From: Flavobacterium ustbae
Lineage (GTDB): Bacteria; Bacteroidota; Bacteroidia; Flavobacteriales; Flavobacteriaceae
Direction: 5' to 3'
NCBI RefSeq assembly: GCF_003946915.1
Contig: NZ_RPOC01000001.1
Span: 496,001 to 560,000, forward strand
Length of the DNA stretch: 64,000 bases
In this document: positions 1 to 64,000 of the stretch, piece after piece
How positions within the stretch are numbered: the stretch's first letter is position 1
Layout: every line of letters starts with the position of its first letter
Program-made: the position numbers and the translations under genes
The notes under the pieces: generated by a model
Seen by the model: the letters and a program-made list of their open reading frames with translations, nothing else
What the model was told of the DNA's origin: nothing
Database searches by the model: none

Positions 1-3000
1 ATCTTGAATAATGTAAGGAATAGTTTGATCCTGACCATTATAATCTACGGTATAAGTAGTAGTAGAAGTAAAATCACTACCATTAAAACTGTATAAATAA
101 TTTGGGCCAGTACCAGAACCAGGAGTCGCCGCCAATGTTACAGTAGCAGATTGTGGAGCATTTCCTGTAGTACATGTAAATCCTGACACTGATGGACCAT
201 TATCTGCTAATGGTGTTGGTTGATTTAATGTTCCGTTTCCAGAAACTTCACAACCTAAAGCATCTCTTACAACGTAAGTATAAGGTCCCGCAACTACTGA
301 ATAAACAGTCTCTTCGCTAAATGTTCCAGAATTATTAAACTCAAATGTATATGGAGCTTTTCCACCAGTAGCGGATAATTCTACTGTTCCATTATCACCA
401 TTACAAAGTGGTTGAATTGGATTTGAAGAAGGCGAAATTGGCACTATAGCATCAACTCGTACAACATTTGTCTCAATAGGACAAGTGTTTGCATCTGTAA
501 TTCTAAATTGATAAATATCTGCGTCTCCAGAAGCTACAGTATAAACAAATGTAGTTTCTCCTCCTACTACTGTTGTTGCAGGAGTAATTGAATTGTATGG
601 ATCTGTACCTTTTCTAACTTCATATGTATACGGAGTTGTTCCGTTTTTCACTTTTACTGTGATTGCAGCATTTTCAACTGTACCACCAGACACAGAACAT
701 GCTAAAACTGTAGTAACCTCAGCATTTGCAGTTGGTGTCGCATTAATTGTTGTTGATGTAACTGGTGTTTCGCAACCATTAGCATCTCTAACAACTACAT
801 TAACTGGACCTGAATTTAATCCTGTTATTGTATAAGGCATTGGTGTAGTTATCAATTTGAAATTACCATTATTTACACTAATGTAGTATGGAGCAATTCC
901 CGCTGTATCTTCATTAACTCTAACTTCGAACGCACCTTCAGCAGCACAATAGTTAACTACATCAAGGGTAATTAGTGGGCTAGGATCTAAAGGAACTGCG
1001 ATATTATCACTAGTAATACATCCGTTCGCATCTTTAACCCAAACTAAATAACTTCCTGAATTAACATTGAATGAACTTGCGCTATGCGTTGGTGATACAA
1101 ATGAACTGCTTGCTGGTTGAACGTCTGAAGCGTCGAAACCAATTGGGCCATTGTCCACCACTATTTGGTATAAATATGGACCTGTTCCACCTCTACCTTG
1201 TGCTTTAACAATACCTGAATTTGGATTACAATTTGCATTTTTAACCAAAGTAGCATCTACAAATAATTGTGTTGCAGATTCTTTAATTTCAAACATTGTA
1301 GATGCAGATTTACATCCATCAATTGTTCCTCCTCTTTCAGTGAAAACTATGTAATATCTTCCCGGAGCCAAAGTTCCTGGTCCAACATCTGGATATGTTT
1401 TTGTGAAAGATGTTCCAGAAACAGGTTCAGTTAATACAGGACTAACAACTTGATTGCTTTGATCTCTAAAAATCTGATACTCTACAGAAGTTGTAGTTGC
1501 ATTAATTCCTGTTACGTTAAAGGTTACTCTACCATCAGCTGCATTTAAACAAGTTACATTCTGTGCTACCGGCGTACCAACCAACGTTGAAGCTGGAGCA
1601 ATTGGTCCGCTCGCAGATTTCAAGAAATAACAATTCGTCGTTAAATCGTGAACCACAAAAGTATAAGTAACACCCGGTGTAAGTGGATTGAATGTTTTAA
1701 CATTTCCTCCTGCTGTATCAGGTCCTACATAATTATTGGTGTAAGGAGCTGTATTAAACTCCAAGATACCAAATTCATAATTACCACTACCCACTGTTGC
1801 AACCGCAGTAACAATTGCTGTACCACCACTAGTACAAGTAGACGGTGTTGTTGTAATATCTATAACTAAGTCGTTTGGCGGAGATGCCATAACTTCCTGA
1901 GAGCTTACAGAACAATCATTTTCATCTTTGACTTCAATTGTATAGATACCAAAATCTATAATATCAAATTTATGATCTTCTCTTGCTGTTGTAGTGTAAG
2001 AATTCTTAAATCCGAAGTTATTACTGATATAGTAAACATATTGTCCTGTACCACCTGTTGCATTTTGAACCGTGATCGCTCCTAAAGTCGATCCTGGTGG
2101 CACAGCACTAGGATCACATTCGATAGGATCTACATGCGTTCCGAAAGTAATAGGATCCGGAGAAACTACAAATACTTGAGCTGTTCCTGTTCCTTCACAA
2201 CCTTTACTATCTCTAACTTTGTATGTATATCCTAAACCTGCACCAGTAGCACCCGGTAAATCTGTAAAATAACCTGTATCATTACTAGTTGCCCAGTCGT
2301 CAATTGTGTAGGTGAATGGTGGTACACCTCCAGAAGTTACAGAAATTCTAATTGTACCTTCTTCGCTTGATGTACATTTTGTACCAGTTGCTATAGCAGA
2401 AACCACTGGAATTTGTGGAGTAGTAACTTCAAAACTTGTACTAGCAATTGTACTACATCCACCAGATGTAACATTGAAATAATATGTTCCCGGAGTTGAT
2501 GTATTAAATACATTTCCTGGAAGAGTTGTAAATGGTCCAGTGCTAATAGTACTATATCCGTAAGAATAAGTTCCGTCTCCACCAGCTCCAGTTAAAGTTA
2601 CTTGTGCATCTGCAGTTGTAAATGGAGGAACTGCTAAACAAGTTGCATCTTTATCTGCTCTAACTGTAAGTCTTAATTGATCATTAACAATTAATGTAGT
2701 TTTTGCTTCACAACCATTATCATCCTTAATACTTAAAACATAAGAACCAGAACCCGGAATAGTTTTAACTGGGTTGTTGTTATACACTCCATTTAATCCG
2801 TATAATGCATTTGCATTTCCGTTATATACAGTACCCGTAATAGTTACCGTTGTGCTTCCAGTGAAACATGTTACTGGAGCTGGATCAATAGTTGGCGCAG
2901 CATCTCTAGTTACGCTAATATTTCTTTGTACTGGACAACCGTTTTTATCTTGTACATAAACAACGAAACTTGTACCTGCAGTTGGGCTTGTTGTACTTCT

Positions 3001-6000
3001 AGTAAATATTCCAGTAGTATTGTAATCTGTTGGGAAGGTAGGAGCTGTCGCACCTGCTCTCACTACAGCATAATATAACGTTCCTGTACCGCCAGAAGCA
3101 GTAACAGTTATGGTAGTATTTGGCTTATCGCAATATACTTTAGTACCTGCAGCAGTAAGTATAGTTACTGGAGTAGGATTTGCTAATGTTACTACTTGCG
3201 TAGCTTCACATCTTGTAGCTGTATTAGTAACTACAAATGTATAAGTCTGAGGTGTTAATCCTGTGTACGTAATAACGTCTCCAACTTGATTTCCTCCAGT
3301 AATTGCACCTGTTACACTTCCTGTTAAAGTATAAGTATAACCACCTGTTCTATTACCAGCAACTGTATATCTAATTTCACCATCATTTCCATTGTTACAA
3401 GAAACTGGTTTAATTACAGTGTTTGATGCTGTTATTTTAACTACATCATTAATAACATGAGTCTGAGTTATAGTACAATTATTTGCATCAGTAACTTTAA
3501 TGTTATAAGTACCTGGGTATAAATCTGTAAAAGTATGTGTATTAGAATTTACACCTGTTATAACTGGAGTTGTTGGTGCAGTTGCAGCATTTGTATAAGT
3601 AATTTCATATCTAAATGGTGGTACACCATTTGTAACTGTAACCAATAAATCTGTATTTAAATTTGCTGGGTTACAAGTAATCGCCGGTGCTGAGAAAGCT
3701 AAAGCCGATGGCGGGTTTAACGTATTAACAGTTGCAGATGTTGAAACTGTACATCCGTTTGCATCTTCTACAATAATATTTACTACACCAGAAGTACTTG
3801 TTGTATAAGTATTAGAATATACAAAAGTCGTTGATCCGTTATAGTAATATTTGTATTTGTTAGCTCCAGCAAATGGTGTTCCGTTTACAGCTGTAACTGT
3901 AATTGTAGAAGTTTGCGGAGTATTATTTGTACCACATTTTAAATCTGTTGCAACAGCGCTAGCCGTTAAAGCAATTGCTGGTTGGTTAACTGTTACTGGT
4001 TTAGTTCTCGTACACTTTTTATCATCTATTATTGTAATTTGGTAAGTTCCTTGACTTAATCCAGTAAATACATTAGATGGTTGGTAACTAGTTCCTCCAT
4101 CAATACTATACTCGTAAGTTCCATTCGCAGGAATACCTGTTACTGTAATAGTTCCATTAGAACCTCCAAAACATTTAACATCTTCAACTTCATAATTAAA
4201 GTCTGGTAAAACTTTAGCTGCAATGTTTTGAGTAACTGTAGTTCTACAGTCATTGTTGTCTAAGATTTCAAATTCATATGTAGCCGCAGCAGCACCAGTA
4301 GTTGTAGTATGAGTAAATACTGTCTGACCTGCCCCTACAGGAATATAAGCTCCTGCAAAACCGCTTCCATTTGTACTAACTCTATATCTATAATCTGGAT
4401 AACCATTTCTAACGGTTACTCTAATAATAGCATTTGGATTAGTAGGATCACAATCCAAATCTTTATCTAATCCAATCGATGCTTCAACTGGTGAAGCAAC
4501 TACTTGAGCTGGTAGATCAATAGAACATCCAGTAGAAGTATCAGTAACTGTTACAACATAACTATCAGGAATTAGTCCAGAGAAAGTACCATTGTTTTGT
4601 TGTGCTCCGCCATTAATACTGTACATATAATTTGGCGCTGTATTAGGAGTAACTCTAATTGTTGCCCCAGATCCACCAGCACACAAATCCGTATTTGTTG
4701 CTATAGAAGCTGTAGGAGCAACCTTGTCATTAATTGTAAAACTTCCGTTTACAGAACAACCATTTCTATCGGTAACCGTATAAGTATAATTTCCGTTATT
4801 TAAATTCGTAAATAAATTAGTTGTTTGAGAAATAGGTGATCCTGTTGGTGGTGTTACTACATAAGTAAAATTACCCCATCCGCCAACTGCATTAATTGTC
4901 GCTGTACCTTTAACATCACAAGTTACGTGTGTTAAAGTTGGTGCGTTTAATGCTAAAGTAGCTGTAGGCCCATTAATTGTAACTGTTTCAGATGCAGGGC
5001 AAGATGTTGTTGTATTTGTAATGGTAAAATCATGATTACCTGCACTTAATCCCGTTACCGTAATATCAAATGATGTTCCTGTTCCTGGAGATGAACCAGT
5101 AACAGCAGCTCTTGTATCAACAACGTAACTGAAAGGTACATTGTTACCTAATCCTGAAACCGTAAAAATTGCACTTCCATTAGTAGCACCTGCACATGAA
5201 ATATCGTTTTGAGATTTAACCGTTACAGTAATAGTTGGTAATGCTTTTATTTCATGTATTTTTTCGTAAAGACATTTATTAGCGTCTCTAACTTCAAAAG
5301 TATACGTTAAACCAGCTGCTAATCCTGTAAATGTATTACTAGATTGGAATGCAGTTGCAGATGCAGTTGGCGCTTTAATTCTGTATTCTAATCCAGCTGT
5401 AGGAACCCCTGTTCCCGCTGCATTTACAACATTGGTAATCGTTACATTAGCTCTATTTGAAGGACAAGTTACAGCAGAATTATTGATTGTCATTCCTTTC
5501 GGAGGATTCAATGCAACAATCTGACCTACTACAGCCACTGTTTTAGTACAAGATTTACTATCTGTTGCTGTTACAGAATAGCTTCCTGGAGTCGTCAAAT
5601 TCTGGAATATACCAGTAGTATTTGTTCCTACAGTAGTATTTGTAGTTGTATTTCTTAACACATACGTAAACCCTCCATTCCCTCTTGTTGCAGAAGCAGT
5701 GATGGTTGCAGCGTTTGTGTCGCAATTGTATGGCGTTGTAATCGAAGCAGAAAGTACAATGTCTTCTGGTTGGAATACTTTAAAAGTATATGTTTCTTTA
5801 CAACCTAAAGCATCTATAATAATATAGCTATAATCTCTGCCTGTAGCAGTTCCCGCTAAATTACCATAATGGGTTGCTGTCGTTTCAGTAGTTGAACCAT
5901 TAAATAAATATTTAAATGGTGCCACACCTGTTAATGGTGTAATATCAATATAACCATTTGCTGCATTAAAGCATGTTACTGGCTCTACTTTGTGAGATGC

Positions 6001-9000
6001 AGTTACTGGCTCTAATTGTTTAATTTCTCTTTCTTCAACTGCAGTACATCCGTTTGCATCTGTTATAGTGAAAACATAAGTTGCAGGTGTTCCCGTATAT
6101 GTAAAAGTTGGACCCGGAATGTTTCCACTTGTAAATACCGTTGCATTTGTAGCTTTATTTCTAACTACATATCGATATGGAGCAGTTCCTCCTTCAATTC
6201 TAACTGTAATAGTAGCATTTCCAGAAATACAAGTTAATGCACCAGTAATAGATGAGGAAGCAGAGATTTTTTCATCAATTTTTTGGCTTACCGCTAAAGC
6301 ATCACAACTATTAGCGTCTGTAATTAAGAAACTATATGTACCAGGAGCGGTTGCTTTATAATCGAATGAAGTTGTATTAAATGTAGCACTTGGAGATCCA
6401 TAAGCTCCTCCGTTTGTACTTACTCTATAAGTATACGGACCAACTCCACCAATAATATTAACTGTAATTGTAGCAGCATTATTATCAAAACATAATCCTG
6501 TGTTTTGAACAACTTCTGCTCTTGGTAAAGATGCTGGACTAATTACCAGTTCTGTATCCATAGCATCTGTACAAGACTTAGAGTCTACTCCAGAAATAAT
6601 ATAAGTACCCGCAGGAACTTCAGTTAAAATTCCGTTAGCTGGGAAAGTTCTTGTGTATGAAGAATTTTTGTCTTTTAATGTTATCGTATATGCTGGTGTA
6701 CCACCTACAGCTGTAGCCGTAACTGTTGCACCTTTACAAGTAGCTGCCGATGCCGTCGCATTTACAACAAATGGATCTTTAGACGGAACTACTGTTGGAA
6801 TTGTAACGCTACATGTTGATGCATTATTAGCATAACGAACACGAACATCATAATTACCAGCAGCACGCCCTGAAATTACAACAGGAGAAACTTTAGAATT
6901 TACCCAAGTTGGCGATGATGCTCCTCCATTTAAAGTATAATAGAATCCGTCTGTTGTATTAAAGTTTTCTGCATAAATGCTAAAACTACCGTCATTACCA
7001 CCATTACATGAAACCCCAGTAACTTCTCTAACTACAGATGTAAATCCTTTATTATCTTCAACTTTTAAGTCTAAAACTTTAGCTTGTAAACAAGATTTTG
7101 GTAATTGACGTACCCAGATATCATCGATAACTAAATCGTTACCATTATATTCCTGACTACCTGAACGAATAACAAAATCTAAATTTGTATATGGCCCTGG
7201 GTTTAATGATAATGAAATTTTTACCCATTTATTTCTGTTTGGATCATTTTCTCCTTCGGCAATCTTTCCTGTGTTTTGTGTTGCCACTACCTGACCAGCT
7301 CCATTTACTAATTCAAATCTCAATTCAGGAGCATAACCAGTTTTTCCAGCAGTCAATAAGTTACCAATATAAAGGTCTACAATTACTGGTTGGTTTGGAA
7401 TTACGTCAACGATAGGCTTCATATAAAGTCTACCGTAAGGGCCGGCCTCTTTTCCAATATTTACTAATAAATATCTTCCATCTGCTCTACCTGTATTTGG
7501 TAGATTATTTGGATTTGTAGTGTGATCTTTAAAAGGGAACCATGATGAATATCCATCACTTCTCCAAAAGAAACTAGTCACAGAATATTGGTTATCCTCT
7601 ACAGATCGTGTTCCACATGGGAAAGGGCTATTTGTTCTTTGATCGTTAAAGCAATATCCTAAATAAGGTGGATTTGTAGTTGCATTTGCAATACCAGTAG
7701 TTGTTGTAGGTGGACCATTTCCGAAATCCTCGATTAATAAATTACTGTATGTTTCGGCATCTACTAAATTGTATTCTACTTTAAGTTTATAATCTCCAGC
7801 TGGAAGATCTTTAAAGACATTTGCAGGAGTATTTGTATTTAATGTATAGATATAACTTCCCGGATTCGCAGGATCTGGCTTACCTATATAGTATGAATAG
7901 GTATAATTTACACTTGTAGAAGTATGTGCTGTTACGGTTACCGTACCTTTTCCATCACAACTATAAACCGCAACTGGAGGATCAAATGTTGGATCTGCAG
8001 GTTTCTCATTTAAAATAATCCCTGGTATTTCGAAAACACAATCTGCAGCATCTTTTACTAATAAAGTATAAGCTGTTGTACTTGGAGCAACATAAGCATA
8101 GTTCTGTAAAATCCATGTGTTTCCTCCATCAAAACTATATCTATATGGGTTTGGAGCAGGAAATTGCACACCACCTTGAACGTTTGTAACTCTCACCATA
8201 CCATAATTTTGATTTGGTGCTGTACCACAACCAGATAATTCGGCTACACCACCAGAAGCTGAAAGAGTAGCTGTTGGACCTGTTATAACAATATCTTTCG
8301 GTTCATCTAGACATTCTGTACCATCATAAACATATTTTACAATTACTGTATAAGTACCTGGATCTAAATTTGTCGTTGGCAAAGTCGTATATGCACCTCC
8401 GTTAACATTATACGAAACAGCATAACCAGAATTTGATGGTGTAACAGTTAAAGATATTTCTCCTTCTTTACTATTGTAACATCTTACATTTTTCTGATTA
8501 ATTGTTACTGTTGGTCTTGTCGGTACATTAAATGTTATTGTCGGAATTGTAAATCTACATCCTGCATAATCTACTACAACAATATTATATTGTCCATTAG
8601 CTGGCAAGTTAGCTCTAGTTACTACAATTTTAGGATCAGATCCTATGTTAACGCCATTAACAATATAATTATAAGATGGAGTTGGTCCAGGAAGTGGAGT
8701 TCCTCCACTTGCGCTAATTACAATTTCTCCATCACCACATGCCAATGGCTTTGTGCTAACAGATGCTTTTAATTCTGAATCTAAAATCTGAACGTTTCTA
8801 ACTTTTTCAAAACAATTATTTTTGATTCCGTAGATTTCCACATCATAAGTTCCAGGATTAACTGGAGTGAAATCAAAGTAATTAGGAAATGTCTGATTTC
8901 CTGAATCAATAATGATTGTATTAGTTCCTGCTCTTTTTAAGACAAATCTATAATCACCATTAATACCATTTGCAAAAGCACGAATAGCACCTTTACTTCC

Positions 9001-11700
9001 TGGACATAATGGATCTGTTTTCTCAATAGTTCCAGTAAACGTTTCTTTCAAAATAGTAACATCCACATAGAAAGGACAAGTAGACGTTTGTCCATTTGCA
9101 GGAGTTTGTCTAATATGTACTCTATGATTTCCTTCTGTTACATTATTGAAAACATTTGAAGGCTGGTAAACTCCACTATTATCTAGACTATATGTATAGC
9201 CCGTATTAATTGGTGGGTTTGTAACAGTAATACTACCAACAGTATTACAAGTAATATCTGTATGATCGGCCTTAGGATCTAGTGGATTTTGGAAAACACT
9301 AAAATAGAATGTGTTCACACAATTGTTTCCATACGTCACTAATATTCTAAAAGCTCCTGGTCTATTAGCTGTAAATGTAGCTCCTGTTCCAATATTGGTC
9401 CAGTTAGGTGCCTCATCATACGGACAGCTAGATGGGAATCCTGTTGGAGGAACATCTGTGGTCTCCTGCCAGACAATACTTGTAGCACCAGTTATATTAG
9501 TGTTGATTAATCGCGTATCATTTAAACCACATAAAAAGATTTTAGGAAACTCAATATTATCTCGAGTACATGTTTCTGGTCTACCTGTACTTGCTACAAT
9601 ATTATTTGCATAACTGCTAACAGGATTAACATTTGCTCCTGCTAAATGATCTTTTACATTAAAAGTTTGTAAGATACCTTTACAATCTGGAGTCCCTCCT
9701 GTTTGTACTGTATACTTATCTGCTTTTATTACTGTAATAGATTGCGTTGTTCCAACAGTTACTCCTTTAGAATCTTTCCATAAATAAGAAGTATATCCAT
9801 TGGCTGCCGTTAAAACAGCGCTTCCACATAATGACACTTCACTTTCATATTGACAATCTTCAATACCTACTAAGAAGTTTGTAGAAGTAGGATCACCTAT
9901 TATACATCCTGTATTAAAAGAATAACTGCTGTCGCCGTATGGCTGACCATTATTTGTTGGATTTTCATCTCCAAAATATCTTGATAATGCTGTATTTCTA
10001 ATAATATTAGAACATGCATCCATCAATTCATGGCAATCATTAACAACTCTTACTCTAAATTTGAAAGAATACGTTCCTCCAGATTTTACAACCAAAGCAT
10101 TGTCTACTCTAAAAACTAGTGTCCGAGTAGCAGGATCATAAGATTGGAAATGAATACCATTTGGTAATGTAAAAATATCTGTGGTCGGATTGAAAATTAC
10201 ATTATTAGGAAGAATATCGGTAATAGTAAAATCTTTAGCATTATCATTTCCTTGATTTTTAAATCCGATCTCATAACGCATTTCCTGACCCAGCCTAACA
10301 GGCTGACCTGCTAAATCATATTCGACATCTGCATTTCCTTGTCTACGGACTCCTTTTACAACTTTTGTTAATACAATTTTTGGTTCAATAATATCTACAG
10401 CAAATGTTGATAAAAAGGCAGCATATCCATCACCTCCTGCGGTAGTAGTTAATAGTCTAAAAGTTCCCTCAGTTTGATCATTACTAATTACTGCGTTCCC
10501 ATCATTTGGAATATCCAAGTAATCAATATCAAAACCTAAGTTATTTCTACTGCTCGGATTTCTAGTGGTGACATTTGCATTGTTTTCTGTAATAGAAGCA
10601 TTGAAGAAGTTATCCTGCGGATTTGAAGTATTCCAAATAGTGGTATAATTTGTTGCTGTTGCAGAATAAGGGCCTTGTCTAAAAGCAAGAGCATCTCCTT
10701 TTCTACTTAAATCCCCATCTAAAGCAGCTACACCAATTTTTGCATAAACATTAAATGGCGCTGGTAATGTTTTAAATCCTTTTATAGGAATATCTACTTG
10801 TAATAATCTGTCTGGTCCCGCATCAACGTTTGTCATTCTTGCACCATCAAAAACAGAGATAAACTTACTTGGTTTATCTGGTGCCTCATAAATAACAACT
10901 AATGTCCATCCACCAGCTGATCCTCCTTGTCTGATTCCAGTTGTGGCTCTTACGTTACCAACGGTATATGTACCATTTACAGCATTTTTTAAAGGCTTTA
11001 TTAAATCTGTTACATCTTTAAAACAAACATAAACACTATTATTAAAGTTGTTGCTATTATTCCCTTTAAAGATAACTTCACGTGGATTGCTTTTATCCGC
11101 TGTAATTGTCTCATAAGTAGTTCTTCCAGGTATTTTCAATCTAACCTCATTCCAATCGTTTCTTGCAGTCGGACCACAATTAAAACAATTAGAATTTGTA
11201 CTCGATGCCGTAGGGTACATCGCAGACCAATATAAACCTGCAAATACAACTTCCTTACAATTGCTGTCAATATTTAAATCGGCACTACTTGAACTTGTAT
11301 TTCTCCCAGAATCTGGATCTACATTTAAGTAGTCGGCATTCAAACCGTTATTATCTGCAGTTCCATTATAAGGCAATCTTTCACCTCTTGGAGTTAAGAT
11401 AGTATTACCTATTAACTTAATATCACCTTTAACTCTAACGTATGTATTACCCTTACCATCATTTAACCTTGGCGAAAAATCTGTACCAACCTGAGCATAT
11501 CCAGTAGTAAATAATGTAAAAAATAAAAACGCAAAAATAGATTTTCGGTTTTCTTTCATTTTCACAAATAGTGGCTGTACCATCTGCTTCCTGTCAAATG
11601 ATTCCACCAATTTTTCAAACTGTTTTTGTGTGTCAGAAACAATGTTTTTGATCAAACTAAAAACAGTCTTAACTGATTTAAAAATAGTAGGTTTTTCCAT
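1..11700 (-). CDS. sprB: SprB-like giant gliding-motility adhesin, 3' end outside window
   Basis: The frame is open without a stop from the ATG at 11700 to the left edge, giving the first 3900 residues of a giant secreted protein. The start has a long basic lead, and a signal-peptide-like hydrophobic stretch follows the internal Met48 (MKENRKSIFAFLFF...YAQ). Residues about 70-440 form a non-repeat head. A DUF11-like segment follows at about 440-520. From about residue 790 there are tandem Ig-like/SprB-type repeats of roughly 80-90 residues, each ending near a D-A-N-G-C or similar motif and rich in Thr, Gly and aromatic residues. A distinct module with a jelly-roll look interrupts them at about 1310-1530. 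SprB is the mobile cell-surface adhesin that the gliding motor moves and T9SS exports. Upstream sprC/sprD-like genes in the same order as F. johnsoniae support the name. The C-terminal sorting domain and sprF are not visible. The alternative is a paralogous repeat adhesin. Confidence 0.85.
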   Translation of the reverse strand, partial: MEKPTIFKSVKTVFSLIKNIVSDTQKQFEKLVESFDRKQMVQPLFVKMKENRKSIFAFLFFTLFTTGYAQVGTDFSPRLNDGKGNTYVRVKGDIKLIGNTILTPRGERLPYNGTADNNGLNADYLNVDPDSGRNTSSSSADLNIDSNCKEVVFAGLYWSAMYPTASSTNSNCFNCGPTARNDWNEVRLKIPGRTTYETITADKSNPREVIFKGNNSNNFNNSVYVCFKDVTDLIKPLKNAVNGTYTVGNVRATTGIRQGGSAGGWTLVVIYEAPDKPSKFISVFDGARMTNVDAGPDRLLQVDIPIKGFKTLPAPFNVYAKIGVAALDGDLSRKGDALAFRQGPYSATATNYTTIWNTSNPQDNFFNASITENNANVTTRNPSSRNNLGFDIDYLDIPNDGNAVISNDQTEGTFRLLTTTAGGDGYAAFLSTFAVDIIEPKIVLTKVVKGVRRQGNADVEYDLAGQPVRLGQEMRYEIGFKNQGNDNAKDFTITDILPNNVIFNPTTDIFTLPNGIHFQSYDPATRTLVFRVDNALVVKSGGTYSFKFRVRVVNDCHELMDACSNIIRNTALSRYFGDENPTNNGQPYGDSSYSFNTGCIIGDPTSTNFLVGIEDCQYESEVSLCGSAVLTAANGYTSYLWKDSKGVTVGTTQSITVIKADKYTVQTGGTPDCKGILQTFNVKDHLAGANVNPVSSYANNIVASTGRPETCTRDNIEFPKIFLCGLNDTRLINTNITGATSIVWQETTDVPPTGFPSSCPYDEAPNWTNIGTGATFTANRPGAFRILVTYGNNCVNTFYFSVFQNPLDPKADHTDITCNTVGSITVTNPPINTGYTYSLDNSGVYQPSNVFNNVTEGNHRVHIRQTPANGQTSTCPFYVDVTILKETFTGTIEKTDPLCPGSKGAIRAFANGINGDYRFVLKRAGTNTIIIDSGNQTFPNYFDFTPVNPGTYDVEIYGIKNNCFEKVRNVQILDSELKASVSTKPLACGDGEIVISASGGTPLPGPTPSYNYIVNGVNIGSDPKIVVTRANLPANGQYNIVVVDYAGCRFTIPTITFNVPTRPTVTINQKNVRCYNSKEGEISLTVTPSNSGYAVSYNVNGGAYTTLPTTNLDPGTYTVIVKYVYDGTECLDEPKDIVITGPTATLSASGGVAELSGCGTAPNQNYGMVRVTNVQGGVQFPAPNPYRYSFDGGNTWILQNYAYVAPSTTAYTLLVKDAADCVFEIPGIILNEKPADPTFDPPVAVYSCDGKGTVTVTAHTSTSVNYTYSYYIGKPDPANPGSYIYTLNTNTPANVFKDLPAGDYKLKVEYNLVDAETYSNLLIEDFGNGPPTTTTGIANATTNPPYLGYCFNDQRTNSPFPCGTRSVEDNQYSVTSFFWRSDGYSSWFPFKDHTTNPNNLPNTGRADGRYLLVNIGKEAGPYGRLYMKPIVDVIPNQPVIVDLYIGNLLTAGKTGYAPELRFELVNGAGQVVATQNTGKIAEGENDPNRNKWVKISLSLNPGPYTNLDFVIRSGSQEYNGNDLVIDDIWVRQLPKSCLQAKVLDLKVEDNKGFTSVVREVTGVSCNGGNDGSFSIYAENFNTTDGFYYTLNGGASSPTWVNSKVSPVVISGRAAGNYDVRVRYANNASTCSVTIPTVVPSKDPFVVNATASAATCKGATVTATAVGGTPAYTITLKDKNSSYTRTFPANGILTEVPAGTYIISGVDSKSCTDAMDTELVISPASLPRAEVVQNTGLCFDNNAATITVNIIGGVGPYTYRVSTNGGAYGSPSATFNTTSFDYKATAPGTYSFLITDANSCDALAVSQKIDEKISASSSITGALTCISGNATITVRIEGGTAPYRYVVRNKATNATVFTSGNIPGPTFTYTGTPATYVFTITDANGCTAVEEREIKQLEPVTASHKVEPVTCFNAANGYIDITPLTGVAPFKYLFNGSTTETTATHYGNLAGTATGRDYSYIIIDALGCKETYTFKVFQPEDIVLSASITTPYNCDTNAATITASATRGNGGFTYVLRNTTTNTTVGTNTTGIFQNLTTPGSYSVTATDSKSCTKTVAVVGQIVALNPPKGMTINNSAVTCPSNRANVTITNVVNAAGTGVPTAGLEYRIKAPTASATAFQSSNTFTGLAAGLTYTFEVRDANKCLYEKIHEIKALPTITVTVKSQNDISCAGATNGSAIFTVSGLGNNVPFSYVVDTRAAVTGSSPGTGTSFDITVTGLSAGNHDFTITNTTTSCPASETVTINGPTATLALNAPTLTHVTCDVKGTATINAVGGWGNFTYVVTPPTGSPISQTTNLFTNLNNGNYTYTVTDRNGCSVNGSFTINDKVAPTASIATNTDLCAGGSGATIRVTPNTAPNYMYSINGGAQQNNGTFSGLIPDSYVVTVTDTSTGCSIDLPAQVVASPVEASIGLDKDLDCDPTNPNAIIRVTVRNGYPDYRYRVSTNGSGFAGAYIPVGAGQTVFTHTTTTGAAAATYEFEILDNNDCRTTVTQNIAAKVLPDFNYEVEDVKCFGGSNGTITVTGIPANGTYEYSIDGGTSYQPSNVFTGLSQGTYQITIIDDKKCTRTKPVTVNQPAIALTASAVATDLKCGTNNTPQTSTITVTAVNGTPFAGANKYKYYYNGSTTFVYSNTYTTSTSGVVNIIVEDANGCTVSTSATVNTLNPPSALAFSAPAITCNPANLNTDLLVTVTNGVPPFRYEITYTNAATAPTTPVITGVNSNTHTFTDLYPGTYNIKVTDANNCTITQTHVINDVVKITASNTVIKPVSCNNGNDGEIRYTVAGNRTGGYTYTLTGSVTGAITGGNQVGDVITYTGLTPQTYTFVVTNTATRCEATQVVTLANPTPVTILTAAGTKVYCDKPNTTITVTASGGTGTLYYAVVRAGATAPTFPTDYNTTGIFTRSTTSPTAGTSFVVYVQDKNGCPVQRNISVTRDAAPTIDPAPVTCFTGSTTVTITGTVYNGNANALYGLNGVYNNNPVKTIPGSGSYVLSIKDDNGCEAKTTLIVNDQLRLTVRADKDATCLAVPPFTTADAQVTLTGAGGDGTYSYGYSTISTGPFTTLPGNVFNTSTPGTYYFNVTSGGCSTIASTSFEVTTPQIPVVSAIATGTKCTSSEEGTIRISVTSGGVPPFTYTIDDWATSNDTGYFTDLPGATGAGLGYTYKVRDSKGCEGTGTAQVFVVSPDPITFGTHVDPIECDPSAVPPGSTLGAITVQNATGGTGQYVYYISNNFGFKNSYTTTAREDHKFDIIDFGIYTIEVKDENDCSVSSQEVMASPPNDLVIDITTTPSTCTSGGTAIVTAVATVGSGNYEFGILEFNTAPYTNNYVGPDTAGGNVKTFNPLTPGVTYTFVVHDLTTNCYFLKSASGPIAPASTLVGTPVAQNVTCLNAADGRVTFNVTGINATTTSVEYQIFRDQSNQVVSPVLTEPVSGTSFTKTYPDVGPGTLAPGRYYIVFTERGGTIDGCKSASTMFEIKESATQLFVDATLVKNANCNPNSGIVKAQGRGGTGPYLYQIVVDNGPIGFDASDVQPASSSFVSPTHSASSFNVNSGSYLVWVKDANGCITSDNIAVPLDPSPLITLDVVNYCAAEGAFEVRVNEDTAGIAPYYISVNNGNFKLITTPMPYTITGLNSGPVNVVVRDANGCETPVTSTTINATPTANAEVTTVLACSVSGGTVENAAITVKVKNGTTPYTYEVRKGTDPYNSITPATTVVGGETTFVYTVASGDADIYQFRITDANTCPIETNVVRVDAIVPISPSSNPIQPLCNGDNGTVELSATGGKAPYTFEFNNSGTFSEETVYSVVAGPYTYVVRDALGCEVSGNGTLNQPTPLADNGPSVSGFTCTTGNAPQSATVTLAATPGSGTGPNYLYSFNGSDFTSTTTYTVDYNGQDQTIPYIIQD

Positions 11701-11730
11701 AGTTATCTTTTTGTTTACCCTGCAAATTAA

Positions 11731-11750
11731 TCTCTAAGGGGCATTAGAGA
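11731..11750 (-). promoter_or_regulatory. Small hairpin between sprD and sprB
   Basis: A perfect 7-bp inverted repeat, TCTCTAA and TTAGAGA with a 6-nt loop, lies in the 133-bp gap upstream of the sprB start. There is no T-run after it on the minus strand, so it is not a classical terminator. It could stabilise or regulate the sprB part of a polycistronic message; that role is inference. Confidence 0.3.
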
Positions 11751-11833
11751 AATCAACAATTAGTATTCTAAAATATTTATATTTTCGGTTCATTCTGAAG
11801 TTCAGAAAAAACCATTCCTCAATTCAAATTATA

Positions 11834-14800
11834 TTAATTCTCAACTTTTACTACAGCCATTCTACCGTTGTATGGCTTGCTACCCTTTGCCTCCATTGCT
11901 TTTGTAGCTTCTTGTAAACCATCAAACTTCTCGTAGTAGATGTAATACTTACTTGTTGTTACGTTGTAAAAGAAATTGATATCTGAACGTCCCGCAGCAA
12001 CTGCTTTTGTTAAGAAATCATCGCGTTTCTCTACACTGTTATGAACTGCAACAATCAAATAATAGCCACTATCAGAGTTTTTAATATTCTTAATAATCTG
12101 CATATTCGACTGCTCTTCACCAAAATCAAAATCGCTAGCTGTTAATGGCGTACTGCTCAATTTAGTTGTCTCTTTTATTCGTTTCAGAGCGGCAACGTCC
12201 TGCGCATATCTTCCTTCATCATTTTCATAAGCGGCACGTTTAATTCTACGTTTGCGCTCAATTTCTGTTTCTGTTTTAATACGCTCTAAATCGGCAATTA
12301 AAGCAGCACCTTCTGCTTGCATTTTTAACTGAGCCGCTTTCAATTCGTTGATCTTTTCAAGATAAGCTTTATTCAAAGGATCATCTTTAGGGAACTTTTT
12401 ACTTCTTTCGTTATAAAGATTCGTCAACTTCGCAATCTCATTCTTCATGCTGTTATTGGCATCCGCAATCTGAACTTTTAATGATTCAATCAGACTGTTT
12501 TCTGCCGCTACACTCTTAAATGGTTTTGGCTCTTTATAAATACCTTTTTCACTTAAATCATTCTCCTCTTTTAAATCGTTCAAGTCTTTTTGCTTGTTGG
12601 CAACAGTTGCTTTAAACTGATCTAATAAATCATTCTGCAGCTTACGTGTGCTTTCAACAGACTGGGTCAAGTTTTCAATTGCTTTTCCAGTATCATCTTG
12701 CGCTTTTGCCGCTAAAGCTGCTGCTTCAGCATCTGCCTTAGCTTTTTCAGCTGCAAGTCTCGCTTGACGCTCTTCCTCTTCTCTCAATCGTCTAGTCTCT
12801 TCTTCTGCTTTCAATTTTTCAGTAGCTTCTGCATCCGCTTTCGCTTTAGCGTCTGCTAAAAGTTTAGCTTGTAGCGCTTCCATATCTGCCTTTGCTTTCG
12901 CATCTGCAGCAAGTTTCGCTTGTAGCGCTTCTGCATCTGCTTTTGCTTTGGCATCTGCGGCTAATTTTGCCTGAAGTGCTTCTGCATCTAATCTCGCTTT
13001 TTCTTCACTAGCTTGTTTTGCTTTTAATGCTTCTGCGTCGGCTTTTGCTTTAGCATCGGCTGCCAACTTAGCTTGGCGAGCATCTTCTTCTTCTTGCAAT
13101 TTTTTAGCTTCTGCATCTGCTTTTGCTTTAGCAGTAGCTTCTGCATCGGCTTTTACTTTAGCATCTGCTAATAATTTTGCCTGTAAGGCTTCCATATCTG
13201 CTTTCGCTTTTGCATCAGCTGCTAGTTTAACTTGTAAAGCTTCAGCATCCGCTTTGGCTTTAGCATCGGCTGCCAATTTCGCTTGACGAGCTTCTTCTTC
13301 AACTCTAGCTTTTTCTTCAGCAGCTTGTTTCGCCTGTAAAGCTTCTGCATCTGCTTTAGCTTTAGCATCTGCGGCTAATTTAGCTTGGCGAGCTTCTTCT
13401 TCAACTCTAGCTTTTTCTTCCGCCGCTTGTTTCGCTTGTAAAGCTTCCGCATCAGCTTTCGCTTTTGCTTCAGCAGCTAATCTTGCTGTTTCTGCTTCTG
13501 CAGCTTGTTTTGCTTTCAATGCCTCTGCATCCGCTTTTGCTTTTGCATCAGCTGCTAATTTTGCCTGACGTGCTTCTTCCTCTTCTTGTAATTTTTTAGC
13601 TTCTGCTTCTGCTTTCGCTTTTGCCGTAGCTTCAGCATCTGCTTTTACTCTTGCGTCAGCAATTAATTTAGCTTGTAATGCTTCCATATCTGCTTTCGCT
13701 TTCGCTTCAGCAGCTAATCTTGCTGTTTCTGCTTCTGCATCGGCTTTTGCTTTTGCTTCAGCAGCTAATCTTACTTTTTCTGCTTCTGCATCAGCTTTTG
13801 CTTTCGCATCAGCTTCTAATTTTACTTTTGCTGCAGCCTCTGCATCGGCTTTAGCTTTTGCATCTGCTACCAATTTGGCTTGAAGCGCTTCTGCATCCGC
13901 TTTAGCTTTAGCCTCTGCTGCCAATTGTGCTTGACGCGCTTCTTCAGCTTGTCTTATTTTCAGTGCTTCTGCATCTGCTTTTGCTTTTGCTTCTGCAGCA
14001 ATAAGTGCTTGTCTTGCTTCTTCATCTGCTTTCGCTTTTGCTTCTGCTGCTGCTTTTTCTTTAAGCGCCGCTTCTTCAGCAGCTTTTGCTTTTAAGTCTG
14101 CAGCCGCTTTAGCTTTATTTGCCGCATCAATAGAAGCTTTAGTTTTTGCTTCTGCTGCAGTTTTGGCTTTAGCTTCTGCTGCTAATCTTGCTTGTAATGC
14201 ATCCGAATCAGCTTTAGCTTTTGCATCTGCTGCTAATATTGATTGCATGTCTGCAGCTTCTGCTTTTGCTTTTGCATCTGCTTTACGTTTTGCTTCTGCT
14301 GCATCGGCTTTGGCTTTATTATCTGCAATTAATTTTAATCGTGCGGCTTCTGCATCGGCTTTTGCTTTTTCTGCAGCTGCCAATCTTGCTTGTCTTGCAG
14401 CTTCTGCATCTGCTTTTACTTTTGCTGCAGCGGCTAATCTTGCTTTTGTTGCAGCTTCAGCGTCTGCTTTAGCTTTATCAGCGGCTAATTGTGCTGCTGT
14501 TTTCTGTGGAGCCGGAGCTGGAGCAGCTGGTTTATTTACCGCTTCTGCTTTGGCTTTAGCCGCTGCTTCTGCATCTGCTTTCGCTTTTGCATCTGCAGCC
14601 AATTTTAACTTCATTGCTTCTGCATCGGCTTTTGCTTTATCAGCAGCCAGTTGCGCTTGTGTTTTTTGCGGAGCTGGAGCCGCTGCTGTCTTGTTTGCGG
14701 CTGCTTGCGCTCTCGCTGCTGCTGCGGCATCTACTCTAGCTTTGTTGTCGGCAGCTAATTCTATTCTGCGTTGTTCCGCATCTGCTCTAGCTTTATCCGC

Positions 14801-16105
14801 AGCTAGTTGTGCCTGTGTTTTTTGTGTTGCTGCTACAGCTCTGTTTGCTGTTGCTGTTTGTGCTCTCGCTGCTGCTGCGGCATCTGCTTTTGCTTTTGCC
14901 TCGGCAGCCAATCTTATCTTAACAGCTTCAGCATCTGCTTTAGCTTTATTATCTGCTTCTAATTTTGCTTTGGCTGCAGCCTCTGCATCTGCTCTAACTT
15001 TTTCTGCTGCCGCCAGTCTTGCTTGTTTTGCTTCAGCATCAGCTTTGGCTTTTGCTTCTGCGGCTAACCTATTCTTTTCAGCAATTTCAGCTCTGTTAAC
15101 TTGAGTTGCTTGCGATTTTGGTTTAGCTGGAACTGGTTTTGGTTTTGCAGGATCAATAATAGATCCTTCCTCATCATCTCCGTAATAGTAATTTCTATTT
15201 TTGAATTTGTAGGCAATGGCAAATTCGTGTGAACCGCCTAAGTTTGAGAAATTGCCCATTCCTCTTTCGTAATTATATTCAATTGCAATGCTTGGAGAAA
15301 TATTGATCCCAAGTCCTGCAGATACTCCATATAATGTGTTATAACCGGCTTGTGCCCAAACTCCTTGCTGAAGTGCAAGCATTCCAAGACCCGAAATAAC
15401 TGTTTTATCTTTTTTAATTTCTGTTCTAACAATTCCAGAAAATTTACTTCTATCAAAAAAACCATAACTGTCAATGTAACCTGTGTACATCGCATGCAGT
15501 TGAATTGCTCTTTCTGGATCATCTTTTACCATTCCTGATCCTAGATTATAAAGCACTAAATTATTAATAGACAATCCAAAATCTAAAAAAGCTGTTCCAT
15601 AATTAATACCTGGATTAATCGTAAGTAGCGTACTTTTTGGAAAATCTCCGTTTAAAATAGTGGTATCATCTGATATGATTTTTCCACTATTTATACCACT
15701 TTGATAAAACCCTGCATTTAAACCAAAAGTCAAATTACTATCCTCTTCAAGAACAATATTATGTGCGAAATTGGCAACTCCGCCAAATACTGTCATCAAA
15801 CCATAATTCTGCTGAAACAAACTAACTGCAAATGCTTCATTCTCTCTAAAACGTCCAGAATAACCAAATACGTAGGTATTAGGAGCATTTTCAAATTGTG
15901 TCCATTGTCTTTTGTTGTAAAAGCTGATATACGGATTTGATTCTCGAACAAAACTAAATGTCGGGTTAATTAAATATCTATTAAACTTTAAAGAATTTCT
16001 AATGGGTAATGAAAACGAAACAACTCCATCCTCAGAAGCTTCTTGAGAATAGAGTGCATTTGATAAACCATAAAATAAAGTGATGAATAGTAAAAGTTTC
16101 TTCAT
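11834..16105 (-). CDS. sprD: SprD-like protein: PorP/SprF barrel plus coiled coil plus SPOR-like end
   Basis: This 1423-residue protein starts with a signal peptide (MKKLLLFITLFYGLSNALYSQ). Residues about 25-315 resemble the PorP/SprF family of T9SS outer-membrane proteins: aromatic-rich alternating strands, with a SPSIAIEYNYERG-type late strand. Residues about 345-1140 are a low-complexity TolA-like stretch of AKADAEA-type heptads that should form a very long helix. The last ~80 residues (YYLIVAVHN...MAVVKVEN) look like a SPOR fold, which binds peptidoglycan. The start is one base after the sprC-like stop, so the two are cotranscribed and probably coupled. SprD is needed for normal spreading in F. 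johnsoniae. I infer that it spans from outer membrane to cell wall and may serve the type B substrate encoded just before it. Confidence 0.85.
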   Translation of the reverse strand: MKKLLLFITLFYGLSNALYSQEASEDGVVSFSLPIRNSLKFNRYLINPTFSFVRESNPYISFYNKRQWTQFENAPNTYVFGYSGRFRENEAFAVSLFQQNYGLMTVFGGVANFAHNIVLEEDSNLTFGLNAGFYQSGINSGKIISDDTTILNGDFPKSTLLTINPGINYGTAFLDFGLSINNLVLYNLGSGMVKDDPERAIQLHAMYTGYIDSYGFFDRSKFSGIVRTEIKKDKTVISGLGMLALQQGVWAQAGYNTLYGVSAGLGINISPSIAIEYNYERGMGNFSNLGGSHEFAIAYKFKNRNYYYGDDEEGSIIDPAKPKPVPAKPKSQATQVNRAEIAEKNRLAAEAKAKADAEAKQARLAAAEKVRADAEAAAKAKLEADNKAKADAEAVKIRLAAEAKAKADAAAAARAQTATANRAVAATQKTQAQLAADKARADAEQRRIELAADNKARVDAAAAARAQAAANKTAAAPAPQKTQAQLAADKAKADAEAMKLKLAADAKAKADAEAAAKAKAEAVNKPAAPAPAPQKTAAQLAADKAKADAEAATKARLAAAAKVKADAEAARQARLAAAEKAKADAEAARLKLIADNKAKADAAEAKRKADAKAKAEAADMQSILAADAKAKADSDALQARLAAEAKAKTAAEAKTKASIDAANKAKAAADLKAKAAEEAALKEKAAAEAKAKADEEARQALIAAEAKAKADAEALKIRQAEEARQAQLAAEAKAKADAEALQAKLVADAKAKADAEAAAKVKLEADAKAKADAEAEKVRLAAEAKAKADAEAETARLAAEAKAKADMEALQAKLIADARVKADAEATAKAKAEAEAKKLQEEEEARQAKLAADAKAKADAEALKAKQAAEAETARLAAEAKAKADAEALQAKQAAEEKARVEEEARQAKLAADAKAKADAEALQAKQAAEEKARVEEEARQAKLAADAKAKADAEALQVKLAADAKAKADMEALQAKLLADAKVKADAEATAKAKADAEAKKLQEEEDARQAKLAADAKAKADAEALKAKQASEEKARLDAEALQAKLAADAKAKADAEALQAKLAADAKAKADMEALQAKLLADAKAKADAEATEKLKAEEETRRLREEEERQARLAAEKAKADAEAAALAAKAQDDTGKAIENLTQSVESTRKLQNDLLDQFKATVANKQKDLNDLKEENDLSEKGIYKEPKPFKSVAAENSLIESLKVQIADANNSMKNEIAKLTNLYNERSKKFPKDDPLNKAYLEKINELKAAQLKMQAEGAALIADLERIKTETEIERKRRIKRAAYENDEGRYAQDVAALKRIKETTKLSSTPLTASDFDFGEEQSNMQIIKNIKNSDSGYYLIVAVHNSVEKRDDFLTKAVAAGRSDINFFYNVTTSKYYIYYEKFDGLQEATKAMEAKGSKPYNGRMAVVKVEN
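12690..15070 (-). repeat. Coding repeat array of Ala/Lys/Asp/Glu heptads in sprD-like gene
   Basis: About 2.4 kb of near-repeated codons for AKADAEA, LAADAKAKADAEA and similar units. Some longer units are almost identical, for example the EEEARQAKLAADAKAKADAEA type, so the array is prone to length change by slippage or recombination. It also creates long open frames on the opposite strand that are not genes. Confidence 0.85.
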
Positions 16106-16106
16106 A

Positions 16107-17576
16107 TTATTTTATAACAGTTATTGATCCTTTTTTTTCACCTGCATCGCCTTGAATAACATAGTAATAAACTGGATTTACATTTTTTAAATCTATATTG
16201 TTTTGAGGCCAATCGCCTTGGTAATTCACAACGTCCAAAACCATATCTCCGTTTGAACTAATGATCATTACTTTTGTATTTGCATTTTTATATTCATCTG
16301 GAATATCCCAATAAGGAATCAATCCTCCCAATTTTATAATATTCGGAATAACAGTTGCATTTCCTGGTTCTCCATTTATTCTAAATGAAAATTCTCGTGT
16401 AGAAATACAGCCTGAAGCTTGAGATACTTTTACCGTATAATTACCTTTTACAGCTACAACATAAGATCTTGATGTTTCATTAGGAATTAGATTTCCATTT
16501 AAATACCATTCATAAGTAACGGCATCTGCATCTGTAGTAACACTAACTGTGATCGTTTCTCCTTCAGCTAATTGGTAACCGTCTTCGGCATCAATGCTAG
16601 CTTCAAAACTATTATTACTTTGAAGATTAATACTGCCTGAAGCCTTACAACCTCCAAAATCTACATCTACAGTATAAACTCCTGATTCGTTTGTAGAATA
16701 TGTACGATTTGTAGCGCCTGTAATCACAGCGCCATCTTTTTTCCACACATAACTATTACCAGAAGTTGCAGTTAAAACAGTTCCTGTTCCACTTGAGCAA
16801 AAAGGATTTCCTAAACTTGAGCTAATAGTTACGCTCGATCCTGAAGTTGAAGAAATAACATCTACACGATTTGAATATGATAATGAAGTACAGGTTCCAT
16901 AATTCGTTTCTACATAATATGTCCCAGGCGTAGTAACTGTATAAGTTGGTCCTCCATTGCCTTGAACAAGAGTTGGCAACGTCGTTTCGCCATTAAATCT
17001 ATACCAATTGTATGATAAAGATGGGTATTTTGTAGGTGAATCATTTACTGGATTTGTAGAATCTGGATCAATTGATAATACGTAACTACCACCAGAACAA
17101 ATAGCAGCACTACCATTAAAATTGTTAATGGTGTACTGCTGATCATGTATTTTGTAATAAATTGGGAAAAGCTTTTTTGTTGTCGAAGACGAAAATGTTC
17201 CGCTGGCTGGCTGGCCTCCCGAACTCTTTATCCTCAAGGCATAAGTATCTGATCCAACTATATCAGAAGGAATACTAAATACTATTGTTTTCTTATTAGC
17301 TGCATCATCGATTACGTTTACAGTTGTTGTTGAAGTCGGAGTAGTAAAGCTACCTGCTTTATCCGATAATTCAACTTCAAATGTAGTACCTGTTTGATAG
17401 CCTGTGTAAGTAAATGATGCCCTATAAGTTGGATTAGCAGCACCACCAGCGCAAATTCTATCAAAAGTTAAAATGTCAGGCACTATGCTTTGGGCATAGG
17501 TATTCGATTCAGTAAAAAGAATTATACCAAATAATAAAAAGACTTTAAAAAAAGATAAAGTAATTTTTTGAATCAT
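16107..17576 (-). CDS. sprC: SprC-like secreted protein with type B T9SS sorting domain
   Basis: The protein has 489 residues. A signal peptide (hydrophobic residues about 8-28, ending ...NTYAQ) is followed by several Ig/PKD-like segments with paired Cys and Y-x-W strands, such as YNWYRF, YVWKKDGAVITGA and YEWYLNGNLI. Residues about 403-489 match the pattern of the CHU_C, or gliding-motility-associated, C-terminal domain: an early VIPNII strand, the W-D-I-P motif, YYYVIQGD and a GSITVIK end. In F. johnsoniae type B domains direct export through T9SS with a PorP/SprF-like partner encoded next door, here the SprD-like protein. The start overlaps the preceding stop by 4 bp (ATGA). Identity as sprC rests on domain content plus gene order. 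Confidence 0.8.
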   Translation of the reverse strand: MIQKITLSFFKVFLLFGIILFTESNTYAQSIVPDILTFDRICAGGAANPTYRASFTYTGYQTGTTFEVELSDKAGSFTTPTSTTTVNVIDDAANKKTIVFSIPSDIVGSDTYALRIKSSGGQPASGTFSSSTTKKLFPIYYKIHDQQYTINNFNGSAAICSGGSYVLSIDPDSTNPVNDSPTKYPSLSYNWYRFNGETTLPTLVQGNGGPTYTVTTPGTYYVETNYGTCTSLSYSNRVDVISSTSGSSVTISSSLGNPFCSSGTGTVLTATSGNSYVWKKDGAVITGATNRTYSTNESGVYTVDVDFGGCKASGSINLQSNNSFEASIDAEDGYQLAEGETITVSVTTDADAVTYEWYLNGNLIPNETSRSYVVAVKGNYTVKVSQASGCISTREFSFRINGEPGNATVIPNIIKLGGLIPYWDIPDEYKNANTKVMIISSNGDMVLDVVNYQGDWPQNNIDLKNVNPVYYYVIQGDAGEKKGSITVIK

Positions 17577-17980
17577 ATAGTGCGTGTTCTTGCTAGATCT
17601 ATACGCTCAAAAAACAGAATATCTATAAATGTTTCTGAGAAGTCGTACTTATAGTTTTCAATTACTTCTTTTGCAATAATTGAAGTTGCAGCAAATGACG
17701 AATTCTCTTCGCAATCATTAGATACGGTATTTGGCTCAGCCGCTATAGTAAGGCTATCCTTGGGGGCGGACATCCCTACTATAGACTGATTTAAATTACC
17801 TTTTGTGCCGTTTTCAATAACAGCAATATTGTTGTTTTGGTTATTACAAGCCAAAGTTAAACCACACTCAGAAACTGCAGCCTTAGTAGGATTTTCTGCT
17901 GTATTCTGTGCATATAGAGTTAACGAAATAGGCGAAACCAAAAATATTATATATAAAAAATATTTTTTCGTAGATACCAT
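17573..17980 (-). CDS. Small secreted protein at head of spr operon (Fjoh_0982-like position)
   Basis: The ATG at 17980 gives 135 residues and begins with a clear signal peptide (MVSTKKYFLYIIFLVSP...YAQ). An upstream in-frame ATG at 18019 would add 13 residues that are unhelpful for export. The mature part is short, has several Cys (CGLTLAC, NDCEEN) and shows no domain I recognise. Its end overlaps the sprC-like start by 4 bp, which points to translational coupling. In F. johnsoniae the sprCDBF operon starts with an uncharacterised gene, fjoh_0982, in this position, so a role in gliding or adhesin assembly is plausible but inferred. Confidence 0.65.
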   Translation of the reverse strand: MVSTKKYFLYIIFLVSPISLTLYAQNTAENPTKAAVSECGLTLACNNQNNNIAVIENGTKGNLNQSIVGMSAPKDSLTIAAEPNTVSNDCEENSSFAATSIIAKEVIENYKYDFSETFIDILFFERIDLARTRTI

Positions 17981-18080
17981 TATGTCTTGATCTTTATTTG
18001 GGCCCGTAAGACGATACATAAATTGTGTCTGGGGACTTAATTAATAAAATTTACGCGAGGGAAATAAAAATCGAAACTAT

Positions 18081-19373
18081 TTATCTATTACCGCTTGAAG
18101 CTGTGATTTTTCCTAATTGTAATCTAAAATCTGGTTTTTTAGGATTGAAGATATCAATGAATGTTTCTTTGTTATCACTTTGAGAGTAAACATTAAAGAA
18201 AACACTGTTTCCATACCAGCTTTCTAAATCTTCATTATTAGAATTGTACTCTGTAAAGATGTTTCCATTACATAGGTTAAAGTACATTTCTTCAAATTTG
18301 ATTTTCTTAAGGTTGGCATCATTGATCTCTGTTTTGCTGTCTAATAATACTGCCGGATTAAATCCAGAGATTACACTTCTTTTCATTTCAAGAGAAGCAT
18401 TTTCTGCAACATAAACAGCCTCTTTTACTAAACCTGCTTGAATATCAGCTTTAATATTTTCACTGTCGTTAACCATCGTAATATTACTAGCAACAACTAA
18501 AGTTTGTTTTTTAGTAAAGTCTGTTTCACTTTTCTTTTCAAAAGATCTTACTTCCATACAACGAGATCCGTCTTTTGTACTTGAGAAGTAAGAAGATCTA
18601 ACTGCTAGAGAGTTGAAGAAACGACATTGAACTCCTTGAGAAAATTTAAAGTCGTCGTTTACCGATTTATATGAAACGAATTTTGTAGCATTTAAGTCAC
18701 CACCTAAGATTCCGAAAGAATCTCCACCAGCGTAACTAACCATGATGTTTTCAAGAATTGTTTTGTTTCCAACTGCTGCAAGAGTCAAAGCGTTGAAAGT
18801 ATCTAACCCTTTTACTTTTTTTCCAGCAAACTCGATTCTTACGAATCTCAAAATTCCAGAGTTAGAAGCTACATTGTCTCCACCATAAGTAGTCATAGAT
18901 GGATCAAGGTCTAAGTTATAAGAACCTACATTTCCGAATTTATTAATAGGTGCATCTCCAAGAATTACAATTCCACCCCAATCTCCCGCTTTTTTCATGC
19001 TACGGTTTGAAGTAAATACAATTGGATCTGTTTCTAAACCATCAGCCACTAATTGTGCTCCTTTTGTAATTACCAATGTTCCTTTAGTTTCGAAATCACC
19101 AATAATTACAGTTCCTGGTTCAATAGTTAAAACAGCATTGTTTGTAACATAAACGTTTCCTTGCAAAACGTAGATATTTCTTTTCAGCAATTTAGTATTA
19201 ACAGAAATATTTCCTGCCAAAATTTGGTTTGCTTCTCCATAGTCAACTTTATTAGGCTTAAACTCGGTCCAGTTGTTTAACCAATTGGTGTAGCCCATAA
19301 TTCCTTTCTCTTGTTGAGCATTCATACTCGCCACCGTAAAAAGAACGCAGATTAATTGAGTAATTTTTTTCAT
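18081..19373 (-). CDS. Secreted protein with predicted beta-helix fold
   Basis: The protein has 430 residues with an N-terminal signal peptide (MKKITQLICVLFTVASMNAQ). Repeated short strands such as VYVTNNAVLTIEPGTVIIGD and ADGLETDPIVFTS, then WGGIVILGDAPIN, are characteristic of right-handed beta-helix surface proteins of Bacteroidota. No catalytic motif is evident and the C-terminus does not show an obvious T9SS sorting domain. It lies 100 bp upstream of the small secreted gene of the spr operon on the same strand and may be its first cistron or a separate unit. The precise function is unknown. Confidence 0.7.
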   Translation of the reverse strand: MKKITQLICVLFTVASMNAQQEKGIMGYTNWLNNWTEFKPNKVDYGEANQILAGNISVNTKLLKRNIYVLQGNVYVTNNAVLTIEPGTVIIGDFETKGTLVITKGAQLVADGLETDPIVFTSNRSMKKAGDWGGIVILGDAPINKFGNVGSYNLDLDPSMTTYGGDNVASNSGILRFVRIEFAGKKVKGLDTFNALTLAAVGNKTILENIMVSYAGGDSFGILGGDLNATKFVSYKSVNDDFKFSQGVQCRFFNSLAVRSSYFSSTKDGSRCMEVRSFEKKSETDFTKKQTLVVASNITMVNDSENIKADIQAGLVKEAVYVAENASLEMKRSVISGFNPAVLLDSKTEINDANLKKIKFEEMYFNLCNGNIFTEYNSNNEDLESWYGNSVFFNVYSQSDNKETFIDIFNPKKPDFRLQLGKITASSGNR

Positions 19374-19420
19374 GATAAGGGGGTATTACGGTTAATAATA
19401 AATTTGGGTATGCGCAAATG

Positions 19421-19479
19421 AAAAAACTCCTCTCGAGTTTTCCGAAATTTTTCAGAACACTCGAGAATGAGTCTTTTTT
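19421..19479. terminator. Inverted repeat, probable bidirectional terminator
   Basis: Stem TCTCGAGT (19431-19438) pairs with ACTCGAGA (19459-19466), and an outer ACTC/GAGT extends it. There are A and T runs on both flanks, so it can end minus-strand transcripts from the 150-residue gene before the spr-linked gene. Confidence 0.55.
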
Positions 19480-19562
19480 TATTATATTTTTCAAAAGTGT
19501 TCCATTAGATTTTATCCATTTACGTAAACACTATCGAAAAGGTTTTAAAAAATAAAACTTTA

Positions 19563-20015
19563 TTACATTTCGTTCAAGTCGTTGAACTCGTGTAATGATT
19601 TCAATGTACTTTCGTAGAACAAAATTGCAGCAACTAGATTTCCTTTATCAGAGTAAGGCATCATTTTTCTTTGGAATTCTACCGTAGTATCCAAAAATGT
19701 TGACGTACCTACTGCCTGAGCATCTAATATTTTTTTGTGATCACTGTCGTCTGGAATACCAAGGTCGGCCATAGTAACACCTGGTTTTGTAACCAAAGCA
19801 ATGTAAGGGAGAGTTTTAACTAATACTTTAATTCGCTCGATGTATAATTCCAAAAGTTCTCCCTTTTGCATACCACTCAATTCTTTTTGATCATGGTATT
19901 TACGGATAAGAGCAGTTGTACTGATAATACTTCTCGGTGCGTTTTTAGCTTGTGCTGATACAGCCGCAGTAGTTAAGATAAAAAAAGCACTAAATAGAAT
20001 AATTTTCCCTTTCAT
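19563..20015 (-). CDS. Small secreted protein of unknown function
   Basis: The protein has 150 residues with a signal peptide (MKGKIILFSAFFILTTAAVSAQA) and a mainly helical mature part. Two charged stretches (KYHDQKELSGMQKGELLELY and FQRKMMPYSDKGNLVAAILFY) flank a segment that may sit in the periplasm. I do not recognise the family. It has its own promoter-like elements upstream (20050-20079) and a terminator-like repeat downstream, so it is probably monocistronic and not part of the spr operon. Confidence 0.65.
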   Translation of the reverse strand: MKGKIILFSAFFILTTAAVSAQAKNAPRSIISTTALIRKYHDQKELSGMQKGELLELYIERIKVLVKTLPYIALVTKPGVTMADLGIPDDSDHKKILDAQAVGTSTFLDTTVEFQRKMMPYSDKGNLVAAILFYESTLKSLHEFNDLNEM

Positions 20016-20049
20016 AGATTCTTGTTTTATAATTGGTTGTTGATAAAAA

Positions 20050-20079
20050 CAAAAATATATAAATTAACTTAATTAACAA
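20050..20079 (-). promoter_or_regulatory. Bacteroidota-type promoter for the 150-residue secreted gene
   Basis: On the minus strand the -33 TTG (complement of 20077-20079) is followed after 19 bp by TATTTTTG (complement of 20050-20057). This fits the flavobacterial TTG-N17-23-TAnnTTTG consensus. The element sits about 35 bp before the start codon. Confidence 0.6.
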
Positions 20080-20416
20080 CTCGAATAGATTTTTTTTTCA
20101 AAAAATTTCCTTAAAAAAACCTTAAAAACTAGCGTTATGTCGAGAAAATGTGCGTTTTAACGCGCTTTTTGTTAAAAATGTTAATGTTAAAACCGTAAGA
20201 TATTAACTATAAAAAATAAAAAATTAACTCTTTAAATAATCAAAAAAAACCTCATTTTACCGATTTTCGAAAAAAAATATTAACAAAAACATCTTGATAT
20301 TTACTTACTTGGAGATATTTATTAACAAAATTCTGTAGAAAACGATCTAAAAAAAATCAAAAAAAGGGTTCATAAATAATCTTACTCCCGAAAATTTTAG
20401 ACTACACATTTTCTTC

Positions 20417-20424
20417 TATCTTTG
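20417..20424 (+). promoter_or_regulatory. -7 element TATCTTTG directly upstream of holB
   Basis: TATCTTTG matches the flavobacterial -7 consensus and ends only 4 nt before the ATG at 20429. The transcript would therefore have almost no 5' leader. No clear -33 TTG is seen at the right distance. Confidence 0.5.
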
Positions 20425-20428
20425 CCCT

Positions 20429-21577
20429 ATGCAATTTTCTCAAATTTTAGGTCAAGATTACATCAAAAGCCACTTGATAAAAAGTGCTGCTTCTGGTAGA
20501 ATTCCTCACGCACAATTATTCGTTGGTCCAGAAGGAAGCGGTACTTTAATAACTGCCATTGCCTATGCCCAATACATTTTGTGCAGCAATACTGGAGATG
20601 AAAATTCAAACGGAAACGATTCCTGCAATCTAAAGTTTGATAACATATCACATCCCGATTTGCATTTTATTTATCCCACTGTAACTACAGAAGACGTAAA
20701 AACAAAACCTAAAAGTTTAGATTTTATTCAGGATTGGCGCAGTTTCATTCAAGAAATGCCGTATGGCGGATTATTCGATTGGTATAAAATTCTTGGCGTT
20801 CAGAACAAACAAGGAGAAATTCGTGTTGAAGATGCGCAAGAAGTTTTAAAATCGCTTTCGCTAAAATCTTACGAAGGCGGTTACAAAATCATGATCATTT
20901 GGATGGCCGATAAAATGAATATTGCAGCCTCCAACAAACTCCTAAAACTTTTAGAAGAACCATCAGACAAAACCATATTTATTCTGATTTCTGAAAATGA
21001 AGAAGATATTATCCAGACCATCCGTTCCCGATGCCAAGTAATCCATTTTAACGGACTTCCGGAAAAAGTGATCGCCGAAGCTTTGGTCGCTCAGGAAAAT
21101 GTAGATTCGAATTTAGCTAAGAAACTTGCACATCAAGCTCAAGGAAATTTTAATAAAGCCTTGCATTTACTAAAAGAAGACGATGACGATCTTCCTTTTG
21201 AACAATGGTTTGTCAATTGGGTTCGCGCCGCTTTTAGAGCAAAAGGAAACGCCGCCGCTATTCAGGATTTAATCTCGTGGAGCGAACAGATCGCTACGCT
21301 GGGTCGAGAAAGCCAGAAAAAATTTATTCAATATTGCATCGAAATGTTCCGACAAGCGCTAATGCTAAATTACCACGCTCAAAGTTTGGTTTATATTGAA
21401 CCGAAAGTGGATAAATTTAAACTGGAAAATTTTGCTCCGTTTGTTAACGGAAATAATATTCACGAAATATTCAAAGAACTTTCAGATGCTATGTATCATA
21501 TTGAAAGAAACGGAAATGCAAAAATAATCCTTACCGATTTATCGATCAAATTGACTCGTTTAATTCATAAAAAATAA
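20429..21577 (+). CDS. holB: DNA polymerase III subunit delta'
   Basis: The protein has 382 residues. It is the clamp-loader ATPase-like subunit that joins gamma/tau and delta to load the beta clamp at primer ends. The N-terminus (MQFSQILGQDYIKSHLIKSA...IPHAQLFVGPEGSG) has the family's degenerate P-loop around residues 33-40. Cys and His residues near 50-75 fit the zinc-binding module. The segment NKLLKLLEEPSDKTIFILISEN is the classic delta'/gamma motif, followed by IRSRCQ with the sensor-like SRC. Length is usual for Bacteroidota. A DoxX-like gene follows after 7 bp and is probably cotranscribed. Confidence 0.93.
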   Translation: MQFSQILGQDYIKSHLIKSAASGRIPHAQLFVGPEGSGTLITAIAYAQYILCSNTGDENSNGNDSCNLKFDNISHPDLHFIYPTVTTEDVKTKPKSLDFIQDWRSFIQEMPYGGLFDWYKILGVQNKQGEIRVEDAQEVLKSLSLKSYEGGYKIMIIWMADKMNIAASNKLLKLLEEPSDKTIFILISENEEDIIQTIRSRCQVIHFNGLPEKVIAEALVAQENVDSNLAKKLAHQAQGNFNKALHLLKEDDDDLPFEQWFVNWVRAAFRAKGNAAAIQDLISWSEQIATLGRESQKKFIQYCIEMFRQALMLNYHAQSLVYIEPKVDKFKLENFAPFVNGNNIHEIFKELSDAMYHIERNGNAKIILTDLSIKLTRLIHKK

Positions 21578-21584
21578 TTCATCA

Positions 21585-21968
21585 ATGAACAATGTTGCCT
21601 CAATTTTACTTTTAGCTTTTCTAGCTTTAACTTTTTTGCAATCAGGTTACGAAAAAATTTTTTACTGGAAAGATAATGTAGCTTGGCTTAAAGAACATTT
21701 TGCCAAAACTCCCTTAAAAAATCAAGTTCCGTTAGCGCTATTGCATTTATTAATTTTAGAATTAATTTCTGGGATTTTATGTGTTGTTGGAGCAATTCAA
21801 TTATTCACAAACAACGGCAGAGAATTTGGTTTTTACGGAGCAATCTTTTCATGCATCAGTTTATTAATGATGCTTTTCGGACAAAGACTTGCAAAAGATT
21901 ACGATGGTGCGAGAACCATAGTCATCTATTTTATACCAGCTGTAATGGCTGTTTATTGGTTGAATTAA
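21585..21968 (+). CDS. DoxX-family membrane protein
   Basis: This 127-residue protein has four predicted membrane helices: residues about 5-22, 48-70, 78-98 and 105-125. The early FLQSGYEKIFYWKDN motif after the first helix is typical of small DoxX/DoxD-like proteins. The family is linked loosely to redox or sulfur metabolism in the inner membrane, but the substrate is not predictable here. The start is 7 bp after holB, so the two share a message. Certain as a membrane protein, less so for the subfamily. Confidence 0.75.
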   Translation: MNNVASILLLAFLALTFLQSGYEKIFYWKDNVAWLKEHFAKTPLKNQVPLALLHLLILELISGILCVVGAIQLFTNNGREFGFYGAIFSCISLLMMLFGQRLAKDYDGARTIVIYFIPAVMAVYWLN

Positions 21969-21991
21969 TCAGCCTCAATTATAAAAAATAA

Positions 21992-22052
21992 GCCACAGAT
22001 TTCACAGATTAAAAGGATTAAAAAATCCGTGTAAATCTTTGAAATCTGTGGC
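21992..22052. repeat. Imperfect palindrome, dispersed-repeat type
   Basis: Arms GCCACAGATTTCA (21992-22004) and TGAAATCTGTGGC (22040-22052) are perfectly complementary, and parts of the interior also pair. It follows the DoxX-like gene and can serve as a terminator. The motif is of a kind scattered between genes in many Flavobacterium genomes; copy number cannot be seen here. Confidence 0.6.
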
Positions 22053-22079
22053 AGAAATTAAAATTTATTATTCAAAAAA

Positions 22080-22589
22080 ATGAATCCAAAACATCCTTCA
22101 GAATCCTTAACTATTTTAACTGATTTAGTTTTACCTAGCGAAACAAATCCTTTAAACAATCTTTTTGGCGGTGAGTTATTAGCCAGAATGGATCGTGCAG
22201 CAAGTATTGCCGCCCGCAGACATTCACGCCGAATTGTGGTAACGGCCTCTGTAAATCACGTGGCTTTTAATAGAGCCATTTCGCTTGGAAGCGTTGTAAC
22301 CGTAGAAGCAAAAGTTTCAAGATCATTCAAAAGTTCGATGGAAGTTTTTATAGATGTCTGGGTAGAAGACCGCGAATCTGGCAACAGAACCAAAGCTAAT
22401 GAAGCCATTTATACTTTTGTCGCTGTAGACGACACCGGAAGACCAGTTGAAGTTCCTGCAATTGTACCAGAAACCGAACTTGAAATCCAGCGATTTGATG
22501 CGGCACTTCGTCGTAAACAATTAAGTTTACTACTTGCTGGTAAAATAAAACCATCAGATGCTACAGAATTAAAAGCTTTATTTTTATAG
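22080..22589 (+). CDS. Acyl-CoA thioesterase, hotdog fold
   Basis: The protein has 169 residues. The motif NPLNNLFGGELLARMDRAAS is the signature of the YciA/BACH-type single-hotdog acyl-CoA thioesterases, which hydrolyse acyl-CoA to free acid and CoA in the cytoplasm. The conserved N..G..L.W/R.D pattern and the later VTASVNHVAFNRAISLGSVV strand carry active-site and dimer positions. Substrate chain length cannot be told. It lies upstream of recA with a 145-bp gap and has no visible functional link to it. Confidence 0.88.
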   Translation: MNPKHPSESLTILTDLVLPSETNPLNNLFGGELLARMDRAASIAARRHSRRIVVTASVNHVAFNRAISLGSVVTVEAKVSRSFKSSMEVFIDVWVEDRESGNRTKANEAIYTFVAVDDTGRPVEVPAIVPETELEIQRFDAALRRKQLSLLLAGKIKPSDATELKALFL

Positions 22590-22664
22590 TCCCATTTTGA
22601 TACAAATTGGAACAATCAAACTTCTAAAAAAGAAGTAATTTTACAAACTGTAAAAGTAAAAACT

Positions 22665-22692
22665 AAAATTAAGAGAGAATTTTCTTAATTTT
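22665..22692 (+). promoter_or_regulatory. Perfect hairpin in the recA leader
   Basis: AAAATTAAGA (22665-22674) and TCTTAATTTT (22683-22692) form a 10-bp perfect stem with an 8-nt loop, ending 42 bp before the recA start. It is too far from any stop to be a simple terminator and has few T after it. It may be a leader structure or a protein operator. Confidence 0.4.
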
Positions 22693-22734
22693 ATCCGAAA
22701 AGACAAAACTAATAATTAAGATATTTTAGAAAAA

Positions 22735-23742
22735 ATGAGTTCAGACAAAGAAGCCAAATTAAAAGCGCTGCAATTAACGCTTGATAAACTTGACAAAACC
22801 TACGGAAAAGGAACCGTAATGAAAATGGGCGATAGAGCCATTGTAGAAGTAGAAACGATTTCATCTGGCTCATTAGGTGTAGATTTAGCTCTTGGAGTTA
22901 ATGGATATCCTAAAGGAAGAATTATCGAAATATATGGTCCAGAATCTTCTGGAAAAACTACTTTGACACTTCACGCCATTGCAGAAGCTCAAAAAGCAGG
23001 CGGAATTGCCGCTTTTATCGATGCGGAGCACGCATTTGATAGAAATTATGCTGAAAAATTAAATGTTGACATCGAGAATTTAATTATTTCTCAGCCAGAC
23101 AACGGAGAGCAGGCTTTAGAAATTGCCGAAAATCTTATTCGTTCTGGTGCTATAGATATTGTTGTAATTGACTCTGTTGCAGCCTTAACACCAAAAAGTG
23201 AAATTGAAGGTGAAATGGGAGATTCTAAAATGGGTCTTCACGCGCGTTTAATGTCTCAAGCTTTAAGAAAACTAACTGGAACTATCAGCAAAACAAATTG
23301 CACTGTTTTCTTTATCAACCAGCTTCGTGAAAAAATTGGAGTTATGTTCGGAAATCCAGAAACTACAACGGGTGGTAACGCACTTAAATTCTACGCTTCT
23401 GTTCGTTTAGATATTCGTCGTTCTGCTCAAATTAAAGACGGTGAGAATGTTATCGGAAACAGAACTAAAGTTAAAATTGTTAAAAACAAAGTTGCACCGC
23501 CATTTAAAACTGCCGAATTTGACATTATGTACGGAGAAGGAGTTTCAAAAACTGGCGAAATCTTAGACTTGGCTGTAGAATTTGACATCGTTAAAAAAGC
23601 AGGATCTTGGTTCAGCTACGGTGATACAAAATTAGGACAAGGTCGTGATGCTGTTAAAACTTTAATTAAAGATAATCCAGAACTAGCTGAAGAACTAGAA
23701 ATTAAAATTAAAGAGCACATTAAAGAATTGGCAAATGCCTAA
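22735..23742 (+). CDS. recA: Recombinase RecA
   Basis: The protein has 335 residues. It forms ATP-dependent filaments on single-stranded DNA for homologous recombination and repair. Walker [10 protein letters not shown] lies at about residues 64-72, Walker [11 protein letters not shown] near 140-150, and the DNA-binding loop region contains [44 protein letters not shown] is near-invariant. The C-terminal tail is short and basic/acidic ([12 protein letters not shown]). It stands alone, with a strong terminator 25 bp downstream and a hairpin in its leader. Confidence 0.98.
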
Positions 23743-23766
23743 AAAATAGGTAGAAGCATATACTTT

Positions 23767-23803
23767 AAAAGCCGAGCGATTTTACATATCACTCGGCTTT
23801 TTT
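23767..23803 (+). terminator. Rho-independent terminator of recA
   Basis: AAAAGCCGAG-type arm pairs with CTCGGCTTTT and is followed by a T run. It lies directly after the recA stop. Confidence 0.85.
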
Positions 23804-23827
23804 ATTTTGAAAAAAATTGGATTTTTT

Positions 23828-24030
23828 ACGCAACCTTTTCATCAAACTTCCATCTGTATAAAAAAGCAGTTAAGATTGGTACTGCCATATATCAATTAGA
23901 GTTTTTTTTTAGAATTTATGTTGGTTGGTTATTTGAGTAAGAATCCGTTGGTTTTTCAACTAACGGGTTTTGTCAAATTTTTTTTATTTCCGACGCAACC
24001 TTTTTATTTTTTCTTCATCTATAATAATAT
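23828..24030. repeat. Two copies of an ACGCAACCTTTT...CATCT motif in a gene gap
   Basis: Between recA and the plsC-like gene, ACGCAACCTTTTCATC at 23828 and ACGCAACCTTTTTATT at 23993 each lead, after a short A/T or C/T stretch, to CATCT(G/A)TA. The rest of this roughly 300-bp piece holds nothing else I recognise apart from a possible short ORF. The copies look like related leader or remnant sequences. Confidence 0.35.
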
Positions 24031-24088
24031 GCTGTTAACATGAGTTAATACATAAAGTATTTATTATCAACCATTAATATTTTTAACC

Positions 24089-24193
24089 ATGAAAGAGAAA
24101 ATAGAATTGTTGTACAATAAAAATCGAAGAAAAACCAAATTAAAATTTAAAAAGGTATTGCGTTTTATTTCAGAAAAGATAATTCACAGATAA
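24089..24193 (+). CDS. Possible 34-residue basic peptide
   Basis: The ATG follows TTTTTAACC and encodes a Lys/Arg-rich peptide (MKEKIELLYNKNRRKTKLKF...) that ends in IIHR. It is placed before a strong terminator (24230-24264), which suggests that the piece is transcribed. No family is recognised and chance cannot be excluded at this length. Confidence 0.3.
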   Translation: MKEKIELLYNKNRRKTKLKFKKVLRFISEKIIHR

Positions 24194-24229
24194 ACTTTTG
24201 AATAAAAATAGGGGGTTTTTAATTCAAAG

Positions 24230-24264
24230 AAAAGCCGGTAGATCTAATCAATCTACCGGCTTTT
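24230..24264. terminator. Bidirectional terminator
   Basis: AAAGCCGGTAGAT pairs with ATCTACCGGCTTT, with a short loop and A/T runs on both flanks. It ends plsC on the minus strand and any plus-strand transcript of the 34-codon ORF. Confidence 0.8.
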
Positions 24265-24288
24265 GTATTTTACATAATGTTTTTATGT

Positions 24289-25029
24289 TTATTTCTGAAA
24301 ATCGATTAAACCATTGTAAATTAAATTCCGAACCTTGTCTTTCAATTCTTTTCTATGCTCAATTGTTAGTCCTTTTGTTTCTACAAAAGGCAAAATCCGT
24401 GCGCGCATTTTACCGGGACTTCCGCTCATAAACGTATAAGAAAAGCGTTCTTTATTGTCAGGAAAAACAATCGGCACAATCGGAATTTGATGTTCGATAG
24501 CCAATCTAAATGCGCCGTCTTTAAATTCATCCAGCAAAATACTTTCATCATCCGGAACTCCGCCTTCAGGAAAAATACAAATACTTAAACCTTGATTTAA
24601 TCTATTTTGGGCTCTTTTAAAAACTTCATTTTTACTTTTAGACGAACTTCTGTCTACCAAAATACAAGTTCGCTTATAGAAAAATCCAAAAAGCGGAATC
24701 TTTACTAATTCTTTCTTTCCAACAAAAACAAACGGATTCTTAATCAGTACCAGCATTAGCATAATATCTGTCATAGAGGTATGATTGGCTACAATCATGT
24801 AACTTTTGCCTTTAATGAGCTTCTCTTCGCGTTTTACGATGTAATAAAAGCCCATTCCGAAAAGGATAAATCTAGCCCAGATTCTAGCCATTTTAAAAAA
24901 ATAGGGATATCCTTTCTCTGAGAGAATAGAAATAATTAAGAACGGCAGCATTATTAAAATTGGAATCGCCATCAAAACGTAAAACCAAATGCGCCAAAGA
25001 ACCCAAAAAGCAATTTTAAATATTTTCAT
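24289..25029 (-). CDS. plsC: 1-acyl-sn-glycerol-3-phosphate acyltransferase
   Basis: The protein has 246 residues. It transfers an acyl chain to lysophosphatidic acid to make phosphatidic acid at the inner membrane. An N-terminal hydrophobic stretch (residues about 5-35) is followed by the acyltransferase motifs: NHTSMTDI (the H-x4-D catalytic pair), the FFYKR/ILVDRSS segment, FPEGGVPDDE and the IPIVPIVF motif. Length fits the PlsC/LPLAT family. It may instead be a lipid-specific paralogue, since Bacteroidota carry several. Confidence 0.88.
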   Translation of the reverse strand: MKIFKIAFWVLWRIWFYVLMAIPILIMLPFLIISILSEKGYPYFFKMARIWARFILFGMGFYYIVKREEKLIKGKSYMIVANHTSMTDIMLMLVLIKNPFVFVGKKELVKIPLFGFFYKRTCILVDRSSSKSKNEVFKRAQNRLNQGLSICIFPEGGVPDDESILLDEFKDGAFRLAIEHQIPIVPIVFPDNKERFSYTFMSGSPGKMRARILPFVETKGLTIEHRKELKDKVRNLIYNGLIDFQK

Positions 25030-25095
25030 AGATTCAAATGTAAGAAACCGAAATGAATTTTATAGAGATTTTTTATCCGAGTATACTAGATATTG

Positions 25096-25144
25096 TAACG
25101 CAAAGGACGCAAAGGATTTTCGCAGAGGACGCTAAGTTTTTGAG
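25096..25144 (+). repeat. Left inverted repeat flanking the GxxExxY gene
   Basis: About 49 bp, beginning TAACGCAAAGGACGCAAAGG and ending GCTAAGTTTTTGAG. It matches the reverse complement of 25720-25769 over its whole length with scattered differences. Confidence 0.65.
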
Positions 25145-25277
25145 AAAATGCTTTCGCATGAGTTCGCAAAGCCAGTCATCTTAAATTCAAAACCTTTTAA
25201 TTTTTTTTTGTAAAAAACTTTGTGAACTTTGCGCTTAATTGTTATTTTTATACGAAAATATGCGTTAAAATTATAAA

Positions 25278-25655
25278 ATGAATGAAAATGAAATTTCAAC
25301 GATTATAATCGGTATTGCCATCCAGATTCATAGAACGCTTGGACCAGGATTATTAGAAAATGTTTATAAAGAATGTTTGTTTCACAAAATTAAGCAACGA
25401 GGTCTCTTTGTAGAAAAAGAAAAACCAATGCCTTTAGTCTTCGAAGAAATAAAACTAGACTGCGGCTATAGAATTGATTTACTAGTTGAAAAAAAATATG
25501 TAATTGAAATAAAAGCAGTCGAAGCTTTAACTGTGAACCATTTGGCTCAAACATTAACCTATTTAAAATTAGGAAACTATAAACTTGGTTTACTAATAAA
25601 CTTTAACGAATCGCTCCTAAAAAACGGAATCAGAAGAGTAGCAAATAACTTATAA
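25278..25655 (+). CDS. GxxExxY protein
   Basis: The protein has 125 residues. It is named after the conserved motif seen here as GLLENVYKECL at about residues 24-34 (G-L-L-E-N-V-Y). The later segment DCGYRIDLLVEKKYVIEIKA has the D...E-x-K spacing of PD-(D/E)xK-nuclease-like folds, but activity is unproven. Such genes are common in Bacteroidota and often stand alone between repeats. Here two inverted copies of a 50-bp repeat bracket it, which suggests a mobile or recombination-prone cassette. No partner gene is nearby. Confidence 0.85.
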   Translation: MNENEISTIIIGIAIQIHRTLGPGLLENVYKECLFHKIKQRGLFVEKEKPMPLVFEEIKLDCGYRIDLLVEKKYVIEIKAVEALTVNHLAQTLTYLKLGNYKLGLLINFNESLLKNGIRRVANNL

Positions 25656-25719
25656 AAAAGTAAATCTCAGCTACTTCTATGTAATACTACTTTCAAAAAT
25701 CTCAGCGACCTCAAAAAAA

Positions 25720-25769
25720 CTCAAAAACCTAGCGCTCTCTGCGAAAAATCCTCCGCGACCTCTGCGCTA
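25720..25769 (-). repeat. Right inverted repeat flanking the GxxExxY gene
   Basis: Reverse-complement copy of 25096-25144, with the shared core GCAGAG...CGCTA and a shared GTTTTTGAG end. Adjacent sequence also has CTCAGCGACCTC-type partial copies. Confidence 0.65.
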
Positions 25770-25865
25770 CAGCAACCCAAAATAAAGTAATCCTCGAGGT
25801 AAATCTTTACGAGCTTTGCCGTTCAAAAAAACATTCCGACATTTGCAATTCAGAAAAAAACGAGA

Positions 25866-26840
25866 ATGGCAAAAATACTTACTGGTGTTCAAAGTACAGG
25901 AACACCGCATTTAGGAAATTTATTAGGAGCAATTATTCCGGCAATCGAATTATCAAATGATCCAGCAAATGAATCTTATTTGTTTATTGCCGATTTACAT
26001 TCCATCACTCAAATTAAAGACGGAAAAACTTTAAGAGAAAATACCTATAGCACTGCTGCAGCTTGGCTTGCTTGTGGTTTAAATCCTGAAAAAGTTACTT
26101 TTTACAGACAGTCTGATGTGGTGCAAACTACAGAATTGACTTGGTATTTGAGCTGTTTTTTTCCATTTCAAAGATTAACATTAGCACATTCTTTTAAAGA
26201 TAAAGCAGATCGTTTAGACGATGTTAACGCAGGACTTTTTACTTATCCAATGTTAATGGCAGCCGATATTTTATTGTACGATGCCGAATTTGTTCCGGTT
26301 GGAAAAGACCAATTGCAGCATTTAGAGATTACTCGTGACGTTGCAGCAAGATTTAACCATCAAATGGGCGAAACGTTTGTTCTTCCTGAAGCAAAAATTC
26401 AGGAAAACATTATGCTAATTCCAGGAACAAACGGAGGAAAAATGAGTAAATCTGCCAACAACATCATCAATATTTTCTTGGATGATAAGACTTTACGCAA
26501 GCAAGTTATGAGCATAGAAACTGATAGTACTCCACTAGAAGATCCGAAAAACCCGGATACTTGTAATGCATTTGCTATTTATTCTTTATTAGGAACAGAA
26601 GAGCAAATTGCAGAAATGAGAGCCAACTATTTAGGCGGAAATTACGGTTATGGTCATGCAAAACAAGCTTTGTTTGAATTGATTACAGAAAAATTTAAAA
26701 CCGAAAGAGAGAAATACAATTATTACATCAATAACCTTGAAGAAGTAGACGCTCTATTGAAAAAAGGCGCTTCAAAAGCTTCTGTTATTGCTGATGCAGT
26801 TCTAGCAAAAGTTAGAGAAGTTCTAGGTTTTCAGAAATAA
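25866..26840 (+). CDS. trpS: Tryptophan--tRNA ligase
   Basis: The protein has 324 residues and is a class I synthetase that charges tRNA-Trp. The N-terminal TGVQSTGTPHLGNLLGA holds the HIGH-type site (PHLGN), and GGKMSKSANN is the KMSKS loop. The ADILLYDAEFVPVGKDQLQHLE segment binds tryptophan and ATP. Length is typical for the short bacterial form. It has its own terminator 25 bp downstream. Confidence 0.97.
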   Translation: MAKILTGVQSTGTPHLGNLLGAIIPAIELSNDPANESYLFIADLHSITQIKDGKTLRENTYSTAAAWLACGLNPEKVTFYRQSDVVQTTELTWYLSCFFPFQRLTLAHSFKDKADRLDDVNAGLFTYPMLMAADILLYDAEFVPVGKDQLQHLEITRDVAARFNHQMGETFVLPEAKIQENIMLIPGTNGGKMSKSANNIINIFLDDKTLRKQVMSIETDSTPLEDPKNPDTCNAFAIYSLLGTEEQIAEMRANYLGGNYGYGHAKQALFELITEKFKTEREKYNYYINNLEEVDALLKKGASKASVIADAVLAKVREVLGFQK

Positions 26841-26865
26841 AAAAAGCTAACTGCTCAAAACATTT

Positions 26866-26897
26866 AACGCTGATCTAAATCGATCAGCGTTTTTTTT
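26866..26897 (+). terminator. Terminator of trpS
   Basis: AACGCTGATC pairs with GATCAGCGTT and is followed by eight T. Confidence 0.85.
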
Positions 26898-26966
26898 GAA
26901 TTATAATTATTCTTTTCCTAAATATAATTCGTAACTTCAAGTATAGTAATCATTTAAATTAAAAAG

Positions 26967-27086
26967 ATGAATAAGTATATTGAAGATTATAATGTTCCGC
27001 CATATTTATTTCAAATTCTGAATATCGTTTTTGGCTTGTTGCTCATTTACATTTTGTATCGATTGTATAAACATTTTAAAAAATAA
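26967..27086 (+). CDS. 39-residue single-pass membrane peptide
   Basis: The ATG at 26967 opens a frame for a short protein: a polar N-terminus (MNKYIEDYNVPPY), one membrane helix (LFQILNIVFGLLLIYILY) and a basic tail (RLYKHFKK). The positive-inside pattern and clean length support a real gene. Function is unknown. It stands between the trpS terminator and the convergent dprA gene. Confidence 0.55.
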   Translation: MNKYIEDYNVPPYLFQILNIVFGLLLIYILYRLYKHFKK

Positions 27087-27101
27087 ATAAGATTTTATGC
27101 G

Positions 27102-28202
27102 TTAAATAGATTCAAAAAGTTTTCCAGGAAGTGGTCGTATAATACCTTTAAGCTCCATCCCTATCAAAAATCCTGAAAGTTTATAAATCGGAATTTCGCA
27201 TTCAATTGCAATAATGTCCAATAATTCCTTTCCGTTCTTCTGAAGGAAATCATATATCTTTTGTTCCTCAGGTTCCAATTCTACAAAAAGTTGTTTCTGA
27301 ATATTTTTTGGCTTTTCTTTTATATCCCAATTCAGCATATAAATCAAATCGGCAGCGCTTGTCAATACATTTGCTTTCTGAGTTTTAATTAAATTATTAC
27401 AGCCTTGACTGTACTTATCGGTCACTCTTCCAGGCACCGCAAATACATCTCGATTGTAATCATTGGCCATATTTGCTGTAATCAAAGATCCCCCTTTATC
27501 AGCAGATTCAATGACAATTGTTGCCTCGGTCATTCCGGCGACTATACGATTTCTTCGTACAAATTTTTCTTTATCAGGATTCGAATCGCTCCAGAATTCA
27601 GTAATAAAACCACCATTTTCTTCCATTCTCGCCATGTATTTCTTATGCGTTCTCGGATAAATCTGATTTAAACCATGCGCCAAAACGCCAATCGTTTGCA
27701 GATTATGATCCATTGCTGCCTGATGTGCCACAATATCAACACCATAAGCAAATCCGCTAACAATAACAGGATCTAATGGAGCTAAATCTTCTATCAGCTT
27801 TCTACAAAAATCTGTACCGTACGAAGTGATCTGTCTCGTACCAACTATGCTAATTAATTTTTTGTTTTTAAAATCTAAATTTCCAGCAGTAAAGATCAGA
27901 ATCGGAGCATCAAAACAATGTTTAAGCTTTTCTGGATAGCTTTCGTCTTTAAAAAATGAAACCGCAATATTATTGTTTTTAATGAAAGATAATTCCCGAT
28001 CTGCCTTTTCAAAAATAGATTTGTCTTTTAGATTTCTCAACAAAGCAGATCCAATACCATCAACTGACGCCAATTGCGAACTTTTAGCTTTAAAAATCTC
28101 TGAAGCCGACCCAAAAGTATGAAGCAGTTTTTTGCCTAAAATATCTCCCACTCCATCAACTTTCAATAAGGCTAGTAAACTAAATAATTCCTGATCGGTC
28201 AT
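27102..28202 (-). CDS. dprA: DNA-protecting protein DprA
   Basis: The protein has 366 residues. It binds incoming single-stranded DNA during natural transformation and hands it to RecA. The N-terminus holds helix-hairpin-helix-like repeats (GVGDILGKKLL, GIGSALLRNL). The Rossmann core shows SIVGTRQITSYG, GFAYGVDIVAHQAA, GVLAHGLNQIYP, FVRRNRIVAGM, GSLITANMA and VFAVPGR, all DprA/Smf signature segments. The C-terminal winged-helix part is short. The recA gene 3.4 kb away is on the opposite strand, so no operon. Confidence 0.95.
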   Translation of the reverse strand: MTDQELFSLLALLKVDGVGDILGKKLLHTFGSASEIFKAKSSQLASVDGIGSALLRNLKDKSIFEKADRELSFIKNNNIAVSFFKDESYPEKLKHCFDAPILIFTAGNLDFKNKKLISIVGTRQITSYGTDFCRKLIEDLAPLDPVIVSGFAYGVDIVAHQAAMDHNLQTIGVLAHGLNQIYPRTHKKYMARMEENGGFITEFWSDSNPDKEKFVRRNRIVAGMTEATIVIESADKGGSLITANMANDYNRDVFAVPGRVTDKYSQGCNNLIKTQKANVLTSAADLIYMLNWDIKEKPKNIQKQLFVELEPEEQKIYDFLQKNGKELLDIIAIECEIPIYKLSGFLIGMELKGIIRPLPGKLFESI

Positions 28203-28406
28203 TTTTTTAAAACATTATGTAAAATAGAAAAAATAATTTCACTCATTTGAAATGGCAAATATCATTAAAACAAAGTAATTTCTTAATAAAATTGAAATAT
28301 AATTTTCCCACTTTCATCAAAACTTCAATAAAAATGAATTTAAATAATTGAAAACGAATTGTCTAAAAATAAATCTCAATTGTTAATAAAAATTGTGAAT
28401 AAAATT

Positions 28407-28435
28407 TTGATAACTATACGCGTTGCATAACTTTG
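28407..28435 (+). promoter_or_regulatory. Promoter of the HU/SPOR gene
   Basis: TTG at 28407-28409, an 18-bp spacer and TAACTTTG at 28428-28435. The ATG at 28441 follows 5 nt later, so translation would start at or near the first base of the message. An upstream TTG codon in frame at 28423 lies inside the promoter and cannot be the start. Confidence 0.7.
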
Positions 28436-28440
28436 TTGAT

Positions 28441-29412
28441 ATGAAAATCGAAGTATATATCTCGCAGTTATTGTATCGTTATCAATGTGTAACGGTTCCA
28501 GGATTTGGTGCATTTTTAACAGAAACTCATTCGGCGCAGTTGAATGAAAGCACTAATTCGTTTTTTCCTCCAAAAAAGACTATTTCTTTCAACAGCCGTA
28601 TCAAAAATAATGACGGATTGTTGGCAAATCATATCGCACAAGCTGAAAAAACATCTTACGGTTTTGCTGTAAGTGCCATTGCTTTTGAGGTTTTAAATTG
28701 GAAAAAAGCCTTAGAAGAAGACGGCGTAATTCTTTTAAAGAATATTGGTGAACTACGTTTAAACTCTGAAAGCAATATTGTTTTTAAACCAAACGATCAG
28801 ACCAATTATTTGGCAACTTCTTTCGGATTAAGCCCTTTTGTTTCTCCTATGGTGAAAAAAGAGACTTTTGAGAAAAAAATCGAAAAAATCGCTGCAAAAG
28901 AAAAAGATGTTGTTTTAATATATGAAAATGAAGAAGAGACCAAATCTTCAAACCCATTTTTACGATATGCTGCAATTCTTGTTTTAGGACTTGGAATTAC
29001 GGGAAGCATTGGTTATCCTTTATACCAAAATCAAATTGACAATCAAACACTTGTTGTAGAACAAGCTGTTCAGAAAAAAGTTCAGAATAAAATTCAGGAA
29101 GCAACTTTCATGATCAAAAATCCGCTTCCTGCTGTAACACTTTCTGTAGATTCTGCAGCTGTTGAAACTGCAGAGCCAACTATGCCTTACCACATTATGG
29201 CTGGTGCTTTTAGAAGTGAACAAAATGCAAGAAAAGCTTATAACCAACTAATAAAAGATGGTTTCAAAGCTAGAATGCTAAAAGAAAACAAACACGGATT
29301 ATATCCTGTTTTGTACGGAAGTTATGCTACAATGAAAGAAGCTGAACAAGCCCAAAAAGAAATACAAAAAGGCGAAAATCCGCAAGCCTGGATTCTGGTC
29401 GAAAATCTATAA
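28441..29412 (+). CDS. HU-domain plus SPOR-domain membrane protein
   Basis: The ATG at 28441 (MKIEVYISQLLYRYQCVTVPGFGAF) gives 323 residues. Residues about 1-130 resemble the HU-like domain (HU-CCDC81) found in Bacteroidota, including the early VPGFGAFL strand. A membrane helix follows at about 175-195 (RYAAILVLGLGITGSIGYPLY). The last ~75 residues (MPYHIMAGAFRSEQNARKAYN...PQAWILVENL) are a SPOR domain that binds denuded peptidoglycan. It probably links the inner membrane to the cell wall at division sites; the cytoplasmic part may bind DNA or protein. The start was chosen from the promoter position. Confidence 0.88.
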   Translation: MKIEVYISQLLYRYQCVTVPGFGAFLTETHSAQLNESTNSFFPPKKTISFNSRIKNNDGLLANHIAQAEKTSYGFAVSAIAFEVLNWKKALEEDGVILLKNIGELRLNSESNIVFKPNDQTNYLATSFGLSPFVSPMVKKETFEKKIEKIAAKEKDVVLIYENEEETKSSNPFLRYAAILVLGLGITGSIGYPLYQNQIDNQTLVVEQAVQKKVQNKIQEATFMIKNPLPAVTLSVDSAAVETAEPTMPYHIMAGAFRSEQNARKAYNQLIKDGFKARMLKENKHGLYPVLYGSYATMKEAEQAQKEIQKGENPQAWILVENL

Positions 29413-29416
29413 TTTT

Positions 29417-29447
29417 AAAAAACCTGTTCTGAGAACAGGTTTTTTTT
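29417..29447 (+). terminator. Terminator of the HU/SPOR gene
   Basis: AAAACCTGTTCT pairs with AGAACAGGTTTT and is followed by a T run. Confidence 0.85.
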
Positions 29448-29520
29448 GTCTTATTCTGTCTTTAAAAAAACTTCTATTTCAATTTGGTAAAAAATTACGT
29501 TTTTATTTTTGACGTAAAAA

Positions 29521-30045
29521 ATGGAATACAAATTGTCAATTAATAATTCTTTACATCCGCAGTTTGATAACGAATTAAATATGATATGGCCAGAAAATGC
29601 GGTCTACAGTAAAGAAAGCTTAAATTGCTATTTTAAGCAGTTAACCAAAAATATTCCTGTAGATGATAAGCTGTCTGAGTGGAAACTTCATATTACAATT
29701 TTTCTGGGTGGTATATTTAATTCTAAATCTATTTTAATAATCAAAAGAGGTGTCGTTTATCCTGCCCAAAAGATAAAAGAAATTACGATCCATATCACGC
29801 TTCCAACTAGAGAAGAAGCATTTTGGGGAATATCTGAGAGAACTCGTTTTAACGAATACATAAAAGATTATAAAAAGCATAGCCACGTTCTTCCAGTTGA
29901 TTATCAAAAGTTTGAAAGTTTAACCGAGTATATTCAAGAAAGTACTAAAACGGCATTAGCTTTCATTTTTAGAAAAGGAATAGCTATAAATGGACAGAAA
30001 ATAAAAAAATATAAAGCCGATTTCGCAAATAGTGCGGTGCTGTAA
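29521..30045 (+). CDS. Hypothetical cytoplasmic protein
   Basis: The protein has 174 residues and no signal peptide or membrane segment. It has mixed alpha/beta character, with a basic stretch around LIIKRGVVYPAQKIKEITIHI and a helical C-terminus. I do not recognise a family. It is a single gene between two terminator-bounded neighbours. Codon usage and composition look like the surrounding genes. Confidence 0.6.
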   Translation: MEYKLSINNSLHPQFDNELNMIWPENAVYSKESLNCYFKQLTKNIPVDDKLSEWKLHITIFLGGIFNSKSILIIKRGVVYPAQKIKEITIHITLPTREEAFWGISERTRFNEYIKDYKKHSHVLPVDYQKFESLTEYIQESTKTALAFIFRKGIAINGQKIKKYKADFANSAVL

Positions 30046-30137
30046 ACCCATTTTTTATATTGTCTTATTCTATTGTTTTTATAACTTCGAATAACCTAAA
30101 ATTTAGAATTCTGCTTTTACTTTTGTTTAAAAAAAAC

Positions 30138-30581
30138 ATGAAATATATTTTAAAAGCAGTAGTTGTTTTATCATTATTATTAAGTTCTCAAACTTTTTTT
30201 GCACAACAATTACAGACAACTTTACAGCAGGAAACTGAATTAAAGAAGGCTGAAGCCAAAACACAACAAACTTTAAAAGAAAACTATAAAAAGATAGACG
30301 ACAAAATTGAACATCTTAAAAGAGAACAGAAAGAGCTAGAAGCAAAAAAGAAAAATCTAGTTAAGTCTGAAAGCAATTTGAAAACTACAAAAGAGAAGAT
30401 AAATAAACTGGAAATTGCTAATCAAAAGATTGAAAACAAAATAGCTACAAGTTCAATTTCAGATGAAGAAATTCAGAAACAAAAGATAAAAACCAAAGAA
30501 AATGAGGTTAATATTCAAAAATTGAAACTGACACAAATTACTCAGGAAAAAGATCTTGAAAAAGCGATGTCTGCATTATAA
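30138..30581 (+). CDS. Secreted coiled-coil protein
   Basis: The ATG at 30138 gives a clean signal peptide (MKYILKAVVVLSLLLSSQTFFAQQ) and 147 residues. An in-frame start 78 bases upstream would bury that signal. The mature part is nearly all charged heptads (KIEHLKREQKELEAKKKNL...), which suggests a periplasmic coiled coil without an enzymatic domain. A TACTTTTG -7-like element (30118-30125) lies just before the start. The stop codon is inside a long bidirectional hairpin. Function is unknown. Confidence 0.65.
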   Translation: MKYILKAVVVLSLLLSSQTFFAQQLQTTLQQETELKKAEAKTQQTLKENYKKIDDKIEHLKREQKELEAKKKNLVKSESNLKTTKEKINKLEIANQKIENKIATSSISDEEIQKQKIKTKENEVNIQKLKLTQITQEKDLEKAMSAL

Positions 30582-30619
30582 ACAAAGAGCCTAATTCATT
30601 TGAATTAGGCTCTTTGTTT
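30580..30619. terminator. Perfect 19-bp bidirectional terminator
   Basis: AAACAAAGAGCCTAATTCA (30580-30598) pairs perfectly with 30601-30619 across a 2-nt loop. It contains the end of the coiled-coil gene on one strand and the end of the split secreted gene on the other. Confidence 0.85.
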
Positions 30620-30923
30620 CTCGTGAAACAATTTTAGCGTTTTGCGAAAGTATCTCTTTTTCTGACTGATAGATGATCAGTTTTGCTGGTGGTGAATTCT
30701 TTTCGCCTAGAACTATAAAATGGCATTCGTATCTAAAATTGCCTTTTATAAATTCGTAATGATGATTTCCGCCAGTTCCGTCTGCAAAAAACTTGCCTTT
30801 TTCAATTATCAAATCTGGAGTATCAGTCATTTTCTTTTTTACTGACCACGAAGCATAACGATAATTATCATTTCCCAAATCATCAATTCTGATTCTGAAC
30901 TTTGACGTTTCTAAAATTGCCAC
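30591..30923 (-). pseudogene. 3' part of a secreted-protein gene split by an in-frame TAA
   Basis: The only usual start codon is GTG at 30923, giving 110 residues, but the same frame is open further upstream right to the TAA at 30960-30962 that ends the preceding gene. In-frame codons between that stop and the GTG encode TVNAEISNFKEPV, with no stop and no ATG. This part holds beta strands and charged residues typical of a single domain (FRIRIDDLGNDNYRYASW). It is best read as the second half of one 270-codon gene. The family is unknown. It may be translated by reinitiation, or not at all. Confidence 0.55.
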
Positions 30924-30959
30924 AGGTTCTTTAAAATTTGAAATTTCAGCATTTACCGT

Positions 30960-31379
30960 TTATTTCTGCGCAGCGATTAATGTGCTTTTTTGTTTTTTCT
31001 CCGCTTCAGATTGATAGTTGATTGCAATAATTTTTCCGTTTGTATCCATCCAAAGATCGCCTTGATTCAGCATTATTCCGCGCCATCCCATCTCCGACCA
31101 ATCCTTTGCAGGATTTGATTTGGTTATTTTTGAAATCAAAGTTTTATCAAAGATTTCGTTATATCTTTTTATAAAATCTGTTTTATTTTTAACCTTCGGG
31201 ATTGGATATTCTCGTTTTAGCGGAAAAGTTATTCGTGCTGCGACCGCATTTTTATTATTGTTTTTTACTTCCGAGATAAAACTGGAAATAAACTTTTGAT
31301 ATTCTGGTTTCAGATCCTGGCTTTGCATTAGCTGAGAAGAAATCATCAGGAAAAAGAAAAATATTGCTTTACATTTCAT
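30960..31379 (-). CDS. Secreted protein, N-terminal part of a split gene
   Basis: The ATG at 31379 yields 139 residues that begin with a signal peptide (MKCKAIFFFFLMISSQLMQSQ). An upstream ATG at 31400 would add 7 residues. The mature part has an SNTF2-like feel, a helical start and W-x-G...W-M-D-x-N-G-K-I strands, but I cannot assign a family. Translation ends at TAA 30960-30962, and the reading frame continues in phase into the 110-residue piece downstream. The protein is therefore probably truncated compared with relatives. Confidence 0.55.
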   Translation of the reverse strand: MKCKAIFFFFLMISSQLMQSQDLKPEYQKFISSFISEVKNNNKNAVAARITFPLKREYPIPKVKNKTDFIKRYNEIFDKTLISKITKSNPAKDWSEMGWRGIMLNQGDLWMDTNGKIIAINYQSEAEKKQKSTLIAAQK

Positions 31380-31478
31380 AGCTAATTTTTTAAAAATCAT
31401 ATTGATAAATCCAAATTTACTAAAAGCGTTGCCAGCAATTTTATAAAATTATAATTTCAGATTATCATGTTTTCAAGT

Positions 31479-31494
31479 CGTTCCACGTGGGACT
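31479..31494. other. parS-like site 1
   Basis: CGTTCCACGTGGGACT is a 16-mer with the CACGTG core and near-perfect dyad symmetry (one arm changed). It resembles the parS consensus TGTTYCACGTGRAACA. It lies in the gap upstream of the secreted split gene. Confidence 0.6.
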
Positions 31495-31514
31495 AAAAAG
31501 CGATTTTTCAAAAA

Positions 31515-33794
31515 TCAATTAATGCTCGCTTTGAACATTTTCAGTTCATCCCAAGTAAATTCGTCCCCATGTTTTTCTTTCAACGGACTCAAAGATTCTT
31601 CTTGATAAAATTCGAAAGCTTCGCGAAGGGCCAAAATTTTATCGTAGGGCAAAACGTCGTTAATATCTACTTTTTTTACCTGAATCAATTTTATCAAATG
31701 CGTTTCGATAGTTTGCACTGTCAGTTTACGCATTCTCGCAATATCTTCAATGGAATGCTTCTCCAGCCACAAATCATGCGTTTCTTCGACTGTTGCCTTT
31801 TTAGCCGTTTTAAGCTCACTTTTTTCCGCTTTAGCTGATTTGTATCGAACAACGGGTTCTTCAGTCCTAAAAATGTCTGTATTTGTCGTTTGAAGCTCTT
31901 CGCGAATTCTTTCCGCTTTGTTGATTTTATAATTTTTAATATTTGGCGATGTTAGCTTTTCTTTGCTGATCGCTTCTCCGGCAACCACAACTTCGATCAA
32001 TAATTTGGCTTTCATCAATCGCAAAACCGCTTTGGTCTGCAAATCTTCCAGAAAATTCAATTCTTCGTAAAATTCTTTCACTTTTTTAAATTTCTGAATT
32101 TCAGCCATTTTATAAATTAAATCGTCCACCAATTTGTCCATTGGCTTAAAGAAATAATCGTACGCCGCTTCTACCCTTTCTTTCACAAAAAGCAAATCGA
32201 CTGTTTCTTTGCTGAAAATTTTGTTGAGTTGAATGATGAATTTCTGCGAAGGTTCTGCAAGCTGTTCGATTGTATCCAAACGTTTGTGCGCCCAAACCGA
32301 ATGTTTTGATTTTTCGGAACCGGCTGCATTTTCGTTGTAACTAAAACGATGATTGCGCCATTCTTGTGCTAACTCGCTCCAATTAAAACTGTTTATCAAA
32401 TAGTTGTGAATAAAATTCTTGGTTTCGAAGTGAAGTGAATTTTTTAATGTTTCTTCAGTCGCTCGATTCAAAGCGTAATCCATCACATCCTGATCGTTGG
32501 AAATGCCATTCATCTGCATCGGAGAAAGCAAAATAAGCCCGTTTAACGAACGCAAACGCGAAAGTGCTACATAGGCCTGCCCGGGAAGAAAAACTTGCGA
32601 TACGTCGAGCGCTGCTTTGTCAAAAGTTAAACCTTGGCTTTTGTGCACTGTAATGGCCCATGCCAGCTTGATCGGATAATGGGCAAAAGTTCCCAAAACT
32701 TCTTCTTCGATATCTTTGGTTTGCTCGTTGACTTTGTAGCGAATATTTTTCCATTCGTACTTTTCGACTTCGAGCGTCATGTTTTCTTCTGGGAAATGAA
32801 CAAAGATTTCTTCGTCAGACAAAGATTTGATTACGCCCATTTTTCCGTTGAAATATCTTTTCTCAAAAGACAAATCATTTTTAACAAACATGATCTGCGC
32901 GCCGACTTTCAATTTCAGTTCTTCTTCAACAGGAAAAATCTTTTCTGGAAAATCTCCCACTATAAATGGCGTATATATGTATTCTTTTCCATTTAAATCA
33001 TTGATTGACTGTGAGTTGATAGAATCTGCTTTGGCATTATGCGTTGTCAGTGTAATGTAACCTTCATTCTCTTTGAAGTCAAAATCGGGCTTAACATACT
33101 GATTTAGAACAACAATATCCTCTGGAGTAATCTGATTATTTCTCAAATTATTCAAAACCGAAATAAAAGCATCATCGGTTTGGCGATAAATTTTTGACAA
33201 TTCGATATAAATTGGCGGATAGGTTTGCAGGACATGAGAATGGAAAAAGAATTTTCCGCGGTAATAGTTTTTCAGCGTTCGCCATTCTTCATCTCGAATG
33301 ACTGGCGGCAATTGTAATAAATCTCCAATAAACAAAACCTGAACTCCACCAAAAGGCTGTGTGTTTCTACGAACCGTCTGCATCATAAAATCGACGGCAT
33401 CCAGCAAATCGGCGCGAAGCATACTCACTTCATCAATAACGAGAAGCTCCATGTTTTTGATTACATTTCGCTTCACGTTATTCATTTTAAAATGGCGACG
33501 CAACGTTTCTTTGTTTTCAAACTTTACCGTTTCTGTAAATTGTGCGCTAGCATCGTACGACGGAATAAACGCAGAAAACGGAAGCTGAAACATGGAATGA
33601 ATAGTTACTCCACCCGCGTTCAAAGCCGCAATACCAGTTGGCGCAACAACAACAGTATTTTTGTGCGTCGTCGCAATGATTTCGCGCAAAAGCGTAGTTT
33701 TTCCAGTACCAGCTTTTCCGGTAAGGAAAATAGATTTTTGAGTCTGATTGATGAATTGTAAAGTGTAAGCTGCCGCTTCTGAAACGTTCTGCAT
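31515..33794 (-). CDS. PIF1-like helicase with C-terminal HTH domain
   Basis: The protein has 759 residues. Walker A GKAGTGKTTLLRE lies at about residues 22-34 and Walker B LLVIDEVSML follows. Later come the SF1 motifs (QLPPVI, VHKSQGLTFDKA and YVALSRLR) of the PIF1/RecD-like 5'-to-3' helicases. A region of about 100 residues before the end is charged and helical. The C-terminal ETHDLWLEKHSIEDIARMRK...ETHLIKL segment resembles the HTH_40 domain also found at the end of RecQ-type proteins. Its role is DNA or RNA-DNA unwinding; the exact substrate is not predictable. It stands upstream of the split secreted gene with a parS-like site in the gap. Confidence 0.88.
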   Translation of the reverse strand: MQNVSEAAAYTLQFINQTQKSIFLTGKAGTGKTTLLREIIATTHKNTVVVAPTGIAALNAGGVTIHSMFQLPFSAFIPSYDASAQFTETVKFENKETLRRHFKMNNVKRNVIKNMELLVIDEVSMLRADLLDAVDFMMQTVRRNTQPFGGVQVLFIGDLLQLPPVIRDEEWRTLKNYYRGKFFFHSHVLQTYPPIYIELSKIYRQTDDAFISVLNNLRNNQITPEDIVVLNQYVKPDFDFKENEGYITLTTHNAKADSINSQSINDLNGKEYIYTPFIVGDFPEKIFPVEEELKLKVGAQIMFVKNDLSFEKRYFNGKMGVIKSLSDEEIFVHFPEENMTLEVEKYEWKNIRYKVNEQTKDIEEEVLGTFAHYPIKLAWAITVHKSQGLTFDKAALDVSQVFLPGQAYVALSRLRSLNGLILLSPMQMNGISNDQDVMDYALNRATEETLKNSLHFETKNFIHNYLINSFNWSELAQEWRNHRFSYNENAAGSEKSKHSVWAHKRLDTIEQLAEPSQKFIIQLNKIFSKETVDLLFVKERVEAAYDYFFKPMDKLVDDLIYKMAEIQKFKKVKEFYEELNFLEDLQTKAVLRLMKAKLLIEVVVAGEAISKEKLTSPNIKNYKINKAERIREELQTTNTDIFRTEEPVVRYKSAKAEKSELKTAKKATVEETHDLWLEKHSIEDIARMRKLTVQTIETHLIKLIQVKKVDINDVLPYDKILALREAFEFYQEESLSPLKEKHGDEFTWDELKMFKASIN

Positions 33795-33835
33795 TTTGCC
33801 TGTATTGAAAAATAAAATTACCGCATTTTTATAAA

Positions 33836-33871
33836 AAGAAAAAACCTAAATCTTTAGTGGATTTAGGTTTT
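33836..33871 (-). terminator. Terminator of the OmpH-like gene
   Basis: AAAACCTAAATC pairs with GATTTAGGTTTT across a short loop, with A/T runs. It lies just beyond the stop of the minus-strand OmpH-like gene. Confidence 0.75.
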
Positions 33872-33897
33872 CAGTAATTTAGTTAGTTTGGTAGTTT

Positions 33898-34482
33898 TTA
33901 TTTTTTAGCTTCGCCTTCTTTCTTTTCAGCTGCTGGTTTAGCATCTGCTTTTGGCGACGCTTTGTATTTGTCGTTTAATTCTTTGATGATTTCTTTTGTG
34001 ATATCATATTTGTCTTCAGCATACAAAACTGTTGCAGCATCTCCTGTTCCGTAGATGTAAGAGTAACCGTTTTTCTTTCCGTAATCTTTAATGAATTTTT
34101 TAACTCCACTAACAAGAGAATCCATTTCAACACCGCTTTCTTGTTGTAATTGTTGTGCTAATGCTTGTTGTGCATAACCTAATTGCTGCTCTCTTTTTTG
34201 CAACTCAGCTCCTCTTTGCTGTGCCCAAGCTTGACCGTTTGCTTGTGCTTGGCTTTGAAAATTAGCAGCGTCTTGTTTAAAACGTGAAATCTCAGCTTGT
34301 AATTGTCTACCTTTTTCTTCCGCTTGAGCTTTGTACTTTGCCTCTAAATCTTTTGCCTCAGTGTATTCTTTCATCAAAACCGAAGTATCCACGTAAGCTG
34401 TTTTTACTTCCTTTACCTCTGCTGTTTTGTTACAAGAAACTGCGAAAACTGAAAGTGCGATAATAACTAATGCTTTTTTCAT
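33898..34482 (-). CDS. OmpH/Skp-family lipoprotein
   Basis: The protein has 194 residues. A signal sequence ends in a lipobox (MKKALVIIALSVFAVSCNK), so the mature protein should be lipid-anchored. The strand KTAYVDTSVLMKEY followed by a long Gln/Ala-rich coiled coil is the Skp/OmpH fold, a periplasmic chaperone of outer-membrane proteins. The C-terminal strand GYSYIYGTGDAATVLYAEDKYDIT then leads into the Lys/Ala tail. Bacteroidota carry several copies. This one stands alone, not in the usual bamA cluster, so its client may differ. Confidence 0.85.
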   Translation of the reverse strand: MKKALVIIALSVFAVSCNKTAEVKEVKTAYVDTSVLMKEYTEAKDLEAKYKAQAEEKGRQLQAEISRFKQDAANFQSQAQANGQAWAQQRGAELQKREQQLGYAQQALAQQLQQESGVEMDSLVSGVKKFIKDYGKKNGYSYIYGTGDAATVLYAEDKYDITKEIIKELNDKYKASPKADAKPAAEKKEGEAKK

Positions 34483-34663
34483 TTTTTTTAAATTCTATTT
34501 TTTAAGTATTGAAGACAAAAATATAAAAAAATCAATAGCATCAGCATAAAGTTTAAAAAATGCGCAAATTTTATGATATTGTTTTTATTTATAGAAAAAA
34601 TAATAGCAATAATTCAACTTTATAGCAGAAATACGGGCCTTTTTTTGACATTTTTTAAAAACG

Positions 34664-34703
34664 AAAAAGCTATTTCGCCAATATTTTGAAGAAATAGCTT
34701 TTT
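34664..34703 (-). terminator. Terminator of the methyltransferase gene
   Basis: AAAAAGCTATTTC pairs with GAAATAGCTTTTT. It lies 17 bp beyond the minus-strand stop at 34720. Confidence 0.7.
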
Positions 34704-34719
34704 GCTGATTTTTTAGGTT

Positions 34720-35568
34720 TTATTTATTCTTTAAAACATAAATATGCGATGAATATTCTTTTGTGCTTTTGGCTTTCCAATTTGATCTTAAACCAACGAA
34801 AAAAGCTTTGATGTAATTCATTTTTCCTGTTTTGTATTTTTCAGATAAAAGACTCACATAAAACGAATCGAATTTCATTGGAAGTATCTTTTCTAATTTC
34901 ATGTCTACTCTTTCAAAAAGCAATTGAATCGATTTTTTTGAAAAATGCCAAAAATGAATTGGCACATCATAAGCTGCCCAAAAAGTTCCGTAATGTTGCG
35001 CGTCAAAAGATTTATAGTTTGGAACCGCAACAATTAAAGTTCCAGTTGGCTTTAATAAACGTTTTAATTCCTGGATCTGATGTTCTAAATCTGGAACGTG
35101 TTCCAAAACATGCCACATCGTGATAACATCTAGAGAATGATTTTCTAAAGTGCTAATTTCTTCTACAAAAGAAATTCCTTTTTGTTTCGCAATATTTTTT
35201 GCACGATCGCTTGGTTCTACTCCAACTGTTTCCCAACCATCATTTTTTGCTGTTAAAAGAAAATCTCCAGTTCCAGCACCAATATCTAAAATTTTACCTT
35301 TTTGTGATTGTTGACTGTTTATTAAATTCAATTTGTTTTGAAGCGCAATATTTTTCACAAAGTGATATGCTTTTTCAAATAACGAACGTTTGTTGTCTGT
35401 ATGCGAAATATAATCTTCGCTTTCGTAATATCTTCCTAAATTTTGAAGTTCAGGTTGCGGAGAAGTAATTAGCATGTCTAATTCTTCATCTTGATATAAT
35501 TCAAAAATTTCTTTTGAAACAGAATGGTCTTTTACTGTAAGAAAGTGTTTTTTGTTTAAAACGTTCAT
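34720..35568 (-). CDS. Class I SAM-dependent methyltransferase
   Basis: The protein has 282 residues. The motif GKILDIGAGTGDFLLTAKNDGW binds SAM and is followed by VGVEPSDRA. DVITMWHVLEHVPDLEHQIQELKRLLKPTGTLIVAVPN is the classic Methyltransf_11/23 strand 4 with the acidic-His pattern. An N-terminal extension of about 80 residues (VKDHSVSKEIFELYQDEELDMLIT) resembles sugar- or lipid-linked methyltransferases. The substrate cannot be deduced. The gene is monocistronic, with its own terminator. Confidence 0.85.
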   Translation of the reverse strand: MNVLNKKHFLTVKDHSVSKEIFELYQDEELDMLITSPQPELQNLGRYYESEDYISHTDNKRSLFEKAYHFVKNIALQNKLNLINSQQSQKGKILDIGAGTGDFLLTAKNDGWETVGVEPSDRAKNIAKQKGISFVEEISTLENHSLDVITMWHVLEHVPDLEHQIQELKRLLKPTGTLIVAVPNYKSFDAQHYGTFWAAYDVPIHFWHFSKKSIQLLFERVDMKLEKILPMKFDSFYVSLLSEKYKTGKMNYIKAFFVGLRSNWKAKSTKEYSSHIYVLKNK

Positions 35569-35606
35569 TTTTTAAATTTATAGATATTTGGGTTTAATTT
35601 ATAGCA

Positions 35607-35640
35607 AATCCTAAAACCGAAATTTATCGTTTTTAGGATT
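35607..35640 (-). terminator. Terminator-like hairpin downstream of the GNAT gene
   Basis: AATCCTAAAA pairs with TTTTAGGATT. It sits between the GNAT stop (35657) and the methyltransferase start and can end GNAT transcripts. Confidence 0.65.
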
Positions 35641-35656
35641 GATAATTGTATTTTTA

Positions 35657-36121
35657 TTATTGTTTCCAGTTTATCTTTACCGCTGCAATTTTATCATTTT
35701 CTAATCTTGTATTTTCTAAAACAGAAAATCCATTTAGAATATAAAATTGCAATGGCGAAATATATTTTTGATGATTTCTTTTTCTATCATTTTCATGATC
35801 GATAACCCATCCATTCAAATCTGTGTTATTCTTTTTTAATTCTTCTAACAGAATTTTTCCATATCCTTTTCCTTGAAATTGATAATTCAACATAATTGCA
35901 AACCATATTTCGTTGTCACGAAAAAAAGTATAAGCCCAACCTTGAATTTCATTTTCATCATCAACCAATACATAATTTTTTATTCCTGCAATTTCATTTA
36001 CATACTTTTCAAAATCATGAAGTGTTTCATGACCAAATTGAACTGGATATTCATTATTTCGAAGTTGCCACAATGTTTCTTTTTCTTTTAATGAAAAATT
36101 TCTTTTTTAAATGACTTTCAT
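35657..36121 (-). pseudogene. GNAT acetyltransferase with a stop at codon 5
   Basis: The GNAT fold is seen in the strand-turn region IWFAIMLNYQFQGKGYGKILLEELKK, where QGKGYGK is the acetyl-CoA pyrophosphate loop, and in the late FYILNGFSVLENTR strand. An ATG at 36121 would begin MKVI, then TAA (36107-36109), then in-frame KRNFSLKEKETLWQLRNN, which looks like the true family N-terminus. The longest frame with a usual start uses TTG at 36073 and gives 138 residues without part of the first helix. The gene is therefore either inactivated by a nonsense change or uses a weak start. The acetylation substrate is unknown. Confidence 0.55.
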
Positions 36122-36144
36122 TTTTTTGATGCTTTTTCTAAAAA

Positions 36145-36160
36145 GGTTTCACGTGGAACA
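36145..36160. other. parS-like site 2
   Basis: GGTTTCACGTGGAACA, with core CACGTG and both arms close to the consensus. It lies between mnmG and the GNAT gene. Confidence 0.7.
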
Positions 36161-36208
36161 ATGGAAATTTGTTTCAAGTTTTAGGTTTCAAGTGTGAAGA
36201 TCTAAATT

Positions 36209-36224
36209 CGTTTCACGTGGAACA
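36209..36224. other. parS-like site 3
   Basis: CGTTTCACGTGGAACA, 64 bp from site 2, in the same gap and inside a zone of GTTTCAGG/CCTGAAAC-type short repeats (36171-36255). Confidence 0.7.
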
Positions 36225-36261
36225 ACCTGTAACTTTTAAACCTGAAACCTGAAACAAAAAT

Positions 36262-38133
36262 CTATCTTCCCATATAAATCAAAAGCACGGAAATATCACT
36301 TGGTGATACTCCGCTTATTCTTGAAGCCTGAGAAATAGTTACAGGACGAATCTTGCTTAATTTCTGTTTTGCTTCAATTGACATTGATTTAATTTTATCG
36401 TAATCGAAATTCTCAGGAATTTTTACTTCTTCTAGACGATTTAGTTTATCTGCATTATTTCTTTCCTTTTCAATATATCCAGAATATTTAACCTGAATTA
36501 CGGCTTGTTCTACAATTTCTTCATCCAAATCATTCTCTTCAATATAAGCTGAAACTTTCTCAAATTTCAACATATCTTCCAATTCAATTTGTGGACGAGA
36601 GAAAATCTTAAACATTTTATCTCCTTGCGAAATCGGTGCAGATTCTTTAGATTCCAAAATCGGATTGGTTTCTGCAACCGAAACACTAGTTTCTCTAAAA
36701 AACGAAACCATCTTTTCAGATTCGTTTAATTTTCTTTCCATTCTGCGTAAACGATCTTCAGAAGCTAAACCAATTTCGTATGACATTGGAGTCAATCTGA
36801 AATCGGCATTATCTTGACGCAACAATGTTCTGTATTCTGCTCTTGATGTAAACATACGATAAGGTTCTTCTGTTCCTTTCGTAATTAAGTCATCAATCAA
36901 AACTCCAATATACGCTTCGTCACGTTTTAAAATTAACGGATCTTTTTCATGCACTTTTAAGTGCGCATTTATTCCCGCCATCAAACCTTGAGAAGCTGCT
37001 TCTTCATATCCTGTCGTTCCGTTAATCTGTCCAGCAAAATATAAACCTTCAACTAACTTGGTTTCCAAAGTGTGTTTTAATTGTGTTGGTGGAAAGAAAT
37101 CATATTCGATTGCATAACCTGGGCGAAAGAATTTTACTTTCTCAAATCCAGCAACAGAACTCAAAGCTTTAAATTGAATATCTTCTGGAAGTGAAGTTGA
37201 AAATCCGTTTACGTACACTTCACAAGTATTCCATCCTTCTGGCTCCACAAATAATTGATGACGTTCTTTATCTGCAAAACGATTTATCTTATCTTCTATC
37301 GAAGGGCAATATCTCGGACCTAAACTTTTGATTCTTCCGTTAAACATTGGAGAACGATCAAAACCTTCTCTCAAAATATCATGAACATCCAACGAAGTAT
37401 ATGTCATGAAACAAGAACGCTGATGCGTTAATGGAGTCGTCAAATCTGAATACGAAAATTTATCTGGTTTCGCATCTCCTTTTTCTTCGTTCATTTTCGA
37501 ATAATCCAAAGAACGTCCATCTACCCGAGGTGGTGTTCCCGTTTTCATTCTTCCCGCTTCAAAACCTGCTTTGATCAAATCTTCGGTAATTCCGGTTGCA
37601 GCACTTTCTCCTGCTCTTCCTCCACCAAATTGTTTTTCTCCGATATGAATCAAACCATTCAAAAAAGTACCATTCGTTAAAACGACAGACTTCGCTTTGA
37701 TTTCTACACCAAGCGAAGTTCTAATTCCTTTTATCTTTCCGTTCTCAATTATCAACCCTTTTACCATTTCTTGATAGAAATCAAGATTTGGCGTTTTCTC
37801 CAACATCATTCTCCATTCTTCTGCAAAACGCATTCTATCACTTTGAACTCTTGGAGACCACATTGCAGGTCCTTTCGATTTATTCAACATCTTAAATTGA
37901 ATTGCCGTACGATCGGAAACAATTCCCGAATACCCACCAAGCGCATCAATTTCGCGAACGATCTGTCCTTTTGCAATTCCGCCCATCGCAGGATTGCAAG
38001 ACATCTGTGCTATGTTCTGCAAACTCATTGTAACCAATAAAGTTTTCGATCCCAAATTTGCAGCCGCAGCCGCAGCTTCAGAACCAGCATGGCCTGCACC
38101 AACCACAATAACATCGTATTCTTCTAAAAACAT
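36262..38133 (-). CDS. mnmG: tRNA uridine-5-carboxymethylaminomethyl modification enzyme MnmG
   Basis: I chose ATG 38133 (MFLEEYDVIVVGAGHAGSE), giving 623 residues; a TTG 21 bases upstream is less likely. With MnmE this FAD protein installs the cmnm5 group on wobble U34 of several tRNAs. The N-terminal GAGHAGSEAA is the FAD-binding GxGxxG motif. CNPAMGGIAKGQIVREIDALGG and TPPRVDGRS are MnmG signatures, with the conserved Cys-containing segment HQRSCFM and RYCPSIEDK. The C-terminal helical part (ISGVSPSDISVLLIYMG) is complete. MnmG is often near the replication origin in bacteria, in line with the parS sites on both sides. Confidence 0.96.
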   Translation of the reverse strand: MFLEEYDVIVVGAGHAGSEAAAAAANLGSKTLLVTMSLQNIAQMSCNPAMGGIAKGQIVREIDALGGYSGIVSDRTAIQFKMLNKSKGPAMWSPRVQSDRMRFAEEWRMMLEKTPNLDFYQEMVKGLIIENGKIKGIRTSLGVEIKAKSVVLTNGTFLNGLIHIGEKQFGGGRAGESAATGITEDLIKAGFEAGRMKTGTPPRVDGRSLDYSKMNEEKGDAKPDKFSYSDLTTPLTHQRSCFMTYTSLDVHDILREGFDRSPMFNGRIKSLGPRYCPSIEDKINRFADKERHQLFVEPEGWNTCEVYVNGFSTSLPEDIQFKALSSVAGFEKVKFFRPGYAIEYDFFPPTQLKHTLETKLVEGLYFAGQINGTTGYEEAASQGLMAGINAHLKVHEKDPLILKRDEAYIGVLIDDLITKGTEEPYRMFTSRAEYRTLLRQDNADFRLTPMSYEIGLASEDRLRRMERKLNESEKMVSFFRETSVSVAETNPILESKESAPISQGDKMFKIFSRPQIELEDMLKFEKVSAYIEENDLDEEIVEQAVIQVKYSGYIEKERNNADKLNRLEEVKIPENFDYDKIKSMSIEAKQKLSKIRPVTISQASRISGVSPSDISVLLIYMGR

Positions 38134-38195
38134 TTTTGTTTTATTATTCTCCAAAAACCGCTAACGAGGTTTTTAGAATTACATTTATATTTTCT

Positions 38196-38211
38196 TGTTC
38201 CACGTGGAACT
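38196..38211. other. parS-like site 4
   Basis: TGTTCCACGTGGAACT, with a fully symmetric 14-bp core. It lies 63 bp upstream of the mnmG start. Confidence 0.8.
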
Positions 38212-38308
38212 CATTTTTGTTTCAAGTTTGAGGTTTCATGTTTCAAGTTAAAATTAGAACCTTCAAAACTAAATTCTGCAATCTTTAAACTAAAGTTTAA
38301 AATACAAA

Positions 38309-38324
38309 CGTTCCACGTGAAACA
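38309..38324. other. parS-like site 5
   Basis: CGTTCCACGTGAAACA, with one arm of each sequence type (CC/AA). Confidence 0.75.
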
Positions 38325-38367
38325 TGTTTATTTCAAATTCGAAAACTTCCGTTCTAAACTTCCGTTC

Positions 38368-38401
38368 GAACTTTCAAACAGAACTTTCAAACAGAACTTT
38401 C
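38368..38401. repeat. Short tandem repeat of 13 bp
   Basis: GAACTTTCAAACA occurs twice in direct succession, with a third partial copy GAACTTTC. It lies within the parS-bearing gap between mnmG and ybeY. Confidence 0.75.
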
Positions 38402-38408
38402 GAGATCA

Positions 38409-38424
38409 TGTTTCACATAAAACA
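38409..38424. other. Degenerate parS-like site
   Basis: TGTTTCACATAAAACA fits the outer arms of the consensus but has CACATA in place of CACGTG, so it probably does not bind ParB well. Confidence 0.4.
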
Positions 38425-38458
38425 TTATTACATTTTTTCTCAAATCAATCTTTAATAT

Positions 38459-38474
38459 CGTTCCACGTGGAACG
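38459..38474. other. parS-like site 6
   Basis: CGTTCCACGTGGAACG, a perfect 16-bp palindrome. Confidence 0.8.
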
Positions 38475-38504
38475 ATTTACTTTAAAGAATTATTTTTTTT
38501 AAAA

Positions 38505-38520
38505 CGTTCCACGTGGAACG
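38505..38520. other. parS-like site 7
   Basis: CGTTCCACGTGGAACG, identical to site 6 and 46 bp away, so both can face the same side of the helix approximately. Confidence 0.8.
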
Positions 38521-38542
38521 TTTACTACTTTTAATTAAAATA

Positions 38543-38558
38543 TGTTTCACGTGGAACA
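38543..38558. other. parS-like site 8
   Basis: TGTTTCACGTGGAACA, which matches the B. subtilis parS 16-mer except for one position in one arm. Confidence 0.8.
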
Positions 38559-38578
38559 TAAATTATTAAGATATTTAA

Positions 38579-38998
38579 TTACTGTTCCACGTGAAACATC
38601 TTCATCTTTTCTTCTTCTTTAGCTCTCATCAATTGAGCCTGTTGTTCTGTTTTATCTTTATAACCACAGTAGTGAAGTATGCCGTGAGACAGTACTCTCT
38701 TTAGTTCTTCTGCAAATGAAACATTAAAGTCTTTTGCATTATCTGCAACACGTTCTACAGAAACAAAAATATCGCCATTCAACTCGTTACCAACAGTATA
38801 ATCGAAACTGATAATATCGGTAAGTGTATCATGATCTAAATATTCTACATTGATTTTATGCAGGTATTCGTCATCACAAAATATGTAATTGATCTCGCCT
38901 TCATTCTTTCCTTCAGAAACAATTACAGCACTTAGCCAGTCACTAAAAGCCTGCTCGTCTCCTAGAGTGAAATCGGTTTCGTAATTAAAGTTTATCAT
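38579..38998 (-). CDS. ybeY: Endoribonuclease YbeY
   Basis: The protein has 139 residues and takes part in 16S rRNA 3' end maturation and ribosome quality control. The zinc site is the H-G-x-L-H-x2-G-Y pattern HGILHYCGYKD near residues 106-116 (the usual motif ends in GYDH). YLDHDTLTDIISFDYT is the other family hallmark. The start overlaps the DUF4175 stop by 4 bp (ATGA), so translation is coupled. The last residues MFHVEQ are encoded by a parS-like site, so the C-terminal tail is shaped by that DNA element. Confidence 0.95.
   Translation of the reverse strand: MINFNYETDFTLGDEQAFSDWLSAVIVSEGKNEGEINYIFCDDEYLHKINVEYLDHDTLTDIISFDYTVGNELNGDIFVSVERVADNAKDFNVSFAEELKRVLSHGILHYCGYKDKTEQQAQLMRAKEEEKMKMFHVEQ
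38583..38598. other. parS-like site 9, inside the ybeY 3' end
   Basis: TGTTCCACGTGAAACA overlaps the last codons of ybeY and encodes its C-terminal MFHVEQ on the minus strand. It lies 24 bp from site 8. Confidence 0.8.
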
Positions 38999-41900
38999 TT
39001 TGTATTAAAGTATTCTTGAACTTTTTGATTAAAATTCGAGCGCAAAGGTAGTGATTGTCTGTTTAATATCTCTACACTGTTTAAATATTCCAGTAATGAA
39101 CTAGGTAACGCATTAGAACGATTTGAAAATTCCGCCTTGTTGGTTTCAGATTGTCTTTGTGTATCTTGACCTTGTTGCTGAACTGCATTGTTTAATTTCC
39201 ATAATTCTTGCTGGATGTTTAAGATACGTTGCAAGTTTTCATTCTTAAAACCTTTATTCAAAATCTGTTTTTCAGATTGCTTCATTTGGTCTATTACAGA
39301 TTTACCTTGAGAGTCCAAACCTTTCTTTGCTAATTCTTTTTGTAATGCTTCACGAAGCTTAACTTGCTCTTTGTAAATCTCCATAATAGCCTCTGCATCT
39401 CCTTCCCCATCTTCACCTTCTTTTCCATCCTTTCCATCTTTACCATTACCAGAACCTTGGTTACCTTGCCCGTTTTTTCCTTTTCCATCTTTACCTTGGC
39501 CTTCTTTTCCGTTACCCTCTTTACCTTGTCCCTGACCTTGTTTACCTTCTCCACTTTGTCCTTGTTGTCCTTCTCCAGGTTTACTTCCAGACTTCATTCC
39601 TTCTTTCATTTTATCAGCAAGACCTTTTTGTTTTTGTATAATATCTGGCAATTGCATTCCGTGTCCGTCTCCTGGTTTAGGTTTGCCAGCTCCCGGTTTA
39701 GGCATAGACATTTGCATATTATTTAATAAATCACTTAAGAAATCAGCTAACTTATTAGCAGATGAAACGGCATATTGCTGGTGCGAAACTCCTCTTGGGA
39801 TTTGAACATCGGTTAAGGTTTCGATAGCTTTGTCCATATTGTATTGAACGTTTCCTATTTCTTTCGTAACATCTTCTGCAACCTTTGGATTACGTAATGA
39901 AAGTGCAAACAAACTATCATCAACATGGCGGAACTGTTGTTTTAAATTCTGCTGAATCTTGATGTTTTTTGTAAATGTAGAAGAACCTAATTTCATTGCT
40001 TTGAATTGCTTCATCACATCTTCTTGTGACAAAGAATATGCTAAAAGATTATCCAGAATCTGACGAAGCATTGCTACATCTTCTTCTAATTGTTCTTGCT
40101 CGCCACCTTCCATTTCGCTCTGCATTTCCTGAGCCATGTTCTTCATTTTCTTTGCAGCACTTTTCTGTTTTGGCTTAGCTGCAGAAGTATTCTTTTTACT
40201 TAATTCTTCTGAAGCTTTATTAAGATCATTATCTACATCTTTCTCCTTCAAAGCATCAGACGGAATATCTAAAGGTTTCTTTAAAGTCTTATTTTCTTCT
40301 TTCAAATCTTTTAAATCTTCTTGAATCTTATCAAAAGACTTATTGATTTCATCCTGCTTTTCTTTTGTATTTTCTTTCTCTTTATTTGATAACTGTTCCT
40401 GTTGTTCTGACAGTTTGTTTAGTTTCTCAGCAACCTGTTCTGCTTTCTTAGAAACATAAAAACGTTTAGTCAATTCTACTAATTGTTCTAGATTACGAGA
40501 TTGGTTTTTACTGATTTGTTTGAACTTTTCCATTTTATCAAACAGATCTTCGCTGTTTAATTTGTCATTTAAGTTCTTCAATTCATCTAATAGCTTCTGA
40601 TTTTTTTCTAAATCTTTCTGAGCATTATCTAAACGCTTTTGTAAATCTTCAGCTGTTTTATCTTTCTTATCGTCTTTGAATTTATCCAGATTCTGATTCA
40701 TTTTCTCAGAAAATTGTTTCATCATTTCGTCTTGCTGTTTCTGACGTTTGATAAAATCATTGATCTTCTGCTGATCTTTAAACTCTAGATTATCTTTTTC
40801 TTTCCCGGTATTTTGAAGCTTATCCATTTCAGAAATTTGCTTGGTTTGATTCTTTAAAGATTTCGATAAACTATTGATATTATTATTCTGTTGCTGCAAT
40901 TCCTGATCCTGAATTTCATCTGTTGTAGCAACACGATCTGAAAATGTAGAAGACTTTGTACTCTTGAATCCGTGCGGTGCATCGTTATCAAAAACTTCAA
41001 AATAGTATTCATAAGATACTCCTTCTTCTACTGGAAGATTACTTGGAAAATTAAAAACAAACTGATCGAATACTCCAGGCTTCACATTGATATTTCCACG
41101 TTTAGCAGACTGCGGTTTGTCACGTTCGTAGTATACAATTTGTAATCTCGAAAGACCGTAATCATCTCCCACTCTTCCTAGAATATAATTTTTATCCAGC
41201 TTCAAACTGTCTGGTGCAGGCCCAACATTGATGGTTGGAAACTGATCTTTGATAACAGAAAGCTGATAATCTAGTTTTTCGTAGTTTTTAACCTTAGAAT
41301 TAGATGTAAGTATTTGATATTCGGTGTTTTGACTTATATTTTTAGTCAATTTAAACTCATTTTCTGCCTTATTGAACTTTACTACTTCATTATCTCTTTT
41401 CCATACTATTTCTTGCGTAGATTTGGTATTCATTTTCCATGTTACAGTCGTTCCTTCAGGTACAATTGCATTTCCAGTTCCTTGAATTGTCTCTGATTTT
41501 TTCTTTAGATAAGAAGGGAAATTTAAAACCATTTCGAAGTTTGCAATAGACGGAACAGTGATTACTTTCAATTCATAATCTTCTGAAACTACATTATTTC
41601 CTTCAAAAGAAAATTGAATATTCTCTGTCGGTTTCTCGACTTTAAATTCAAACTTTCCAGTTTGAGAAGATTCCATAAAATAACTTTCATCTCCAATATG
41701 GATCATGACATTTTCTGGAACAATGTTTCCAACAGATTCCATTTTAATAACAAAATCTTTGCTTTGTTCAGCTTGTAAATTAGAATTTAGAACTACAAAT
41801 TTGAAAGGAGCCGGTGGCAAAAATGCAGAATTGAAATGCACTACTCTATTCAAACTTTGAGAAATAATATTGCTATTTCCAGAAATATAAAACACTGCAA

Positions 41901-42393
41901 AGAGTAAAATTGGAACTAAAGCCAATGGCAAATATTTTTTATTAGCTTTAAAATTGATCGCATTCCCAAATGGAATTGGTTGCAAAGAATTTGCTTTTTG
42001 TTCTATCGAAGCCAAAACTAACTCTGAACTTTCAGCATTATTTTCTGAAGACAATTGCAAAAAGTTCGTCAGCTTATCGCTCACTTCTGTGAAATGATTT
42101 CCAATAATTTTGGAAGCTTGCGTATAATCAATTCCTTTTTGAAGTTTGAATAATTTGAAAAGTGGAAACAAAATTAGACGTACTAAAAGGAAAACTTCAA
42201 CAGCAATAAATAGCCAGAATAAAAACGTTCTTCCTAATGGTTTTAACCAAAGAAAGTATTCTACAAAAAGCGTAAACAAGAAATACAAAAGTCCGAATCC
42301 GGTAAAAAGTAAGATGCCTTTTATCAATTCGTTGGTATAATATTTCTTAATGAAAGCTTCTAGCTTTTGATATATCGCAGATGATGTCTTCAA
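38995..42393 (-). CDS. DUF4175-family membrane/coiled-coil protein
   Basis: The protein has 1132 residues. Two membrane helices at about 25-48 and 55-78 and a third near 155-172 are followed by a large extracytoplasmic part with several Ig-like strand segments. A Gln/Lys/Glu coiled coil covers about 500-740. Residues about 940-1010 are low-complexity Gly/Lys/Gln/Asp. The C-terminus has RILNIQQELWKLNNAVQQQGQDTQ. This organisation is that of the DUF4175 family of Bacteroidota. Function is unproven; an envelope role is inferred. It is coupled to ybeY by a 4-bp overlap. Confidence 0.85.
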   Translation of the reverse strand: MKTSSAIYQKLEAFIKKYYTNELIKGILLFTGFGLLYFLFTLFVEYFLWLKPLGRTFLFWLFIAVEVFLLVRLILFPLFKLFKLQKGIDYTQASKIIGNHFTEVSDKLTNFLQLSSENNAESSELVLASIEQKANSLQPIPFGNAINFKANKKYLPLALVPILLFAVFYISGNSNIISQSLNRVVHFNSAFLPPAPFKFVVLNSNLQAEQSKDFVIKMESVGNIVPENVMIHIGDESYFMESSQTGKFEFKVEKPTENIQFSFEGNNVVSEDYELKVITVPSIANFEMVLNFPSYLKKKSETIQGTGNAIVPEGTTVTWKMNTKSTQEIVWKRDNEVVKFNKAENEFKLTKNISQNTEYQILTSNSKVKNYEKLDYQLSVIKDQFPTINVGPAPDSLKLDKNYILGRVGDDYGLSRLQIVYYERDKPQSAKRGNINVKPGVFDQFVFNFPSNLPVEEGVSYEYYFEVFDNDAPHGFKSTKSSTFSDRVATTDEIQDQELQQQNNNINSLSKSLKNQTKQISEMDKLQNTGKEKDNLEFKDQQKINDFIKRQKQQDEMMKQFSEKMNQNLDKFKDDKKDKTAEDLQKRLDNAQKDLEKNQKLLDELKNLNDKLNSEDLFDKMEKFKQISKNQSRNLEQLVELTKRFYVSKKAEQVAEKLNKLSEQQEQLSNKEKENTKEKQDEINKSFDKIQEDLKDLKEENKTLKKPLDIPSDALKEKDVDNDLNKASEELSKKNTSAAKPKQKSAAKKMKNMAQEMQSEMEGGEQEQLEEDVAMLRQILDNLLAYSLSQEDVMKQFKAMKLGSSTFTKNIKIQQNLKQQFRHVDDSLFALSLRNPKVAEDVTKEIGNVQYNMDKAIETLTDVQIPRGVSHQQYAVSSANKLADFLSDLLNNMQMSMPKPGAGKPKPGDGHGMQLPDIIQKQKGLADKMKEGMKSGSKPGEGQQGQSGEGKQGQGQGKEGNGKEGQGKDGKGKNGQGNQGSGNGKDGKDGKEGEDGEGDAEAIMEIYKEQVKLREALQKELAKKGLDSQGKSVIDQMKQSEKQILNKGFKNENLQRILNIQQELWKLNNAVQQQGQDTQRQSETNKAEFSNRSNALPSSLLEYLNSVEILNRQSLPLRSNFNQKVQEYFNTK

Positions 42394-42458
42394 AATAAAT
42401 CTGTTTTGATTATAACCTATAAAAGTAGTAATTATTGAGATTCAAATTCCAAAAAAAT

Positions 42459-42503
42459 AAATTCCAAATTCCAACTGCAATACAAGCTTGGAATTTGGAA
42501 TTT
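42459..42503. repeat. Imperfect palindrome of AATTCCAA type
   Basis: AAATTCCAAATTCCA (42459-42473) pairs exactly with 42489-42503, upstream of gltX. Related AAATTCCAAATTCC fragments lie at about 60787-60820 after tex, so this is a dispersed family. Confidence 0.6.
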
Positions 42504-42511
42504 TAAAAAAT

Positions 42512-42539
42512 TTGGAATTTAAGTAATGTTGTATCTTTG
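42512..42539 (+). promoter_or_regulatory. Promoter of gltX
   Basis: TTG (42512-42514), a 17-bp spacer and TATCTTTG (42532-42539), a very good match to the flavobacterial consensus, 18 bp before the gltX start. Confidence 0.8.
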
Positions 42540-42557
42540 CATTAAAATATAAACAAA

Positions 42558-44063
42558 ATGTCAAAGCAAGTTCGTGTGCGTTTTGCACCAAGTCCGACTG
42601 GACCATTACATATTGGCGGAGTGCGTACTGCCCTATTTAATTATTTATTTGCAAAAAAACATAACGGTGTTTTTTATCTGAGAATTGAAGATACAGATCA
42701 GACTCGTTTTGTTCCAGGTGCAGAAGCTTACATTATGGAAGCTTTGGAATGGTTAGGAATTGCTCCTGAAGAAACGGTTGGAAAAAATGAAAAATTTGGT
42801 CCGTACAGACAAAGCGAACGTAAACATTTATACCAGCAATATGCCGATCAATTGATAAATTCTGGCTGGGCATATTATGCTTTTGATACTCCGGAAGCTT
42901 TGGATGCTCATAGAAAACAACACGAAGCAGAAGGAAAAACATTTATTTACAATTATCACAACCGTGAAAAACTAGATACCTCTTTAGTAATTTCTGCAGA
43001 AGAAACGGCTAAGAGAATTGCAAATGGAGAACATTATGTAATCCGTTTTAAAACTCCTGTTGATGAAACTTTACATTTAAAAGATATCATTCGTGGTGAT
43101 GTTAAGTTTGAAACGAATCTTTTGGATGATAAAGTTTTGTTTAAAAGTGACGGAATGCCAACATATCATTTAGCGAATATTGTTGATGATCATTTGATGG
43201 AAACTTCACATGTAATTCGTGGAGAAGAATGGTTGCCTTCTATGCCACTTCACGTTTTATTATACAGAGCTTTTAATTGGGAAGCTCCAGAATTTGCACA
43301 TTTACCTTTGATTTTAAAACCAATTGGAAATGGTAAATTATCTAAAAGAGATGGAGACAAAATGGGATTCCCAGTATTTCCATTAGAATGGAAAACGGAA
43401 GAAGGCGTTTCATCTGGTTACAGAGAAAAAGGATTTTTTCCAGAAGCAGTTGTAAACTTTCTTGCTTTACTTGGATGGAATGATGGAACTGATAAGGAAA
43501 TTTATTCTCTAGAAGAATTGGCTGCATCTTTTGACTTGAGCAGAGTTCACAAAGCGGGAGCAAAATTTGATCCTGAAAAAAATAAATGGTTCAACCACCA
43601 ATATTTAATAAAACAAAATGATGCAGATTTAGCTAAAGACTTCACTCCTATTTTAGAAGAAAAAGGTGTTGACATTTCTAAATATGATATTACAAGAATT
43701 GTTTCTTTGATTAAAGAAAGAGCAAACTTCGTTTCTGATTTTTGGGATCTAACAGATTTCTTTTTCCAAGCGCCAACATCTTACGATGAGAAAGCAAGTA
43801 AAAACTGGAATTCAGCAACTCCAGCTTTAATGCAAGAATTGATTTCTACTCTTGAATATATTGACGGTTTTGATTCTGCAAATATTGAAGCAATCGTAAA
43901 AGACTGGTTAACTAAAAATGAAATCGGAATGGGTAAAGTGATGCAGCCTTTCCGTCTTAGTTTGGTTGGAGCTTTAAAAGGTCCTCACCTATTTGACATT
44001 GTAGAAATCATTGGAAAAGAAGAAACTATTTCAAGAATTCAGAAAGCGATTTCAACTTTATAG
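42558..44063 (+). CDS. gltX: Glutamate--tRNA ligase
   Basis: The protein has 501 residues. This class I synthetase charges tRNA-Glu. The N-terminus RVRFAPSPTGPLHIGGVRTALFNYLFAKK carries the HIGH-type site (HIGG), and GKLSKRDGDKMGFPVFPLEW is the KLSKR loop. DVKFETNLLDDKVLFKSDGMPTYHLANIVDDHLM is the conserved catalytic region. The anticodon-binding helical domain at the C-terminus is complete. A single gene with its own promoter and terminator. Confidence 0.97.
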   Translation: MSKQVRVRFAPSPTGPLHIGGVRTALFNYLFAKKHNGVFYLRIEDTDQTRFVPGAEAYIMEALEWLGIAPEETVGKNEKFGPYRQSERKHLYQQYADQLINSGWAYYAFDTPEALDAHRKQHEAEGKTFIYNYHNREKLDTSLVISAEETAKRIANGEHYVIRFKTPVDETLHLKDIIRGDVKFETNLLDDKVLFKSDGMPTYHLANIVDDHLMETSHVIRGEEWLPSMPLHVLLYRAFNWEAPEFAHLPLILKPIGNGKLSKRDGDKMGFPVFPLEWKTEEGVSSGYREKGFFPEAVVNFLALLGWNDGTDKEIYSLEELAASFDLSRVHKAGAKFDPEKNKWFNHQYLIKQNDADLAKDFTPILEEKGVDISKYDITRIVSLIKERANFVSDFWDLTDFFFQAPTSYDEKASKNWNSATPALMQELISTLEYIDGFDSANIEAIVKDWLTKNEIGMGKVMQPFRLSLVGALKGPHLFDIVEIIGKEETISRIQKAISTL

Positions 44064-44087
44064 TTTTAAAAATATAAACTGAATCTT

Positions 44088-44128
44088 AAACGCTAAGTAA
44101 CATCTCAAAAATGTTCTTAGCGTTTTTT
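44088..44128 (+). terminator. Terminator of gltX
   Basis: AAACGCTAAG pairs with CTTAGCGTTT, with internal extension by ACAT/ATGT-type pairing and a T run. Confidence 0.8.
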
Positions 44129-44199
44129 TAATATTTAATAATTTTCATTTAGAAGAATTTTCGTAATTTACCAGAATCATAAACATAAATTAAATAACC

Positions 44200-45180
44200 A
44201 TGGGTACAGGATTAATTATCTTTTTAGTATTGGCATTCTTCATTTTTATGTCGTCTTTCTTTACTGTAAAACAACAAACTTCAGTTGTTATAGAACGATT
44301 TGGAAAATTTCAAAGTGTGAGAAATTCAGGATTACAATTAAAAATTCCGATTGTGGACAGATTGGCCGGACGTGTAAATCTTAAAATTCAACAGTTGGAT
44401 GTTATCATCGAAACCAAAACTAGAGACAACGTTTTCATCAAAATGAAAGTTTCAGTTCAGTTCAAAGTGATTCAGGAAAAAGTATACGAAGCATTTTATA
44501 AATTAGAATATCCACACGATCAGATTACTTCTTATGTATTTGATGTTGTTCGTGCTGAAGTTCCGAAACTAAAATTGGATGATGTTTTTGAAAGAAAAGA
44601 CGATATTGCAGTTGCAGTAAAACGTGAATTGAACGAAGCAATGTCAACTTACGGATATGATATCATCAATACTTTGGTTACTGATATTGATCCAGATATC
44701 CAGGTAAAAAATGCCATGAACAGAATCAACGCTGCGGACAGAGAAAAAACGGCTGCAGAATTTGAAGCTGAAAGTTCAAGAATTAGAATCGTTGCAAAAG
44801 CAAAAGCTGAAGCTGAAAGTAAACGTTTACAAGGACAAGGTATTGCAGATCAACGTCGTGAAATTGCAAGAGGTCTTGTAGAAAGTGTTGAAGTTTTGAA
44901 CAATGTGGGTATTAATTCTCAAGAAGCTTCTGCCCTAATTGTAGTAACTCAACATTATGATACTTTACAATCTATTGGATCTGATACAAACTCTAACTTG
45001 ATTCTTCTTCCAAATTCTCCACAAGCCGGAAGTGATATGCTGAATAATATGGTTGCTTCGTTTACAGCTTCTAACCAAGTTGGCGAAATGATGAAAAAAA
45101 ATACACCTAAAAAAGTGGAAAAACATAAACCAACTCCACCACAATCTGGTTATGAAGATGACAATGAACCACAAGTTTAA
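44200..45180 (+). CDS. SPFH/stomatin-like membrane protein
   Basis: The protein has 326 residues. One N-terminal membrane helix (GLIIFLVLAFFIFMSSFF) is followed by the band-7 domain: TSVVIERFGKFQSVRNSGLQLKIPIVDR, then QLDVIIETKTRDNVFIKMKVSVQFKV. An Ala/Glu/Lys-rich coiled coil (AADREKTAAEFEAESSRIRIVAKAKAEAESKRL) follows at about 180-230. It forms ring-like membrane assemblies in related proteins. The C-terminal tail is Pro/Lys-rich and likely disordered. The client is unknown; no NfeD-type partner gene lies next to it. Confidence 0.9.
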   Translation: MGTGLIIFLVLAFFIFMSSFFTVKQQTSVVIERFGKFQSVRNSGLQLKIPIVDRLAGRVNLKIQQLDVIIETKTRDNVFIKMKVSVQFKVIQEKVYEAFYKLEYPHDQITSYVFDVVRAEVPKLKLDDVFERKDDIAVAVKRELNEAMSTYGYDIINTLVTDIDPDIQVKNAMNRINAADREKTAAEFEAESSRIRIVAKAKAEAESKRLQGQGIADQRREIARGLVESVEVLNNVGINSQEASALIVVTQHYDTLQSIGSDTNSNLILLPNSPQAGSDMLNNMVASFTASNQVGEMMKKNTPKKVEKHKPTPPQSGYEDDNEPQV

Positions 45181-45192
45181 AAAACTGAAAAT

Positions 45193-45222
45193 AAAAAAAG
45201 AGGCTTAATTGCCTCTTTTTTT
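45193..45222. terminator. Bidirectional terminator
   Basis: AAAAAGAGGC pairs with GCCTCTTTTT across a short loop. It ends the SPFH gene and contains the stop of the convergent DUF6327-like gene. Confidence 0.8.
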
Positions 45223-45459
45223 ATTTATAAACCAATTGATTACAAATGGAATAATAGATTGTAAAATTTGTGGTAACGAATTTTTGAAATAATCTGTGTA
45301 AGATGAAACGAATCCGTTTACTATTTTTTGTGGTGTTATGCTTTCTTTAGTCTGCTGAAAACTTAAAACCAATTTCTGATAATTGATCTCTTTTTCTAAT
45401 TTTAGAATTTCCAAATCCTTATCAATTTCTGCATACGATGAGTATTTTTTCTTTTCCAT
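45205..45459 (-). CDS. DUF6327-like small protein
   Basis: The protein has 84 residues. The conserved start (YSSYAEIDKDLEILKLEKEINYQKL) and the C-terminal hydrophobic stretch SLPQILQSIIPFVINWFI are as in the small membrane-attached proteins that accompany YtxH and holin-like genes in flavobacteria. It is the third gene of that minus-strand set; the gap to the holin-like gene is 5 bp. Function is unknown, probably at the cell envelope. Confidence 0.75.
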   Translation of the reverse strand: MEKKKYSSYAEIDKDLEILKLEKEINYQKLVLSFQQTKESITPQKIVNGFVSSYTDYFKNSLPQILQSIIPFVINWFINKKRGN

Positions 45460-45464
45460 AGTAA

Positions 45465-45815
45465 TTAATCATTAAAAAAGATTTCTGAAAATTTCTCTAA
45501 AATTGGACCTTCTACCATTTTATCTTTTATAAAGAAAAGTAAAATAGTAAAGAAAAGATAGATACCTCCTACTGCCAAAAATCCAAGTGCATTACTGTCA
45601 AACAAAGAACCAAAAGCATATGCTGCGGCAAAAGATCCAAAAATTAAGACCATCGTGAAACAAACTAAAATTAAAGTAAACTTAAAAATTAAAGTTGTAG
45701 ACTTCATTGCTACTTTAAAACCCCAAAGTTTATAATAGGCTAAATGACTGTCAATAAAAACTTTAGTTTGTTCTTGAATTTTTTCAGTGTTTTCTTTTAA
45801 CTCTTCGAAAGCCAT
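45465..45815 (-). CDS. Phage-holin-family (Holin_X-like) membrane protein
   Basis: The protein has 116 residues. A charged helical start (MAFEELKENTEKIQEQTKVFIDSHLAYYKLWGFKVAMKST) is followed by two membrane helices at about 43-66 and 73-95. The arrangement is that of the holin_X/DUF1469 proteins, which despite the name are common envelope proteins outside phages. It lies between the YtxH-like and DUF6327-like genes and is probably translated with the latter. Confidence 0.8.
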   Translation of the reverse strand: MAFEELKENTEKIQEQTKVFIDSHLAYYKLWGFKVAMKSTTLIFKFTLILVCFTMVLIFGSFAAAYAFGSLFDSNALGFLAVGGIYLFFTILLFFIKDKMVEGPILEKFSEIFFND

Positions 45816-45891
45816 ATTTGGTATTTTAAAAAATAAAAAAGCACAAAACTTCCTTATAAATAAGTTAGTAATGTGCTATTTGTAATTATTA

Positions 45892-46218
45892 TTATTTTTG
45901 AAGTTTAGCGTTCTGCGCTTTTAGATCAGCCAATTTAGTTTCCAAAAAAGAAATTACTTCTTCAGTTTTATAACTTACATTCGAAAGTAATTCTGTTAAT
46001 GTTCCATCAAGATTTTGAGTTGCATTTGTGAACTTCTCACGAAGAACTTCAGAACTAGCATCAAAAGAATCTTTTAAATTATGTTTCGTATCATCGATAC
46101 CTTCTTTAATTTTTGCTCTAGTTTTTGATCCTTTATCTGGTGCAAATAAAATTCCGATTGCCGCTCCAGCAGCTGCCGCAGCTAAAATTGCCGCAGCCGT
46201 ATTTAAGTTCTTAGACAT
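45892..46218 (-). CDS. YtxH-domain protein
   Basis: The protein has 108 residues. The start MSKNLNTAAAILAAAAAGAAIGILFAPDKGSKTRAKIKEG is the YtxH signature: a Gly/Ala-rich helix with the GILFAPDKG motif. An amphipathic coiled-coil tail (VLREKFTNATQNLDGTLTELL) follows. YtxH proteins are linked to general stress in Gram-positives, and in flavobacteria they head this three-gene set. First gene of the cluster. Confidence 0.88.
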   Translation of the reverse strand: MSKNLNTAAAILAAAAAGAAIGILFAPDKGSKTRAKIKEGIDDTKHNLKDSFDASSEVLREKFTNATQNLDGTLTELLSNVSYKTEEVISFLETKLADLKAQNAKLQK

Positions 46219-46312
46219 GATATTACAATTTTAAATTATTACCTTAAAGATACTCTTTTTTGAACTTATAAATTTCTGATTAATTGTAATTTACAAAAAT
46301 TTAACAATATAA

Positions 46313-46789
46313 TTAATACACATACGTAATAGCCTCGTATTTACCATCTTTTTCAATTATGCTCACAAACGGAGAACCATTTGAAGCCGACTTGCTTTTA
46401 ATTCTCATAGCAGTCTGATTCTGGTTTGCAATTGGCGGTTCGCCTTTTGTCTTGGTCGAGACTCCCGTAAAAGTTCCTGTCTGCTTCAGTCCTATTGTTT
46501 TTTCTTGAGGCAAAACAGTAACCATCTTGTAATCGTCTTTTGAATCTACTACAATTTTATCAGAAACTTTCTGAGTTTGTTTTGTCTGCTTATTTGTAAT
46601 TGATGAAACAGCATGTTTGCTAATTTTAACTTCTTCAGAACTTCCGTTTAAAGAATAGTAAACAAAACCATTTTCATTTTTAATAAAATTTACATCAAGT
46701 TCTTCTCCATTGTGTTTTGTAATTTGATGTGTTTGCGAAATTGCTACGTTTGCAAATAATAAAGCTAGTGTGAAATATAAAATTTTCAT
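46313..46789 (-). CDS. Hypothetical secreted protein
   Basis: The protein has 158 residues with a signal peptide (MKILYFTLALLFANVAISQ). A short strand-rich part (HNGEELDVNFIKNENGFVYYSLNGS) is followed by a Lys/Thr-rich stretch. There is no domain I recognise. It is monocistronic on the minus strand, between the envelope cluster and a large AT-rich gap. Confidence 0.6.
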   Translation of the reverse strand: MKILYFTLALLFANVAISQTHQITKHNGEELDVNFIKNENGFVYYSLNGSSEEVKISKHAVSSITNKQTKQTQKVSDKIVVDSKDDYKMVTVLPQEKTIGLKQTGTFTGVSTKTKGEPPIANQNQTAMRIKSKSASNGSPFVSIIEKDGKYEAITYVY

Positions 46790-46799
46790 GATAATTAGA

Positions 46800-47836
46800 T
46801 TTAAATTAAAAATTGTCAGACTTGAAATTTAAAAACTAAACTTTCACACAAATTCAACATTATGGAATTTTGTACATTATGATACAATTTGAAAAAATGT
46901 CTTTTTACGATAGATATTATCAAAACTACATCATAATAAAAATGAGAACATAAAATTGTCTTTTTGGGAAATCAGTTTTGAAATTGTATTGCGATAAAAA
47001 TTACGAGTTTCTAAAAACAATAAATTTCAACTTAGATTCTTTACGGCAAATTTTAATTTTTTACAAAAATCATCTCTGACTTTTGATATTGAGTTAAAAA
47101 TAGCAGTTTTATAAACAATTGTGTGTTAACAAGCCGTTAAACTGACTAAAATGACATCAAAAATTAAAATTCTGACCTTAAATAAACGATAATTTAAAAA
47201 ATGAGTTATTTATCGATTCAATTTAAAAAACGTCTTAAAATCAATTTATGAAGGCTAAAATTAATATATAAAAACTATTATTTTTAAATTTATTATCATT
47301 TTTTAAAATAATAATTAAAAACTAATATTTTAAAAAATTAATAATAAAAAACTATGAAATTAAATTGAAGGCAAAAATTAAAAAAAATTAGAAAAAACCT
47401 AGATTCTAGTTTTTTTTAAGAAGAAACATGCTGTAAAAACGAAAAGTTGAAATAAAGAGTTTTAATGAATCAAAATTTTAAAAAGGTCTTCTCTACTCGA
47501 CTATTTTTTATTTTAGCCTAATAATAATTTATGAAGGTCTAATTTTATATATAAAATTAATTAAAAACAAAATATTAATAGTTTTTATAAATAATAAATT
47601 AAATTTATTATAATTAGCAAAAAATATTATTAAAAATTATAATAATAATTTTAACATCAAAATTATAAGCTAAAAAAACCAAAAGCTAAAATAAAGACTT
47701 TTTATAAACTTAAATTCAAAAAATGAATAAGTTATCCAATAAGATTTTATTTTCTATTAAAATCAATTTATGAAAGTCAATTTTAATTTATAAAAATTAT
47801 AAGTTTTAAAATTTCAATAGTAAATCTATATAATAA
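46800..47836. other. AT-rich gene-free region with degenerate long-period repeats
   Basis: About 1 kb without any credible ORF. AATTTATGAAGG/AATTTATGAAAG-type boxes begin at 47243, 47526 and 47765 (spacings 283 and 239 bp), each followed by a T/A-rich ATATATAAAA stretch. A second shared block AAAGTTGAAATAAAGAGTTTT / AAAGCTAAAATAAAGACTTTT lies 239 bp apart (about 47441 and 47680). One TTATCCAAT (47732) is close to a DnaA box. Purpose unknown. Confidence 0.5.
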
Positions 47837-47838
47837 AA

Positions 47839-47862
47839 AAAAGCGCTTATAAAAGCGCTTTT
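47839..47862 (-). terminator. Terminator of glnS
   Basis: AAAAGCGC pairs with GCGCTTTT, an 8-bp stem with an A/T-rich loop, just beyond the glnS stop. Confidence 0.75.
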
Positions 47863-47879
47863 CATAAATTAAGTTGATA

Positions 47880-49997
47880 TTACTTCTTTACCATTTCAGA
47901 AAGAATTTCAATTTCTCTTTCTGAAGCATTTTTTGGTGGATTTGAATATAATTTCAAAATTTCATCATCAAACTGATTTCTCAGATTTTCATCTTCAATA
48001 TCTCTCAAATTCAAAAGTGCTTTAGATCTTACATAAGTCGATTCACTTTTTAAAGACATTGTATATAATTTGTGGATATCTTCTTGTTCTACATCAGCAG
48101 ATTTTAAACTTGAATATTTCAAAATAAACTGAGCAAACAACAAAGAACTCTTATTATTGTTGATATTTTTCTTTAAAGAATTCTGTAATAAAGAGAAACT
48201 CGAAACATTTTTGATGTTCTCCCCTATTGCACTTTCAATTGCAATTCGTTCTGGTTTAGTCTCAACTTTAAAATATTTGTTGATATCTTTTAAAGAATTA
48301 TTGATGCTGTTTTCTTCTTTTTTACCTTTTTCTTCCCAGGCATCTTTTAAACCAACCGTTTTGTTAAACACTAATTTTGAAGGAGTTGAGTCTTTATCAA
48401 CAGTAAAATATCCTAAACGTTGAAACTGAAATTTATCTTCATTTTGAGCTGTTGATAAACTTGGTTCAACATATCCAGTTACAATTTCTAACGAATTTGG
48501 ATTCACAAAATCTAAAAAATTTTTGTCTTTGTAACTGTCTGGAGCTTCGTCTGTAAACAAACGATCGTATAGACGAACTTCTGCTTCCAAAGCATGTTTG
48601 ATAGAAACCCAATGCAATGTACCGGATACTTTTCTTTGACTTGCTTCTGTACCGCTTCCGCTTAAAGAATCGGTATCATAAGTTACATGAATTTCTGTAA
48701 TATTGCCGCCAGCATCTTTTACAACAGATTCACCTTTAATGATATACGCATTCTTAAGACGCACTTCTTTTCCTAAAGTCAAACGGAAATATTTAGCCGG
48801 AGCATCTTCTAAAAAGTCTTCTCTTTCAATATATAATTCACGAGAAAAAGGCACTTTTCTGAAACCAGCGTTTTCATCTTCCTGATTATTTTCTGCTTCT
48901 AACCACTCTTCTTTTCCTTCCGGATAATTGGTAATTACCAGTTTCACAGGATCTAAAACAGCCATTACACGAGGTGCAATTTTGTTTAAATCTTCACGAA
49001 TACAAAATTCTAAAACCGATACGTTAATCAAATTATCACGTTTTGCAATACCAATTGTATTAGCAAAATTACGCAAAGATGCAGCTGTATAACCACGTCT
49101 TCTTAACCCTGAAATAGTTGACATTCTAGGATCATCCCAACCGTTAACATGCTTTTCTTTAACAAGTTGCTGTAATTTTCTTTTACTAACAACAGTATGA
49201 GATAAGTTACGTCTAGCAAATTCTCTTTGTTTTGGACGCAATTTATTTTCATCAAAAATTTGATCTAAAAACCAATCGTATAATTCACGGTGAGGCAAGA
49301 ATTCAAGTGTACAAAATGAATGAGAAATTTGCTCTAAATAATCACTTTGTCCGTGCGCCCAATCGTACATTGGATAGATTTTCCAATCGTCTCCAGTTCT
49401 ATGGTGGTGTTTGTGTAAAATTCTGTACATGATCGGATCACGCATTAACATGTTTGTTGATTTCATGTCAATTTTAGCACGAAGAATGTGTGTACCAGCC
49501 TCAAATTCACCGTTTTTCATTCTTTCGAAAAGGTCTAAATTCTCTTCAACAGAACGATTTCTGTACGGACTGTCTGTTCCCACAGTAGTAGGCGTTCCTT
49601 TTTGAGCAGCCATTTCTTCAGAAGTCTGACTGTCAACATAAGCTTTATCTTTCTTAATTAATAAAACTGCCCAATCGTATAATTGTTGGAAATAGTCTGA
49701 AGCATAACATTCTTCTGCCCAGGAATATCCTAACCATTCAACATCTTTTTTAATAGCATCAACAAATTCCTGCTCTTCTTTTTCTGGGTTTGTATCGTCA
49801 AAACGTAAATTTACAGGTGACTGATAATCAATTCCTAAACCAAAATTTAATGCAATAGAACTTGCATGTCCAATGTGCAAATATCCATTAGGTTCTGGTG
49901 GAAAACGAAAGCGAAGTTTAGTATTCGAAAGACCTGATTTTACGTCTTCCTCTATGATTTGTTCAATAAAATTGAGTGATTTCTCTTCTGATGCCAT
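47880..49997 (-). CDS. glnS: Glutamine--tRNA ligase with long C-terminal extension
   Basis: The protein has 705 residues. This class I synthetase charges tRNA-Gln. The start MASEEKSLNFIEQIIEEDV is followed by RFPPEPNGYLHIGHASSI with the HIGH site and later TVVSKRKLQQLV, the KMSKS loop. The glutaminyl-type WDDPRMSTISGLRRRGYT and the beta-barrel C-terminal core follow. After about residue 560 there is an extra helical segment (KEENSINNSLKDINKYFKVE...EILSEMVKK) of roughly 145 residues, not found in short GlnRS. It is helical and repeat-like and does not look like the YqeY domain fused in other bacteria. Single gene. Confidence 0.95.
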   Translation of the reverse strand: MASEEKSLNFIEQIIEEDVKSGLSNTKLRFRFPPEPNGYLHIGHASSIALNFGLGIDYQSPVNLRFDDTNPEKEEQEFVDAIKKDVEWLGYSWAEECYASDYFQQLYDWAVLLIKKDKAYVDSQTSEEMAAQKGTPTTVGTDSPYRNRSVEENLDLFERMKNGEFEAGTHILRAKIDMKSTNMLMRDPIMYRILHKHHHRTGDDWKIYPMYDWAHGQSDYLEQISHSFCTLEFLPHRELYDWFLDQIFDENKLRPKQREFARRNLSHTVVSKRKLQQLVKEKHVNGWDDPRMSTISGLRRRGYTAASLRNFANTIGIAKRDNLINVSVLEFCIREDLNKIAPRVMAVLDPVKLVITNYPEGKEEWLEAENNQEDENAGFRKVPFSRELYIEREDFLEDAPAKYFRLTLGKEVRLKNAYIIKGESVVKDAGGNITEIHVTYDTDSLSGSGTEASQRKVSGTLHWVSIKHALEAEVRLYDRLFTDEAPDSYKDKNFLDFVNPNSLEIVTGYVEPSLSTAQNEDKFQFQRLGYFTVDKDSTPSKLVFNKTVGLKDAWEEKGKKEENSINNSLKDINKYFKVETKPERIAIESAIGENIKNVSSFSLLQNSLKKNINNNKSSLLFAQFILKYSSLKSADVEQEDIHKLYTMSLKSESTYVRSKALLNLRDIEDENLRNQFDDEILKLYSNPPKNASEREIEILSEMVKK

Positions 49998-50016
49998 TAT
50001 TTTATAGTAATTTTAG

Positions 50017-50024
50017 CAAAGATA
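50017..50024 (-). promoter_or_regulatory. -7 element of glnS
   Basis: CAAAGATA on the plus strand, read as TATCTTTG on the minus strand, 19 bp before the glnS start. A -33 TTG is not clear. Confidence 0.5.
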
Positions 50025-50114
50025 AAAAAAAGGTTTCAGGTTTCAGGTTTAAAGTTATCTAACTCGCATAAAACATGAAACGTTAAAGCTAAATCCCGAA
50101 ATTAATTTATTTAG

Positions 50115-50122
50115 TACTTTTG
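50115..50122 (+). promoter_or_regulatory. -7 element before the toxin-antitoxin pair
   Basis: TACTTTTG, 17 bp before the antitoxin start, matching TAnnTTTG. The -33 part is weak. Confidence 0.5.
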
Positions 50123-50139
50123 TAAAAATATTCAGAATT

Positions 50140-50358
50140 ATGAGACAATTGACAGTTACAATTCCAGACGACTTCTACGAAACTTTTGTTAGTTTTTTTA
50201 AACATATTCCTGATGTTTCTATTAATGAAAATGTTGAGAATGAAATTCCGCTATGGCAACAAGAAATGGTTTTAGAACGTATGAAAAATGCTAAACCAGA
50301 AGATTATATTGATGCAGATGTTGCTTTACAAAATTTAAAAAATAAATATGGTCTTTAA
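50140..50358 (+). CDS. Antitoxin of a ParE/RelE-type pair
   Basis: The protein has 72 residues. It starts with a short strand (MRQLTVTIPDDFYETFVSFF) like the DNA-binding ribbon of small antitoxins and ends with an acidic helix (KPEDYIDADVALQNLKNKYGL) that would wrap the toxin. It overlaps the toxin gene by 11 bp, in the usual antitoxin-first order. The exact family was not identified. It lies between glnS and folB. Confidence 0.7.
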   Translation: MRQLTVTIPDDFYETFVSFFKHIPDVSINENVENEIPLWQQEMVLERMKNAKPEDYIDADVALQNLKNKYGL

Positions 50359-50647
50359 AGTTTTAATAGTAAAAAGAGCCGATTTAGAAATAGAAGAAGC
50401 TTTTTTATACTATGAAAATATTAGAAAAGGTTTGGGAGAAAAATTTCTTTTAGATTACAATGACCATTTAAAAACACTTTATAAGTTTCCACTTTTTGAA
50501 GAAAAATACAACATTGTTCGTACTTTACCTTTAAAGAAATTTCCTTACACTATCCACTTTACAGTTGATGAATTAGAAAAAATTGTTTCTATTCAAGCTG
50601 TAACCTGCAATTATCAAGATCCAAATACTACAAGAATTAAATTATAA
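50348..50647 (+). CDS. RelE/ParE-family toxin
   Basis: The protein has 99 residues. Features of the ParE branch are visible: the early RADLEIEEAFLYYENIRKGLGEKFL helix pair, then LKTLYKFPLFEEKYNIVRTLPLKKFPYTIHFTVDELEKIVSIQAV, where R-x-LPLKKFPY-x-I-x-F is the typical strand of the fold. ParE proteins block DNA gyrase while RelE proteins cleave ribosomal mRNA; which applies here is open. Cotranslated with the antitoxin and followed 3 bp later by folB. Confidence 0.82.
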   Translation: MVFKVLIVKRADLEIEEAFLYYENIRKGLGEKFLLDYNDHLKTLYKFPLFEEKYNIVRTLPLKKFPYTIHFTVDELEKIVSIQAVTCNYQDPNTTRIKL

Positions 50648-50649
50648 AA

Positions 50650-51009
50650 ATGGGAGTTATAAAACTTAAAAATATCCGTACTTTTTCTTACCACGGATGT
50701 TTAATTGAAGAAGGAAAAATCGGTTCTGATTACACTGTAGATTTAAAAATTAAAACCAATTTACAGAAATCAGCTGAAACAGATCATCTTTTAGACACGG
50801 TAGATTATGTTCATTTGAACAAAATTGTTACTGAAGAAATGGCAATTCGTTCTCATTTATTAGAGCATGTGGCTAAAAGAATCAATATTCGTGTATTAGC
50901 AGAGATAGAAATGATAGAAAAAACAACTGTTTGGGTTTCAAAAATTAATCCTCCTATTGGTGGTGATGTTGAGTCAGTTACTATAAAAATGACGGAAATT
51001 AGAAAGTAA
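50650..51009 (+). CDS. folB: Dihydroneopterin aldolase
   Basis: The protein has 119 residues. It converts 7,8-dihydroneopterin to 6-hydroxymethyl-dihydropterin and glycolaldehyde in folate synthesis. The motif FSYHGCLIEEGKIGSDYTVDL is the FolB start with the conserved Y-H-G-x-x-x-x-E pattern. DTVDYVHLNKIVTEE and SHLLEHVAKRI follow, and WVSKINPPIGGDVESVTI is the C-terminal K-x-N-P-P-I signature. The toxin gene ends 3 bp upstream, an unusual co-operon. Confidence 0.93.
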   Translation: MGVIKLKNIRTFSYHGCLIEEGKIGSDYTVDLKIKTNLQKSAETDHLLDTVDYVHLNKIVTEEMAIRSHLLEHVAKRINIRVLAEIEMIEKTTVWVSKINPPIGGDVESVTIKMTEIRK

Positions 51010-51057
51010 TTTTTAAAATTAAAATCTTAAATTTTTAAAATACTTCATTCGAAACTT

Positions 51058-51086
51058 TTGAAATTTAAAGATTTTAGTTACTTTTG
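51058..51086 (+). promoter_or_regulatory. Promoter of tRNA-Cys
   Basis: TTG (51058-51060), an 18-bp spacer and TACTTTTG (51079-51086), followed 17 bp later by the tRNA 5' end. Confidence 0.75.
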
Positions 51087-51103
51087 CCATCCGTTCAAGT
51101 AAT

Positions 51104-51174
51104 GGCGTCGTGGCCGAGCGGCTAGGCTGGGCTCTGCAAAAGCTCCTACTCCGGTTCGAATCCGGACGATGCCT
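51104..51174 (+). tRNA. tRNA-Cys (GCA)
   Basis: A 71-nt cloverleaf. Acceptor arm GGCGTCG pairs with CGATGCC, the anticodon stem GGGCT pairs with AGCTC, and the loop is CTGCAAA with anticodon GCA. The T stem TCCGG/CCGGA has a TTCGAAT loop. The discriminator base is T (U). CCA is not encoded. A hairpin terminator follows directly. Confidence 0.95.
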
Positions 51175-51176
51175 CT

Positions 51177-51208
51177 AAAACCTTCAAAGCAATTTGAAGG
51201 TTTTTTTT
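51177..51208 (+). terminator. Terminator of tRNA-Cys
   Basis: AAAACCTTCAAA pairs with TTTGAAGGTTTT across GCAA, followed by a T run. Confidence 0.85.
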
Positions 51209-51265
51209 ATGTCTAATTTTTAGAAAAAATTAATAAAGATTACGTTCGAATCCGGACGATGCCTC

Positions 51266-51298
51266 AAAACCTTCAAAGCAATTTGAAGGTTTTTTTTT
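51266..51298 (+). terminator. Second copy of the tRNA-Cys terminator
   Basis: The same hairpin as at 51177-51208, attached to the second tRNA-tail copy. Confidence 0.8.
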
Positions 51299-51360
51299 AT
51301 GTCTAATTTTTAGGAAAAATTAATTAAAGATTTACGTTCGAATCCGGACGATGCATTAAA

Positions 51361-51388
51361 GAGATACAGAAATGTGTCTCTTTTTTTT
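51361..51388 (+). terminator. Terminator-like hairpin after the third tRNA tail
   Basis: GAGATACA pairs with TGTGTCTC (one G-T pair) and is followed by eight T. Its sequence differs from the first two terminators. Confidence 0.65.
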
Positions 51389-51390
51389 GC

Positions 51391-51473
51391 GTCATTGCGA
51401 AGAACGAGGCAATCACAGTAACATATCAATGTTCTAATTATCATGATGAGATTGCTTCGTTCCTCGCAATGAC
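51391..51473. repeat. REP-type palindrome
   Basis: GTCATTGCGAAGAACGAGGC (51391-51410, then AATC) and GATTGCTTCGTTCCTCGCAA (51450-51469, then TGAC) are inverted copies with two changed bases, around a 35-bp AT-rich middle. GTCATTGCGAGGAACGAAGC-like repeats are scattered in many bacterial genomes and behave as MITE- or REP-like elements. Confidence 0.75.
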
Positions 51474-51483
51474 TAAACACAAA

Positions 51484-51507
51484 AAAACCTCTGAAATTCA
51501 GAGGTTT
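51484..51507 (-). terminator. Terminator of the LysE-like gene
   Basis: AAACCTCTGAA pairs with TTCAGAGGTTT, 27 bp beyond the minus-strand stop. Confidence 0.75.
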
Positions 51508-51534
51508 AAATTTATAATTATGAGTTATTAACAA

Positions 51535-52215
51535 CTATTTATGTTCGATTCTTTCAAAGGCATTTTTCATCATTTCCTTTTCTTTTGGAAACCATCCCTG
51601 AGTTATTAACACAACTCCAAAAACCATTAAGACAATACTAATTCCTTTTTTAATTTTTAGAATATTATTGGGTGTCAATTTCGATTTTAACTGTTTGGCT
51701 AATACTATTTTAATGCAATCGACTAATAAATAAGTAATGATAACTGACGTAAAAAAAGTAAACATTCTTGAGTTTATCATTTCTAATTTTGGTCCCACAG
51801 AAATAATAACGGCTAACCAAAAGCCAAGAACTCCAATGTTGATAACGTTTAAAATAAAACCTTTTATAAATAAACTGCCGTAGTTTCTTTTTATGATATC
51901 ACGATCTATTTCTTCGGCATCCATTTTTTCATCGTTCTTCAATCTTATGAAAGAAATAATTCCGTAAGCCAGCATAATAATTCCGCCAAAAATAAACAAT
52001 GCCGGTTTATCTTTTAAACTCTGAATAAGTCTGTAACTTCCTAAATATGCGATTCCTATAAAGAAAATATCACCTAAAACAACACCCAAATCAAAAGCCA
52101 TTGCAGCTCTGAATCCTTTAGTGATACTGGTTTCAATTAGTATAAAAAACACTGGACCTACCATAAAACTTAGAAAAAGTCCCCATGGAAGTCCAGTTAG
52201 AATATCATTTATCAT
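51535..52215 (-). CDS. LysE-family translocator
   Basis: The protein has 226 residues. Six membrane helices are expected, and the start GLPWGLFLSFMVGPVFFILIETSITKGFRAAMAFDLGVVLGDIFFIGIAY has the family's G-x-x-x-G-P-x-x pattern. A cytoplasmic loop with MDAEEIDRDIIKRNYGSLF splits the two halves. Such carriers export amino acids or related compounds; the substrate is not predictable. Last gene of the rnr-GIN-LysE run on the minus strand (gap 14 bp). Confidence 0.85.
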   Translation of the reverse strand: MINDILTGLPWGLFLSFMVGPVFFILIETSITKGFRAAMAFDLGVVLGDIFFIGIAYLGSYRLIQSLKDKPALFIFGGIIMLAYGIISFIRLKNDEKMDAEEIDRDIIKRNYGSLFIKGFILNVINIGVLGFWLAVIISVGPKLEMINSRMFTFFTSVIITYLLVDCIKIVLAKQLKSKLTPNNILKIKKGISIVLMVFGVVLITQGWFPKEKEMMKNAFERIEHK

Positions 52216-52229
52216 TCAAATACAATTAA

Positions 52230-52898
52230 TTACTTTACTTCTTCAATTTTACCACCAAAAACAGTTTTCTGATTTATTTGTTTCGGTTTTCCGTAAATGT
52301 AAATAGAGCCTCCTGCGCTCACTTTTGCATCCACAAGGGTTGAAGCATTAACATCGGCTTTTCCGCCCGCAGAAACGCTTACTTTCGTTTGAGACGTGGC
52401 TAATTTACTTCCTAGGAAATATCCGCCAGCTCCTAAACTTGCATCAAGGTTATCTGCTTTACCAGTTACGGTTATTTCTCCGCCAGAAACTGAACTTACT
52501 TTTAACTTATCAACATTCAAATCTACGTTAATTTTTCCGCCTTCCTGGGCACTGACTTTAAAAGAAGTTGATTTAATAGTTTCGTTACCAGTAACTAGAG
52601 CTCCTTCATTTACGTCAATCAGTTCTAAACGCTTGTAATATAAAGTAACATCAAGATCATTTCCAGATAAAAGTTTTGGAAACGGCATTCTTAATTTTAA
52701 AATACCATTCTTATTAACAGCTTCTAATTCTGTCTCTCTTGCTCCTTTTATAACAATCTTATTTTCAGAAGAAGGAACCAATTTAACACTTAATTTATCG
52801 TAAACTTTAACCGTATCAAATTCTCCTAACTCTTTTGTTACTTGTGCAAATGACATTTGTGCAACTAATATCGCAGCTCCTATAATTAACTTTCTCAT
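52230..52898 (-). CDS. Head GIN-domain (DUF2807) secreted protein
   Basis: The protein has 222 residues. It has a signal peptide (MRKLIIGAAILVAQMSFAQ) and then the GIN domain: the early FDTVKVYDKLSVKLVPSSENKIVIKG segment and later Gly/Ser-rich turns (SAQEGGKINVDLNVDKLKVSSVSGGEITV) that form a beta-helix-like sheet. Common in Bacteroidota, it is thought to sit in the envelope. Role unknown. It lies 29 bp after rnr on the same strand. Confidence 0.85.
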   Translation of the reverse strand: MRKLIIGAAILVAQMSFAQVTKELGEFDTVKVYDKLSVKLVPSSENKIVIKGARETELEAVNKNGILKLRMPFPKLLSGNDLDVTLYYKRLELIDVNEGALVTGNETIKSTSFKVSAQEGGKINVDLNVDKLKVSSVSGGEITVTGKADNLDASLGAGGYFLGSKLATSQTKVSVSAGGKADVNASTLVDAKVSAGGSIYIYGKPKQINQKTVFGGKIEEVK

Positions 52899-52927
52899 GT
52901 TTATTTTTTTTTAATTAATAATCAACT

Positions 52928-55111
52928 TTATTCAGCTCTTCGTAAAAAATGAAAATCCAGCTGTTTTTTAACTAAATCGGCATTTTTCACTTTCACATAA
53001 ATTTCGTCTCCTAATTGCAATAATCGGTTTGAAGTAGCTCCAACCAATGCATATTGCCTTTCGTCAAAAGTATAGTAATCTTCTTTTATCTCTCTGATTC
53101 TTACCATCCCTTCGCATTTATTTGAAACAATCTCAACATAAATTCCCCATTCTGTAACACCAGAAATAACGCCAAGGAATTCTTCATCTTGATGATCCTG
53201 CATGTACTTAACCTGCATGTATTTAATACTATCACGTTCAGCATTTGTAGCTAAACTTTCCATATTGGAACAATGCAGAGATTTGGTTTCATAGGTTTCT
53301 TCGTCTACAGAAGCGCCTCCATCTAGATAATATTGTAGCAAACGATGTACCATAACGTCTGGATAACGTCGAATTGGCGATGTAAAATGGCTGTAATAAT
53401 CAAAAGCCAGACCGTAATGGCCAATGTTATCTGTCGAATATTTGGCTTTACTCATACTTCTAATGGCAAGAGTATCAATAAGATTTTGTTCTTTCTTACC
53501 GTTTACTTCTTCCATTAAAGCATTTATTGATTTTGCGATATCGCCTTTTGTTCTAAAATCAATTTTATAACCAAATTTAGCAATAACTTGCTGCATAGCA
53601 ATCAGTTTATCTTCATTTGGTTCGTCGTGAATACGGTAAACAAAGGTTTTCTTTTGTTTTCCAATATATTCAGCGACTTTTCTATTTGCCAAAAGCATAA
53701 ATTCTTCAATCAGATGATTGGCATCTTTAGACACTTTAAAATAAACACCTTCAGGTTCACCTTCAGCATTCAAATTGAATTTTACTTCTACTTTATCAAA
53801 AGAAATAGCCCCTTGCTGCATTCTTTTCTTTCTTAGAATTTTAGCTAATTCGTCTAGTTTTAAAGTAGCTTCCACAATTTCATCTGAAACAACATACGAA
53901 TCTCCAGTAATAGAAATATCATCAGGAATAGTGTTATTTCCTTTAGTTTCAATAATATGCTGCGCTTCTTCATAAGCAAAACGCTGATCTGAATAGATTA
54001 CTGTTCTTCCAAACCATTGGTTAATAACTTGTGCAGTTGGAGAAACTTCAAATATCGCAGAAAATGTGTATTTCTCTTCATTCGGACGAAGCGAACACGC
54101 AAAATTAGACAATACTTCTGGAAGCATTGGCACTACTCTATCCACCAAATAAACCGAAGTCGCACGTTGATACGCTTCATCATCCAGAATGGTTCCTTCT
54201 TCCAAATAATACGAAACATCGGCAATATGAATACCAATTTCAAAATTGCCATTTTCTAATTTTTTGAAAGACAATGCATCATCAAAATCTTTGGCATCTT
54301 TTGGATCTATCGTAAACGTAAGTGTATCACGCATATCACGACGTTTGGCAATCTCAGATTCCTGAATCGAAGTATCCAATTTTTGTGCAAAAACCTCTAC
54401 TTCTACTGGGAAATCAGATGGCAAACCATATTCTGCTAAAATAGCATGAATCTCTGTATTGTGCTCTCCAGGTTTTCCAAGTACTCGAATTACAGATCCG
54501 AACGGACTATCAGCTCTTTTTGGCCAATCTTCAATCTTCACTAAAACAACGTCACCGTTTTCTGCTTCTCCTATTTTATCTTTCGGAATAAAAATATCCG
54601 TGTACATTTTAGGATTCGCAGTAGCAACAAAAGCAAAATTTGGCTGCATATCAATTACACCAACAAACTCTGTTTTATCTCTTTCGATAACTTCAATTAC
54701 TTCACCTTCAGGTCTTTTTCCTTTTCTTCTGTTATAAACGTAAACTTTAACTTTATCTTTATCTAAGGCACGATTCAAATTATTGGACGGAATAAAAACA
54801 TCTTCTTCAAATTCATCACAAATAAAATATGCCGTTTTTCTGCTCGTCATATCTATTGTTCCTTCGTAGTAATCCTGGCTTACTGCTTTAATCAAGTATT
54901 TTCCAGGTTCTGTTTCTATAATCTTATTTTGAGCGGCAAGAATTTTCAAATCTTTTATAATCTGATTTCTGCTTTTTGTATCGTCTAATTCTAGCTTTGC
55001 TCCTATTTGTTTATAATTGAATGGTTTATTAGCATTTTGCGATAAAATCTTAAGTATTTTTCCAGAGAAATCTTTCTCCTTCTTTATCGGCTTTCTAATT
55101 TTCTTACTCAT
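52928..55111 (-). CDS. rnr: Ribonuclease R
   Basis: The protein has 727 residues. This 3'-to-5' exoribonuclease degrades structured RNA. An N-terminal winged-helix part (LSQNANKPFNYKQIGAKLELDDTKSRNQIIKDL) is followed by two cold-shock-like OB segments. The RNB catalytic core has IDPKDAKDFDDALSF, with its metal-binding Asp cluster, then HIADVSYYLEEG, and HYGLAFDYYSHFTSPIRRYPD is the C-terminal RNB signature. An S1 domain closes the protein (EEFLGVISGVTEWGIYVEI). It heads the minus-strand rnr-GIN-LysE run. Confidence 0.96.
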   Translation of the reverse strand: MSKKIRKPIKKEKDFSGKILKILSQNANKPFNYKQIGAKLELDDTKSRNQIIKDLKILAAQNKIIETEPGKYLIKAVSQDYYEGTIDMTSRKTAYFICDEFEEDVFIPSNNLNRALDKDKVKVYVYNRRKGKRPEGEVIEVIERDKTEFVGVIDMQPNFAFVATANPKMYTDIFIPKDKIGEAENGDVVLVKIEDWPKRADSPFGSVIRVLGKPGEHNTEIHAILAEYGLPSDFPVEVEVFAQKLDTSIQESEIAKRRDMRDTLTFTIDPKDAKDFDDALSFKKLENGNFEIGIHIADVSYYLEEGTILDDEAYQRATSVYLVDRVVPMLPEVLSNFACSLRPNEEKYTFSAIFEVSPTAQVINQWFGRTVIYSDQRFAYEEAQHIIETKGNNTIPDDISITGDSYVVSDEIVEATLKLDELAKILRKKRMQQGAISFDKVEVKFNLNAEGEPEGVYFKVSKDANHLIEEFMLLANRKVAEYIGKQKKTFVYRIHDEPNEDKLIAMQQVIAKFGYKIDFRTKGDIAKSINALMEEVNGKKEQNLIDTLAIRSMSKAKYSTDNIGHYGLAFDYYSHFTSPIRRYPDVMVHRLLQYYLDGGASVDEETYETKSLHCSNMESLATNAERDSIKYMQVKYMQDHQDEEFLGVISGVTEWGIYVEIVSNKCEGMVRIREIKEDYYTFDERQYALVGATSNRLLQLGDEIYVKVKNADLVKKQLDFHFLRRAE

Positions 55112-55221
55112 ATATCTTTTCTAATAAGGCTTAAAATTACAAATAAGATATCAGATAATACTTTTTAACAAATAGAATTATTAAAAATATAACTTTTCGT
55201 ACATTTACAAAAAGACCTAAA

Positions 55222-55455
55222 ATGGAAAGTTTTAAAACGATTGCCGTATTCAATTATCTGCACGAAACCGTGGTTCTCAAACACTTACTGGAACAAGATG
55301 GAATCCCTTATTTTTTCGAGAACGAAATGACCCTTTCCGTTATGCCATTTTACTCCAATGCACTGGGCGGAATTAAACTCAAAGTACATCCAAACGATTT
55401 TGAACAAGTTCAAGAAATCTTGGATAATCTCAACAATCCACTTAAAATCGTCTGA
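55222..55455 (+). CDS. DUF2007-type small protein
   Basis: The protein has 77 residues. The strand-helix start (FKTIAVFNYLHETVVLKHLLEQDGIPYFFENE) and the end (GGIKLKVHPNDFEQVQEILDNL) match the small putative signal-transducing DUF2007 family, a PII-like ferredoxin fold. No partner is next to it. Divergent from rnr; the intergenic region is about 110 bp. Confidence 0.85.
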   Translation: MESFKTIAVFNYLHETVVLKHLLEQDGIPYFFENEMTLSVMPFYSNALGGIKLKVHPNDFEQVQEILDNLNNPLKIV

Positions 55456-56231
55456 AACAAAAACTCAAAAGACAATCGATTCAGAAAAATTCAATTCAAA
55501 AAATGAAATTTTTCATTTTCAACTTTTTTAGTTTTCAACATATATTAAATACAACAAAAAAGATTTTTAAAAATTTAAAAAAATTTGTTGGTTATTATAG
55601 TGTGTTAATATGTCGAATAAATTTTTTTTTGAAGTCATTGAAATCTCGTTTTACTTATTTATTCTGAGTTATCAACATAGTTATTTTTAGTTAAAGGATT
55701 AATTTTTAAGCTTTTTTCAATTTTAATTAACAACGGTTGACAACCAAATTTAACTTCATTTTGTAGATAAGTTGACATGTTGATTTCTGTTGAAAATGGC
55801 ATTTTTGATATTGATAACTTTTCCAAAAATTCACGAAACTTTCCTTGCATATTTAAAACCGATTTTGGATTAAGCATTTTTCTTAAATAACCAAAAAATA
55901 GTTCTAATTTTCTTTTCGAACTTATTAACATTTTCTGTTAATTTAAAGTTAACTGAATATCAACGAATTAGAAAGTCTAATTAACACCTTAAAATTTTAA
56001 CAAATATTCTGAATATTATTTATTGATTGTGAGATACTTATGAAGTTATCAAAATTGTTAATAACTGATAAGATATTGGTATCAAGTACTTTATATATTT
56101 AGTTTTTATAGCCAAGAATTTTAGAATGTACACTAATTATAATTTTAGATTTTGATAATGTTTAAAACTGTTCACAATAAAAGAAATTAGTGAAAATTGG
56201 TGCATTTCGTACCAAACATATATTAATTAAG
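55456..56231. other. Candidate origin region: AT-rich, DnaA-box-like 9-mers
   Basis: About 780 bp with high AT content. TTATCAACA (55669-55677), TGTAGATAA (55762-55770, reverse of TTATCTACA) and TTATCAAAA (56046-56054) differ from TTATCCACA at one or two positions. Runs such as ATTTTTAAAAATTT and T8-T10 tracts could melt easily. The prevailing gene direction changes here and nine parS-like sites lie 17-24 kb to the left. No direct evidence of replication start is available from sequence alone. Confidence 0.4.
55659..55931 (-). CDS. Hypothetical 90-residue protein, uncertain
   Basis: The ATG at 55931 opens a frame that is long for such an AT-rich stretch. The product (MLISSKRKLELFFGYLRKML...NNYVDNSE) is basic with a helical first half; a Cys-Gln-Pro turn precedes the last helix. 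No family, signal peptide or good promoter is seen. The DnaA-box-like 9-mers of the same region fall inside it, so it may be a remnant or a chance frame. Confidence 0.35.
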   Translation of the reverse strand: MLISSKRKLELFFGYLRKMLNPKSVLNMQGKFREFLEKLSISKMPFSTEINMSTYLQNEVKFGCQPLLIKIEKSLKINPLTKNNYVDNSE

Positions 56232-56239
56232 TAAATTTG
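56232..56239 (+). promoter_or_regulatory. -7 element of rpiB
   Basis: TAAATTTG matches TAnnTTTG, 26 bp before the rpiB start. A -33 TTG is not at the expected distance. Confidence 0.5.
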
Positions 56240-56265
56240 CAGTACACAACTTAATAGTATTAAAA

Positions 56266-56697
56266 ATGAAAATTTCGATAGGAAACGATCACGCAGGACC
56301 AGAATATAAAAAAGCAATTGTAAAAATGCTTGAAGCTAAAGGATATGAAGTAACTAATTACGGAACTGATTCTGAAGATTCTGTAGATTATCCTGATTTT
56401 GGGCATCCAGTTGCGAATGATGTATCTGAAGGAAAAGCCGATTTTGGAATCGTAATCTGCGGAAGCGGTAACGGAATTGCAATGACTGTTAATAAACATC
56501 CTAAAGTAAGAGCTGGTTTATGCTGGACTAAAGAAATTGCTTATTTAACGCGTTTACACAACGATGCAAACATTGTGAGTATTCCGGCGAGATACACCTC
56601 TATTGCGCAAGCTGTAGAAATCGTTGAAACTTTCCTTGAAACTTCGTTTGAAGGCGGAAGACACCAAAATAGAGTGAATAAAATCGCTTGTTCGTAA
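56266..56697 (+). CDS. rpiB: Ribose 5-phosphate isomerase B
   Basis: The protein has 143 residues. It interconverts ribulose 5-phosphate and ribose 5-phosphate in the pentose phosphate pathway. The start MKISIGNDHAGPEYKKAI has the NDHAG substrate motif, GIVICGSGNGIAMTVNKHPKVRAGLC carries the catalytic Cys, and FEGGRHQNRVNKI is the C-terminal phosphate-contact segment. The full family length is present. The gene is alone, next to the candidate origin region. Confidence 0.95.
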   Translation: MKISIGNDHAGPEYKKAIVKMLEAKGYEVTNYGTDSEDSVDYPDFGHPVANDVSEGKADFGIVICGSGNGIAMTVNKHPKVRAGLCWTKEIAYLTRLHNDANIVSIPARYTSIAQAVEIVETFLETSFEGGRHQNRVNKIACS

Positions 56698-56742
56698 AAA
56701 GTCAAAAAAAAATTCGGTGCTTCGCACCATATAAGAAAAAGT

Positions 56743-56778
56743 AAACCGGGCGGATTTTTTAAATCTTTCCGGTTTTTT
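56743..56778 (+). terminator. Terminator of rpiB
   Basis: AAACCGG pairs with CCGGTTT across an AT-rich loop, with T6 after it. A small GGTGC/GCACC hairpin lies just before it. Confidence 0.65.
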
Positions 56779-56842
56779 ATTTAAAATGTCTTAAAATCAA
56801 TTAATTATGTATTGTTTTTATAGTTATTAACAATGTTGATAT

Positions 56843-57112
56843 CTATATTTTGTGAGTGATTTTCAAATAAATAACGACAATCTGAATCAAAATAATTCCA
56901 ACAAACTTTACAATAAAAGAAGTTTTGGCCGTTTTATGTTTAAAAAGTAACATTGCTGTTAATAACCCAATTGATCCGCCTATCAAGGCCAGAAAAAACA
57001 AGGTGTTTTCCGGAATTCTGCGTTTTTGTTTGCGGGCTAAAAATTTATCATAACCGGCAATTGTAAATTCAAGAACATTTATAATTAAAAAATAGAGTAA
57101 TAAAACTTTCAT
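56843..57112 (-). CDS. DUF1294 membrane protein
   Basis: The protein has 89 residues. It has two to three membrane helices: residues about 3-20, 40-60 and 68-85. The motif YDKFLARKQKRRIPENTLFFLALIGGSIG is the DUF1294 hallmark, with a basic loop between the first helices. Function is unknown; in other bacteria it can be fused to a cold-shock domain. Single gene, convergent with rpiB. Confidence 0.88.
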   Translation of the reverse strand: MKVLLLYFLIINVLEFTIAGYDKFLARKQKRRIPENTLFFLALIGGSIGLLTAMLLFKHKTAKTSFIVKFVGIILIQIVVIYLKITHKI

Positions 57113-57234
57113 TGGCTAAAAAATTGGGACAAAGATATTATTTTAGCAAACCGAATGACATTCTGTTTAGGGTTTTAAACAAACAGATTGTGTCATTTTT
57201 ATAAACAAGAAAATTTTCAGTGAAATATAAGATT

Positions 57235-57277
57235 AGTAAATAATGCGAGATTTTATAAGAATCTCGCATTATTTACT
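57235..57277. repeat. Perfect palindrome upstream of the Fic gene
   Basis: AGTAAATAATGCGAGATT (57235-57252) pairs exactly with 57260-57277 across a 7-nt loop. It lies 23 bp before the Fic start, so it could also be an operator. The same arms recur at 58596-58636. Confidence 0.85.
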
Positions 57278-57300
57278 AATTTAGCGTAAAATATTTTTTT

Positions 57301-58599
57301 ATGTTAGAAAGTCCACCAATATCGAAATACGATAATAATACTATAAGTTTACTAACTCAGTTAACGTTATCTGGTGAATTGAAGGAAATCAATGATGAAT
57401 ATTTATATTGGGATAAAATTAAATATAAAACAAAATCAATTAATCCAGTTGAATATTGGAATGCTGTTAAACTATCTCGATCATTAAATAAACAAAATAT
57501 TATATTCGGAAATTATTCTTTTAATTTTAATGTCACGGATTACATTCTCAGACTTTTACATCATTTTGATTTGAATATTGGAGGAAATTTGGGAAGTAAT
57601 ATTGGCATAACAGATACCGACAAAAATAAATTTCTGATAAGCTCAATAATGGAAGAGGCTATTTCAAGCAGCCAGATGGAGGGGGCAAATACCACCAGAA
57701 AAGCTGCAAAAGAAATGATTCAGAAAGAGCGAAAGCCAAAGAATAAATCAGAACAAATGATTATGAACAACTACTTTACAATGAAGTATATTGTTCAACA
57801 TAAAAATGAAGATTTAACACCTGAAAAACTTCTTTATATTCATAAACTGATATCTAATAACACATTGGATGACAATGAGGATGAAGGAAAGTTTAGAGAA
57901 AATAATGATATTTATGTAGTAAATTATTCCAATAGTGAAGTAGTACATACGCCACCCAAAAATGAAGAGATAGAATTATTAATTAACGATTTATGTCTTT
58001 TTTTTAATAATGAACAAAAAACATTTACACATCCAATAATTAAAGGAATTATAATTCATTTTATGATTGGTTGGATACACCCATTTTCTGACGGTAATGG
58101 CAGAACAGCACGTACATTATTTTATTGGTATATGCTTAAAAATGGGTATTGGCTTACAGAGTATTTAACTATTTCAACAATTATTAAGGATACAAAAGTT
58201 CAATACGAAAAAGCTTTTCTATATTCAGAAATTGACCAAAATGATTTAACTTATTTTATTACTTACCATATAAAAACAATGGAAAAAGCTTTCACAGCTT
58301 TGAAAGAATATATAGGAAGAAAACAAAAAGAAGTAATTCAGGCAGCAAAATTTATTAAAATACCAAATGTAAATGAGCGCCAAGCGCAAATTTTAAAAAT
58401 TTTAAATGAAGACTCAGACCGAGTCTTAAGTAGTAAAGAGATAGAAAATAAATTTGGAGTCTCTAATTTTACGGCTCGAACAGATTTAAATAATCTTGAA
58501 AGTTTAGGATTTTTAGAAAAAATACAGGTTAATAAAATTAAACACAATTTTATTAAATCTAAGCAGTTTAATAAAATTTTAAAAACTTATAAATTGTAA
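57301..58599 (+). CDS. Class II Fic protein with C-terminal winged helix
   Basis: The protein has 432 residues. Fic proteins transfer AMP from ATP to a hydroxyl of a target protein. The catalytic motif HPFSDGNGRTAR starts with His260. An inhibitory motif (S/T)xxxE(G/N) is present before it as SSQMEG, at residues 123-128, so this is the class II autoinhibited type. The C-terminal ~80 residues (NVNERQAQILKILNEDSDRVLSSKEIENKFGVSNFTARTDL) look like a winged-helix DNA-binding domain. The two flanking palindromes have identical arms, and the downstream one overlaps the stop codon. The target is unknown. Confidence 0.9.
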   Translation: MLESPPISKYDNNTISLLTQLTLSGELKEINDEYLYWDKIKYKTKSINPVEYWNAVKLSRSLNKQNIIFGNYSFNFNVTDYILRLLHHFDLNIGGNLGSNIGITDTDKNKFLISSIMEEAISSSQMEGANTTRKAAKEMIQKERKPKNKSEQMIMNNYFTMKYIVQHKNEDLTPEKLLYIHKLISNNTLDDNEDEGKFRENNDIYVVNYSNSEVVHTPPKNEEIELLINDLCLFFNNEQKTFTHPIIKGIIIHFMIGWIHPFSDGNGRTARTLFYWYMLKNGYWLTEYLTISTIIKDTKVQYEKAFLYSEIDQNDLTYFITYHIKTMEKAFTALKEYIGRKQKEVIQAAKFIKIPNVNERQAQILKILNEDSDRVLSSKEIENKFGVSNFTARTDLNNLESLGFLEKIQVNKIKHNFIKSKQFNKILKTYKL

Positions 58600-58636
58600 A
58601 TAATGCGAGATTCTCGTAAAATCTCGCATTATTTAC
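58596..58636. repeat. Second copy of the Fic-flanking palindrome
   Basis: GTAAATAATGCGAGATT (58596-58612) pairs exactly with 58620-58636, again with a 7-nt loop. The arms are the same as upstream; the loops differ. The left arm overlaps the Fic stop codon, so it may also end transcription. Confidence 0.85.
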
Positions 58637-58661
58637 ATCTTTTAAAAAAATAATAAAATAA

Positions 58662-60785
58662 ATGACTAATATTCAATTCATTGCCAAGTCTGTACAGGCG
58701 CCGGCGGTTAGTATTCAAAACACGGTAAAGCTTTTAGAAGAAGATTGTACGATTCCGTTTATTTCGCGTTACCGAAAAGACGCGACTGGAAATCTGGATG
58801 AAACTGTAATTGAAGCTATTGCAAAATTACAGAAAGAATACGATATGCTTATTAAACGTAAAGAAGCGGTTTTAAAATCTATTGAAGAGCAAAAAGCGCT
58901 TACGCCAGATTTGAAGAAAAAGATTGAAGATAGTTTTGATTTACAAGAAATAGAAGATTTCTATCTTCCATACAAAAAGAAGAAAAAAACAAAAGCCGAC
59001 GTGGCCCGTGAATTCGGTTTAGAACCTTTGGCAAAATTAATAATGTCTGAAAGCGATGCAGATTTCGATTTTATTTCGACTCAGTATCTAAATGAAAATG
59101 TAATTAACGAAGAAGCCGCTATTCAAGGCGCAAGAGATATTGTGGCCGAATGGATCAACGAAAATATTTATGTTCGTAAACAGCTTCGTCGATTATTTCA
59201 GCGAAAAGCGACAATTGCTACAAAAGTGGTCAAAAAGAAAGCTGAGGAAGAAGGAGCACAAAAATTCAATCAGTATTTTGATTGGGAAGAACCTTTGACA
59301 AAAGCGCCTGCGCATCGTTTATTAGCGATGCTTCGTGCAGAAAATGAAGGTTTTATAAAAATGAAAATCGATGTTGATATCGACGATGCGTACGATGTTA
59401 TTGATGAAATTATCATTAAAAAACAAAATAATTCAACAGCACATTTACAGCTAGCGATTGAAGATAGTTACAAACGTTTACTGAATCCGGCAATTGGAAA
59501 TGAGACTTTACAGGAGGCTAAAGCCAAAGCAGACGCGAATTCAATTCAGGTTTTTGCTAACAATTTAGGTCAGTTATTATTGGCGCCGCCGTTGGGAGAA
59601 AAACGAATTTTGGCAATTGATCCAGGATTCAGAAGCGGTTGTAAAGTAGTATGTCTGGACGAAAAGGGAGATTTATTATACAACGAAACTATTTATCCGC
59701 ACGCGCCTCAAAATGAGGAAACAATGGCGATTAAAAAAATCCGTTCGATGGTAAATGCCTATCAGATTGATGCGATTTCTATCGGAAATGGAACAGCTTC
59801 CAGAGAAACAGAATTCTTCATCAAAAAAATCGCGTTCGACAAACCAATTCAGGTTTTCGTGGTTTCTGAGGCTGGAGCTTCGGTTTATTCGGCTTCAAAA
59901 ACGGCCAGAGAAGAATTTCCTAATTACGACGTAACGGTTCGTGGTTCGGTTTCTATCGGAAGAAGACTTTCCGATCCGTTGGCCGAATTGGTAAAAATCG
60001 ATCCGAAAGCGATTGGAGTAGGACAGTATCAGCATGATGTGGACCAAACTAAATTAAAAGAAGAATTGGACAGTACCGTAATTCGTTGCGTGAACTCGGT
60101 TGGAATTAACATTAACACGGCAAGTAAGCATTTACTAAGTTATGTGAGTGGAATCGGGGAGAAGCTGGCCGAAAACATTGTGCAATATCGCTCAGAAAAT
60201 GGACCTTTTGAAGATAGAAAACAATTAAAAAAAGTACCTCGTTTAGGTGATAAAGCCTATCAGCAAGGAGCTGCGTTTATTAGAATTACAAATGCTAAAA
60301 ATCCGCTGGATAATTCGGCGGTGCATCCGGAAGCTTATCCGGTTGTGGAAAAAATGGCGAAAGATCTTAATATTTCTCTAAATGAATTAATTGCAAATAA
60401 AGAGAAAACAGCGCTTATTAAGCCAGAAAAGTATGTTACGCCAGAAATTGGTTTATTAACGCTAAAAGATATTATAAAAGAGCTTGAAAAGCCTGGATTG
60501 GATCCTAGAAAATCGGCTAAAGTTTTTGAATTCGACGCCAACGTAAAATCGATTAAAGATTTGAAAACCGGAATGATTTTACCCGGAATTGTCAATAACA
60601 TTACCAACTTTGGCTGTTTTGTTGACATCGGAATCAAAGAAAGCGGTTTGGTACATATTTCACAATTAAAAGCGGGATTTGTGAGCGACGTGAACGAAGT
60701 GGTGAAATTACATCAGCATGTTGATGTTAAGGTTACTGAGGTTGATGAAGATAGAAAGAGAATACAGTTGACGATGGTTTTGTAG
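58662..60785 (+). CDS. tex: RNA-binding transcriptional accessory protein Tex
   Basis: The protein has 707 residues. The N-terminal helical part (VQAPAVSIQNTVKLLEEDCTIPFISRYRKDATG) is followed by a YqgF/RNase-H-like core: AIDPGFRSGCKVVCLDEKG and DAISIGNGTASRETE, then SEAGASVYSASKTAREEFPN. A helix-hairpin-helix region follows (LLSYVSGIGEKLAENIVQYR), and the C-terminus is an S1 domain (LPGIVNNITNFGCFVDIGIKESGLVHISQLK). Tex binds nucleic acids and is broadly conserved, with roles in transcription and RNA quality. It is near full length for Bacteroidota. Confidence 0.95.
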   Translation: MTNIQFIAKSVQAPAVSIQNTVKLLEEDCTIPFISRYRKDATGNLDETVIEAIAKLQKEYDMLIKRKEAVLKSIEEQKALTPDLKKKIEDSFDLQEIEDFYLPYKKKKKTKADVAREFGLEPLAKLIMSESDADFDFISTQYLNENVINEEAAIQGARDIVAEWINENIYVRKQLRRLFQRKATIATKVVKKKAEEEGAQKFNQYFDWEEPLTKAPAHRLLAMLRAENEGFIKMKIDVDIDDAYDVIDEIIIKKQNNSTAHLQLAIEDSYKRLLNPAIGNETLQEAKAKADANSIQVFANNLGQLLLAPPLGEKRILAIDPGFRSGCKVVCLDEKGDLLYNETIYPHAPQNEETMAIKKIRSMVNAYQIDAISIGNGTASRETEFFIKKIAFDKPIQVFVVSEAGASVYSASKTAREEFPNYDVTVRGSVSIGRRLSDPLAELVKIDPKAIGVGQYQHDVDQTKLKEELDSTVIRCVNSVGININTASKHLLSYVSGIGEKLAENIVQYRSENGPFEDRKQLKKVPRLGDKAYQQGAAFIRITNAKNPLDNSAVHPEAYPVVEKMAKDLNISLNELIANKEKTALIKPEKYVTPEIGLLTLKDIIKELEKPGLDPRKSAKVFEFDANVKSIKDLKTGMILPGIVNNITNFGCFVDIGIKESGLVHISQLKAGFVSDVNEVVKLHQHVDVKVTEVDEDRKRIQLTMVL

Positions 60786-60845
60786 AAAATTCCAATTTAT
60801 AAAATTCCAAATTCCAAAAACGCGGGAATATTAGAAATAAAAAAT

Positions 60846-60875
60846 GCCAAAATTACATCGTAATTTTGGCGTTTT
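60846..60875 (+). terminator. Terminator of tex
   Basis: GCCAAAATTAC pairs with GTAATTTTGGC across ATC, followed by a T run. Confidence 0.8.
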
Positions 60876-60895
60876 TATTTTGGTTAGCAAATAAA

Positions 60896-60937
60896 AAAAT
60901 CCCAAACTACAATCTTAAAATTGTAATTTGGGATTTT
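60896..60937 (-). terminator. Terminator of tatA
   Basis: AAAATCCCAAA-type arm pairs with TTTGGGATTTT, with ATTGTA-type inner pairing. It lies 20 bp beyond the tatA stop. Confidence 0.75.
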
Positions 60938-60956
60938 AATAAGCTTTTCGAATTTA

Positions 60957-61136
60957 TTATTTCGTTTCTTCCTCTTGTTTTTTAGAAGCAGCAGGTTGAT
61001 CGTCTTTAGCAGCGTTTTTAAATTCCTTAATTCCGCTTCCTAAACCTTTCATTAATTCTGGAATTTTTTTACCTCCAAAAAGTAAAATCACAATACCTAC
61101 GATAACAAGGATTTCTGTAAGACCTAATCTTCCCAT
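60957..61136 (-). CDS. tatA: Sec-independent translocase subunit TatA
   Basis: The protein has 59 residues. It has one N-terminal membrane helix ([30 protein letters not shown]) with the F-G-x-K-x-P hinge and the amphipathic G-x-x-x-K-E-F-K helix of TatA, then a Lys/Glu/Gln-rich tail. TatA makes the pore for folded twin-arginine substrates. The start ATG at 61136 gives the normal family N-terminus (MGRLGLTE). Its promoter-like TACCTTTG lies 47 bp upstream. Confidence 0.93.
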
Positions 61137-61182
61137 GACTATTATATTTAATGCCGAAGCAAATTGTTTTCTAATTATTCCG

Positions 61183-61190
61183 CAAAGGTA
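61183..61190 (-). promoter_or_regulatory. -7 element of tatA
   Basis: CAAAGGTA, read TACCTTTG on the minus strand, a fit to TAnnTTTG. No -33 TTG was found at the usual spacing. Confidence 0.45.
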
Positions 61191-61321
61191 TATAGAAATA
61201 TACGAAATAGAAGTATTTTTAGTTTAAAATATTTGTATCAGACCACGTTAAATATTTTATAAAATCGTAAATTATAGCTCTTCTTAAAATTTTTAGAACA
61301 AATATCATGACGATTAATTAC

Positions 61322-61329
61322 TATATTTG
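61322..61329 (+). promoter_or_regulatory. -7 element before the membrane coiled-coil gene
   Basis: TATATTTG, 18 bp before the ATG at 61348, matches TAnnTTTG. It may drive both this gene and the GH3 gene after it. Confidence 0.5.
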
Positions 61330-61347
61330 CTAGCATAAAGAAGGATA

Positions 61348-61854
61348 ATGACTAAAAAAAGGAAAAAGAATTTTAGGAAAAAACTATTCGTTAAAAACCG
61401 TTTAATAATTTTAAATGAAGACACTTTTGAAGAGTTATTTTCTTTGAGGCTTACTCTAATGAATGTTTTTGTAACGTTTACATTAGGTGGCATATTTCTA
61501 ATTTTGGTTACTACTTTTATTATTGCTTTTACGCCGCTTCGCGAATTTATTCCAGGATATTCTTCTACAGAATTGAAACGAAATGCTACAAAACTGGCTA
61601 TTAAATCAGATTCTTTAGAAACCGCTTTAAAACAGAATGAAGCTTATATAAAAGGGATTCAGAAAGTTTTAAAGGGAGAATTAGAATATTCTAAATTTAG
61701 CAAAGATTCAATATTAGCTGAATCTGCAGAAGATGCATCAGATGTAAATATGAAAGCTTCTGATGCCGAAATGAAACTAAGAGAAGATGTCGCTGAAACC
61801 GAAAAAGAACTGAAAGCAAAATCTCAAGACAAAAAGAAAAGTGATAAAAAATAA
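61348..61854 (+). CDS. Membrane-anchored coiled-coil protein (M23-peptidase-like N-terminus)
   Basis: The protein has 168 residues. A basic start (MTKKRKKNFRKKLFVKNRL) is followed by LNEDTFEELFSLRLTLMNVFVTF and a membrane helix (TLGGIFLILVTTFIIAFTPL), then REFIPGYSSTELKRNATKLA and an acidic/Lys coiled coil. This resembles the N-terminal half of flavobacterial M23-type endopeptidases, but no H-x-x-x-D or H-x-H zinc site follows and the frame ends after 168 codons. It may be a separate membrane adaptor. The GH3-family start lies 11 bp downstream. Confidence 0.65.
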   Translation: MTKKRKKNFRKKLFVKNRLIILNEDTFEELFSLRLTLMNVFVTFTLGGIFLILVTTFIIAFTPLREFIPGYSSTELKRNATKLAIKSDSLETALKQNEAYIKGIQKVLKGELEYSKFSKDSILAESAEDASDVNMKASDAEMKLREDVAETEKELKAKSQDKKKSDKK

Positions 61855-61865
61855 TACCACTGAAA

Positions 61866-63353
61866 ATGTCAATTAAGTCAATTGCGGCAAAAATATTTGC
61901 TAAAAAAATATACAATAAAACACTTAAATGGGCTAACAAACCAGTTGAAACCCAGCAAAAGGTTTTTGAAAATTTGATTGAAAGTGCACAAAACACCGAA
62001 TTTGGGAAAGACCATCATTTTAATCAAATAAAAACGTTTCAAGATTTTCAGAAACATGTTCCTGTAAGAGATTACGAAGATTTGAAGCCTTATGTTGAAA
62101 AGGTTGTAAAAGGCGAATCGGATATTTTATGGAAAGGAAAACCATTATATTTTGCTAAAACTTCGGGAACAACTTCGGGAGCAAAATTTATTCCGCTAAC
62201 TAAGGAATCAATGCCTTATCATATTGAAGCAGCGCGAAATGCCATTTTGCATTATGTTCATGAAACTGGAAAAGCCGATTTTGTTGACGGAAAAATGATT
62301 TTTCTGCAGGGAAGTCCAATTCTAACCGAGAAATACGGAATTAAATTTGGAAGACTTTCTGGAATTGTAGCACATTTTGTTCCAAAGTATCTTCAGAAAA
62401 ACAGAATGCCGTCTTGGGAAACCAATTGTATAGACGATTGGGAAACCAAAGTCGATGCCATTGTAGACGAAACGATTAAGGAAAATATGTCTATAATTTC
62501 TGGAATTCCGTCTTGGGTGCAAATGTATTTTGAGCGTTTGGAAAAGAAAAGCGGAGGGAAGAAGATAGGTGAAATATTCAAAAACTTTAATTTGTTTATT
62601 TACGGAGGTGTTAACTACGAACCGTATCGCGCCAAATTTGAAAACATGATCGGACGAAAAGTGGATAGTATCGAGTTATTTCCGGCTTCTGAAGGATTTT
62701 TTGCCTATCAAGATTCACAAAAAGAAAAGGGAATGTTGTTGCTTTTAAATTCAGGTATTTTCTACGAATTTATAAAAGCAGATGAATTCTTTACCGAAAA
62801 CCCAAAAGTGTATACGATTGGTGAAGTTGAGGTTGGCGTAAATTATGTGTTGATTATTTCTACCAATGCCGGACTTTGGCGTTATAATATTGGTGATACC
62901 GTTCAGTTTACCACTTTGGCTCCGTATCGAATTATAGTTTCGGGTCGTATCAAACATTATATTTCGGCTTTTGGAGAACACGTAATTGCCAATGAAGTTG
63001 AAAATGCTATGAAAGAAGCGGTTGCTGAAACCAATATAGTTATTAACGAGTTTACTGTTGCGCCGCAAATCAATCCGTTAAGCGGACTTCCGTATCATGA
63101 ATGGTTGATTGAATTTGAAAAAGAACCAGACGATTTTGACGCTTTCGCAGAAGCGTTGGACAATTCAATGCGCAAGCAAAATATTTATTACGATGATCTC
63201 ATTACCGGAAATGTGCTGCGAAAAGTTGTGATCACAAAAGTTTCTAAAAATGGATTTCAAGATTATATGAAATCTCAGGGAAAACTGGGAGGTCAGAATA
63301 AAATTCCGAGATTGTCAAATGACAGAAAAATTGCGGATAATCTTACAAAATAG
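61866..63353 (+). CDS. GH3 auxin-responsive-promoter family protein
   Basis: The protein has 495 residues. The acyl-adenylating fold is seen in FAKTSGTTSGAKFIPLTKES (P-loop-like ATP motif), later FIYGGVNYEPYRAKFENMIG and YGGVN-type strands, then LWRYNIGDTVQFTTLAPYRIIVSGRIKHYISAFGEHV with conserved catalytic-turn residues. Plant GH3 enzymes conjugate amino acids to acids such as auxin. Bacterial members have unknown substrates but are common in Bacteroidota. It shares a message with the coiled-coil gene upstream. Confidence 0.88.
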   Translation: MSIKSIAAKIFAKKIYNKTLKWANKPVETQQKVFENLIESAQNTEFGKDHHFNQIKTFQDFQKHVPVRDYEDLKPYVEKVVKGESDILWKGKPLYFAKTSGTTSGAKFIPLTKESMPYHIEAARNAILHYVHETGKADFVDGKMIFLQGSPILTEKYGIKFGRLSGIVAHFVPKYLQKNRMPSWETNCIDDWETKVDAIVDETIKENMSIISGIPSWVQMYFERLEKKSGGKKIGEIFKNFNLFIYGGVNYEPYRAKFENMIGRKVDSIELFPASEGFFAYQDSQKEKGMLLLLNSGIFYEFIKADEFFTENPKVYTIGEVEVGVNYVLIISTNAGLWRYNIGDTVQFTTLAPYRIIVSGRIKHYISAFGEHVIANEVENAMKEAVAETNIVINEFTVAPQINPLSGLPYHEWLIEFEKEPDDFDAFAEALDNSMRKQNIYYDDLITGNVLRKVVITKVSKNGFQDYMKSQGKLGGQNKIPRLSNDRKIADNLTK

Positions 63354-63426
63354 TATAATATTTTTAAGATTAAACAGTTTATTTATCCAATAAGTTTATA
63401 TGGATAAATAAAAATTCATGGGTTAA

Positions 63427-64000
63427 GGAAAGTTTCAAAACAAATACCGAATTTCTTCAATAAGAGCCCAATGGTGGGATTATGGTTGGAACGGAGCGTA
63501 TTTTATAACAATTTGTACACAGGATAGGGAACATTATTTTGGAAAAATTCAAAATAATAAAATGATTTTATCAGAAGTTGGCATTATTGCCGATTTATTG
63601 TGGCATCAAATTCCAATGCACCATAAAAACGTTGAATTGGGTGATTTTGTGGTGATGCCAAATCATATTCACGGAATTTTGATTATCGATAAACAAAATA
63701 ATATCGATTTGGATAACGTGAATAATACGAATGACGCGAACGATGTATATACAGGGCATGCCCTGTATATACCACCGCCGTCACCGGTCATCACATTTGA
63801 AAAACCAGGTTCGCAACGTTTTCAAAACATTGGGAAAAACACCATTTCGTGTATTGTTGGATCCTATAAATCTGCGGTAACCAAACATGCCAATAGATTA
63901 GGTTATCGGCATCAATGGCAAAAATTATTTTATGATAATATCATTAGAGACAATAATCAATATCAAAGAATTTCTGATTACATTGTTTCAAATCCAGAAA
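63427..64000 (+). CDS. REP-associated tyrosine transposase, start broken, 3' end outside window
   Basis: The open frame begins after TAA (63424-63426). An in-frame ATG at 63418 would give M-G and then that stop, so the native start appears disrupted. From GKFQNKYRISSIRAQWWDYG the sequence continues with GAYFITICTQDREHYFG and MPNHIHGILI, which carries the HUH pair. SYKSAVTKHANRLG contains the Tyr nucleophile. RAYTs move or maintain REP palindromes. The segment VYTGHALYIPPPSP is encoded by a perfect 28-bp palindrome (63745-63772), which looks like an in-frame repeat insertion. It runs off the right edge. Confidence 0.8.
63745..63772. repeat. Perfect 28-bp palindrome inside the RAYT gene
   Basis: The self-complementary sequence is centred on GGGCATGCCC with TATATAC-type ends. 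It is in frame and keeps the gene open. Short palindromes within or near RAYT genes are common. Confidence 0.8.

Follow-up and report, generated by a model that had tools for sequence, protein, structure and literature searches.

The outer-membrane barrels of the PorP/SprF family act as carriers of type-B surface proteins secreted by the T9SS. Static type-B carriers are tied to the cell wall via PorE (PMC12618676), and in an excerpt of PMC9143113 wall anchoring through PorP-PorE-like complexes is postulated for the non-mobile type-B proteins. Carriers that follow the gliding track are of the SprF type, which is linked to GldK by a disulfide according to an excerpt of PMC12635249; in the same excerpt the proteins disulfide-bonded to GldK are SprF and PorG, and SprD is not mentioned. 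SprC and SprD are said to 'support SprB function' in PMC5879114, which adds nothing beyond this, and a text search of PMC12618676 found neither SprC nor SprD.

The sprD gene and its barrel

The window analysed here is a stretch of 64,000 nucleotides of Flavobacterium ustbae (GCF_003946915.1, contig NZ_RPOC01000001.1, positions 496,001 to 560,000). It contains the SprD gene of a standard, complete sprC-sprD-sprB-sprF gliding operon (Table 1). sprD is flanked by sprC and sprB, and sprF follows sprB, as in PMC9723704 and PMC5879114, and 1 nt separates the stop codon of sprC from the start of sprD. Operon position, barrel profile matches and orthologs confirmed the SprD identity proposed in the initial annotation, whose coordinates for the frame proved exact. 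SprD frames of the genus that were not visibly broken had lengths of 903-1792 aa, and where the tail was at least 85% identical the genus members had intact frames of 1475-1792 aa; the SprDs of other genera had 719-989 aa. A length of 1423 aa is therefore ordinary for SprD in this genus, and an abnormally long helix as a special feature was ruled out. A chance low-complexity reading frame was also ruled out, given the conservation of barrel and tail and the 14 more full-length orthologs. The antisense frame at 14163-15104 (+), 313 aa, mirrors the repeat and was on account of its composition not accepted as a gene.

Table 1. Coordinates of sprD, its parts and the neighbouring genes in the window.
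Feature	Position	Strand	Basis and remarks
sprB ortholog (giant adhesin), N-terminal 3900 aa	1..11700	-	frame runs past the window to G000:C11:489434
sprD ortholog, 1423 aa	11834..16105	-	profile and ortholog comparison
C-terminal domain, predicted SPOR fold, aa 1334-1423	11837..12106	-	model; core beta-alpha-beta-beta-alpha-beta
Conserved helical region, aa 1144-1333	12107..12676	-	alignment; model helices aa 1145-1186, 1200-1237, 1243-1313
Ala/Lys/Glu/Asp-rich linker, predicted helical, aa 302-1143 (842 aa)	12677..15202	-	composition, repeats, charge pairs
PorP/SprF outer-membrane barrel, aa 37-299	15209..15997	-	Pfam PF11751, E 1.6e-44
Signal peptide, aa 1-21, without Cys	16043..16105	-	read by eye
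sprC ortholog, 489 aa, C-terminal type-B T9SS signal (CHU_C below Pfam cut-off)	16107..17576	-	
430-aa gene, remG position	18081..19373	-	named by position only, operon order PMC9723704
150-aa gene, remF position	19563..20015	-	named by position only

The proposed T9SS barrel was borne out by full-length agreement with PF11751 (152.9 bits, cut-off 22.3; profile positions 10-273 of 273) and by NCBIfam TIGR03519 (E 1.2e-54). The nine other barrels of the genome are encoded by frames of 303-358 aa, and the length of SprD is unusual within the genome. Seven of the ten barrels end in PRFF and have a PorE-like gene downstream, with PD40 in 7/7, and two carry a CxC tail, among them the genome's own SprF (L038, 358-aa frame); the long arm is present in SprD only. 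No cysteine was found in the mature part of the 15 full-length SprDs, and thus no CxC tail of the SprF type. Because PorP is a 14-stranded barrel (excerpt of PMC9143113) and the C-terminal tail of SprF is periplasmic (excerpt of PMC12635249), the arm of SprD is by analogy expected in the periplasm.

The arm and the end domain

The DNA of the linker contains tandem repeats with periods of 51, 102, 156 and 312, among others. Residues at i,i+4 form 145 pairs of opposite charge and 3 of like charge, compared to means of 51 and 50 in 2000 shuffles of the linker (extremes 74 and 26, respectively). Opposite pairs exceeded like pairs in 15/15 linkers, though the linker sequence is not conserved, and the charge pattern gives strong support to a predicted helix. 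The longest stretch without Pro and Gly is 606 residues (aa 534-1139), which would span 90.9 nm if it formed one helix. Prolines interrupt the linker at aa 319-329, 477-479 and 526-533, and at best three helical segments (147, 46 and 606 aa) are therefore to be expected. The '~800-residue helix' of the initial annotation was accordingly supported as a long helix by the charge pairs, but not as an unbroken one. The charges of the linker have a period of 8.6, and among the six strongest periods listed for the large hydrophobic residues neither 3.5 nor 3.67 was seen, so that the linker resembles a single charged helix more than a coiled coil of the classic heptad kind. This was the outcome of the coiled-coil check suggested in the initial annotation. 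Linkers of 137-432 aa were observed in 14/14 other genera with SprDs covered in full, compared to 842 aa in the window. Arm length is free to vary, which counts against a particular significance of the ~800 residues.

In 18 other genera, the helical region (190 aa) and the end domain of SprD were 44-56% identical to those of the window, and both were kept in 15/15 full-length orthologs. A fold search with the model of the whole 280-residue tail listed helical bundles, and the end domain (90 residues) was therefore modelled alone, with a pLDDT of 91. Among the structural matches listed, five of its six best were SPOR/CwlC entries with Z scores of 5.4-6.3 (RlpA 6.3, DamX 6.3, DedD 6.1 and CwlC 5.4), and rank 1 was 6ozd, an exported protein of Burkholderia (Z 8.0); all scores were at most 8, a range graded middling by the tool. 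The first clearly unrelated match had a Z of 3.6, and the SPOR domain of FtsN a Z of 3.0. Foldseek returned no match at E <= 0.001 for the 280-residue tail model or the domain model. According to its model the end domain is a divergent SPOR fold; at the level of the fold the SPOR-like end claimed earlier was upheld, and the structure prediction suggested as a check did not yield a fold unlike SPOR.

No match to Pfam PF05036 (SPOR) was obtained in the end domain (E up to 10) or in whole SprD, and SPOR was absent among the 25 most frequent of the 63 Pfam families matching 36 SprD-type tails. Profile searches of PDB sequences with the SprD tail gave no SPOR chain; since the control, the window's Pfam-positive SPOR protein, likewise gave none, this result is uninformative. 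SprD-type domains (ten rows, including one LysM and one HU-SPOR) were aligned by hhalign against tails taken from two PorE-like proteins and from further PorP barrels, with a probability of 98.6 and an E of 7.9e-16; of the 12 tails on that side, 9 match Pfam SPOR with an E of 1 or lower (best 1e-4). PorP_SprF and SPOR were both over their Pfam cut-offs in six of eight PorP fusions scanned whole (L054, L166, L172, L175, L176 and L181). The immediate neighbours of L054, L181 and L183 are a giant SprB-like ORF on one side and, on the other, a substrate whose ending is type-B-like as judged by eye. These profile comparisons indicate that the SprD end domain is homologous to the tails of PorP barrels that pass the Pfam SPOR cut-off. 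None of the papers listed by full-text searches deals with PorP-SPOR fusions, and text searches in PMC10710014 and PMC9389320 found nothing on them.

In RlpA, glycan is held by Q270, R309 and R311 (excerpt of PMC6895207). The counterparts in SprD are Ile or Val for the Gln and Tyr for the beta-3 Arg, as read by eye from an alignment in which RlpA was not a row and R302 was not placed. The two Pfam-positive SPOR proteins of the genome differ in this respect: the one in the window is without the contact residues, and the other (L086) retains the Gln and carries a Lys. Since a Pfam-positive SPOR protein is also without them, the lost contacts weaken binding to the wall as a reading of the tail but do not decide against it.

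SprC and the contacts of the tail

SprC is encoded directly upstream of SprD in 15/15 loci (the window and 14 genera), at a spacing of 1 nt in 13 loci, 0 in one and 23 in one. SprD was found in 33 of 101 genomes of the genus, and stand-alone SprC in the same 33, that of G133 being partial at a contig end. Proximity and shared occurrence make SprD most likely the carrier of SprC. The SprC C-termini match CHU_C in 15/15 at E up to 0.01 (window SprC 21.7 bits, below the Pfam cut-off of 27), and profile comparison with eight other type-B signals of the window's genome gave a probability of 97.5 and an E of 5.9e-12. The NGDGxND motif is lost from the SprC signal in the clade of the window; given this loss and the CHU_C score below cut-off, its use of the carrier could differ. 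SprC reportedly moves on the gliding track (Fig. 1e legend and text in an excerpt of PMC12635249, citing a thesis), which argues against a fixed anchor or a strut of the track. In place of the adhesin secretion site of the initial annotation, a carrier that departs from the translocon together with its cargo is the more fitting description.

We consider it somewhat probable that SprD represents a third type of PorP/SprF carrier tail, with a built-in arm and an end domain in reversible, non-covalent periplasmic contact. A long, charge-stabilised arm, segmented and of variable length, would leave the periplasmic face of the barrel and lead to the conserved three-helix region and then to the divergent SPOR-fold domain. 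Such a tail would differ both from the CxC tail, with its disulfide between SprF and GldK, and from the PRFF tail, which is short and accompanied by a separate PorE-like anchor. Candidates for what the end domain contacts are the wall's glycan strands or that side of the gliding apparatus which faces the wall, and the reversibility of the contact would keep SprC and SprD near the tracks without fixing them.

An alternative, though a doubtful one, is that the tail binds GldJ, GldK or GldN by protein contact which replaces the disulfide of SprF, so that the SPOR fold is reused and SprC/SprD are driven like SprB/SprF. Movement of SprC on the track (excerpt of PMC12635249) and the loss of glycan-ligand residues would fit, SprD without cysteines would need another linkage, and the helical region and domain are conserved across the genera in contrast to a free-running linker. 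However, SprD is not named with the GldK partners in that excerpt, and the SPOR fold family is wall-linked elsewhere. A static wall anchor in the sense of the initial annotation, with denuded glycan bound by the SPOR domain and with barrel and cargo fixed to peptidoglycan as by PorP and PorE in one protein, is unlikely. It agrees with the predicted fold, with the anchoring postulated in the excerpt of PMC9143113, with L174, a PorE-like protein of a related genome in which SPOR, PD40 and OmpA are all over cut-off, and with a LysM protein of the same genome that shares the helical and SPOR tail. SPOR binding need not be permanent, however, and a fixed anchor is hard to combine with a moving SprC (excerpt of PMC12635249) and with the loss of the Gln and beta-3 Arg contacts known from RlpA (excerpt of PMC6895207). 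That the arm arose by repeat expansion and merely keeps a small accessory domain, with SprD important only as a barrel, is very improbable: the tandem repeats, the range of linker lengths (137-842 aa) and the supportive role given to SprC and SprD (PMC5879114) are opposed by the retention of helical region and SPOR domain and by the excess of opposite charge pairs in every linker in spite of unconserved sequence.

In the LysM protein (G000:C22), the helical region and end domain shared with SprD come after four LysM domains. The SprD tail could mark a third class of T9SS carriers, non-covalent in kind, in which it docks onto a similar tail of a partner bound to the wall; in this genus that partner would be the LysM protein. 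We regard this as rather improbable. The chain would run from barrel through arm and tail to a second tail, LysM and peptidoglycan, and a make-and-break link would let SprC ride along the wall. The tail-bearing LysM protein was present in 29 of 33 SprD-positive genomes and in 1 of the 68 others (Fisher p 7e-20, kinship ignored); the four SprD-positive genomes without it are G062, G076, G106 and G133, two of them less than 90% complete. A RecA tree was built for 98 genomes, as 3 of the 101 were without a RecA match at E <= 1e-100. Only four independent pairs were available on its supported branches, with the same direction in 3.2 on average (median p 0.25) and the opposite direction in a few of 200 pairings; the kinship-aware association is suggestive, not significant. 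A search with the LysM tail in 59 other genera, 18 of them with SprD, found nothing that came close to the strength of its own match. SprD genes were the strongest of the foreign matches (E 2.4e-16 to 1.8e-9), followed by weaker ones from E 1e-8, partly examined, and the LysM protein is therefore not a general partner of SprD.

Relation to known systems

SprD fits neither class of carrier, as its presumed cargo moves and yet it has no cysteine and a predicted wall-type fold. The modelled architecture points to a third mode by which surface proteins may be held from inside, and knowledge of the tail ligand would reveal how a surface protein follows the gliding track without a disulfide. TolA domain II is a long, Ala/Lys/Glu-rich periplasmic helix like the SprD linker, a likeness of composition only. 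TolA is an inner-membrane protein, and its end domain is other than that of SprD. The SPOR domains of RlpA, DamX, DedD and CwlC would have the same fold as the SprD end at 10-12% identity, whereas in SprD the key ligand residues are lost and a Pfam call is absent. SprD of Flavobacterium johnsoniae (Rhodes et al. 2011, J Bacteriol 193:599) occupies the same position in the sprC-sprD-sprB-sprF operon, a likeness by position and not by sequence. The described SprF and PorP carriers (PMC12618676; excerpts of PMC9143113 and PMC12635249) share with SprD the Pfam barrel and a substrate gene directly upstream, but SprF has a CxC tail where SprD has no mature cysteine and a long, SPOR-ended arm. PorP-PorE of P. 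gingivalis (excerpt of PMC9143113) resembles SprD in that a barrel is combined with a periplasmic wall-type domain; there the domain is of the OmpA type and sits on PorE, a second polypeptide, whereas in SprD the predicted SPOR fold is part of the barrel's own chain.

Locus and architecture of SprD

SprD is an already known protein, and the sequence facts that the initial annotation gave for it were found to be right. Its locus is the flavobacterial remF-remG-sprC-sprD-sprB-sprF operon: sprC, sprD and sprB are followed by sprF outside the window, two genes that take the places of remF and remG lie upstream of sprC, and the order is that of the operon in PMC9723704. The start of sprC shares 4 nt with a small ORF whose N-terminus is signal-like. 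At its place, no ORF of at least 120 aa was found among those listed in 14 other genera.

The PorP/SprF barrel of SprD is complete (residues 37-299; Pfam E 1.6e-44, NCBIfam TIGR03519 E 1.2e-54). The linker (residues 302-1143) is composed of 39% Ala, 16% Lys, 11% Glu and 8% Asp, and its DNA contains tandem repeats with periods of 51, 102, 156 and 312 among others. An Ala/Ser-rich ORF antisense to this repeat is most probably an artefact, produced by the frames in which the repeat can be read. Opposite charges were found in 145 i,i+4 pairs of the linker and like charges in 3, compared to means of 51 and 50 in 2000 shuffles, and this excess is a helix signature. The long helix proposed initially is thereby supported, but not as an unbroken stretch of about 800 residues: the longest run free of Pro and Gly has 606 residues and would measure 90.9 nm if helical, and Pro clusters split the remainder. 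No heptad or hendecad period was among the six strongest periods for large hydrophobic residues, and the term coiled coil is therefore unsupported for the linker.

The C-terminal 280 residues of SprD were used to search for relatives in 60 genomes of the family. The tail was matched in 26 genomes, 19 of them strongly, own genome included (E below 1e-67). Four of the 18 strong foreign SprDs are located at contig ends; the 14 analysed in full length measure 719-989 aa, of which 137-432 are linker, 168-193 helical region and 89-94 domain. Within the genus, SprD is present in 33 of 101 genomes (counted where most of the query was matched with E no higher than 1.5e-23 and a stand-alone SprC was present). 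Five of these frames are cut short (346-684 aa) where a contig ends, N runs intervene or the frame breaks, and the remaining ones range from 903 to 1792 aa. Thus, the length of the arm varies freely and the end does not.

Table. Coordinates of the features discussed (bare numbers, window positions; L, further loci fetched for comparison)
Feature	Position	Strand	Description
sprB	1-11700, continuing beyond		6088 aa by coordinates
sprD	11834-16105	-	1423 residues
ORF antisense to linker repeat	14163-15104	+	313 aa
sprC	16107-17576
SprC type-B signal	16110-16385	-
ORF at sprC start	17573-18019	-	148 aa
HU-CCDC81-like protein	28423-29412	+	Pfam-positive SPOR domain, E 3.3e-13
LysM protein	L053:7415-9331 (own genome, G000:C22)	+	638 aa; four LysM, then SprD-type helical region and domain
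HU-CCDC81/SPOR protein	L055:6640-7980	-	canonical Pfam SPOR, then SprD-like copy
SprD-type domain protein	L184:1599-3647	-	683 aa
PorE-like protein	L174:1387-4173	+	N-terminal SPOR-like domain
PorE-like protein	L173:1291-3846	+	N-terminal SPOR-like domain
Distant protein	L178:931-2898	-	C-terminal SPOR-like domain
Distant protein	L179:803-2692	-	C-terminal SPOR-like domain

The C-terminal domain and its relatives

Pfam does not call SPOR in the C-terminal domain of the window's SprD. An AlphaFold2 model from 36 tails (pLDDT 87.6) consisted of three helices followed by beta-beta-alpha-beta-beta-alpha-beta with a short first strand, and the domain modelled alone (38 rows, relatives included) reached pLDDT 91.0 and pTM 0.83. 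Foldseek gave no match to this model at E <= 0.001; the peptidoglycan-binding domain of CwlC was ranked first (E 0.086), DedD fifth and DamX twelfth. In VIA-align the highest score was 8.0 for 6ozd (2.5 A, 77 residues), followed by RlpA (6.3 and 6.2), DamX (6.3), DedD (6.1) and CwlC (5.4), after which scores dropped to 3.6, with FtsN at 3.0. On the sequence level, SprD-type domains aligned with the tails of other PorP barrels and two PorE-like proteins (probability 98.6, E 7.9e-16), and a Pfam SPOR match with E no higher than 1 was obtained for 9 of these 12 tails. As whole proteins, six exceed both the PorP and the SPOR cut-off (21 bits for SPOR): L054 (31.0), L176 (36.3), L175 (26.0), L166 (25.5), L181 (23.4) and L172 (21.5); L182 and L165 exceed the PorP cut-off only. 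These model matches and the homology through intermediate tails argue that, despite the missing Pfam call, the domain is a divergent SPOR fold, and the SPOR-like end proposed at the outset is borne out.

In a set of 296 genomes from the phylum, 29 matched the domain profile at E <= 1e-5, and 25 of the 29 belong to the family itself; a PorP-SPOR fusion is also present beyond the family, in L176 of the same class. The domain of L184 was recognized by a profile built for the SprD-type domain (E 3.5e-23), with no Pfam match at E 0.01. PorE-like L174 exceeds the Pfam cut-offs for SPOR, PD40, CarboxypepD_reg and OmpA, and so has two wall-type domains in one protein. L178 and L179, of about 630-656 aa, adjoin a gene for a membrane-like protein, as judged by eye.

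The LysM protein of the window's genome shares 24% identity with SprD in its tail. It is flanked by a guaA-like gene (by eye) and by another LysM protein, part of which is receptor/periplasmic-binding-like. Within the genus it is present in 29 of the 33 SprD genomes versus 1 of the 68 others, a co-occurrence of which kinship can explain much; in the other SprD-bearing genera no match to a protein like it was obtained.

Glycan-contact residues named for RlpA in PMC6895207 are Q270, R302, R309, R311 and F274. Q270, F274, R309 and R311 were placed on SprD from motifs judged by eye in an alignment without RlpA: Gln is replaced by Ile or Val, Phe by His, and both Arg by Tyr. Two proteins of the window's genome exceed the Pfam SPOR cut-off. 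The one in the window, HU-CCDC81-like by likeness to L055, also lacks the Gln and Arg; in the other (L086) Gln is kept and a Lys is present. Wall binding by the SprD domain is no more than a possibility.

SprC and the carrier tails

The gap between sprC and the sprD that follows it is 1 nt at 13 of 15 loci, with 0 and 23 nt at the other two. Matches to SprC as a stand-alone protein (at least as good as E 1.4e-45) were found in exactly the 33 SprD genomes, a count leaving out G083 (5.5e-46) and G092 (4.9e-44), where the matches lie inside frames of 2014 and 2258 aa. CHU_C is matched by the ends of all 15 SprCs with E values no higher than 0.01; that of the window (E 0.00022, 21.7 bits) is under the cut-off of 27. 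The NGDGxND motif is gone from the type-B signal in the window and in 16 of 20 fetched genus members (L282-L297). In 15 of these 16 the SprD frame measures 1165-1792 aa, and N interrupts that of the sixteenth; the four members keeping the motif or a near form have SprD frames of 903-1282 aa. From these sequences, the SprC signal and the SprD carrier may have changed together, counted as one event because all are in one clade.

The ten barrels of the window's genome are seven PRFF-ended, two CxC and SprD. Each PRFF barrel lacks Cys in its last 40 residues and is followed by a PorE-like gene; PD40 was found in 7 of 7 of these PorE-like proteins, which were compared in the part before their C-termini. 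The tail of SprF is NCPCTQ. The C-terminal part of SprD is without Cys in 26 of 27 genus members, the single exception being at a broken-frame edge. As a third type of carrier tail, the arm ending in a SPOR fold is, to our knowledge, new; no account of it was found in the literature searched, a search outside which the 2011 sprCD paper falls.

In the available part of PMC12618676, mobile substrates are set apart from PorE-anchored static ones, and SprC is not treated there. PMC12635249 shows SprF disulfide-bound to GldK as well as SprC trajectories, and states, citing a thesis, that SprC moves on the track. The fixed link from outer membrane to peptidoglycan proposed in the initial annotation was therefore not accepted, since the presumed cargo of SprD is reportedly mobile. 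If SprD is the carrier of SprC, it must move while having no disulfide itself, and this is the main puzzle of SprD.
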